Shown in pieces: positions 1 to 34,836 of a DNA stretch of 34,836 bases. How positions within the stretch are numbered: the stretch's first letter is position 1; every line of letters begins with the position of its first letter. Source of the stretch: an uncultured Clostridia bacterium. Lineage in GTDB: Bacteria > Bacillota > Clostridia > Peptostreptococcales > Anaerovoracaceae. The stretch lies in the NCBI GenBank assembly GCA_934277495.1, contig CAKQUI010000007.1:1-34836 (forward strand), written 5' to 3'. The notes below the pieces were generated by a model. It was not told the origin of the DNA. It did not search any database and was given only the letters and a program-made list of their open reading frames with translations. A program made the position numbers and the translations under genes.

Positions 1-125
1 GCTATGAAAGTAACACCTTTCATACCGCTGTCTATCATTCTATTAACTGCGTTACATCCGCCGCCGCCAACACCTATGACTTTTATTTCCTGCAGCGTAG
101 AGTCATTTATCTCAAATTGTAACAT
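1..125 (-). CDS. ftsZ: Cell division protein FtsZ, N-terminal fragment (runs off window)
   Basis: Only the first 41 codons are present, reading leftward from the ATG at 123-125. The peptide begins [20 protein letters not shown] and continues into the glycine-rich [12 protein letters not shown] segment that forms the start of the FtsZ nucleotide-binding fold. FtsZ is the tubulin-like GTPase that polymerises into the Z ring at midcell. A GGGAGG ribosome site lies about 9 nt upstream. It is the last gene of the dcw cluster seen here, directly after ftsQ. No ftsA lies between them. Identification is secure although the GTPase signature GGGTGTG is outside the window. Confidence 0.95.
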
Positions 126-164
126 CCAGAAGTACCTCCCATGCTTATAATTAACTTATCATAC

Positions 165-205
165 GTTATAATTTGTATTATAACATATAAATTCCAACGA
201 GTACA
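165..205 (-). promoter_or_regulatory. Candidate ftsZ promoter with palindrome over the -10
   Basis: The 82-nt gap between ftsQ and ftsZ holds a perfect TATAAT (minus strand, 177-182) preceded by TGT, so it is an extended -10. A poor -35 (TGTACT, 200-205) lies 17 nt upstream. The -10 is embedded in a perfect 8-bp inverted repeat, GTTATAAT/ATTATAAC with a 4-nt spacer (165-184). This suggests that ftsZ has its own promoter, perhaps under an operator, in addition to read-through from mraZ. The AT-rich context means the palindrome could be chance. Confidence 0.5.
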
Positions 206-207
206 CA

Positions 208-957
208 TTATTTTTCAGGTTCAAAGGAGCAATAATCATTGCTTCCTATGCTCACTGCCCCACGGTCCTTTCCTTTCTGGTACAGATCGTATATCACGGA
301 CTTGAGGGTTTCATTTTTGATGGCGTTCATGAAATTGCTGTACTGGCCCCGGCATCTGAGTTTACTGTATACACAGGCTTCTATCATGCTGCCGTCCATA
401 TCTATGGTTTTGAAGTAAAGATCCCCGTCTTCAGCAGCTTTTATGAGCTTCATCACCTTGCTGTATGCCGAGTTTTCTTTTACTTTTACAGTGTCTCCGA
501 CTGACGCCTCCGTGACTTTGACTCCCGATACAAGAGTTATGTTCCTTGCCTTGCTGCTCACTTCGAGCACCATGCCGCTGTTGTCTGTAACGACGTATTT
601 GCTGCCCATCTTCAGCTGCGCTTTGCCGCTGCGTTCTGTTACTATTATCTCGATCTTGTCCGGGAGTTTTCTCTTCACTTTCACGGATTCTATGTAAAGA
701 TTTTTTTTGATCTTTCTCTGTACCAGCCAGGGATGCGTGTCGAAAATATTGTCACCGGTCTTTATACCCGAAAGCCTGACAATAGCTTCATCCGTGATCT
801 CTTTATTACCGCCTACAGCTATGCCGTTCACATCGAAATAGTCTGTATGCAGCCCTGCATATACTCCTGCAATGACCGCTGCTATGATGATGAACTTCAG
901 CAGATATCTTTTTTTATGTCTTTTTTTCTTTGTTGCAGTTCTTCGTTTCCTTCTCAT
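208..957 (-). CDS. ftsQ: Cell division protein FtsQ/DivIB
   Basis: A bitopic divisome protein of 249 residues from the ATG at 957. The N-terminus is very basic (Arg/Lys-rich, about 20 residues), followed by one membrane segment (KFIIIAAVIAGVYAGL). The extracytoplasmic POTRA domain follows (DYFDVNGIAVGGNKEITDEAIVRLSGI...), then the FtsQ/DivIB beta domain. FtsQ/DivIB scaffolds the FtsL/DivIC/PBP2b complex outside the membrane. A GTG at 975 could add six residues, but it has no ribosome site; the ATG at 957 has GGAGAG about 10 nt upstream. The gene overlaps the end of murA by 44 nt, which suggests translational coupling. Confidence 0.88.
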   Translation of the reverse strand: MRRKRRTATKKKRHKKRYLLKFIIIAAVIAGVYAGLHTDYFDVNGIAVGGNKEITDEAIVRLSGIKTGDNIFDTHPWLVQRKIKKNLYIESVKVKRKLPDKIEIIVTERSGKAQLKMGSKYVVTDNSGMVLEVSSKARNITLVSGVKVTEASVGDTVKVKENSAYSKVMKLIKAAEDGDLYFKTIDMDGSMIEACVYSKLRCRGQYSNFMNAIKNETLKSVIYDLYQKGKDRGAVSIGSNDYCSFEPEK

Positions 958-2203
958 ATTCCTCGATCTCTCCACCCAGCTGTTTTACTTTTGAGACAAG
1001 TCTGCTGTACCCTCTTCTGATATATCCTGTGTTCAGTATATCTGTTGTCCCTTCTGCCATCAGAGCTGCCGATACAAGTGCTACACCTCCTCTGAGGTCC
1101 TCAGCTTCAACGGTCGCTCCATGCAGCAGGCTGTTATCTTTTATTATAACTTCTTTTCGCAGGATTTCAATATCTGCGCCCATTTTTCTGAGCTGTTCGG
1201 TATATCCCAGTCTGTTTTCGAAAATATTTTCTCTTATACGGCTGCCTTTGCCGCATCCGGTAAGAAATGTCACCATCTGGGGCTGCAGATCTGTAGGGAA
1301 TCCCGGAAAAGGTGATGTATCTATATCTGCATATATTCCTGAAAACGACCCCTGCCTGACGCTTACGCCTCCGTTACAGAACATGACATCCATGCCCGCC
1401 TGCTGAAGTATGTCTGTCAGGACCTCAAGATTCCTTTCAGATACGTCTTCGAGGAATATATCTCCGCCTGTACCGAGAGCCATCAGGATATATGTGCCTG
1501 CTTCTATACGGTCTTCGCTGATCCTGTATCTGCAGCCTGTGAGCCTGCGCCGGCCTTCTATTCGTATGGTTCCGGTCCCTGCACCCGTGACACGCCCGCC
1601 GCAGCAGTTGATATATCCCTGCAGATCCGCTATCTCCGGCTCTCTGGCACTGTTCCTGATGATAGTCACGCCTTCTGCTGCAAGTGCAGCCATCATCAGG
1701 TTTTCTGTAGCACCTACACTGGGATAAGGCAGCATGATATCTGTCCCTTTCAGGGCTGCTGCCTCTATGTATATCCTGCCTCCTTCGCTATGTATCACAG
1801 CTCCGAGCTTTCTGAGTCCCTCAAGGTGTATATCTATCGGACGGCTCCCTATCCTGCATCCTCCCGGACTGGTTATCACAGCTTCTCCGCACCTTGCAGC
1901 AAGTGCACCTGCAAGAAAGACGCTTGATCTCATTTCTTTCATGAGCCCATCTGGTATACTGCAGTCTGATATGCCTGAAGCATCCACTGAAACATCCGTG
2001 CCGTCACGACATATCCTGCATCCCAGTGCTTCGAGTATGCTGATCATACTGTCCACATCAGATATCTCAGGACAGTTTTCTATTATGCTTTCTCCTCCCG
2101 CAGCCACAGCAGCTGCAAGCACAGGAAGAGCTGCATTCTTCGATCCTTCCGTCTTTATGCGCCCCGACAGTTTCCTGCCGCCTTTTATCTGATATCTTCC
2201 CAA
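914..2203 (-). CDS. murA: UDP-N-acetylglucosamine 1-carboxyvinyltransferase (MurA)
   Basis: The first committed enzyme of peptidoglycan synthesis: it transfers enolpyruvate from PEP to UDP-GlcNAc in the cytoplasm. The repeated EPSP-synthase-like fold is clear: GGRKLSGRIKTEGSKNAALP at the N-terminus, MRSSVFLAGALAARCG, then the catalytic loop SPGGCRIGSRPID. The loop keeps the cysteine that fosfomycin alkylates. I place the start at the TTG at 2203 (429 residues) because GGAGG sits 7 nt before it; an in-frame ATG at 2227 lies upstream of that site and lacks one of its own. The gene follows murG, replacing the murC/murB often found here. A hairpin covers its ribosome site (separate entry). Confidence 0.93.
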   Translation of the reverse strand: MGRYQIKGGRKLSGRIKTEGSKNAALPVLAAAVAAGGESIIENCPEISDVDSMISILEALGCRICRDGTDVSVDASGISDCSIPDGLMKEMRSSVFLAGALAARCGEAVITSPGGCRIGSRPIDIHLEGLRKLGAVIHSEGGRIYIEAAALKGTDIMLPYPSVGATENLMMAALAAEGVTIIRNSAREPEIADLQGYINCCGGRVTGAGTGTIRIEGRRRLTGCRYRISEDRIEAGTYILMALGTGGDIFLEDVSERNLEVLTDILQQAGMDVMFCNGGVSVRQGSFSGIYADIDTSPFPGFPTDLQPQMVTFLTGCGKGSRIRENIFENRLGYTEQLRKMGADIEILRKEVIIKDNSLLHGATVEAEDLRGGVALVSAALMAEGTTDILNTGYIRRGYSRLVSKVKQLGGEIEEYEKETKNCNKEKKT

Positions 2204-2208
2204 AAAAA

Positions 2209-2243
2209 CACCTCCAAGCATTATCAATAATATGCCGGAGGTG
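2209..2243 (-). promoter_or_regulatory. Hairpin sequestering the murA Shine-Dalgarno
   Basis: In the murG-murA gap the mRNA carries CACCTCC (2243-2237), which is perfectly complementary to GGAGGTG (2215-2209), the murA ribosome site. A second helix GCAT/ATGC stacks inside (2235-2232 with 2221-2218), leaving a 10-nt loop. The anti-SD strand begins only 9 nt after the murG stop codon. A ribosome terminating on murG could therefore open it, which would couple murA translation to murG. The pairing is visible; the coupling is inference. Confidence 0.6.
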
Positions 2244-2252
2244 CATCATCTG

Positions 2253-3359
2253 TTACTTCGATACTGACTCGAATATACGGTCACATATTATGCCTGCTGC
2301 TCTGACAGGTGCGCAGGCTGCACTTTTTTCTGCCATATCCTTCAGTACTTCCGGGTCGTTTTTCAGTTTCAGTATTTCTGAAACCAGTGTTTTCTCATGA
2401 AGATCTTTTTCTTCTATCACGACTGCACCGCCTCTTTGTGCCACTGACATGGCATTGAAGAACTGATGGTTTCCTGTTACCACCGGAGATGGTATGAACA
2501 CAGCAGGTTTACCGCACATGGTTATCTCAGCGATGCTGAGCGCACCGCTGCGGCTTACTACAAGATCAGATGCCATGAGATATTTCGCCATGTCATGTAT
2601 ATATTCTATCAGTGTTATATTGTCTGAAAGCGTGACTCCCCGGTCTTCAAGCTCCTTATGTATGGCATCGTAATAATATCCGCCGGTGGCCATGAATATC
2701 CTGAAATCACTGACACCGTTGAAATTCCCTATCACGTCCATCATTGCCTTGTTTATCTGACCTGCACCCTGGCTGCCTCCGAAAGACAGCAGCACGAAAT
2801 CGTCTTCACGTATACCGAGGCTCTTTCTTGCTTCATCTCTGTTGATGTTGAGGAAATCAGCTCTCACCGGGTTGCCTGACACTATATGCTTGTCGGGATA
2901 TCTGAAATGATCCGAGCCTTCGCCGAATCCCAGGAAAACATTCGTGACCTTCTTCTCCAGCAGCTTGTTTGTCATTCCCGGAACTACATTCTGCTCCTGT
3001 ATGAATGTCGGTATCCCGAGGCGCTGAGCCATCCTGACAACCGGAGCACTGGCGTAACCGCCTGTCCCTACGACTACATCAGGCTTGAATTTTTTAAGTA
3101 TTTTTTTCGACTGAGAGCTGCCCTTTCTGAGCTTCATCAGCACATCTATGTTCTTGAGGAGGTTTTTCCTGTTGAAACCGTCCGTAGTTATGAGTTCGAT
3201 GTCATAACCGTTTTCAGGAACTATAGTCGTTTCCATGCCTATTTCTGCACCTACGAACAGTATCTGTGCGTCTTTATCACGCCGGCGTATTTCATCTGCT
3301 ATAGCGATGGCCGGATAAATATGTCCGCCTGTCCCTCCGCCTGTCATTATAACTTTCAT
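2253..3359 (-). CDS. murG: Lipid II synthase MurG
   Basis: A peripheral membrane GT-B glycosyltransferase that adds GlcNAc from UDP-GlcNAc to undecaprenyl-PP-MurNAc-pentapeptide (lipid I). It opens with the MurG signature GGGTGGHIYPAIAIADEI. The C-terminal half has the donor-binding features LSFGGSQGAGQINKAM and the RSGALSIAEI...GKPAVFIPSP block. Length (368 residues) is normal. I chose the ATG at 3359: AGGAG lies 9 nt upstream, whereas the TTG at 3368 directly abuts that site. The start is 1 nt from the ftsW stop. Confidence 0.95.
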   Translation of the reverse strand: MKVIMTGGGTGGHIYPAIAIADEIRRRDKDAQILFVGAEIGMETTIVPENGYDIELITTDGFNRKNLLKNIDVLMKLRKGSSQSKKILKKFKPDVVVGTGGYASAPVVRMAQRLGIPTFIQEQNVVPGMTNKLLEKKVTNVFLGFGEGSDHFRYPDKHIVSGNPVRADFLNINRDEARKSLGIREDDFVLLSFGGSQGAGQINKAMMDVIGNFNGVSDFRIFMATGGYYYDAIHKELEDRGVTLSDNITLIEYIHDMAKYLMASDLVVSRSGALSIAEITMCGKPAVFIPSPVVTGNHQFFNAMSVAQRGGAVVIEEKDLHEKTLVSEILKLKNDPEVLKDMAEKSAACAPVRAAGIICDRIFESVSK

Positions 3360-3360
3360 T

Positions 3361-4506
3361 TTATTCAACTCCTGTATTTCTTATCTCATGCCTTGAAATA
3401 TTGATAAGCACACCCACTGAAAACATGAAGATCAGCAGTGCGTTGCCTCCGTAACTGATGAACGGCAGATTTATACCTGTAGGAGGCATCGATGAAGTGA
3501 CTACTGCTATATTCAGTATCACCTGTATCGCCACCATCAGTACTATACCTGAAGCCAGAAGCATCCCGAACTGATCCGGTGCATTCAGCGCTATATGGAT
3601 ACCTCGCCATATGAACAGGCAGTATATCGCCAGGAGCACCATCAGCCCTATGAATCCAAGCTCCTCTCCGATGATAGCGACTATGAAGTCGTTCTGCGGT
3701 TCCGGCAGGTAAAGATTTTTCTGTACGCTTTTACCAAGACCTACTCCTGTCAGTCCGCCTGAACCCAGCGCCAGCAGCGACTGTACTACCTGATACCCGT
3801 CTCCGAGAGGGTCCGCAAAAGGATCCATAAAACTCGTCAGTCTCTTATGCCAGTGTCCGTTGTTGGTCATCAGTATAGCGACTACGCCCAGCGCTCCGGC
3901 ACCTACAGCTCCTATGCAGTATCTCCATTTAAGGCCTGCGACAAGCATCATCGAAAAGATTATGCCGCATACTGTTATAGCGGTCGAAAGGTTCGGCTGC
4001 TTCATTATCAGACCTCCGAACACTGCAGCTACAAGAAGCAGCGGCAGGATGCCTCTGAGAAAGGATCTTATCCTTCTGGTGTCTCTGCTGAGAAACGATG
4101 CTGTGAATACTATGACAGCCAGCTTGGCAAGCTCTCCCGGCATCACAGTCACCGGACCAAGTTTGATCCATCTCGTCGCTCCGTTGGTAGTCACTCCAAG
4201 AGGCGTCATCAGAAGGAGCAGCAGCACAAAAGAGATCCCCAGAGCGATCAATGCGAATCTTGAGTTATATTTCCTGTAATCCACAGTTGCTCCCAGCATC
4301 ATGAATACGAATCCTACCACGATCCACATCCCCTGTTTCAGCAGATAGCTGTACGGGGAACCTGAGTGACTTATCGAATAATAATAGCTTGCGCTGAACA
4401 CCATTATCAGTCCGAACAGCACAAGAATCATCGTGAACAGCACAAGAAGGAAATCGCCTGATTTCAGATTTTCGATCTTTTTCTTTCTCTTTACCCGCTT
4501 TTCCAA
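3361..4506 (-). CDS. ftsW: SEDS peptidoglycan polymerase FtsW
   Basis: A polytopic SEDS-family glycosyltransferase of 381 residues that polymerises lipid II at the septum with its partner class B PBP. The basic N-terminal tail is followed by about ten hydrophobic segments. Family signatures are present: FSASYYYS in TM1, GDGYQVVQSLLALGSGGLTG, PEPQNDFIVAIIGEELGFIG and PTGINLPFISYGGNALL. The SpoVE paralogue is an alternative, but the position between murD and murG in the dcw cluster favours a division role. The start codon is TTG, with GTGGAG unusually close upstream (3 nt), so initiation may be weak or coupled to murD, whose stop is 9 nt away. Confidence 0.92.
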   Translation of the reverse strand: MEKRVKRKKKIENLKSGDFLLVLFTMILVLFGLIMVFSASYYYSISHSGSPYSYLLKQGMWIVVGFVFMMLGATVDYRKYNSRFALIALGISFVLLLLLMTPLGVTTNGATRWIKLGPVTVMPGELAKLAVIVFTASFLSRDTRRIRSFLRGILPLLLVAAVFGGLIMKQPNLSTAITVCGIIFSMMLVAGLKWRYCIGAVGAGALGVVAILMTNNGHWHKRLTSFMDPFADPLGDGYQVVQSLLALGSGGLTGVGLGKSVQKNLYLPEPQNDFIVAIIGEELGFIGLMVLLAIYCLFIWRGIHIALNAPDQFGMLLASGIVLMVAIQVILNIAVVTSSMPPTGINLPFISYGGNALLIFMFSVGVLINISRHEIRNTGVE

Positions 4507-4515
4507 TACTCCACG

Positions 4516-5895
4516 CTACCTTTCCAGTTCATGCACACATGACTTGAAATGTCTGCCTCTCTGTTCAAAGCTGGTATACATATCCCAGCTTGCACATGCC
4601 GGTGACAGCAGTACTACGTCTCCCGGCTCTGCTATCCTGTACGCTTCTCTGACACACGACTCCATATCCTTGAGTATTATCGAATTCGTGAAGCCTGCCT
4701 TTTCTGCGGCTTCTTTTATCTTTGAAGCGGTCTTTCCTATCAGCAGCAGTGCTTTGACCCTGCCGTCAAATGCAGCTACGAATTCGTCAAAAGATGCATT
4801 TTTGTCGTATCCTCCGGCAATCAGGATTATATTTTCTTTCATCGCCTCTATTGCTTTTATCGCTGCATCCGGATTCGTGCCTTTTGAGTCGTTCACGAAT
4901 CTTATGCCATCTATTTCATTGCACAGTTCTATCCTGTGTTCAACGCCTTTGAAAGACCTGAGCGTCTGTGCTATCACCTGTGGATCTATGCCTCCGAAAT
5001 ATGCGATGGCACATGCTGCCAGTGCGTTTTCAAGGTTATGCGATCCCGGGATCTGCAGTTCGTCAGCTCCGCATATCTCTACAGTCTTTCCAGCTTCGTC
5101 TCTGACAGTTATCTTTCCGTCCTTGACAAAAGCTCCGAAATCAAGTTCCTCTTTCCTGCTGAAAGGCACTACCTTCGCTTTGCAGTCGTCTGCCAGCGCC
5201 AGGCATACCTTGTCGTCATAGTTTATCACGCAGTACTGGTCTTCACTCTGGTTTTTGAATATCTGAGCCTTTGCTTCACCATATCTTTCCATTGTTTTGT
5301 GGCGGTCCATATGATCAGGCGTAAGATTGAGTATGGCTGATATCTCCGGCCTGAAATCCCTTGTAGTTTCCAGCTGGAAACTGCTTGTTTCTGTGACGAG
5401 CCAGCTGTCGCTTTCCGCTGACAGTGCCTTTGAAATCACAGCGACGCCTATATTGCCTACAACATAGGTTCTTCTTCCTGACGCCTTGTATATCTCACCT
5501 ACCAGTGTAGTGGTGGTAGTCTTGCCGTTTGTTCCTGTTATAGCTACATAGTTGCCGTTTCCGACCCTGTATGCTATCTCAAGCTCTCCTATTATCTCAG
5601 CGCCTGCAGCTCTGGCCTCTTTTATGAATCCAAGCTCCGGTGAAACTCCGGGACTGAGTATCAGCATATCGAAAGCACTCATATCATCAGGCTGACAGCC
5701 AAGATAGCATGTTACATTTTTATCCCGGAGGAATGCGATCAGCTGAGTGTCTATATCGCCTTCATTCTTGCTGTCCTGGACAGACACGTCTGCTCCCAGC
5801 TTTACCATTGCCTGCACTGCGGCCTTTCCCGAATTGCCCAGACCTATAACGAGTACTTTTTTCCCTTCTATGCTTGTATGTTTTCTGTTTTCCAT
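4516..5895 (-). CDS. murD: UDP-MurNAc-L-alanine:D-glutamate ligase MurD
   Basis: A cytoplasmic ATP-dependent Mur ligase that adds D-Glu to UDP-MurNAc-L-Ala. The N-terminal Rossmann-like domain (VLVIGLGNSGKAAVQAM) binds the UDP moiety. The central domain has the ATP loop GTNGKTTTTTL and the TPDHMDRH motif. The C-terminal domain has NDSKGTNPDAAIKAI and the terminal SPACASWDMYTSFEQRGRHF block typical of MurD. The ATG at 5895 (459 residues) is chosen because AGGAG lies 9 nt upstream; the ATG at 5904 touches that site directly. Confidence 0.95.
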   Translation of the reverse strand: MENRKHTSIEGKKVLVIGLGNSGKAAVQAMVKLGADVSVQDSKNEGDIDTQLIAFLRDKNVTCYLGCQPDDMSAFDMLILSPGVSPELGFIKEARAAGAEIIGELEIAYRVGNGNYVAITGTNGKTTTTTLVGEIYKASGRRTYVVGNIGVAVISKALSAESDSWLVTETSSFQLETTRDFRPEISAILNLTPDHMDRHKTMERYGEAKAQIFKNQSEDQYCVINYDDKVCLALADDCKAKVVPFSRKEELDFGAFVKDGKITVRDEAGKTVEICGADELQIPGSHNLENALAACAIAYFGGIDPQVIAQTLRSFKGVEHRIELCNEIDGIRFVNDSKGTNPDAAIKAIEAMKENIILIAGGYDKNASFDEFVAAFDGRVKALLLIGKTASKIKEAAEKAGFTNSIILKDMESCVREAYRIAEPGDVVLLSPACASWDMYTSFEQRGRHFKSCVHELER

Positions 5896-6007
5896 CTGTA
5901 TCATCTCCTAAACCGTTTATTTCAAATCTGAGCCGCTGTGCAGACATCATACCTCTGCCGGACAGCTCTGATCATAATTCCCATGCCGGCTGCAAAGCCG
6001 TTCGTTT

Positions 6008-6032
6008 CAGTACTTCATTTCCTGAAATACTG
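6008..6032 (-). repeat. Intercistronic hairpin after mraY
   Basis: Four bases after the mraY stop the transcript can form CAGTA/TACTG plus TGAA/TTCA with one C-A mismatch and a 5-nt loop. No U-tract follows, so it is not a classic terminator. It may stabilise the upstream mRNA or set the mraY:murD ratio. The rest of the 141-nt mraY-murD gap shows no gene. This is the longest gap inside the dcw cluster. Confidence 0.45.
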
Positions 6033-6036
6033 GTCA

Positions 6037-7002
6037 CTATATGATAATGAACCCTGCTATGCAGCATAATATCGCAAATATCCAGAACGCTATAACGACC
6101 TGCACTTCTGTATATCCGCATTTTTCAAAGTGGTGATGTATCGGCGCCATCTTGAAAATACGTTTGCCTCCGCTGAGTTTGAAGTATCCTACCTGTATAA
6201 TGACAGAAAGTGCTTCGATCACATAAAGCAGCCCCACTATCGGAAGCATGAGCTCCAGCTTCATGACTATCGCTGCTGCCGCAAGTCCGCCTCCAAGCGC
6301 TAGCGACCCTGTGTCGCCCATAAAGACTCTGGCAGGGTTCCTGTTGAAAACGAGAAATCCCAGGCATGCACCGCAGAGTGCACTGCAGAAAAACGAACCT
6401 GAACATACACCGTATACAAGACCTGCAACTGCAAAGAACAGCGAAATGAACGCAGTGGAACCTGCTGCCAGTCCGTCGAGTCCGTCTGTAAGATTCACAG
6501 CATTAGTCATTGCCAGCATCACGAATACTATGAATGGTATGTACATGATACCGAAATCCACGTTGATATTTGCAAAAGGGATGAATACGAATGTGCTTCC
6601 GTCTGAATATCCTGCCAGATAGACAGCCAGTATCACTGAAAAAATTATCTGAAGTCCGAACTTCTGGTACGCTCTGAGTCCCAGATTGTTTTTCTTTATT
6701 ACTTTCAGATAATCGTCAAAAAATCCGATCAGCCCGAAGCCTGCGAATACAGCTATTATTATTATTACCTCCGAAGCACGGCCTCCGAATATGAAATATC
6801 CTGCTGCACACGCTACAGATGCAGCGATTATTATCGCTATGCCTCCCATGCTCGGCGTACCTGCTTTGGAAAGATGCGACTGCGGACCGTCTTCTCTTAT
6901 ATTCTGTCCTGCCTTGCGCTTCAGGATCGGTATTTCGTATTTCGTTATCAATACTGAGATCAAAAAAGCTATTATGATTATTATTCCTATACTGATATAC
7001 AT
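6037..7002 (-). CDS. mraY: Phospho-MurNAc-pentapeptide translocase MraY
   Basis: An integral membrane enzyme that transfers phospho-MurNAc-pentapeptide from UDP to undecaprenyl phosphate to form lipid I. The 321 residues hold about ten transmembrane segments. Family motifs are GTPSMGGIAII, the Asp pair GFFDDYLKV, NAVNLTDGLDGLAAG, GDTGSLALGG and the cytoplasmic histidine loop MAPIHHHFEKCG. The start has AGGAG about 8 nt upstream, lying within the last codons of murF. Only 2 nt separate it from the murF stop, so the two are co-translated. Confidence 0.96.
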   Translation of the reverse strand: MYISIGIIIIIAFLISVLITKYEIPILKRKAGQNIREDGPQSHLSKAGTPSMGGIAIIIAASVACAAGYFIFGGRASEVIIIIAVFAGFGLIGFFDDYLKVIKKNNLGLRAYQKFGLQIIFSVILAVYLAGYSDGSTFVFIPFANINVDFGIMYIPFIVFVMLAMTNAVNLTDGLDGLAAGSTAFISLFFAVAGLVYGVCSGSFFCSALCGACLGFLVFNRNPARVFMGDTGSLALGGGLAAAAIVMKLELMLPIVGLLYVIEALSVIIQVGYFKLSGGKRIFKMAPIHHHFEKCGYTEVQVVIAFWIFAILCCIAGFIII

Positions 7003-7004
7003 CC

Positions 7005-8405
7005 TTACAACTCCTGATATTCTATAAGTTTTTCCACAATGTCTTCCATTTTCATGCCTCTTGAGCCTTTTACAAGTATGATATCGCCTTTGCCTGCGAA
7101 CTCTCCCAGTCTGGCATAAAATTCTTCTTTAGTGCTGAAATACATCACTTCTGCTCTGCCGCCCTGCGCACCTTCAAAGATCTCACGGGCGTCGCTGCCG
7201 ACTGCAATGATGCGGTCTATATCAAGACCTGCTGCAAATCTGCCGACTTCACGGTGCTGCATCCTGCTTTCATCACCAAGCTCGAACATATCTCCGAGTA
7301 TCGCTGTCCTCTTCGAACCGCTTTTCTCAGGCAGCGGACTGTTTTCAAGCACCTTGAGCGCACTTTTCATCGAGTCCGGACTGGCGTTGTATGTATCGTC
7401 TATCACATCCGCCTGTCTGCCTCTGATATATCTCAGCCTTCTGCCTGTCAGCTCAAGTTTCGAAAGTCCTTTCAGAGCATCCTCTGCACTGACGTCAAGC
7501 AATTCTCCCGCTGCAACAGCAACAGCGCTGTTCACTGCATTATGTTTTCCCGGAACAGGAAGTCTGACATCAAGCGTCTTTCCTTCATGTTCCAGTGTAA
7601 ATTCTATACCCTCGATACCCCTGTCGTCAATATTTGAAATCACATAATCGCAGTCCTTATCTGTACCTGCCGAGACCTGTCTGTAATCACCGGCCGTGGA
7701 CTCTTTTGTGAGCATATCGCTCTTTTCAAAAATAAGTGTGCCGCTTTCAGATATATGACCTGCAAGCTCCATCTTCGCTTTGAAAATGCCCTCTCTGCTA
7801 CCGAGGTTCTCTATATGTGCGACGCCTATATTTGTTATTATCCCTATATCCGGTCTTACTATCCCGGCAAGACGGTCGATTTCGCCATATCCGCTCATTC
7901 CCATCTCAAGGACTACCGCTTCGGTACTGCTGTCGAACTGGAATATCGACAGAGGCAGACCTATGTCGTTGTTGTAATTTTTCATGTTCCGGCCGCATAC
8001 ATACTTCTCGCTGAGTATGTAGTATACCATATCACGCACCGATGTTTTGCCGACGCTGCCTGTGACTGCTACTTTCCTGACATCAAGTTTGTCAAGATAG
8101 TATCCTGCAAGCTCTCCCATGGCGTAGACTGTATCCTCCACCATTATGACAGCTGTGCCTTCTGCACGGGCTTTTTCAAGCCAGGGGCCTTCATGGGACA
8201 CCATAACTGCCGCAGCTTCTGATGATATGACGCTTTCTATATAGTCATGACCGTCGTTTTTTTCTCCGCATACAGCTACGAACAGATCTCCTGCTCCACA
8301 TTCTCTGGAATCATGTCTGACGCCTGTTATCAAAGTTCCTGCATCACCTGACAGGAGCCGTCCCTTCGCAGCATGCAATATTTCGTTTACTGATATCTTA
8401 TCCAT
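7005..8405 (-). CDS. murF: UDP-MurNAc-tripeptide:D-Ala-D-Ala ligase MurF
   Basis: A Mur ligase of 466 residues that adds D-Ala-D-Ala to the UDP-MurNAc-tripeptide, completing the pentapeptide. Seen motifs are the N-terminal DSRECGAGDLFVAVCGEKNDGH substrate domain, the ATP loop TGSVGKTSVRDM, the NYNNDIGLPLS segment and the C-terminal DDTYNASPDSM and GDMFELG blocks, all characteristic of MurF rather than MurE. It starts 6 nt after the penicillin-binding protein gene. The murE gene that usually sits between them is absent. The ribosome site is poor (TAGAG), so coupling to the upstream gene is likely. Confidence 0.95.
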   Translation of the reverse strand: MDKISVNEILHAAKGRLLSGDAGTLITGVRHDSRECGAGDLFVAVCGEKNDGHDYIESVISSEAAAVMVSHEGPWLEKARAEGTAVIMVEDTVYAMGELAGYYLDKLDVRKVAVTGSVGKTSVRDMVYYILSEKYVCGRNMKNYNNDIGLPLSIFQFDSSTEAVVLEMGMSGYGEIDRLAGIVRPDIGIITNIGVAHIENLGSREGIFKAKMELAGHISESGTLIFEKSDMLTKESTAGDYRQVSAGTDKDCDYVISNIDDRGIEGIEFTLEHEGKTLDVRLPVPGKHNAVNSAVAVAAGELLDVSAEDALKGLSKLELTGRRLRYIRGRQADVIDDTYNASPDSMKSALKVLENSPLPEKSGSKRTAILGDMFELGDESRMQHREVGRFAAGLDIDRIIAVGSDAREIFEGAQGGRAEVMYFSTKEEFYARLGEFAGKGDIILVKGSRGMKMEDIVEKLIEYQEL

Positions 8406-8411
8406 TATGCT

Positions 8412-10409
8412 CTATTTATTGTATAAATAAACTTTACTTCCTTTCTTGACTTTCGTTCCTGCTGCCGGATACTGTTTGACAACAACGAAATCCTGTTTTT
8501 TCATGGCTTTCTTGTCTGTATCGTATTTCAGAGAATCTCCGCCCAGTATGCCTATGGCGTCACTCACGTTCTTGCCTGTGACATCCGGAACAGTGACTTT
8601 TTTGGCGTTCGCTTTTTCCTGGCTCTTCTTATCCGGAGATACATTCAGATAGCGCAGTGTATCCGAAAGTATCTGTTTTACTCCCGGTGCTGCTGTTACG
8701 CTGCCGTAATGGACTCCCTTAGGACTGTCCACAATAACAAGCACTGCCACCTGGGGATCATCTATCGGAGCCATCGCTATACATGATGAATATGTATCGT
8801 TGCTGTATCCTGTACCTGACTCGTTTATCTTGTCTGCAGTACCTGTCTTGCAGCCAACTCTGTATCCCGCTACTTTGGCGTTTCCGCCTCCGCCTTCTTC
8901 AACGACGTATTCCATTATATCACACATTTCGCTGGCTGTTTCCTCCGAAACCACCTGACGGACGATTTCCGAACTGAAACTCTGTACGGTCTTGCCGCTT
9001 GAGTCTTTGAGTTCCTTGACCAGTCTAGGCTTCATCATTTTGCCGTTGTTGCCAAGAGAACTTACTGCGGTTATCAGCTGTATCGGAGTAACTGCAACGC
9101 CCTGACCGAACCCTATCGTCGCCAGGCCTACAGGTCCTGCATTCTCCTTTGACTGCAGCAGAGCCGTGCCTTCTCCCGGAAAGTCTATACCTGTAGTTCC
9201 GGTTATGCCAAAGGTCGCCATATAATCGTAGAACTTATCTATACCTATCTTGCTGGCAAGCTGTACGAATACAGGGTTGCATGAATTTCCTACTGCCTCT
9301 TTCAGAGACTGGGTCCCATGAGTGTTAGGATATGCCCAGCAGTGTATCGTCTCCCCTGCCACCTGTATGGAACCGGTGCAGTTGTATGTCTGTTTAAGGT
9401 CAGTGACTCCCTCCTCCAGCGCTATAGACGTGGTCAGGAGCTTGAATGTCGAACCCGGTTCGTAAACATCGCATATCAGTGAATTTCTCCACATCTTGTT
9501 CCAGTAATCGACTTTCTCTGAGTCAGACATGTTTTTAAGCTTTTCCTGTTCGCTTTTGCTTGTCGGTGTCTTCGGATCATTCAGATCGAAATCCGGATTC
9601 TGTGCCATCGCCAGGATATCACCTGTTTTAGGATCCATAACGATAGCCATCGCTCTTTTGGCGCTGGTCTTTTTCATGACACGTTTCAGTGCTTTCTCCG
9701 TGTAATGCTGTATCGCCTGATCGAGCGTAGTAACCAGACTGTAACCGTCTTCAGCATTGTAATATCTTTCTTTGCCGTACGACAGTCTGTTGCCGCCTGC
9801 ATCAGTATAATTGACCCATCTTCCGGAAATCCCGCTCAGATATGAATTGTACTGACTCTCAAGTCCAGAAAGACCCTTGTTGTCATCAGTCACTGATCCC
9901 AGTGTATGGGATGCGAATGTACCGAGAGGATATGTCCTTTTCGTGTCTTCTGCTATCTCGACACCGCTAAGTTCAGCATTCCTTATTTTATCCGCTGCTT
10001 CCTTGTCTATTCCTTTTTTGACCTTGACTATTGCCTGTTTCGTTTCGACGAGCTCTCTGAGCTCGGATTCTTTCATCCCTGTATTTTCTGCAAGTACCTT
10101 GACAGTCTTGTCGACGCTGGCCTTTTTTTCTTCGGTCGTCTTGCCGCTGCTGACATCCGTCGGTCTGACCCATATAGTGTAGCATGTGGTGCTCACTGCC
10201 AGTTCATTGCCGTGAGTGTCATATATAGTGCCTCGCTCAGCCTCTATGGGAGTATCTCTTGTCTGCTGCTGCACCGCCTTTTCGGAAAGTTCGCTGCTTC
10301 TTACGATCTGTATCCAGCCCAGTCTCACACAGAGAGCTGTAAAGCAGACAAAGATTATTATCATCATTATTATCAGATTTCTCTTGCTGTTGTTTGATGC
10401 TGATACCAT
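8412..10409 (-). CDS. Class B penicillin-binding transpeptidase (PbpB/SpoVD-type, PASTA)
   Basis: A membrane-anchored D,D-transpeptidase of 665 residues that crosslinks septal peptidoglycan with FtsW. One N-terminal membrane segment lies at about residues 12-30. The PBP dimerisation domain follows (ERGTIYDTHGNELA). The transpeptidase domain has the active-site tetrad STFK at Ser320, SCN at 376-378 and KTG at 521-523. A single C-terminal PASTA repeat occupies about 600-665 (VPDVTGKNVSDAIGIL...PAAGTKVKKGSKVYLY). The dcw position argues for the division enzyme, but sporulation SpoVD has the same architecture and cannot be excluded, so no symbol is given. AAGGAG lies just before the ATG. Confidence 0.93.
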   Translation of the reverse strand: MVSASNNSKRNLIIMMIIIFVCFTALCVRLGWIQIVRSSELSEKAVQQQTRDTPIEAERGTIYDTHGNELAVSTTCYTIWVRPTDVSSGKTTEEKKASVDKTVKVLAENTGMKESELRELVETKQAIVKVKKGIDKEAADKIRNAELSGVEIAEDTKRTYPLGTFASHTLGSVTDDNKGLSGLESQYNSYLSGISGRWVNYTDAGGNRLSYGKERYYNAEDGYSLVTTLDQAIQHYTEKALKRVMKKTSAKRAMAIVMDPKTGDILAMAQNPDFDLNDPKTPTSKSEQEKLKNMSDSEKVDYWNKMWRNSLICDVYEPGSTFKLLTTSIALEEGVTDLKQTYNCTGSIQVAGETIHCWAYPNTHGTQSLKEAVGNSCNPVFVQLASKIGIDKFYDYMATFGITGTTGIDFPGEGTALLQSKENAGPVGLATIGFGQGVAVTPIQLITAVSSLGNNGKMMKPRLVKELKDSSGKTVQSFSSEIVRQVVSEETASEMCDIMEYVVEEGGGGNAKVAGYRVGCKTGTADKINESGTGYSNDTYSSCIAMAPIDDPQVAVLVIVDSPKGVHYGSVTAAPGVKQILSDTLRYLNVSPDKKSQEKANAKKVTVPDVTGKNVSDAIGILGGDSLKYDTDKKAMKKQDFVVVKQYPAAGTKVKKGSKVYLYNK

Positions 10410-10427
10410 ATCTCTCCTTTATAAATT

Positions 10428-10459
10428 ACCCGGACATATTTGCGCTCGGCTGTCCGGGT
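10428..10459 (-). promoter_or_regulatory. Strong hairpin in the ftsL-pbp leader
   Basis: A perfect 9-bp inverted repeat ACCCGGACA/TGTCCGGGT with a 14-nt loop sits in the 103-nt gap between ftsL and the transpeptidase gene, ending about 18 nt before the pbp start. Only a weak AATTT follows, so it is a poor terminator. It may attenuate, protect the 5' end of a processed mRNA, or modulate pbp translation. A weaker AT-only inverted repeat (AATATAA/TTATATT) lies at 10476-10503. Confidence 0.55.
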
Positions 10460-10512
10460 CCTGTATGCTCCTATGAATATAACATCACTACGGATATTAT
10501 ATTTTTTTGATG

Positions 10513-10962
10513 TCAGTTATATGCCTTATCCTTTATAATATCTGCAAATCCCTGAGCCGGCACATCATCCGATGATATGTATACCTGTTTTTTGGCGGCG
10601 GGATATACCATTTTGAGGGAATCCTTTGCCTCCTGCTCCACATACTTTATGTTGTTGGCGCTGTATACCTTGGCCTGAAGGTTCTCGATCTCTCCCTGAA
10701 GCACATTGTTGCTGTGCAGCATCGTGTTTATATCGAATCTTATACTTGCGGAATATGCAGTCATGATAATGCTTATGATCATCATCGCTCCCAGAAGGAG
10801 CACCGCTGTAAGCGCCAGCTTTTTACTGTTGCCGGAAGGTGCCGCAGACCTGTTCTCAGGCTTTTTTCTCTGCTGCCTTCTCCTGTCCTGTTCAGGCTTC
10901 ATATCAAAGCCGTACTTCTGATATTTTTTCTCGTATTCATACCATCTTTCAGGTGCTATCAT
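10513..10962 (-). CDS. ftsL: FtsL-like cell division protein
   Basis: A small bitopic protein of 149 residues. A basic, glutamine-rich cytoplasmic N-terminus of about 45 residues precedes one membrane segment (LALTAVLLLGAMMIISIIMT). A heptad-like extracytoplasmic coiled coil follows (NTMLHSNNVLQGEIENLQAKVYSANNIKYVEQEAKDSL, split here from neighbouring residues). FtsL pairs with DivIC and FtsQ/DivIB to regulate the septal synthase. Sequence similarity in this family is low, so the call rests on topology, size and position between rsmH and pbpB. GAGG lies 8 nt upstream; the start is 5 nt from the rsmH stop. Confidence 0.82.
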   Translation of the reverse strand: MIAPERWYEYEKKYQKYGFDMKPEQDRRRQQRKKPENRSAAPSGNSKKLALTAVLLLGAMMIISIIMTAYSASIRFDINTMLHSNNVLQGEIENLQAKVYSANNIKYVEQEAKDSLKMVYPAAKKQVYISSDDVPAQGFADIIKDKAYN

Positions 10963-10967
10963 GTCAG

Positions 10968-11906
10968 TTACCTCTTCTTTTCTATTACTCTGAGCTTGGC
11001 GCTCCTCGCACGAGGATTGTCCTCAAGTTCTTTTTTTCCTGATACTATAGGTTTGCCTGTGACTTTCACCACATCGGAAACCCTGCCGCATACGCACACG
11101 GGAAATTCCTTCGGGCATGTGCACGGATCGAGCCTGCGGCGGAATGCGTCCTTTACGATCCTGTCTTCAAGGGAATGGAAAGTTATTATGCATAGTCTTC
11201 CTCCCGGAAGCAGCACATCGCAGAATTCGTCTACTGCTTTCTTCAGCTGTTCCAGCTCTCCATTGACTTCTATCCTTATAGCCTGAAATGTCCTCTTGGC
11301 AGGATGCGGACCGTCTCTTCTGGCCGATGCAGGTATCGCTGCTTTTATCACATCTACAAGCTCACCGGTGGTCTCGATGGGTTTTTCTTTCCTGCGCTCT
11401 GTTATGAATCCGCTTATCCTTGAAGCCCATCGCTCCTCGCCGTAATCCTTTATCACCGATGTAAGCTGATCCCTGTCGTACCGGTTCACCACATCATAAG
11501 CTGAGAAAGAATCATTCCTGTTCATCCTCATGTCCAGCGGCGCATCGTGCATGTATGAAAATCCCCTGTCAGCGTTGTCCAGCTGAAAGGAAGAAACACC
11601 TATATCAAGCAGTGCTCCGTCAAGACCCGGTATGCCGTTTCTTTCAAGTATGTCCTTTATGTTCGAATAATTATCCTGCACAAGTATCTTCCTGCATTCA
11701 AGACTCTCAAGTCTCTTACCGGCAGCTTCGATCGCATCGGCATCTCTGTCTATGCCTATCAGCAGACCCTCAGGTCCGAGTCTGGCGCCGATACCCATGG
11801 AGTGTCCTCCTCCACCCAGAGTCCCGTCGGCATATATACCACCGGGCTTTATCCTTAGATTCTCGATACATTCTTCGTATAGTACAGGTACATGTTTAAA
11901 ATCCAT
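10968..11906 (-). CDS. rsmH: 16S rRNA m4C1402 methyltransferase RsmH
   Basis: An S-adenosylmethionine-dependent N4-methyltransferase of 312 residues acting on C1402 of 16S rRNA. It starts MDFKHVPVLYEECI and has the AdoMet loop DGTLGGGGHS, GIDRDADAIEAAG, and the C-terminal signature FHSLEDRIVKDAFRRR followed by a cysteine cluster (CTCPKEFPVCVCG) before the end. I chose the ATG at 11906, with GGAG just upstream inside mraZ, since residues before it are unlike the family. The gene overlaps mraZ by 11 nt, so translation is coupled. Confidence 0.95.
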   Translation of the reverse strand: MDFKHVPVLYEECIENLRIKPGGIYADGTLGGGGHSMGIGARLGPEGLLIGIDRDADAIEAAGKRLESLECRKILVQDNYSNIKDILERNGIPGLDGALLDIGVSSFQLDNADRGFSYMHDAPLDMRMNRNDSFSAYDVVNRYDRDQLTSVIKDYGEERWASRISGFITERRKEKPIETTGELVDVIKAAIPASARRDGPHPAKRTFQAIRIEVNGELEQLKKAVDEFCDVLLPGGRLCIITFHSLEDRIVKDAFRRRLDPCTCPKEFPVCVCGRVSDVVKVTGKPIVSGKKELEDNPRARSAKLRVIEKKR

Positions 11907-12336
11907 ATATCTCCAACCCTTCTGCTGCTTCGCTGGCATCCAGCAGTTCTCCTGTTTCGGGATCGAGCTCTGCATCCCAGAACTCTCTGCTCCATACCTC
12001 TATGGTCCGGTTGTTTCCTATCGTCACAAGTTCCTTTTCGATACCTGCATAGTCCTTCAGTTCCTGAGGCAGCGTAAGTCGCCCCTGCTTGTCCACATCA
12101 CACTCTGCAGCTGATGAAAAATAGTGTCTTTTCACCTTTCTCGTTCTCGGATTGCTCCTTGGAAGCTCGTCCAGCTTGTCAGCAAGCTTCTGCCATTCAT
12201 CAACGGGATATATCGTCAGACACTCGTCCAGGGACTTTGCTATTATGCACTTCCCTCCGAGCTCTTCTCTGAATTTTGCAGGCACAATAAGTCTGGACTT
12301 GCCATCTATTGAATTGTTGAATTTACCTACAAACAT
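11896..12336 (-). CDS. mraZ: Transcriptional regulator MraZ
   Basis: A double AbrB-like DNA-binding protein of 146 residues. Both halves carry the family signature: SIDGKSRLIVPAKFREEL near residue 10 and DVDKQGRLTLPQELKDYA near residue 80. MraZ forms rings that bind tandem repeats upstream of its own gene and repress the dcw operon. The ATG at 12336 begins the typical MFVGKF and has GGAGG 7 nt upstream; the ATG at 12351 precedes that site. The tail after about residue 130 is acidic. Its likely binding sites are listed separately. Confidence 0.95.
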   Translation of the reverse strand: MFVGKFNNSIDGKSRLIVPAKFREELGGKCIIAKSLDECLTIYPVDEWQKLADKLDELPRSNPRTRKVKRHYFSSAAECDVDKQGRLTLPQELKDYAGIEKELVTIGNNRTIEVWSREFWDAELDPETGELLDASEAAEGLEIYGF

Positions 12337-12359
12337 CGAGACTCCTCCCATAATGAATT

Positions 12360-12431
12360 TACTCCATTTTAAACCACTTCACACCATTTATCAACAGAAT
12401 CGCTCCCTTTTGATGCAATTACACTCCATTT
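12360..12431 (-). promoter_or_regulatory. Array of MraZ-type operator repeats
   Basis: On the minus strand three units, AAATGGTGTG, AAGTGGTTTA and AAATGGAGTA, lie head to tail at exactly 10-bp spacing (12389-12360). A fourth, AAATGGAGTG, lies at 12431-12422 and a weaker one, AAAGGGAGCG, at 12410-12401, each 21 bp further upstream. Known MraZ operators are short TGG/GTG-containing repeats with about 10-bp spacing upstream of mraZ. The repeats cover the -10, the spacer and part of the -35 of the mraZ promoter, which fits autorepression. Confidence 0.75.
12366..12394 (-). promoter_or_regulatory. mraZ (dcw operon) promoter
   Basis: The minus strand shows TTGATA (12394-12389), a 17-nt spacer and TAAAAT (12371-12366). 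Transcription would start near 12358, leaving a leader of about 22 nt before the mraZ ATG. The element is overlaid by MraZ-type repeats, and its -35 overlaps a one-mismatch DnaA box (TTATCAACA, plus strand 12388-12396). Confidence 0.75.
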
Positions 12432-12441
12432 TTTGATTTTT

Positions 12442-12502
12442 TTATCCACAGTTCTTTTCTTTGAAAGTTATGCACAACTATATGTAGTGTGATTTATCCA
12501 CA
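12442..12502 (+). promoter_or_regulatory. Three phased perfect DnaA boxes
   Basis: TTATCCACA at 12442-12450, TTATGCACA at 12468-12476 and TTATCCACA at 12494-12502 all match the DnaA-box consensus TTATNCACA without error. They have the same orientation and a spacing of exactly 26 bp. A one-mismatch copy (TTATCAACA) lies at 12388-12396 over the mraZ -35, and a one-mismatch inverted copy (TTTGTATAA) at 12522-12530. The cluster lies between the divergent mraZ and lipoprotein promoters. Confidence 0.85.
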
Positions 12503-12588
12503 GCATCAACTACATATGCGATTTGTATAAATCACAGGAAAATATGTACAGAAAAGTCGTCAGCATATTCAGGATTTATCAAAACCCC

Positions 12589-12617
12589 TTGATATTACTG
12601 TGTTCAGAGTGTAGAAT
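12589..12617 (+). promoter_or_regulatory. Promoter of the lipoprotein gene
   Basis: TTGATA (12589-12594), 17-nt spacer, TAGAAT (12612-12617). The start would be near 12624, giving a leader of about 36 nt to the ATG at 12660. The nearest perfect DnaA box ends about 87 bp upstream of the -35. Confidence 0.7.
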
Positions 12618-12659
12618 GAAGAAAATGATATTTTAAAATTTATTTAACAGGGAGAGAAA

Positions 12660-13148
12660 ATGAACAGATTTAAAAGATTCAGTGGTTTATTGCTTGTTTT
12701 GTGTATGGTTTCTGTTTTCATTTTAGCAGGGTGCGGAGAAAAAAAATCAGGAAACACTATAGACGAACCTGAAATAACTGGAAATTACCTCAAAGAGGAC
12801 TATTCACAGCAGCTTCTCAACGATGGTGCTGAAACTATGATCGGCTTTGTCGACATGGAGAAGACTGACAGCGGATATTCCGTCCATGTCGTTGAGAAAG
12901 AAGTCGTAAAGAGTTCGTCTTACAAAGAAGGCTATTACATAGCTGATACAAATCTTGTGACCGACTTTACACTTGGCAGCGATGCACGTATCGCCTGCCT
13001 TGAAGACGGCAAGCTGGAAGTCGAATCGGCAGATGACTTCATAAAAAACAAGGCATCTCACAAAGACCAGTTATTTACGATATATATGATGGGTACATCA
13101 GCCGAGCTTATCCTCGGAACTGACCCGAAAGATGTCATGACAAAATGA
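12660..13148 (+). CDS. Small lipoprotein of unknown function
   Basis: A protein of 162 residues with a basic N-region, a hydrophobic core and the lipobox ILAGC, so it is probably cleaved before Cys25, lipidated by Lgt and held on the outer face of the membrane. The mature part is acidic and predicted soluble (GFVDMEKTDSGYSVHVVEKEV..., then an FTLGSDARIACLEDGKL segment). I do not recognise the family. GGAGAG lies just upstream of the ATG. The gene is monocistronic, with its own promoter and terminator. It is divergent from the dcw operon across the DnaA-box region, so it could share that control. Confidence 0.88.
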   Translation: MNRFKRFSGLLLVLCMVSVFILAGCGEKKSGNTIDEPEITGNYLKEDYSQQLLNDGAETMIGFVDMEKTDSGYSVHVVEKEVVKSSSYKEGYYIADTNLVTDFTLGSDARIACLEDGKLEVESADDFIKNKASHKDQLFTIYMMGTSAELILGTDPKDVMTK

Positions 13149-13173
13149 TACAGATAAAGAATGAAGATCACAG

Positions 13174-13204
13174 ACGGAGCCTTTTCAGGCTTCGTTTTTT
13201 TATT
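13174..13204 (+). terminator. Intrinsic terminator of the lipoprotein gene
   Basis: Stem ACGGAGCC/GGCTTCGT (8 bp, one G-U pair), a 6-nt loop, then a run of T. It lies 26 nt after the lipoprotein stop. The following stretch to 13388 shows no gene that I can support. Confidence 0.9.
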
Positions 13205-13387
13205 TGGAAAAAGCCCTGCGACGCAGTGGTGCTATTGCATGACAGTAAATCACGCCAATACACATGAAGCACAGTTATTCCCAGACAGGAAGTAAGATAC
13301 TGCAAAAAACAAAAGTGGCTACGCTGCGTATTATCATATGAAACTTTTGTTGATATTCCGGAAAAATCGAAAACGATATTTTCTACA

Positions 13388-13433
13388 TAAAAAAAGCCCT
13401 TGAAATTCCAGTATACACGCTGAAATCCAAGGG
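13388..13433 (-). terminator. Intrinsic terminator after ychF
   Basis: On the minus strand CCCTTGGATTTC pairs with GAATTTCAAGGG (12 bp, one mismatch and one G-U) around a 13-nt loop, followed by C and seven T. It begins 8 nt after the ychF stop. T-richness on the other side may let it work in both directions. It would end the metF-to-ychF transcript. Confidence 0.9.
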
Positions 13434-13440
13434 TCGTTTT

Positions 13441-14532
13441 TTATACGTTGAACAGGAAATGTATAACGTCTCCGTCTTTTACCACATAGTCCTTGCCCTC
13501 TGATCTTATGAGGCCTTTTTCTTTGGCTGTTGCCAGATTGCCGCCACATTCGACAAGTTTATCATAGGCTATCGTTTCAGCTCTTATGAATCCTTTTTCG
13601 AAGTCGGTGTGTATCTTGCCTGCAGCGCCCGGCGCCTTCGTGCCACGCTTTATCGTCCAGGCTCTTACCTCAGGTTCTCCGGCTGTAAGGAATGATATCA
13701 GATCGAGAAGTCTGTATGACGCTTTTACAAGCTTGTCAAGACCTGATTCAGATATCCCCATTTCTTCAAGGAACATTTCTTTCTCGTCATCATCAAGTTC
13801 TGACATCTCAGCTTCTATCTTTGCACATACCACTACCACGTCCGAACCTTCTGTTGCTGCAAACTCCCTGACTTTCTTTATATATTCGTTGTCTTCCTTT
13901 GCAGCATCATCCTCTGCAACATTGGCTGCATAGATCACCGGCTTGTATGAAAGCAGATCCAGGCTCTTCACGAATTCAGCTTCATCGTCTTCAAGCTCCA
14001 TGGCCCTCGCCGACCTGCCTGATGCAAGGAAATCGTTGACTTTGTTCAGCAGATCCAGTTCCTTCTGCAGACTCTTGTCACCCTTGAGATTCTTTGTTGT
14101 TTTCTGTATACGTCTTTCAAGGACCTCCATATCTGACATTATCAGCTCAAGGTTTATAGTTTCTATGTCAGATACAGGATCGACTCTACCGTCTACATGC
14201 ACCACGTTGGGATCGTCAAAACACCTTACTACATGAACGATGGCTGCCACCTCACGTATATGTCCCAGGAACTTGTTTCCAAGGCCCTCTCCCTTTGAAG
14301 CACCCTTTACAAGGCCTGCAATGTCATAAAACTCTATTGTCGTATATATCGTCTTCTTCGAATCATACATGTCATGGAGTACTTTCAGACGTTCATCCGG
14401 TACGGTTACGACGCCGACATTCGGTTCTATTGTACAGAAAGGATAGTTTGCCGCTTCTGCCCCTGCTTTTGTTATGGCATTGAACAGCGTACTCTTGCCG
14501 ACGTTCGGCAGTCCGACGATACCTAATTTCAT
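13441..14532 (-). CDS. ychF: Ribosome-binding ATPase YchF
   Basis: An Obg-family P-loop protein of 363 residues that prefers ATP and binds the ribosome. The Walker A is [16 protein letters not shown]2/G3 features are [13 protein letters not shown] and [22 protein letters not shown]. An alpha-helical coiled-coil insertion follows the G domain. The C-terminal TGS-like domain ends ...[19 protein letters not shown], as in full-length YchF. The ATG has AAGGAG 11 nt upstream. It is separated from lgt by 88 nt with no terminator, so it is probably the last gene of the same transcript. Confidence 0.96.
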
Positions 14533-14620
14533 AATTTATATCTCTCCTTGCTATTTATTATCTTCATACTGTATATATCCCGGCCGCATACGATCTGCAG
14601 CACAGACAATATACATTATA

Positions 14621-15382
14621 TCATTTTTTATCGTTTCCGGCTACACTGCGTCTCTTTATGATATAAAATACCACGCAGACAGCTATCACCGACAGGCTGA
14701 GCACCTGCGCCTGCTTGAAGGGACCTATCATAAGGCTGTCTGTCCTCAGCCACTCCACTAAAAATCTTTCTGCGGAATACAGGATGCAGTACAGCAGCAG
14801 CACCTGTCCCTGAAAATTCCTTCTGTGATCGATCTTTATCAATACTATGCACAGTATCAGACACCATATCGATTCGTACAGGAATGTAGGATGACAGATC
14901 ACGCCGTTTATATCGACGCCCCAGGGCAGACTTGTCGGACCTCCGTGAGCCTCCGAGTTGAAATAATTGCCCCACCTGCCTATGGCCTGAGCCAGAGCTA
15001 CGCCCGGTGCTATCAGATCGAAGACCTCAAGGGGCTTTATCTTCCATACACGGCATAATATCAGCACCGCAGCTGCACCGAATATCAGACCTCCGTGTAT
15101 AGCCAGACCTCCGCCTCTGATATTTATCATTTTCATGAAATCTCCGGAATAGGAATGCCAGTTGAACACAACATAGTAGATCCTCGCTCCGATGACTGCC
15201 GCAGGGACTGTTATCACGACCATATCCAGAAGTTTTTCTGAAGTAATGCCGTGTTTCTGAGCCCTGATGCAGCTGATCAGCACGCCTGCTGCCATTCCTG
15301 TCGTTATCATGATGGCATACCACATTATATCTATACCAAATATAGTGAACGCCACCGGATCAGGGACCGGGAAACCTCTCAT
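14621..15382 (-). CDS. lgt: Prolipoprotein diacylglyceryl transferase Lgt
   Basis: A polytopic membrane enzyme of 253 residues that adds diacylglycerol from phosphatidylglycerol to the lipobox cysteine. Visible family motifs are YAIMITTG in TM1, GARIYYV, GGLAIHGGLIFG with the catalytic histidine region, and the Lgt signature GRWGNYFNSEAHGG. The C-terminal AERFLVEWLRTD segment holds the conserved Glu and Arg. Seven hydrophobic segments are apparent. GGAGG lies 8 nt upstream. It would process the lipoprotein encoded at 12660, among others. Confidence 0.95.
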   Translation of the reverse strand: MRGFPVPDPVAFTIFGIDIMWYAIMITTGMAAGVLISCIRAQKHGITSEKLLDMVVITVPAAVIGARIYYVVFNWHSYSGDFMKMINIRGGGLAIHGGLIFGAAAVLILCRVWKIKPLEVFDLIAPGVALAQAIGRWGNYFNSEAHGGPTSLPWGVDINGVICHPTFLYESIWCLILCIVLIKIDHRRNFQGQVLLLYCILYSAERFLVEWLRTDSLMIGPFKQAQVLSLSVIAVCVVFYIIKRRSVAGNDKK

Positions 15383-15407
15383 TTACTGATCCTCCCTCAT
15401 TAAAATC

Positions 15408-15860
15408 TCAGACTTTTTTCGTAAACTGCTCGCCGCAGTGCGGACACTTTATCCTTATTTTCCCTGCATTGCGGGGTACTCTGAGTTTCTCACCGCATAC
15501 AGGACATCTGAGAATCTTGTGTTCCGGATCCCTGCTTCTGCCAAAGCCGTATCCGCCGCTGCTTCTGCCGCCTTGCCTGCCAAAGCCTCCTCCGGCACTG
15601 TTTCCTCTGCCGCCTCTGAATCTTCCCACAAGCTGCATGAATCTCTGATTTTCTCCCATCCTGGCAGAGATGTTCCTGGAAAACATCCTTGAGTATGTGT
15701 AGATCAGCAGTATCAGTGTCACGAAATGCAGTATGCGTGATCTTGTGAACATATCTATGATGATCAGCACCATCGTCACAACAAGCAGGAACCTGTTGAG
15801 CTGGTCCACGCCATATCTGCCTCTCATTATTTCTGTGAGCCACATCCTAAACCTGCCCAT
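15408..15860 (-). CDS. Zinc-ribbon membrane protein of unknown function
   Basis: A 150-residue protein with two closely spaced hydrophobic segments (about residues 25-65), then a Gly/Arg-rich linker (GGRGNSAGGGFGRQGG...), then a C-terminal zinc ribbon CPVC-X15-CPHC. The ribbon would face the cytoplasm if the helical hairpin is correctly read. No function is known to me. The ATG at 15860 has GGAGG 9 nt upstream and overlaps the metH stop by 14 nt. It lies 25 nt before lgt, so it belongs to the met-lgt-ychF unit. Confidence 0.85.
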   Translation of the reverse strand: MGRFRMWLTEIMRGRYGVDQLNRFLLVVTMVLIIIDMFTRSRILHFVTLILLIYTYSRMFSRNISARMGENQRFMQLVGRFRGGRGNSAGGGFGRQGGRSSGGYGFGRSRDPEHKILRCPVCGEKLRVPRNAGKIRIKCPHCGEQFTKKV

Positions 15861-18270
15861 CACCAAATACCTCCTGTGCAGCTTCGACCGATTTCATAGC
15901 ATCCTTGCAGTAGTAATCTGCGCCGATCTGCTTCGCATAGTCCGGCGTCAGTACTGCACCGCCTGCCATGACTCTGCAGTCAGGTGCCGCCTGCTTGACT
16001 GCAGCGATAGTCTCCTCCATGCTCTTGAGAGTTGTGGTCATAAGAGCGCTGAGACCTACGAGTTTTATGTTTTTTTCAACAACCACTTCTACGATCTTCT
16101 CCACCGGTACATCTCTGCCCAGGTCGATCATTCTGTAGCCGTAATTTTCCATTATGACTTTGACTATATTCTTGCCTATATCGTGTATGTCGCCCTTTAC
16201 TGTAGCTATCACCACGTCTCCAAGAGAAACGCTTTCACTGCCGTTTCCTGCCAGACGTTCCTTTATGATATCGAAGCCTGCCTGAGCAGCTGTAGCAGCC
16301 TGCAGCATCTGAGGCAGGAATATCGTTCCTTTCTCAAAGCCCTTGCCGACATTGTCCAGAGCCGGTATAAGATAATCATTCACGACAGTCATCTCTTTGT
16401 TTTCTTCGAGAAGTCCGTTTACAGCATCCACAGTTTCTTTCCTGAGGCCTTTTTCTATGCTGTAGAAAATATCATGTGCTCCGCCGCCTGCCGGACCTTT
16501 TTCTCCGGCAGCACTTGTCTTCGCACTTATGGATGCTATCTGTCTGTCAGCATATCTTTCGATATATTCCGCTGCATTGATATCTCTGTTCTTCAGCACG
16601 TTGAATGCGTAAAGCGACGCCATCATATCCTCATCGTTCGGATTTATGATAGGCAGATCGAGACCACATTCCATGGCAAGTGTGAAGAAAGTCCTGTTCA
16701 CGATAGGTCTGAGAGGCAGTCCGAAACTTACGTTGGAAACTCCCAGCGCTGTCCTCAAACCAAGCTTTTCTTTTACCATCTTCACAGCTCTCAGCGTCTC
16801 ATTGACTTCCTTCTGCTGTGCAGACACAGTAAGGGTCAGACAGTCGATGATGACGTCCTCCCTCGGTATCCCGTAAGACTCCGCTTTGTCAGCTATACGT
16901 TCAGCTATTGCAAAACGCTCCTCGGCAGTCTTTGGTATACCGTTGTCGTCCAGCGTCAGTCCTATGACAGCTGCACCGTATTTTTTTACTATCGGCAGTA
17001 TCCGCTCCATCACTGCTTCTTCGCCGTTGACTGAATTGACTATCGGCTTGCCGTTGTATACACGCAGTGCAGCCTCTATAGCGTCAGGATTCGATGAGTC
17101 TATCTGCAGCGGAAGGTCTGTTATCGCCTGCAGCTTCTTGACTACTTCCGGAAGGACTTTCACGTCATCCAGCGACGGTACGCCTACGTTGACGTCCAGG
17201 ATCTCTGCTCCCGCATCTATCTGCTCGATAGCCTGGGACATGATATAATCGAAATCTCCGTCGAGCAAAGCCTGTTTCATGCGTTTTTTGCCGGTAGGAT
17301 TGAGTCTTTCACCTATGACAGTGACGTGATCCACCGTCACTGTCCTGCTGCCGCTGCATACTGCAAGGCCTCTGGCTCTTTTTTCTTTCTTTGCCTCTGA
17401 TGGCCTTTTCATGCCCTTGTACGCTGCAAGACCTCTGATGTATTCAGGGTCTGTACCGCAGCAGCCGCCTATCATGTTTATGCCTATATCTACATAATCT
17501 TTCATCTTTGCAACGAACTGCTCGCAGGTGATATCGTATTCACCTGTCACCGGATCAGGCAGACCCGCATTAGGCTTTATCAGCACAGGGATATCTGTCA
17601 GGCTCCTCAGCTTCTCTGCAAGAGGGAATATCTCAACAGGACCAAGTGAACAGTTTATACCCATGGCATCTACTCCCAGTCCTTCGAGAGTCAGAGCCAT
17701 AGCCTCGATGCTCACGCCTGTGAAAGTCCTGCCGTCAGCTTCGAATGTCATGGAAACTATGACAGGAAGATCGGTATTTTCTTTTGCTGCCAGCACAGCC
17801 GCCTTCATGTCATAAAGATCAGTCATCGTCTCTATCATGACAAGATCCGCTCCGTTTGCCGCTCCCAGCCTCATTATCTCGGAATATTCTTCATATGCGT
17901 CTTCGAAAGACAGCGTGCCCATAGGCTCCAGCAGTTCACCCAGATTGCTGACATCGAGGGCAACTTTTACCTCACGCCCTGATGCGGCAGCTTCCTCCCT
18001 GACAGCGACAGCTGCTGCCAGCGCTTTGCTTATGGCTTCTTCAGCCGGCATACCCAGTTCCTGTTCTTTGAAACGGCTGATGCCGAATGTTGCTGCCAGT
18101 ATTATGTCAGAACCGGCTTCCACATACTGTCTGTGTATGCTCTGGAGTATATCCGGGTGCGTCACTGCATAGCGTGCAGTGTCTTCTCCTGCTCCCGCAC
18201 CTGATCTCTGCAGCATCGTACCCATGCCGCCGTCAAGTATATATAATCTGTCGTTAAATTTTTTCTCCAC
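15847..18270 (-). CDS. metH: Cobalamin-dependent methionine synthase, short form lacking the activation domain
   Basis: Transfers methyl from methyl-THF via cobalamin to homocysteine. Domains run in order: homocysteine-binding barrel (residues 1-290) with zinc ligands Cys207, Cys270 and Cys271; pterin-binding domain (about 310-580, IGERLNPTGKKRMKQAL); cobalamin cap helices (about 600-675); and B12 Rossmann domain (680-807) with the cobalt-ligand motif DIHDIG at 694-699. The C-terminal AdoMet-binding reactivation domain of the roughly 1200-residue E. coli enzyme is missing; the adjacent upstream gene encodes it. The start is GTG at 18270 and overlaps that gene by 17 nt. Confidence 0.95.
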   Translation of the reverse strand: MEKKFNDRLYILDGGMGTMLQRSGAGAGEDTARYAVTHPDILQSIHRQYVEAGSDIILAATFGISRFKEQELGMPAEEAISKALAAAVAVREEAAASGREVKVALDVSNLGELLEPMGTLSFEDAYEEYSEIMRLGAANGADLVMIETMTDLYDMKAAVLAAKENTDLPVIVSMTFEADGRTFTGVSIEAMALTLEGLGVDAMGINCSLGPVEIFPLAEKLRSLTDIPVLIKPNAGLPDPVTGEYDITCEQFVAKMKDYVDIGINMIGGCCGTDPEYIRGLAAYKGMKRPSEAKKEKRARGLAVCSGSRTVTVDHVTVIGERLNPTGKKRMKQALLDGDFDYIMSQAIEQIDAGAEILDVNVGVPSLDDVKVLPEVVKKLQAITDLPLQIDSSNPDAIEAALRVYNGKPIVNSVNGEEAVMERILPIVKKYGAAVIGLTLDDNGIPKTAEERFAIAERIADKAESYGIPREDVIIDCLTLTVSAQQKEVNETLRAVKMVKEKLGLRTALGVSNVSFGLPLRPIVNRTFFTLAMECGLDLPIINPNDEDMMASLYAFNVLKNRDINAAEYIERYADRQIASISAKTSAAGEKGPAGGGAHDIFYSIEKGLRKETVDAVNGLLEENKEMTVVNDYLIPALDNVGKGFEKGTIFLPQMLQAATAAQAGFDIIKERLAGNGSESVSLGDVVIATVKGDIHDIGKNIVKVIMENYGYRMIDLGRDVPVEKIVEVVVEKNIKLVGLSALMTTTLKSMEETIAAVKQAAPDCRVMAGGAVLTPDYAKQIGADYYCKDAMKSVEAAQEVFGDGQV

Positions 18271-18901
18271 AGAATCTACCTTCTTTCTTCAATGTGCATT
18301 TTTCTCTGAGCACACATTCTCCACAAGTTGCCAGTCTGCCGCTGACGGGATGGTCTGCTATACCTATCAGAGCCGTTATGGACTTTCTCGGTATCATCAG
18401 GCTGTTGGAGTTGACATTGAGCCCGATCTTTCTCTGTCCATCCACAAGCCTTACGATGATGCTCTGGGTCTGTACAGGAAAATCACCATACCCCGGACTG
18501 AACCTGGATGTAGTGAACCCGTCGTTCTCCTCGCTTATCTTCATCTGATACACATCGCACAGCTGATCCACCAGCACAGATGCACCGCTGTCAAGGATGA
18601 CCGCCATAGCCATATCAGTGACCTGCTTTTTCTTTATAAGATTATCAACACCTATGCCGAGGGTAAGCGCCATCACTGCAACATGGTGACACCCTTCAAG
18701 GTGTTTCTGTATCGAAAATCCCTTCATTGGTATGACTGATCTGTCCACCACACGATATACTGCTTTGGGACGTGCATTCTTTATCAGCAGCTGCTCTGCT
18801 TCATCCAGCTGCGCCTCCAGCGCAGGATCGGGCTTGCCGTTTACCTGCAGATACGCCAGCCATTCTTTTCTTGAAATCTTTTCTGTAATATCTATATCCA
18901 T
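18254..18901 (-). CDS. Stand-alone methionine synthase activation-domain protein
   Basis: A 215-residue protein resembling the C-terminal reactivation domain of MetH, which binds AdoMet to remethylate oxidised cob(II)alamin. The motif RFSPGYGDFP at 134-142 matches the AdoMet-binding RxSPGYG loop of that domain. It ends in a cysteine cluster, Cys193-X2-Cys196-X5-Cys202-X8-Cys211, which full-length MetH does not have. This could bind a metal or an Fe-S cluster used for electron delivery (inference). The gene lies between metF and the truncated metH and overlaps metH by 17 nt, so the pair works as a split enzyme. The ribosome site is weak; coupling to metF (stop 1 nt upstream) is likely. Confidence 0.88.
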   Translation of the reverse strand: MDIDITEKISRKEWLAYLQVNGKPDPALEAQLDEAEQLLIKNARPKAVYRVVDRSVIPMKGFSIQKHLEGCHHVAVMALTLGIGVDNLIKKKQVTDMAMAVILDSGASVLVDQLCDVYQMKISEENDGFTTSRFSPGYGDFPVQTQSIIVRLVDGQRKIGLNVNSNSLMIPRKSITALIGIADHPVSGRLATCGECVLREKCTLKKEGRFCGEKI

Positions 18902-18902
18902 A

Positions 18903-19781
18903 TTATCTGTTTCCCGGAAGCAGATCCTTTATATCCTCGTATATCCTCAGCGCTACATCAGGATTGTTCATTATATAAAGATGTATGCCGTCAACTCCGC
19001 TCTTTATCAGATCTCTTATCTGCTTCACAGCATACTCGATACCTGCTTCGAACAGCTTGTCCGGTTCATGCTCGTACAGACCTATCATCTTAGTGAAATC
19101 ATGAGGAAGACTTGCTCCGCTCAGCGCAACGGTCTTCTCGATCTGTTTCGCATTGACGATAGGCATTATGCCTGCCGAAACCGGTACATTTATACCCATC
19201 TGTCTAGCCCTGCCCAGAAAATTGTAAAAGCACTGGTTGTCAAAGAACAGCTGGCTTACCAGCACCTTGACTCCTGCACCTATCTTGTATTTGAGGTTCT
19301 GTATGTCCTCTTCGAGAGATTTGCTCTCATAATGTCCCTCGGGATAGCATGCTCCGACGATCTCAAGGTCGTCGCTGCATTTGCGCTGCACTTCTATAGC
19401 AAGCTCGTTGGCATGTGCAAATTCACGCTTGATGTCCTCTCCCGGAACGATATCACCTCTGAGAGCAAGCACGTTCTCTATCTGGGCTTCTCTGAAACGG
19501 TTTATCATCTCAGAAACGTCGGCTTTTGTCGAATTGATACATGTCAGATGTGCCATCGTCTCTATACCGAAGCGCTTCTTTATCGTCGATGCTATCTCGC
19601 ATGTCGAGTTGTCTGCTATATTACCGCCTGCACCGTATGTCACACTTATGAAATCCGGCTTGCAGACAGTCAGTTTCTCAACTGTATCGTATATCTTATC
19701 GAGACTGGATTTTCTCTTGGGCGGGAATACCTCCATGGAGAAAACCGGTTTTTTCTTATTGTATAGTTCTGGTATTTTCAT
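18903..19781 (-). CDS. metF: Methylenetetrahydrofolate reductase MetF
   Basis: A cytoplasmic flavin-dependent TIM-barrel enzyme of 292 residues that makes 5-methyl-THF for MetH. Motifs seen: FSMEVFPPKR at the N-terminus, FISVTYGAGG with the conserved Thr-Tyr-Gly, HLTCIN, NVLALRGDIV with the folate-contacting Asp, and the C-terminal GVDGIHLYIMNN. GGAGG lies 7 nt before the ATG. As the first gene after a good promoter it likely heads a metF-activation protein-metH-zinc ribbon-lgt-ychF unit. The leader is only about 23 nt, too short for a SAM riboswitch. Confidence 0.95.
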   Translation of the reverse strand: MKIPELYNKKKPVFSMEVFPPKRKSSLDKIYDTVEKLTVCKPDFISVTYGAGGNIADNSTCEIASTIKKRFGIETMAHLTCINSTKADVSEMINRFREAQIENVLALRGDIVPGEDIKREFAHANELAIEVQRKCSDDLEIVGACYPEGHYESKSLEEDIQNLKYKIGAGVKVLVSQLFFDNQCFYNFLGRARQMGINVPVSAGIMPIVNAKQIEKTVALSGASLPHDFTKMIGLYEHEPDKLFEAGIEYAVKQIRDLIKSGVDGIHLYIMNNPDVALRIYEDIKDLLPGNR

Positions 19782-19810
19782 TATGCTGCCTCCAATTACT
19801 CTGACTTTAT

Positions 19811-19839
19811 ATTATACATCTCAAACCGCTGCAATGCAA
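19811..19839 (-). promoter_or_regulatory. metF operon promoter
   Basis: Minus strand TTGCAT (19839-19834), 17-nt spacer and a perfect TATAAT (19816-19811). The predicted start lies about 23 nt before the metF ATG. The -35 begins 4 nt from the stop of the preceding amidohydrolase gene. Confidence 0.7.
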
Positions 19840-19842
19840 CCG

Positions 19843-20985
19843 TCAGACTCCTGGCTGTATCAGCGAACAGAACAGTCTGAACCCGCTCATCAGCACAGAT
19901 TCGTCGAAATCGAAGTTATCGCTGTGGAGTGCTATGCCCGTACCTGTCCCCAGCAGGAAAAATACAGACGCAGCATGCTTCCCGTAGAAAGAATAATCTT
20001 CTGATATCATCAGCGGCTTTTCCATCTCTGTATAATTACCTGAACTCTGCAGCACCGGCAGTATCTCGCTGTAAAGCTTCCTGTCGTTTATGACAGGAGG
20101 ATAGCCTTCGCTGTGCTCAGCGGTTATGCGGCATCCGCCTTCACGGCTTATCTCTTCTGCCGTGTCCTCCAGCATCCCGACCAGTATGTCAAAATCCTCA
20201 TCGCTGAATGCACGCATAGTGCCAAGGAGCGAGCATGAACCAGGTATGACATTCCTTGCTGTGCCGCTGTTCATGCAGCATATCTGTATTATCGTCTTCT
20301 CATCAGGAGCAGTCCTGCCATCAGCTTTTTTCTGTTCCTTGAATCTGCGGTGAGCTTCATAAAGACGCTGTATATAGCAAGTTCCCATATAAAGAGAGTC
20401 TATCCCGTTTTCCGGTGCTGTGGCATGGCTTGACTTTCCTGTGATCTCTACTGTGATCTCAGATGAACGCGGCATCAGTGCTCCCGGTCTTGACGATATG
20501 CTCCCTGCCTCTGTGAATGGCCACATATGGAGTCCGAAAACACGTGTCACATTGTATTTTTCGAAGATGCCTGTACTGCATATATCCTTTGCTCCGCCGG
20601 TCGTCTCTTCTGCAGGCTGGAAAATGCAGAGCACATTGCTGCCAAGCTCCTGTGTCTCATTCACATATGAGGCCAGTGTCAGCAGCACCGACATATGCCC
20701 GTCATGGCCGCATGCATGCATCCTTCCCTCATGCTGCGAAACATAGTCATGTGCGTTCGTTTCTTTTACCGGCAGCGCATCCATATCTGCACGGAAAGCT
20801 GTCGTCCGGCTGCATCCTCTGTCGAAATATGCATATACGCCTGATTCTATTACGTCATACACTTCACAGTCCAGAGCTGAAAGTACATTTTTGATATATG
20901 CCTTAGTCTCCGGCAGATCTCTGCTCAGTTCCGGTATCCTGTGAAGATCTCTTCTGTATCTGGTCAGTAATTCCTGATGATCCAT
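19843..20985 (-). CDS. M20 family amidohydrolase, possibly N-acetyl-diaminopimelate deacetylase
   Basis: A zinc metallo-amidohydrolase of the M20D/hippurate hydrolase type, 380 residues. Metal-site motifs are RADMDALPV, MHACGHDGH and QPAEET, with a central dimerisation domain (about 170-280) and a C-terminal SEDYSFY. Many relatives cleave N-acyl amino acids. Because it is divergent from lysA across the lysine riboswitch, N-acetyl-L,L-diaminopimelate deacetylase (DapL) is possible, but a general N-acyl amino acid hydrolase is equally compatible. The ATG at 20985 is chosen because GAGG is 9 nt upstream; the ATG at 20991 is only 3 nt from it. Confidence 0.88.
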   Translation of the reverse strand: MDHQELLTRYRRDLHRIPELSRDLPETKAYIKNVLSALDCEVYDVIESGVYAYFDRGCSRTTAFRADMDALPVKETNAHDYVSQHEGRMHACGHDGHMSVLLTLASYVNETQELGSNVLCIFQPAEETTGGAKDICSTGIFEKYNVTRVFGLHMWPFTEAGSISSRPGALMPRSSEITVEITGKSSHATAPENGIDSLYMGTCYIQRLYEAHRRFKEQKKADGRTAPDEKTIIQICCMNSGTARNVIPGSCSLLGTMRAFSDEDFDILVGMLEDTAEEISREGGCRITAEHSEGYPPVINDRKLYSEILPVLQSSGNYTEMEKPLMISEDYSFYGKHAASVFFLLGTGTGIALHSDNFDFDESVLMSGFRLFCSLIQPGV

Positions 20986-21017
20986 ATTCATACACCTCTG
21001 ATATTTATACTTTTTTC

Positions 21018-21046
21018 ATAATACACGTCATGATGCCAGTTGTCAA
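21018..21046 (-). promoter_or_regulatory. Promoter of the M20 amidohydrolase gene
   Basis: Minus strand TTGACA (21046-21041), 17-nt spacer, TATTAT (21023-21018): 11 of 12 bases match consensus. The start would be near 21011. Confidence 0.8.
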
Positions 21047-21106
21047 AATGTTTTTGTGACCTGCAAATAACCTTCACCAAAAGATTTGTTAAAGCACACA
21101 AAACGG

Positions 21107-21135
21107 TTGCAATACCATCGAAAATATAGTAAACT
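21107..21135 (+). promoter_or_regulatory. Candidate promoter of the lysA leader
   Basis: TTGCAA (21107-21112), 17-nt spacer, TAAACT (21130-21135). A start near 21142 would fall just before helix P1 of the riboswitch, as expected. TATAGT at 21125-21130 is an alternative -10 but lacks a -35. Confidence 0.5.
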
Positions 21136-21139
21136 AAGC

Positions 21140-21310
21140 ACAAGTTGATAGAGGTGCGGAGCAAAAGATGGATCAGATAGCCGGCGGGCATCGACCTGAT
21201 CCGGAGGTACCTTCGCCGAACCGGACATATCAGGCGTGATATCCCGGTGGGCATGCGGTCAACAGCCGTATGACTGTCTGCTTTGTCAAAAGCAGTTGAG
21301 CTATCCGCCA
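21140..21310 (+). ncRNA. Lysine riboswitch (L box) aptamer
   Basis: The conserved 5' element GATAGAGGTGCG (21147-21158) and its P1 partner CTATC (21301-21305) bracket a five-helix junction. P2 is GGATCAG/CTGATCC (21170-21202) and the core CGCCGAA lies at 21214-21220. P3 pairs ACCGG/CCGGT with inner ATATCA/TGATAT. The conserved GGGCATGCGG lies at 21249-21258, and a last helix CTGCTTT/AAAGCAG at 21278-21295. Order and core sequences match the lysine riboswitch. It sits before lysA and is followed by an intrinsic terminator, so lysine should switch transcription off. The antiterminator pairing is not resolved by eye. Confidence 0.92.
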
Positions 21311-21332
21311 AAGCTTAAATTTTGCTATTTAG

Positions 21333-21361
21333 GTCAGTGAGGTATGCTCATTGACTTTTTT
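21333..21361 (+). terminator. Riboswitch-controlled terminator before lysA
   Basis: Stem GTCAGTGAG/CTCATTGAC (9 bp, one G-U pair), loop GTATG, then six T. It lies between the aptamer and lysA, 42 nt before the start codon, and is the expected expression platform. Confidence 0.92.
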
Positions 21362-21403
21362 AATGTGTAATAACCAAAATACAGAAAATCAGGAGAACAG
21401 ACA

Positions 21404-22693
21404 ATGAACAGCAACGTACTTGAAATCGGAGGCGTGGACTGCACAAAGCTTGCAAAGGCTGCAGGTACGCCACTTATAGTCTATGATGAATCAAAAATAG
21501 AGCAGCAGCTCGACGCTGCCATAAGCAATTTCCGTTCGGATAAATTCAACACGAAAGTCGTATACGCATCGAAAGCATTCTCATGCAAAGCTATGTATGA
21601 AAAAGTAAAAGAAGCAGGTGCATGCCTGGATGTTGTCAGCGGCGGAGAGCTGTACTGTGCGATGCAGTCAGGTTTTCCCATGGAAAATGTATATTTCCAC
21701 GGCAACAACAAGTCAGGAGAAGAGCTTGAGCTTGCTCTCGAATACGGATGCGGTACAGTGGTAATAGACAATGAAGACGAAGCTGTGCTTCTGACAAAGC
21801 TCGCAGCAGAAGCAGACAGAAATATAGATACGCTCCTCAGAGTCAATCCCGGTATCGAAGCACACACTCATGAATATATCATGACATCAGGCTCCGATTC
21901 GAAGTTCGGTATTTCCATAAAGAGAAAAGACGAGATCCTGAGGATAATGAAATGCATCGACAGCAGCAGTCATGTCACATTCAGAGGATTCCACAGCCAC
22001 ATCGGTTCCCAGATAACAGAGACCACTGCATTCAACGAAGCCCTGAGCATAATGCTGGATTTCACGAAAGAGATGCAGGATACTATCGGTATACACTGCG
22101 GCAGCCTCAGCATAGGAGGCGGTTTCGGCATCAGATATACGGAAGACGACAAACCTGTTGACCTTGGTGATATCGCTGCCCAGCTGGCACGCAGCTGTGA
22201 AAATTTCCTTGAAGACAAGAAATTCAGTATCGATGAACTGCTGATCGAGCCGGGACGCTCCATAGCAGGTGAAGCAGGCTCCACATTATATACAGTAGGA
22301 TTCCTCAAAGATACAGACACGAAGCATTACCTCTTCGTAGACGGAGGTATGAGCGACAATATCAGACCTGCTCTATATCAGGCTGAGTACGAGTGTGATA
22401 TCGTGAACAGACTGGGAGAACCTAAGAACAGGACATACTGTGTGGCAGGCAAGAACTGCGAATCCGGAGACATCCTGATCCAGCAGGCCGATCTTCCTGA
22501 TACAGCGCAGCCCGGAGATCTTCTGATCATGTATTCCACAGGAGCATACGGCTATTCCATGGCAAGCAATTACAACAGAGCCGGAAGACCTGCCGTAGTC
22601 TTTGCAAAGGACGGCAAAGCACGTATCGTGCTGAGAAGAGAGACTTACGAAGATCAGCTGAGATACGACACCAGCGAAGATATTTCCATTTAA
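21404..22693 (+). CDS. lysA: Diaminopimelate decarboxylase LysA
   Basis: A PLP enzyme of fold type III, 429 residues, that makes L-lysine from meso-diaminopimelate. The PLP lysine is Lys57 in VYASKAFS. GGGFGIRY is the phosphate-binding loop, and the late CESGDILI motif supplies the active-site cysteine and glutamate from the second subunit. AGGAG is 8 nt upstream of the ATG. It is controlled by the lysine riboswitch. Presence of the gene shows that the cell makes diaminopimelate. deoC follows after 16 nt and is probably co-transcribed. Confidence 0.96.
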   Translation: MNSNVLEIGGVDCTKLAKAAGTPLIVYDESKIEQQLDAAISNFRSDKFNTKVVYASKAFSCKAMYEKVKEAGACLDVVSGGELYCAMQSGFPMENVYFHGNNKSGEELELALEYGCGTVVIDNEDEAVLLTKLAAEADRNIDTLLRVNPGIEAHTHEYIMTSGSDSKFGISIKRKDEILRIMKCIDSSSHVTFRGFHSHIGSQITETTAFNEALSIMLDFTKEMQDTIGIHCGSLSIGGGFGIRYTEDDKPVDLGDIAAQLARSCENFLEDKKFSIDELLIEPGRSIAGEAGSTLYTVGFLKDTDTKHYLFVDGGMSDNIRPALYQAEYECDIVNRLGEPKNRTYCVAGKNCESGDILIQQADLPDTAQPGDLLIMYSTGAYGYSMASNYNRAGRPAVVFAKDGKARIVLRRETYEDQLRYDTSEDISI

Positions 22694-22709
22694 AACGGAG
22701 GCCACTTTT

Positions 22710-23396
22710 ATGAAGGAATTCAGTAAATACTTCGATCACACGCTGCTGAAGCCCGATGCTTCGGCAGCAGCTATAGACAGACTGTGTGATGAAGCTGCCG
22801 GATACGGGTTCGCATCTGTATGCGTAAACGGATGCCACACAGCACGGGCTTATGAAAAACTTAAAAATACAGATGTAAAAGTAGCCACTGTAGTAGGGTT
22901 CCCACTGGGAGCGATGTCAACCGCAGTAAAGTCCGCAGAAACAAGACAGGCTGTAGCAGACGGTGCTTCCGAGATAGATATGGTCATAAACATCGGCGCC
23001 GCAAAAGACGGCAGCTGGTCATATATCAGAGATGAGATAGCTACTCTTGCAGACATCTGTCACGGTCACTTTCCTGAAAGACCTGCGATACTGAAAGTCA
23101 TCCTGGAGACATGTCTGCTTTCCGATGATGAGATAACGAAACTCTGCAGCATAGCCGAAAAAGCCGGCGCTGATTTCGTAAAGACATCCACCGGATTCAG
23201 CAGCGGCGGAGCCACTTTGCACCATGTGGAGCTTATGAAAAGATGTGTCGGCATGAGACTTGGCGTGAAAGCTTCCGGAGGTATAAGGACGCTGGAAGAC
23301 GCTCAGGCGTTCATAGATGCAGGCGCTGACAGACTTGGATGCAGCGCATCAGTCAGCATCATGAAGGAATACGCCGAAAGAAACAGTCAGCTCTGA
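22710..23396 (+). CDS. deoC: Deoxyribose-phosphate aldolase DeoC
   Basis: A class I aldolase of 228 residues that splits 2-deoxyribose-5-phosphate into acetaldehyde and glyceraldehyde-3-phosphate. The start FDHTLLKPDA is typical. EIDMVINIGA holds the conserved Asp, Lys158 in DFVKTSTGF forms the Schiff base, and Lys187 in VKASGGIR is the second active-site lysine. GGAGG lies 8 nt upstream. It is a nucleoside-catabolism gene without other deo genes nearby; its place behind lysA may put it under lysine control, which has no obvious metabolic logic. A strong terminator follows. Confidence 0.96.
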   Translation: MKEFSKYFDHTLLKPDASAAAIDRLCDEAAGYGFASVCVNGCHTARAYEKLKNTDVKVATVVGFPLGAMSTAVKSAETRQAVADGASEIDMVINIGAAKDGSWSYIRDEIATLADICHGHFPERPAILKVILETCLLSDDEITKLCSIAEKAGADFVKTSTGFSSGGATLHHVELMKRCVGMRLGVKASGGIRTLEDAQAFIDAGADRLGCSASVSIMKEYAERNSQL

Positions 23397-23513
23397 TACT
23401 GTTAAGGCTTCTGGCTGTTTTGCCGGCAGTGTATCCCCATACCCGGATCACGATCCCTGCCGGAGCATAAACCACTATCGATATTGCTGCATATGATCTT
23501 ACTTACAAAAATA

Positions 23514-23561
23514 CCGGATACATCGATCTGCCTGAAAGGCTTGATGTATCCGGCTTTTTTT
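23514..23561 (+). terminator. Bidirectional terminator between deoC and the MBL gene
   Basis: A perfect 11-bp stem CCGGATACATC/GATGTATCCGG with an inner GCCT/AGGC helix is followed on the plus strand by C and seven T. On the minus strand TATTTTTG follows, so it probably also ends the gene arriving from the right (stop at 23567). It lies 118 nt after deoC; nothing else is apparent in that gap. Confidence 0.92.
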
Positions 23562-23566
23562 CATTA

Positions 23567-24436
23567 TCATGCTTTTTTCCAGTGTAGTATACAGTCTATG
23601 AAGCTGCACTCAAGCTCGCCTCTGTCCTGCAGATATGTGAGATAGCATTTTGCAGTGGATGATATCAGTGCATGGTTCACGATGTTCGTCCTCATTTCCA
23701 GTCTCTGGTACAGCTGCTGCAGTATGCCGTCCAGAGATATCTCATCGCTGCATATGTCCCTGATGAGTTCTATCGTATCTCTCGTTTTTATCATATTCAG
23801 CTCTGCAGTTTCTGCCGCCGACTCCTCGGCGTCTCCGTGGGACGGTATAAAAAGCTTTCCGTCCAGCGTCTTTATTTTTTCGAGAGTATCCATATACGCC
23901 TCTACGTCGCACATGTACGCAAAGCTGTGCCTTTCCAGGCCGTCACGCCCCATGTAAGCATCAGCTGTGAACCATATGTCGTCAGGCGTCCTGACACCGA
24001 TCATACCGAAGGAATGTCCCGGAAGATATGTCCACTGCAGATCTCCGTCGTAGGATGTCTCTATATCCCTGAACCCCATCCTACCTGTATGAGTGAAGAC
24101 CTCCCTCAGCTTCCTGCAGGGCTTGCCTCCGTTCATGTATGCGGCTTCAAGCTCGCTGCAGTGTGCGAATGGTATCTCTATATCGGAGCAGTACGCCGGT
24201 ATCTGATATTTGCCCATCAGATACTTGTTGCCGCCAAGGTGATCTATATGTGTATGTGTGTTTATGATGCATCCGATCTCCCAGCCCTGTGCGGATATCA
24301 GACTGTCGATCTTTTCACCGTCTCCGAGACTGCCTGTATCTATAAGACAGACTTTGTTATCCGGCAGAAGGTATATGCCGATATTGGTACGATGCTGTAT
24401 ATAATATGTCCTGCTTCCCACCTGTTTCAGTTCCAT
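23567..24436 (-). CDS. Metallo-beta-lactamase-fold hydrolase
   Basis: A 289-residue protein with an MBL fold. The metal motif HTHIDHLGG occupies 61-69, an LPGHSFG motif supplies the third histidine, TADAY the bridging acid, and PSHGD a late histidine. After about residue 210 it has a helical extension resembling the C-terminal helical domain of glyoxalase II-like MBL hydrolases. The substrate is unknown. It is downstream of hypE on the same strand with a 117-nt gap containing a hairpin, so co-transcription with the hyp genes is possible. AAGGAAAGG precedes the ATG. Confidence 0.85.
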   Translation of the reverse strand: MELKQVGSRTYYIQHRTNIGIYLLPDNKVCLIDTGSLGDGEKIDSLISAQGWEIGCIINTHTHIDHLGGNKYLMGKYQIPAYCSDIEIPFAHCSELEAAYMNGGKPCRKLREVFTHTGRMGFRDIETSYDGDLQWTYLPGHSFGMIGVRTPDDIWFTADAYMGRDGLERHSFAYMCDVEAYMDTLEKIKTLDGKLFIPSHGDAEESAAETAELNMIKTRDTIELIRDICSDEISLDGILQQLYQRLEMRTNIVNHALISSTAKCYLTYLQDRGELECSFIDCILHWKKA

Positions 24437-24475
24437 TTTAACGCCTTTCCTTATGTTCTTTTTTCTTTACATCGT

Positions 24476-24511
24476 CAGGACCAGCTGCCTTGCGAAAAGC
24501 TGCTGGTCCTG
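24476..24511. repeat. Long hairpin between hypE and the MBL gene
   Basis: Perfect 10-bp arms CAGGACCAGC and GCTGGTCCTG, extended after a T-T mismatch by GC/GC. Neither side has a proper U-tract on the minus strand; the plus side has TATTTGTTTT. It may be an mRNA-stabilising or partly terminating structure for hypE. Confidence 0.6.
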
Positions 24512-24553
24512 TATTTGTTTTCTGTATTTCACTTTGTATCTATTATGACGATA

Positions 24554-25534
24554 CTAGCAGATCCTCGGCAGACCTTCCCCGTAGAGCACATCGAAGCGTC
24601 TTGTCGCACCGAGTCTTGTCCTGAGGAATGTCCCCTCTCCTTCTTTTATCATGCCGATGATCGCTGCATCTTTGCCATGCTCTGTATTTTTCATGGCCTC
24701 AAGAGCCTTCTGTGCCTCCTCGCCCGGCACGACAGCTATCATCTTTCCTTCATTGCCCATGTAAAGAGGATCCAGTCCCAGTATATCTGCAAATCCACGG
24801 ACATCATCGTGGACAGGTATGCTTTCTTCGTCAAGCTCCACCATACATGAAGAGCTGTCTGCTATCTCATTGAGTACAGTACCCAGTCCTCCTCTTGTCA
24901 CGTCTCTCATCGTTCTGACATCTATCCCTTCTTTGAAAAGTGCATCGACGATGTCGTTGAGCGCTGCACAGTCGCTCTTTATATCGTTCTCTATCTCCAT
25001 CCTGTGACTGAGTATACATGCGTGATGGTCTCCGAGATTACCGGAAAGTATCACTGCATCCCCAGGTCTGCAGTTGCTGCTGCTGACATCACGATCTTCA
25101 GGTATCTCGCCTATGCCTGTTGTATTTATATAAAGTCCGCCGTTTCCTTCGACTACTTTCGTATCTCCTGCCACTATGATCACGCCTGCTTCCCGGGCTT
25201 GCGCTGCCATGGATCCCACTATCTGGTCAAGGAGCTCTGTATCCAGCCCTTCTTCGAGTATGAATCCGCATGTCAGATATTTAGGCACAGCTCCCATCAT
25301 CAGAAGATCGTTGACGGTGCCGCATACGCACAGTTTACCTATGTCTCCTCCCTTGAATACAAGGGGAGTCACTACGAAAGAATCTGTACTGCATGCTATC
25401 CGCCCCTTTACTTCAAGGACAGCTGCATCCTCCATCCTGTCCAGGACCTGGTTGCTGAAATGTTTGCCGAATATATCGCTCATAAGCTGTGCAGAGGACT
25501 TGCCGCCGCTGCCGTGAGCCATTGTGATCTTCAT
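24554..25534 (-). CDS. hypE: Hydrogenase maturation protein HypE
   Basis: An AIR-synthase-like ATPase of 326 residues. It receives a carbamoyl group from HypF on its C-terminal cysteine and dehydrates it to thiocyanate for the cyanide ligands of [NiFe]-hydrogenase. Seen: MAHGSGGKSSAQLM at the N-terminus, the ATP-site segments STDSFVVTP and VAGDTKVVEG, MRDVTRGGLGTVLNEIA, and the terminal PRIC whose cysteine is the carbamoyl acceptor. AAGGAGG lies 4 nt before the ATG. A 112-nt gap from hypD holds a small hairpin. SelD is related but lacks the PRIC end. Confidence 0.96.
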   Translation of the reverse strand: MKITMAHGSGGKSSAQLMSDIFGKHFSNQVLDRMEDAAVLEVKGRIACSTDSFVVTPLVFKGGDIGKLCVCGTVNDLLMMGAVPKYLTCGFILEEGLDTELLDQIVGSMAAQAREAGVIIVAGDTKVVEGNGGLYINTTGIGEIPEDRDVSSSNCRPGDAVILSGNLGDHHACILSHRMEIENDIKSDCAALNDIVDALFKEGIDVRTMRDVTRGGLGTVLNEIADSSSCMVELDEESIPVHDDVRGFADILGLDPLYMGNEGKMIAVVPGEEAQKALEAMKNTEHGKDAAIIGMIKEGEGTFLRTRLGATRRFDVLYGEGLPRIC

Positions 25535-25546
25535 ATTGCCTCCTTG

Positions 25547-25564
25547 CAGTCCTCATTGGGACTG
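25547..25564 (-). repeat. Small hairpin before the hypE ribosome site
   Basis: CAGTCC/GGACTG with a 6-nt loop, ending 2 nt before the AAGGAGG of hypE. It could tune hypE translation. The rest of the 112-nt hypD-hypE gap has no other clear feature. Confidence 0.4.
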
Positions 25565-25646
25565 ACGTTCCAAAAACAGAGCCTGATCCGCCAGTGTATG
25601 TGGCAGCGTACTCTGCTGATATTCCTGCTTTTATAATTTACGAATG

Positions 25647-26690
25647 TCAGTGCACGTTCCTGTACCATATACCGCATGAGCCTTCTGCAGATACCATGCA
25701 CGGACCGAATGGTTTCATCGGCGTACATCCTCTGCCGAACATAGGGCACTGATCCGGGTTCATTATACCTACTATGACTTTGCCGCAGCAGCATTCCTCC
25801 GGCAGCTCCATATCTTCGAAAAGATCCCGGCTGCCTCCGTCGAACCCGGCATACTCGTCCTTTACATAAAGTCCTGAGTCGTCGATAACGCCAAGTCCCC
25901 GCCACATGGCCGGACCCGGTCCGAACACGCTGTCTACGACAGCTGTTGCTTTGAGATTGCCTTCAGGTTTCACCGCATTGGTATACAGATTTTCTGTCAG
26001 CCCAAGACCGTCTTCGATCTGCTTCACTATCCTGTATATAGCTGCCAGTATGTGCTCTGCTTCAAATCCCGCTACGACAAAAGGCTTGCCGTATCTGTCC
26101 GAAAGACTTCTGTACACATCACTTCCTGTTATGACACTGACATGACCCGGGCATATGAAACCGTCCACATCTTTCTGGTTCTCGCATATCCACTCAAGCG
26201 CCGGTATCGCAGTCTTCAGAGCTGTCACTACCTTGACATTTTCGAGTCCTGCTGCTTTCGCCTGCTGCAGCATCAGCGCATATGCCGGAGCTGTAGTTTC
26301 AAAGCCAACGGCTGCCACCACATATGTCTTTCCCGGATTTTCAGATGCCAGCTCCAGAGCCTCGAAAGGTGAATACATCATATGCACGTTGGCACCGCTG
26401 CCCTTTGCTTCGGAAAGACTTCCCGTGCTGCCTGGTACTTTCATCATGTCGCCGAAAGTCAGCAGCACTGTATCCTGCTGTGTGGCATACTCTATGCATT
26501 TATCGATATATGCTGTAGGAGTGACGCACACAGGACATCCCGGACCTGAAATGAGTTTTATCTTGTCAGATATAAGGCTCCTTATGCCGTTTTTGAATAT
26601 GGATGCCGTATGCGTGCCGCATACTTCCATTATCTTCAGTGCTCTGCCGTCATAGGACTTCAGATACTCTACTATATGTTCTATCTTCAT
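25647..26690 (-). CDS. hypD: Hydrogenase maturation protein HypD
   Basis: A 347-residue [4Fe-4S] protein that forms a complex with HypC and carries the Fe(CN)2CO unit while it is built. Conserved features seen are MEVCGTHT, the redox-active GPGCPVC, PGSTGSL, GFETTAPAYA, PGHVSVITG and the C-terminal cluster-binding cysteines in ECCCGKV...NPDQCPMFGRGCTP...GSCGIWYRN. Length is normal for the family. Its ATG overlaps the hypC stop in an ATGA junction, so the two partners are translationally coupled. Confidence 0.97.
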   Translation of the reverse strand: MKIEHIVEYLKSYDGRALKIMEVCGTHTASIFKNGIRSLISDKIKLISGPGCPVCVTPTAYIDKCIEYATQQDTVLLTFGDMMKVPGSTGSLSEAKGSGANVHMMYSPFEALELASENPGKTYVVAAVGFETTAPAYALMLQQAKAAGLENVKVVTALKTAIPALEWICENQKDVDGFICPGHVSVITGSDVYRSLSDRYGKPFVVAGFEAEHILAAIYRIVKQIEDGLGLTENLYTNAVKPEGNLKATAVVDSVFGPGPAMWRGLGVIDDSGLYVKDEYAGFDGGSRDLFEDMELPEECCCGKVIVGIMNPDQCPMFGRGCTPMKPFGPCMVSAEGSCGIWYRNVH

Positions 26691-26920
26691 GACCCTGCAC
26701 TCTCCTGCTGCAGCGACTCTATTTCATCGAACAGATCGATGAGCTCCTGAGCTTTATCCTTTTCCATCACTTCGATGGCGCATCCTGCATGTACAAGCAC
26801 ATACTGTCCCACTTTCGGGTCCACTATGCCTGTATTTACCTTTACTGTATTACCGTTGAAATCCACCTTTGCGATATTATCTGCGATCTCAACCACCCTG
26901 CCGGGCACTGCTATACACAT
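26687..26920 (-). CDS. hypC: Hydrogenase assembly chaperone HypC
   Basis: A small chaperone of 77 residues. The MCIAVPGRV start carries the essential Cys2, exposed after removal of Met1, which binds the iron unit with HypD and delivers it to the hydrogenase large subunit. The beta-barrel core (VDFNGNTVKVNTGIVDPKVGQYVLVHAGCAI) and an acidic C-terminal helix follow. GAGGAGG lies about 10 nt upstream. It overlaps hypD by 4 nt. Confidence 0.96.
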   Translation of the reverse strand: MCIAVPGRVVEIADNIAKVDFNGNTVKVNTGIVDPKVGQYVLVHAGCAIEVMEKDKAQELIDLFDEIESLQQESAGS

Positions 26921-26942
26921 TGCTTGACTTCCTCCTCTTTTT

Positions 26943-26969
26943 TGTCCGCCTTACAGTTGTCTGCGGACA
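26943..26969 (-). repeat. Hairpin directly after the xpaC-like stop
   Basis: TGTCCGC/GCGGACA, a 7-bp perfect stem with a 13-nt loop, starting at the base after the stop codon. It is followed by an A-run, not U, so it does not terminate; transcription can continue into hypC, whose ribosome site is just downstream. Confidence 0.5.
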
Positions 26970-28376
26970 TCACACATTTATTTTGCCGAAATCATTTTCT
27001 GTCAGTCCCTCCTGCGCCAGCATCGTTTCCAGCACAGATATGTCTGCCGATACGTCCCAGGCTCTGTCTCTGAACATATCGTCCAGCAGTTTCTCGAAAG
27101 CCTGGTTCAGTGTATCGAGAGTATTCTCTATTTCTTTCTTTGATGATGCTATGTTGTCTCCCTGGACCGGCTGGCTGTCCAGCTCCTCATATGCATCCAG
27201 CAGCTTTACTGTAGTAGGCAGGTAATAGTCCATAAGCCGTCTCAGATCACCTATAGTTTCCGGATGAGCTTCTGCCTGCTGCAGTATCCTTGCCACCAGG
27301 ATCTCTATTCTCTTTATCTTCGCTGAGATCTCCTCTCCCGGTATAGCATCATTGCTCTTTCTTATCCTGACTATGTATTCTCTGCCTCTGTCCAGCATGG
27401 CAGCTGCCTCAGGCGTGAGCCTGTCCTTTCGTGCCTTCTCTGCACGGGCCCTGGCCTCCCTCTCCTGCTGCTGTATCTGCATGTTTTTCACTGTATTGAG
27501 ATACTGCCTGTACGCTTCGTTTGAAACCATAAGGCATGTTTCATTCTCGTCAAGATGTCCCTGTGTGAACCATCCTTTTCTTATCATCTTTTTTATGTCC
27601 TTCAGGACGTCTTTTTCTGTGGTCTGTGAATATTCCGCCAGTATCTTTATATCTGCATAATGTCTGCCGTTCAGGATCCTGATATATCTGTTGAACCTGC
27701 CTGCCATTCTGAACCTGTGCCCGCCTGCAGCTGTCATCACTATACCTGCAGCAAGACACACCATGAATGAAATGAACATAGCCATGCCGCTGCTGCGACC
27801 CATGAAAGCCTTTACTATCAGCATGACCAGCGGCACGCAGCTTACCACCATAAGTGAAATGCCGCCTGACAGAAGACCTGCCGATGCACCATATTTTTTG
27901 CCGTTGCCTGCAAAGTACGGCGCTTTTTTCCATTTTTTGTTGTATCCGCCTGCAGTATTCCCGTATGTCACAGGTTCTCTGTATGCATGCCCCTGCTCTC
28001 TTTGCGGCCTGCTGCCGTTTCCTGCACCGGCTGCGGTCTGCTGCGACGCACCGTTTCCTCCTTCGGGAGCCTCCGTCTGCTTAACTCTGCTGCCCGAAGA
28101 ACCTGCCTCCTGCCTGCTCTGAGCTGCATTCCCTGATCCGCCGGAAGTCTGCTTCTGCTGCGACCTGCTGCCGGTCTGAGAATATTCTGACTTACTGCCG
28201 CTGAGATCGAACTCCCATCCGCTGCCACTGTTTCGCTTCTGCGAACCGCAGAAAGTCTGGCTCAGTATGCCCTGTATGCTATCGTTCAGACGGCTGAAAT
28301 CGCTTTTATCGACCGCATCCTGTATTATTCTGTTTATGTCCTGTCCCAGATCGTTCCAGTCTTTTCCTGCCATCAA
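26970..28376 (-). CDS. XpaC-like membrane protein (halogenated-indolyl-phosphate hydrolysis family)
   Basis: A 468-residue protein. Residues about 48-150 are a low-complexity Gly/Ser/Gln-rich linker. Two close membrane segments follow at about 168-217 (GGISLMVVSCVPLVMLIV and MAMFISFMVCLAAGIVM). The rest is soluble: a winged-helix-like stretch (YADIKILAEYSQTTEKDVLKDI) then long coiled-coil-rich helices. I assign it by overall pattern to the XpaC family, annotated from 5-bromo-4-chloroindolyl phosphate hydrolysis; the true role is unknown. It is probably the first gene of the hypC-hypD-hypE unit, which is an unexpected neighbour. GGAGG is 6 nt before the ATG at 28376; a second ATG follows directly. 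Confidence 0.72.
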   Translation of the reverse strand: MMAGKDWNDLGQDINRIIQDAVDKSDFSRLNDSIQGILSQTFCGSQKRNSGSGWEFDLSGSKSEYSQTGSRSQQKQTSGGSGNAAQSRQEAGSSGSRVKQTEAPEGGNGASQQTAAGAGNGSRPQREQGHAYREPVTYGNTAGGYNKKWKKAPYFAGNGKKYGASAGLLSGGISLMVVSCVPLVMLIVKAFMGRSSGMAMFISFMVCLAAGIVMTAAGGHRFRMAGRFNRYIRILNGRHYADIKILAEYSQTTEKDVLKDIKKMIRKGWFTQGHLDENETCLMVSNEAYRQYLNTVKNMQIQQQEREARARAEKARKDRLTPEAAAMLDRGREYIVRIRKSNDAIPGEEISAKIKRIEILVARILQQAEAHPETIGDLRRLMDYYLPTTVKLLDAYEELDSQPVQGDNIASSKKEIENTLDTLNQAFEKLLDDMFRDRAWDVSADISVLETMLAQEGLTENDFGKINV

Positions 28377-28408
28377 GATCCTCCATAATCCAAATACTTT
28401 AATATCTA

Positions 28409-28437
28409 ATTATATCCTACCAGACAGGATATTGCAA
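28409..28437 (-). promoter_or_regulatory. Promoter of the xpaC-like/hypCDE unit
   Basis: Minus strand TTGCAA (28437-28432), 17-nt spacer, perfect TATAAT (28414-28409). The start would be near 28402, about 26 nt before the ATG. The interval 28438-28616 shows nothing else that I can name. Confidence 0.75.
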
Positions 28438-28616
28438 GGAAGTCGATATCTCTTACATCATGCTTACTGATATCTCCTCGCCTTTAGTATATATACGCTT
28501 TCTGTAATCTGTCATAAAATACGCATTTGCAAAGTATGTGTATTCACTGCTTCGAGTCAGTACATCTTTAACAGAAACAGAGATATGATCTTCAAACATT
28601 TCTGCACATCCTTGTC

Positions 28617-28655
28617 AAAAAGGCAGCCTCTATCTTCAAAATAATAGGACTGCCC
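28617..28655 (-). terminator. Terminator of the symporter operon
   Basis: On the minus strand GGCAG (28654-28650) pairs with CTGCC (28626-28622), with further imperfect pairing of CCTAT/ATAGAGG inside, followed by five T. It lies 11 nt after the small-subunit stop codon. Confidence 0.75.
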
Positions 28656-28665
28656 TCTTTTCTTT

Positions 28666-28806
28666 TTATTTATTTTCCGTCTGGCTGTCTCCTGCCTGCT
28701 GTTTGTTTTTCTTCCAGCATCTGAAGTTGATGGTGCACGCTACTATGAAACCGCCCCAGAGGCCTGTGCAGCCTATCGCCATCAGTATGATCGCACTTGT
28801 ACTCAT
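28666..28806 (-). CDS. metS: MetS-type small subunit of NSS transporter
   Basis: A 46-residue single-span membrane protein: MSTSAIILMAIGCTGLWGGF, continuing IVACTINFRCWKK and a polar tail. This matches the tiny subunits encoded after methionine/alanine NSS symporters (MetP-MetS in Corynebacterium), which share the MSTSAI start and a WGG motif. The ATG overlaps the symporter stop as ATGA, with GAGGTGG just upstream, so it is made together with the transporter. It is short enough to be missed by gene callers. In the known system MetS is needed for transport; that role here is inference. Confidence 0.88.
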   Translation of the reverse strand: MSTSAIILMAIGCTGLWGGFIVACTINFRCWKKNKQQAGDSQTENK

Positions 28807-30308
28807 TCTGCCACCTCTTTCTGAGAAATCTTGTCAAGGTCTGCATATCCCGGTTTGCCTTTCATCGTATTCAGGATATCTGCCACGATGATGACGAAGA
28901 GTATGCTGCCCCAGCCGAATACATTAACATCTGTAGTGGAGTAATCACCGTATCCGTTTATTATGAAGTCCTTGGTGTTGAAGAAAAGCATAACGCCGAG
29001 AACTATCGTAGTGATGACTTTCAGTGAATATATCCACCATTTGCCTATGCTGAAGTTGGAAAATTCGTTTGCTTCCTGTCTGAGCTTTTCAGGGTTGAAG
29101 AATCTTGTGATAAGGATGACTTCCACAAGACCGCCTGTCGCTACGCCGATGTTGTTTATGAATGCATCGACTATATCCAGGATATTCATACCTGCTCCTG
29201 TGATGAAAAGCACACTGATGATGAATGTCGGCACCAGTACGAGAGTCACCGCTCTTTTGTGTTCTATCTCGAACTTGTCATGGAAAGATGATATCACAGC
29301 CTGAAGTATGGACACCATTGATGTGATACCTGCAGTAAGCAGCGCTCCGAAGAAGCATATACCGAACAGAGCATTCAGAGCCGGAAGCTCGCTGATAGCA
29401 GTCGGGAACGTCATGAACGCCAGACCAATTCCTGATGAAGCGATGTCTTCAACAGCAACGCCCTGCTGCATAGCCATGAATCCCATGATACTGAACACGC
29501 CGATACCTGCGAACACTTCGAAACCGTGGTTCGCTGTAGCTGTTATGAACGCACTGTTTACAACGTCCGTCTCTCTCGGAAGATAGCTTGAGTACGCCAG
29601 CATTATGGCGAATCCTATGGAAAGACTGTAGAATATCTGACCGTAGGCTGCTATCCATACACTTGCATCGGTAAGCTTTGACCAGTCAGGCTTGAACATA
29701 TATTCGAGACCGTTCACTGCTCCCGGCAGAGTGACACCTCTGATGACCAGGATTATCGTCAGTATCATAAGTACAGGGAGACATATCTTGCAGACCATCT
29801 CTATACCCTTGCTGACGCCTTTGTATATAACGAATGCTATTATCGCCCATATTATGATGAACGGTATTATCAGGTTCGTCCTGATACCTCCGAAATGCAG
29901 CGCACTGTCTGTAAGCCCCAGATATTCGACGAAGAACGACGACGGATCCGAACCCCATGCCTGCGTGAATGAGAACCCTACATAGCTCAGCACCCATACG
30001 ATTATAGCGAAGTAGTAAGTACCTATGACGAAAGCCACGATAGCCTGGAACCATCCCAGCCATTCGAATTTCCTGTTTATCCTCGCCCATGTCACCGGCG
30101 CACCGCCACGGTATGTCTTACCCATGGTATACTCAAGGATAAGGATAGGTATACCTGCCGTTATTATCGCAAAAAAGTACGGCACCAGGAATGCACCGCC
30201 TCCATTGGTAGCTGCAACATACGGGAATCTCCATAAATTGCCGAGTCCTACTGCTGAACCTATAGCTGCAAGCAGGAACCCCAGTTTGTTGTTCCATTGA
30301 TCTCTCAA
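28803..30308 (-). CDS. Sodium:neurotransmitter symporter family amino-acid transporter
   Basis: An NSS (LeuT-fold) Na+-coupled symporter of 501 residues with about 11-12 membrane spans. TM1 has the family signature GSAVGLGNLWRFPYVAATNGGGAF (quoted in parts by family norms: sodium sites and the unwound centre). Substrate is probably methionine and/or alanine, judged from the MetS-like partner encoded next. The reading frame is open to 30422, but GAGGAG precedes the TTG at 30308 by 10 nt, and the residues upstream (including GTG at 30317) do not look like a transporter, so I start at the TTG. It divides the hyp genes into two groups. Confidence 0.92.
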   Translation of the reverse strand: MRDQWNNKLGFLLAAIGSAVGLGNLWRFPYVAATNGGGAFLVPYFFAIITAGIPILILEYTMGKTYRGGAPVTWARINRKFEWLGWFQAIVAFVIGTYYFAIIVWVLSYVGFSFTQAWGSDPSSFFVEYLGLTDSALHFGGIRTNLIIPFIIIWAIIAFVIYKGVSKGIEMVCKICLPVLMILTIILVIRGVTLPGAVNGLEYMFKPDWSKLTDASVWIAAYGQIFYSLSIGFAIMLAYSSYLPRETDVVNSAFITATANHGFEVFAGIGVFSIMGFMAMQQGVAVEDIASSGIGLAFMTFPTAISELPALNALFGICFFGALLTAGITSMVSILQAVISSFHDKFEIEHKRAVTLVLVPTFIISVLFITGAGMNILDIVDAFINNIGVATGGLVEVILITRFFNPEKLRQEANEFSNFSIGKWWIYSLKVITTIVLGVMLFFNTKDFIINGYGDYSTTDVNVFGWGSILFVIIVADILNTMKGKPGYADLDKISQKEVAE

Positions 30309-30347
30309 TTGATTCACACTCCTCAAAAATAATGATAATAATACACA

Positions 30348-30365
30348 TGTCTTTAAATAAAGACA
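30348..30365 (-). promoter_or_regulatory. Palindromic operator candidate at the symporter start site
   Basis: TGTCTTT/AAAGACA, a perfect 7-bp inverted repeat with a 4-nt centre, begins about at the predicted transcription start (6 nt after the -10). It could bind a dimeric repressor or form a 5' hairpin in the leader of about 57 nt. Confidence 0.5.
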
Positions 30366-30371
30366 ATCTTT

Positions 30372-30400
30372 ATTATATTTCCCGCATTTTGATTTGTCAA
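30372..30400 (-). promoter_or_regulatory. Perfect-consensus promoter of the symporter
   Basis: TTGACA (30400-30395), 17-nt spacer, TATAAT (30377-30372): all 12 consensus bases and ideal spacing. Such strength usually implies repression; a palindrome lies immediately downstream. Confidence 0.88.
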
Positions 30401-30457
30401 TGAGTTGTATGTTATTAGGCATAAAAAATATCTGTTTTTTTTGTTTTTAAAAATAAT

Positions 30458-30486
30458 TTGTACATTTGCACCAAAAGCACTATAAT
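30458..30486 (+). promoter_or_regulatory. hypABF promoter
   Basis: TTGTAC (30458-30463), 17-nt spacer, perfect TATAAT (30481-30486). The start near 30493 leaves a leader of about 65 nt. A TTTGTG/CACAAA inverted repeat with 5-nt loop lies right after the start, at about 30500-30516. Confidence 0.75.
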
Positions 30487-30557
30487 ATAGGTAAGAAAGT
30501 TTGTGATCTGCACAAATCATTTCTGTCATATCCCGATCATAGAAACGAGGAAAGTAT

Positions 30558-30899
30558 ATGCATGAATACCCTATAACGCAGCAGATAATCAAAATAGCCG
30601 AGAAGCACTGCCGCCAGGCAAACGGCACCAGAGTCGTCAAAGTCGATCTCGTCATAGGCGACTACTCCGGATATGTAGGTGAATCAGTCCAGATGTACTT
30701 TGATATCATCTCCCAGGGCACACTATGCGACGGTGCGCAGGTAGAGATACAGCATATCGAACCGAAACTCAGATGCCCGGACTGCGGCACACTTTTCAAG
30801 AAACGTCCGCTGACTTTCGACTGTCCTGAGTGCGGAGGACAGGGCGAACCTACGGATATAGGCAAGGAATTCTACATAGAAAGCATCGAAATCGAATAG
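30558..30899 (+). CDS. hypA: Hydrogenase nickel-insertion protein HypA
   Basis: A 113-residue nickel metallochaperone. The MHE start supplies the nickel-binding N-terminal amine and His2. The zinc domain has Cys73/Cys76 (CPDC) and Cys89/Cys92 (CPEC). It hands nickel to the hydrogenase large subunit together with HypB. GAGG precedes the ATG. It heads the plus-strand hypA-hypB-hypF unit. Confidence 0.96.
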   Translation: MHEYPITQQIIKIAEKHCRQANGTRVVKVDLVIGDYSGYVGESVQMYFDIISQGTLCDGAQVEIQHIEPKLRCPDCGTLFKKRPLTFDCPECGGQGEPTDIGKEFYIESIEIE

Positions 30900-30943
30900 T
30901 GACCGGTAAGCAACATCATTATCAACAGAACACGGAGGAAAAA

Positions 30944-31612
30944 ATGCACGATATAAAAAAGATAAATGTCATGGAAGGCATCCTTGACGAAAACGACCAT
31001 ATCGCAGAACATATCAACGAACACATGACTGAACACGGCGTGCTTGTAGTCAACGAAATGGGTGCTCCCGGAGTAGGCAAGACCACTACGCTCAAAAACC
31101 TGGTGAAACACCTTGATATCAAGCCATATGTCATCGAAGGCGATATCGAATCCGATATAGATACGAAGGATCTCAATGAACTGGGCATCGAAACACATCA
31201 GATAAACACTCACGGTGAATGTCATCTTGATGCTCCGATGATAGAACATATGACAGGACACATAGACTTCAAGGAACCCGGCGTACTGTTCATCGAAAAC
31301 ATCGGCAATCTCGTCTGCCCTGCGGAATTCAGCATAGGCGAACACGTCATGATGCTCATATCCACAGTTACAGAAGGCAGCGACAAGCCGTACAAGTACC
31401 CTCTCGCATTCGAAAAGGCTGACATCATTCTGCTGAACAAAGTCGACCTCATACCTTATCTCGACTTCGATGAAGAATTTTTCATGAAGGGCGTCCGTGC
31501 TCTGAACAAAGATGTTCCTGTTTTCAAAGTATCAGGCAGGACAGGCGAAGGCTACGAGGAGGTTGCCAGGTGGCTGACAGACAGAGCGAAAAAATTAAAC
31601 TGTGGGGAATAG
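30944..31612 (+). CDS. hypB: Hydrogenase nickel-insertion GTPase HypB
   Basis: A 222-residue SIMIBI GTPase. The P-loop is GAPGVGKTT (40-48), switch regions include EGDIESDID, and the metal site has the conserved GECHLDA. ENIGNLVCPAEF and NKVDLIPY are family motifs. It lacks the E. coli N-terminal CxxCGC nickel site and the histidine-rich stretch of some homologues, so it probably does not store nickel. I use the ATG at 30944 with GGAGG upstream; an earlier in-frame ATG at 30830 lies inside hypA. It overlaps hypF by 43 nt. Confidence 0.96.
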   Translation: MHDIKKINVMEGILDENDHIAEHINEHMTEHGVLVVNEMGAPGVGKTTTLKNLVKHLDIKPYVIEGDIESDIDTKDLNELGIETHQINTHGECHLDAPMIEHMTGHIDFKEPGVLFIENIGNLVCPAEFSIGEHVMMLISTVTEGSDKPYKYPLAFEKADIILLNKVDLIPYLDFDEEFFMKGVRALNKDVPVFKVSGRTGEGYEEVARWLTDRAKKLNCGE

Positions 31613-33876
31613 TCCAGGGCGTCGGTTTCAGACCCTACACAGCAAAAACAGCAGAATCTCTTGATATGAAAGGCGAGGTGCGCAATACAGGCGGCCTCGT
31701 CGAAATATATCTGACCGATACGAAAGACCGCATCACATCTTTTCTCGACACACTCATCGCAGGCAAGCCGGCACCTTCAGAGATAGTGCATATCAGCCGC
31801 AAGCCGGCACCATACAGAGAGTTCAGCGGATTTTCCATAATCAGCAGCGGAACCGGCGATGAGGAGACAGCTATGATACCGGCAGACCTCGCCATATGCC
31901 CCGACTGTCTCCGGGAACTTTACGACCCCTGCGACAAAAGATACCAGCACCCTTTCATAAGCTGCATGGTATGCGGCCCCAGATACACCATCATCGACCA
32001 TATCCCTTATGACAGGGAAAACACTTCGATGGTGGATTTTCCTATGTGCGGATACTGCGAAAGCCAGTATACCGATCTCCACGACAGAAGACACCACGCA
32101 CAGACCATATCATGCCACGGATGCGGCCCTCAGCTTCTCTGGAAAACACGGAAAGGACCTGACGACATATCACCGGCTTCGGAAGATCTCACAGACGAAG
32201 GACACCGCAGACGTGACAAAGCGATACTTGGCGATGCCGCAGATATACTGAAAAACGGCGGCGTCATAGCTTTCAAAAGCGTCGGCGGCTACAATCTCGT
32301 TGCAGATCCTTTCAATGAAGCTGCTGTGCAGAAACTCAGAAATATCAAAAGACGTGAGAGCAAGCCTTTTGCAGTCATGTTCCGCAGCATAGAGGAAATC
32401 AGAAAATACTGCTTCATAAGCGACACAGAAGCAAGTCTCATAGGCTCCTCCGCAAGGCCGATAATACTGCTGGAGCACAAGGAGTCTGACATTCCGGAAA
32501 TAAACCGCAGCCGTTTCATCGGCTCTTTCCTGCCAAGCTTTGCAGCACAGTACATGCTCCTTGACAGGATCAGCCCGCTGATATTCACAAGCGCCAATCT
32601 TTCAGATATGCCTATGATAAAGGACGATGACGAAATGTTTCGTATGTTCGAAAGGGAGCCTGATATCGACGGGATACTTTACAACACACGACGTATACTG
32701 GTGAGAGCTGACGACTCTGTTGCCCGCGTCATAGACGGACAGCCGCAGATGATAAGACGTTCCAAGGGATACGCCCCTGTCCCCCTTTATGCAGATGCAA
32801 GTCCGCAGCAGATATTCGCAGCAGGCGGACAGCTGAAAAATTCATTTGCCCTTGCAAAGAACGGATTCATATATACGAGCCAGTATTTCGGAGATATGGA
32901 TACTGCAGAAAACCAGCAGCTCTATACAGAAAGTCTCGATCATATGCAGCAGATGTTCCGGATAAGGCCCCGGATCGTTGTCTGTGATATGCATCCGCTC
33001 TACTTCACGTCTTCATTTGCTGAAGACTACGCTGCAAAGCACGGACTTCCCATCGTCAGGGTCCAGCATCACCATGCTCACATAGCATCTGTAATGGCGG
33101 AAAACGATATCTCAGGAGATGTCATCGGTATCAGTTTCGACGGCACGGGCTACGGCACTGACGGCGCTGTATGGGGCGGTGAATTTTTCATATGCAGTGA
33201 AGGCGATGCAAAACGCATCGCACATCTCAGATATGTGGATCTTATCGGAGGCGACTCCTCTACGAAGGATGCCATGCGTTCTGCCATCGGATATATCCAC
33301 GCATATGACAGTGGTCTGATATCAGAAACCGGTGCTCCAGGCTGCAGAGAGATAACTGTCGATATCTCGGATATCATCGCATACGGCAGAGAGACTATCC
33401 TCGGTCTGCCTAACGCATCACTGGCGCTCAAAGCCATAGAAAACGGCATCAATACCATCAGAAGTTCCAGCATGGGACGTCTCTTCGACGGAGTCTCTGC
33501 ACTCCTTGGCATAAAGACATACAATGATTACGAAGGCCAGTGCGCCATCATGCTTGAAGATGCAGCTGCTTTCGCACAGAAAAACCCCGGCGTCAGGAAA
33601 CAGTGCGATCTGGCGCTGTCGTTCCATGAACGGATAACCGACATGATACTCGCAGAATGTATCTGCGCCAGAGACAACTACGGCACATCTCAGGTGGCCC
33701 TTACCGGCGGCACATTCCAGAACAGGATACTGATGGAAAGTGCTCTTGAAAAACTAAGAAGCAACGGATTCACTCCGTACTACAATATCTCCGTCAGCCC
33801 TAATGACGGCGGTCTGGCCCTGGGGCAGGCGTATATAGCTATGCACAAAGCAGAACAAACAAAGACTCAGCTGTAA
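31570..33876 (+). CDS. hypF: Carbamoyltransferase HypF
   Basis: A 768-residue multidomain enzyme that turns carbamoyl phosphate into carbamoyl-adenylate and loads HypE for cyanide synthesis. Domains: acylphosphatase (1-95, VQGVGFRPY at 15-23); two zinc fingers of CX2CX18CX2C pattern (Cys110/113/132/135 and Cys160/163/182/185); YrdC-like adenylation domain (about 220-395, KSVGGYNL, SKPFAVMFR); Kae1-like carbamoyltransferase (about 415-768) with the iron motif VQHHHAH (H500-H504) and TGGTFQN. The start is GTG with GAGGAGG 7 nt upstream inside hypB. The final codons form part of the terminator stem. Confidence 0.97.
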   Translation: MADRQSEKIKLWGIVQGVGFRPYTAKTAESLDMKGEVRNTGGLVEIYLTDTKDRITSFLDTLIAGKPAPSEIVHISRKPAPYREFSGFSIISSGTGDEETAMIPADLAICPDCLRELYDPCDKRYQHPFISCMVCGPRYTIIDHIPYDRENTSMVDFPMCGYCESQYTDLHDRRHHAQTISCHGCGPQLLWKTRKGPDDISPASEDLTDEGHRRRDKAILGDAADILKNGGVIAFKSVGGYNLVADPFNEAAVQKLRNIKRRESKPFAVMFRSIEEIRKYCFISDTEASLIGSSARPIILLEHKESDIPEINRSRFIGSFLPSFAAQYMLLDRISPLIFTSANLSDMPMIKDDDEMFRMFEREPDIDGILYNTRRILVRADDSVARVIDGQPQMIRRSKGYAPVPLYADASPQQIFAAGGQLKNSFALAKNGFIYTSQYFGDMDTAENQQLYTESLDHMQQMFRIRPRIVVCDMHPLYFTSSFAEDYAAKHGLPIVRVQHHHAHIASVMAENDISGDVIGISFDGTGYGTDGAVWGGEFFICSEGDAKRIAHLRYVDLIGGDSSTKDAMRSAIGYIHAYDSGLISETGAPGCREITVDISDIIAYGRETILGLPNASLALKAIENGINTIRSSSMGRLFDGVSALLGIKTYNDYEGQCAIMLEDAAAFAQKNPGVRKQCDLALSFHERITDMILAECICARDNYGTSQVALTGGTFQNRILMESALEKLRSNGFTPYYNISVSPNDGGLALGQAYIAMHKAEQTKTQL

Positions 33877-33897
33877 ACCGACGCAGCTGAGTTTTTT
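33865..33897 (+). terminator. Terminator of hypABF, overlapping the hypF stop
   Basis: Perfect 9-bp stem ACTCAGCTG/CAGCTGAGT with a 10-nt loop and a T-run. The left arm consists of the last three hypF codons. A convergent terminator for the minus-strand RNA candidate lies 4 nt further on. Confidence 0.92.
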
Positions 33898-33901
33898 CAT
33901 C

Positions 33902-34140
33902 AAAAAAACACCAGCTGCGGATATCCCTTTCATACTTTACTGAGTCCTGCCTGACATTTTCCGGTGGATATGCTCTCGCTTTTCTCCGGAAGGTGCTGCA
34001 TTTACTCACTTATCGGACATCCGCAGCCGGTATTCTGGTTTTCTGTTACTGTTTCTGGTGGAATCACTTCCCCTCTTCACTTTCAACTCTTCGAATCTGA
34101 GGTAAAAAGTTTATATTTTCAAAGGCTTTTCCCTTTGCTT
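33902..34140 (-). ncRNA. Candidate structured non-coding RNA (unassigned)
   Basis: This 370-nt gap lacks a plausible protein gene but has all parts of an RNA gene on the minus strand: a strong promoter (34147-34175), a predicted RNA of about 239 nt and a 3' U-tract of seven (33908-33902). The 3' half folds as one rod. A 16-bp closing helix CCGGCUGCGGAUGUCC (34030-34015) pairs with GGAUAUCCGCAGCUGG (33926-33911) with only two G-U pairs. Inside are UGAGU/ACUCA, UUCCGG/CCGGAA and an apical GCGAGAGC. The 5' end has a CAAAGG/CCUUUG hairpin and an A-rich linker with repeated CAGAAA-like units. I could not match it to 6S, SRP, RNase P, tmRNA or a known riboswitch. Confidence 0.6.
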
Positions 34141-34172
34141 GTCTGTATTATAGCACATGGGAAAAGCCTTTG
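34120..34172. repeat. 14-bp perfect inverted repeat straddling the RNA promoter
   Basis: CAAAGGCTTTTCCC (34120-34133) and GGGAAAAGCCTTTG (34159-34172) are perfect complements with a 25-bp centre. One arm lies between the -35 and -10 (and touches the -35), the other just after the predicted start. It may be an operator pair. If read through from thiC it would form a 14-bp hairpin, but no U-tract follows. Confidence 0.8.
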
Positions 34173-34175
34173 CAA
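34147..34175 (-). promoter_or_regulatory. Promoter of the RNA candidate
   Basis: Minus strand TTGCAA (34175-34170), 17-nt spacer, perfect TATAAT (34152-34147). No open reading frame of useful size follows on this strand before the terminator. Confidence 0.75.
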
Positions 34176-34248
34176 GAATTATTCGAAAATTAATTGAATT
34201 TATTTTTTTCTGTTATCGTACTTTCTGTAAACACTCCATCAGCATTTC

Positions 34249-34836
34249 TTAAAGTATATCTATCTCTTCTCCTGCCAGTGCCTTGTTCATGCTCCTCACT
34301 GCGCAGAACTTGCCGCACATGCTGCAGGTGTCGCTGTACTCGTCATCAGGGCTCCTGCTGTCTCTTATGGCCTTTGCTGTCACAGGATCCAGTGCACAGG
34401 CAAACTGTTCATCCCAGTCAAGGTTCCTTCTGGCATCGCCCATACGGTCGTCTATGTCTCTTGCTCCCGCTATGCCTTTGGCGATATCTGCTGCATGGGC
34501 TGCTATCTTCGATGCGATTATGCCCTGCTTTACATCATTTACATCAGGCAGCGCCAGATGCTCAGCCGGCGTCACATAGCACAGGAAAGCTGCTCCGTTC
34601 ATGGCTGCCACTGCTCCGCCGATAGCTGCTGTGATGTGGTCGTATCCCATGGCTATGTCCGTAACGAGAGGTCCCAGCACATAGAACGGCGCACCCATAC
34701 AGATAGTCTGCTGCACCTTCATGTTGGCTGCCACCTGATCGAGAGGCACATGTCCCGGTCCTTCCACCATGACCTGTACATTGTGCTCCCATGCACGCTT
34801 TGTCAGCTCGCCAAGGCGCACCAGCTCCTCGATCTG
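34249..34836 (-). CDS. thiC: Phosphomethylpyrimidine synthase ThiC, C-terminal part (runs off window)
   Basis: The last 195 codons of the radical-SAM enzyme that converts aminoimidazole ribotide to HMP-phosphate for thiamine. Recognisable segments are [53 protein letters not shown] and the C-terminal cluster motif. That motif reads CSMCGKFC, spacing CX2CX3C, one residue shorter than the CX2CX4C (CSMCGPKFC) of E. coli-type ThiC. The frame is open to the right edge (Gln-Ile-Glu-Glu-Leu), so an internal GTG is not the start. Any TPP riboswitch would lie outside the window. Confidence 0.96.

Follow-up and report, generated by a model that had tools for sequence, protein, structure and literature searches.

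In many members of the family-level group examined here, the control region of the dcw cluster probably carries an operator for NrdR about 88 bp above the −35 hexamer of the mraZ promoter, held at a fixed helical phase, to which the genome analysed here appears to have added DnaA boxes. NrdR is a dATP/ATP-sensing repressor of ribonucleotide reductase (RNR) genes. Its operator is described as two 16-bp palindromes separated by a spacer of 15–16 bp (PMC12051234). A preliminary description of this DNA had proposed that the DnaA boxes extend a link between replication and division to this lineage. Conservation attaches not to the boxes but to an NrdR-type tandem operator, interleaved with the boxes and missed by that description, which many of the relatives share. 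Judged on sequence, this operator, phase-locked to the dcw promoter, is the stronger finding of the two.

The window (the whole 34,836-base stretch of DNA that was analysed) contains the dcw cluster from mraZ to an ftsQ-type gene near its left end (Table 1), the ftsL-like gene scoring below the Pfam cut-off. A 308-bp intergenic region separates mraZ from the divergent gene for a putative lipoprotein, a protein that matches no Pfam or NCBIfam family; 23 of 49 genus-set genomes have a homologue, which in several of them adjoins mraZ. Both genes are preceded by a promoter-like site (chance level of the scan, 1.9). Three TGG repeats lie over the mraZ promoter and resemble the repeats of MraZ autoregulation. 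Elsewhere in the window, a methionine synthase-type gene, a separate activation-domain-like gene and MTHFR follow one another at 15847–19781, whilst positions 24554–34821 hold hydrogenase-maturation-type genes (HypD, AIR-synthase family, HypF) and a CobW/HypB-type GTPase gene, with a ThiC fragment nearby at the end of the window.

Table 1. Features of the dcw locus and of the mraZ upstream region, in window coordinates
Feature	Coordinates	Strand	Remarks
Other dcw genes: rsmH, ftsL-like, division PBP, Mur ligase, mraY, murD, ftsW, murG	208–11975	−	domain matches
Further dcw genes: EPSP-synthase family (murA-like), ftsQ-type POTRA protein	within 208–11975	−	
mraZ, first dcw gene	11896–12351	−	Pfam MraZ 1.3e-32; TIGR00242
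TGG repeats (three, at 10-bp intervals) across the mraZ promoter	12361–12387	−	read from sequence
mraZ promoter-like site	12366–12394	−	−35 TTGATA 12389–12394, 17-bp spacer, −10 TAAAAT 12366–12371
DnaA box TTATCCACA, nearest to mraZ	12442–12450	+	perfect TTATNCACA match
DnaA box TTATGCACA	12468–12476	+	perfect TTATNCACA match; 2-base overlap with NrdR-type box 2
NrdR-type box 2, ACACTACATATAGTTG in mraZ sense	12475–12490	−	matrix score 17.7, top single site of the window
DnaA box TTATCCACA	12494–12502	+	perfect TTATNCACA match; within the spacer of the NrdR-type pair
NrdR-type box 1, ATCGCATATGTAGTTG in mraZ sense	12507–12522	−	weaker half; matrix score 7.9
Lipoprotein promoter-like site	12589–12617	+	TTGATA, 17, TAGAAT
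Divergent putative lipoprotein gene	12660–13148	+	lipobox by eye

The NrdR-type element of the window consists of two 16-bp palindromes, though box 1 is weak when taken alone. The step from box 1 to box 2 is 32 bp, leaving a 16-bp spacer that falls within the 15–16 bp of NrdR operators, and the centre of box 2 lies 88 bp upstream of the mraZ −35. A first scoring used an NrdR consensus and found the window pair equalled in 2 of 200 shuffles (p = 0.010). A matrix was also built from 30 boxes at the RNR and nrdR genes of relatives, none of them from mraZ, which limits circularity, albeit with training boxes that were themselves picked by likeness to the same consensus. With this matrix the pair scores 25.6, against 6.0 for the next pair in the window and 18.5 for the top of 61 shuffled windows.

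Paired palindromes such as ACACAATATATTGTGT are also visible when the mraZ upstream regions of relatives are compared. Scored with the consensus, the window and nine relatives have pairs that begin between −168 and −171 relative to the start of mraZ at p ≤ 0.01, and a further relative (L002) has one at p = 0.06; many family rows have pairs as well. The matrix, applied at a threshold of 10, finds pairs with a 31–32 bp step before mraZ in 10 of 42 genus rows (including the window), 39 of 86 family rows, three of 26 order rows and two of 46 class rows, where shuffled upstreams give 0.1, 0.2, 0.1 and 0.1, respectively. Fifteen control spacing pairs yield 0–2 hits in the genus and 0–3 in the family. 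A spacer of 25–26 bp is described for the NrdR operators of some species (PMC12051234); pairs with a 41–42 bp step number one in the genus, four in the family and none in the order or class. One genus-set carrier by the consensus (L006) fails the matrix pair test.

On a tree of 70 MraZ sequences the pair is strongly clustered, requiring about eight changes compared with 23.2 in shuffles; the count is approximate, as L060 was scored as pairless though other scans found a pair there. This distribution is consistent with an old trait that was lost in parts of the genus group. MraZ from the window groups with the proteins of L002 and L003 (support 94/88), both of which carry the pair, L002 weakly, and across relatives the pair stays at mraZ despite changes of the upstream gene. 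Among named relatives, L011, from a species filed by NCBI under Anaerovoracaceae, is without the pair and L005, from a genus filed under Eubacteriaceae, has it.

The distance between box and promoter proved more constant than the sequence that fills it. When the mraZ promoter of each row is located from its own hexamers and TGG repeats, 11 of 42 genus rows and 48 of 85 family rows have a single box at 85–90 bp from the −35, and seven more family rows have one at 95–100 bp; 6-bp background bins between 130 and 300 bp average 0.07 and 0.14 hits, respectively. Sixty permuted symmetric matrices gave a mean of 1.8 hits at 85–90 bp against the 48 real ones, although one reached 32. The top box of a row reaches threshold in 69 of 127 rows, and of these boxes 54 lie at 86–89 bp from the −35, seven at 97–99 bp (one helical turn beyond), six at 118–120 bp (the place of box 1) and two elsewhere. 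The distance from box to ATG, by contrast, has a standard deviation of 40.9 bp, and 27 box-to-−35 segments of 80 bp share 35% identity against 29% when shuffled. A length kept to a base or shifted by about one turn, across sequence that is little conserved, points to bound proteins that must face the promoter.

Some observations count against an NrdR operator at this promoter. With its centre about 88 bp upstream of the −35, the site is distant for a simple repressor, the window's own box 1 is weak, and the box is both missing at this distance from 31 of 42 genus rows and rare outside the family group (two of 25 order and none of 37 class rows, the scan having met nine class and two order rows without a usable promoter call and one upstream, L077, that was too short). 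The shuffles that equalled the window pair under the consensus, the failure of L006 in the matrix pair test and the permuted matrix with 32 hits also count against it.

NrdR might also bind the pair and act elsewhere: on a hidden promoter within the operator, on a short RNA that terminates at a hairpin, or on the upstream or divergent gene. A terminator-like hairpin does lie between the pair and the mraZ promoter in L003 (2867–2904) and, by eye, in L002, L006, L007 and L008; the top promoter-like site of L062 and L063 begins just past box 2; and the window pair is upstream of the lipoprotein promoter too. Nevertheless, we hold action elsewhere to be unlikely, given that it is the distance to the −35 that is kept to about 1 bp whilst the distance to the ATG varies, and that the genes upstream of mraZ differ among relatives (by eye sfsA-like, acetyltransferase-like or lipoprotein). 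The hairpin, of which none was found between pair and promoter in the window, probably ends the upstream gene. A promoter hidden at box 2 was rejected: the box-2-anchored profile (53 rows, by eye) shows no −35/−10 pair, though the sites in L062 and L063 are candidates.

Evidence that such boxes belong to NrdR comes from the other genes that they precede. An nrdR gene was found in 14 of 14 relatives, and the one product tested belongs to TIGR00244 and matches a solved NrdR structure. A single site scoring at least 10 precedes 12 of 16 RNR loci of relatives (one of the misses having only 27 bp of upstream sequence), and an NrdR-type box precedes nrdR itself at all 14 loci (L027–L040), which suggests autoregulation of nrdR in these relatives. 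In seven of ten relatives (L319, L321, L323, L324, L326, L327 and L328) a box scoring at least 9 lies within 80 bp upstream of gyrB; several of these boxes overlap a −10-like TACAAT, and in L327 two boxes form a pair with a 32-bp step. These boxes suggest that gyrase is a further NrdR target and that the NrdR regulon of the clade may be wider than RNR.

The same genes bear on the possibility that the palindromes serve another regulator with an NrdR-like site, phased in the same way to the mraZ promoter. The attribution to NrdR was made from sequence alone, and the family profile shows an asymmetric, degenerate box 1, which leaves some room for such a regulator. Against it, the palindrome and the 31–32 bp step both fit NrdR, and the very relatives concerned carry matching boxes upstream of their nrd and nrdR genes, so that we consider another regulator improbable.

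The DnaA boxes themselves stand as first described: three perfect TTATNCACA sites between mraZ and the divergent gene, in one orientation and in exact 26-bp steps. They are the only perfect sites in the window. Shuffles of the whole window contain 1.37 such sites on average, and at least three anywhere in 15 of 100 cases, so the unusual feature is their clustering. When the 308-bp intergenic region is modelled at order 1, the probability of at least three on one strand is about 1e-5 (200,000 simulations, i.e. about two cases), which sets chance aside as the source of the array and upholds the earlier statement to that effect. Tandem duplication can also be dismissed, the 26-bp units sharing only six, two and four of 17 bases outside the box. 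The dnaA regions of relatives (11 loci) use the same words, TTATCCACA and TTATGCACA, with TTATCAACA among the one-mismatch sites, and all 11 loci have at least one perfect box no more than 200 bp before the dnaA frame. Because the array words match those at the relatives' dnaA regions, the three sites look like genuine DnaA boxes, and together they make up a cluster of several boxes of the organism's own type.

Other proposals about the array fared less well. The one-mismatch site reported at the mraZ −35 is present (12388–12396) but was rejected as a fourth DnaA box: it contains the −35 hexamer TTGATA, and while L007 and L008 have an identical 9-mer, the equivalent position in many relatives reads TTGCAA, TTGCGA or TTGACA, each of which breaks a DnaA box. 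The suggestion that a regular array could seed a DnaA filament is not favoured either, for steps of 26 bp, each about 2.5 helical turns, would place adjacent boxes on opposite faces of the DNA. A replication origin at the array was also considered and rejected: a scan of 29 of the window's 152 listed ORFs found no DnaA or other initiator domain, and in relatives boxes of the TTATNCACA type lie at dnaA.

Conservation of the array had been set beforehand as one half of a refutation test, by comparison of mraZ upstream regions, and on this half the proposal failed: none of 44 genus-set and none of 86 family-set relatives has it. The genus set comprises 45 genomes with an mraZ match less one partial match (G221), and includes some with short upstream sequence (L013, L014 and L119); the family rows are 86 of the 180 genomes with an mraZ match (197 in the group), namely 26 loci initially returned and 60 added, 40 of them next in rank and 20 spread lower. 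Even two or more boxes before mraZ occur in none of 41 genus-set and 86 family-set upstreams of at least 200 bp. Within 400 bp of mraZ, 40 of 42 genus rows including the window have no perfect box, L010 has one and the window three; in the family, 84 of 86 rows have none and two have one. The single box of L010 (TGTGCATAA) corresponds in position to the middle box of the window. A same-strand pair of boxes 10–30 bp apart was seen once in the genomes of 16 relatives (G003), away from dnaA. The nearest relative found has an MraZ identity of 81%; within the limits of these data, the array is an addition specific to this lineage. That the array is the main mraZ regulatory device in this genome and the palindromes are minor here is thus very unlikely, for although the boxes are perfect, improbable by chance and worded as at dnaA regions, DnaA is reported at the Bacillus subtilis ftsL promoter region (PMC8203912) and box 1 of the window is weak, no relative in either set has the array and in the window the NrdR-type pair remains at the distance that the relatives share.

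For an NrdR operator at the dcw promoter, with DnaA boxes added in this genome, the sequence-level basis is the pair, with its spacing, conservation and promoter-locked distance, together with the DnaA words; from these we infer binding, the direction of regulation and its purpose, as follows. NrdR loaded with ATP and dATP, the state expected when dNTPs are plentiful or go unused as replication has stopped, would bind the pair as a tetramer and kink the DNA; NrdR of Streptomyces coelicolor is reported to bind DNA when carrying dATP as well as ATP (PMC12051234). From its fixed face, bound NrdR would modulate the transcription of mraZ and of the genes that follow it, the ftsL-like and division PBP genes among them, so that the state of the dNTP pool could feed into division-gene expression. 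The effect is rather more likely to be a lowering of dcw transcription than a raising, activation being kept as an option because the site lies far upstream and NrdR is reported to activate topA in Pseudomonas aeruginosa. One DnaA box sits in the spacer of the pair, one overlaps box 2 by two bases and the last lies 26 bp further toward mraZ, an arrangement that might let DnaA compete or cooperate with NrdR. Full simultaneous occupancy of the sites by both proteins would hardly be possible, and the region may therefore switch between two replication-linked signals. That NrdR governs the division and cell-wall cluster (and probably gyrB) across the family-level group, with DnaA wired into the same operator here, we judge slightly better than an even prospect.

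The proposal that DnaA links replication to division at this locus through the array is partly supported. In favour are sites that use dnaA-region words, their place in the dcw control region and the reported B. subtilis precedent, where ChIP located DnaA at the ftsL promoter region in vivo (PMC8203912, source Goranov 2005); the lack of conservation in relatives speaks against it. The same review states that no major transcriptional effect of DnaA on the timing of cytokinesis has been demonstrated in any species (PMC8203912), and a 2024 study reports RsmH and PbpB levels comparable to wild type on arrest of replication initiation, with FtsL undetected (PMC11019786). As products of the same operon, the unchanged RsmH and PbpB count against the B. 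subtilis precedent.

For NrdR, a 2025 paper calls the regulon apparently RNR-specific (PMC12051234), whilst in P. aeruginosa NrdR is reported to raise expression of topA, a non-RNR target (PMC4409342). An Escherichia coli study mentions FtsZ once, in an interaction network with NrdR (PMC4898720). No paper on NrdR with mraZ or with gyrB was found in a search of open-access papers, and among the papers listed for NrdR with division terms no title names a link between the two. If the present reading is true, the NrdR regulon is widened beyond RNR, to which topA is already a reported exception (PMC4409342). The NrdR-type pair suggests a new way in which DNA supply and cell division could be connected, a matter of interest for the coupling of division to replication outside a few model species. 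The site of a metabolite sensor at a division control point, kept on one face of the helix throughout a family-level group, would be a direct and testable wire from the one to the other, through which nucleotide supply would set division-gene expression, with DnaA adding a second replication signal on one division switch.

Comparison with known systems brings out what is particular to this locus. The dcw promoter of the window has TGG repeats 10 bp apart, like the repeats of MraZ autoregulation, but the NrdR-type pair is a separate and more distal element. The pair resembles the NrdR operators of RNR genes in its two 16-bp palindromes and 15–16 bp spacer, and boxes of the same type lie at the RNR and nrdR genes of relatives; it differs in its target, which is mraZ and the dcw cluster and not an RNR operon, and in its place about 88 bp above the −35 at a fixed phase, making it a variant of the classical regulon. 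The topA gene of P. aeruginosa is likewise a non-RNR target (PMC4409342), with a single box where the window has a pair, at a division cluster and at a fixed distance. Finally, the presence of DnaA at the ftsL promoter region of B. subtilis and its boxes at nrdAB of E. coli likewise place it as a transcription factor at division or dNTP genes (PMC8203912), whereas the array described here is an exact set of three boxes, seen in a single genome, that interleaves with an NrdR-type operator.
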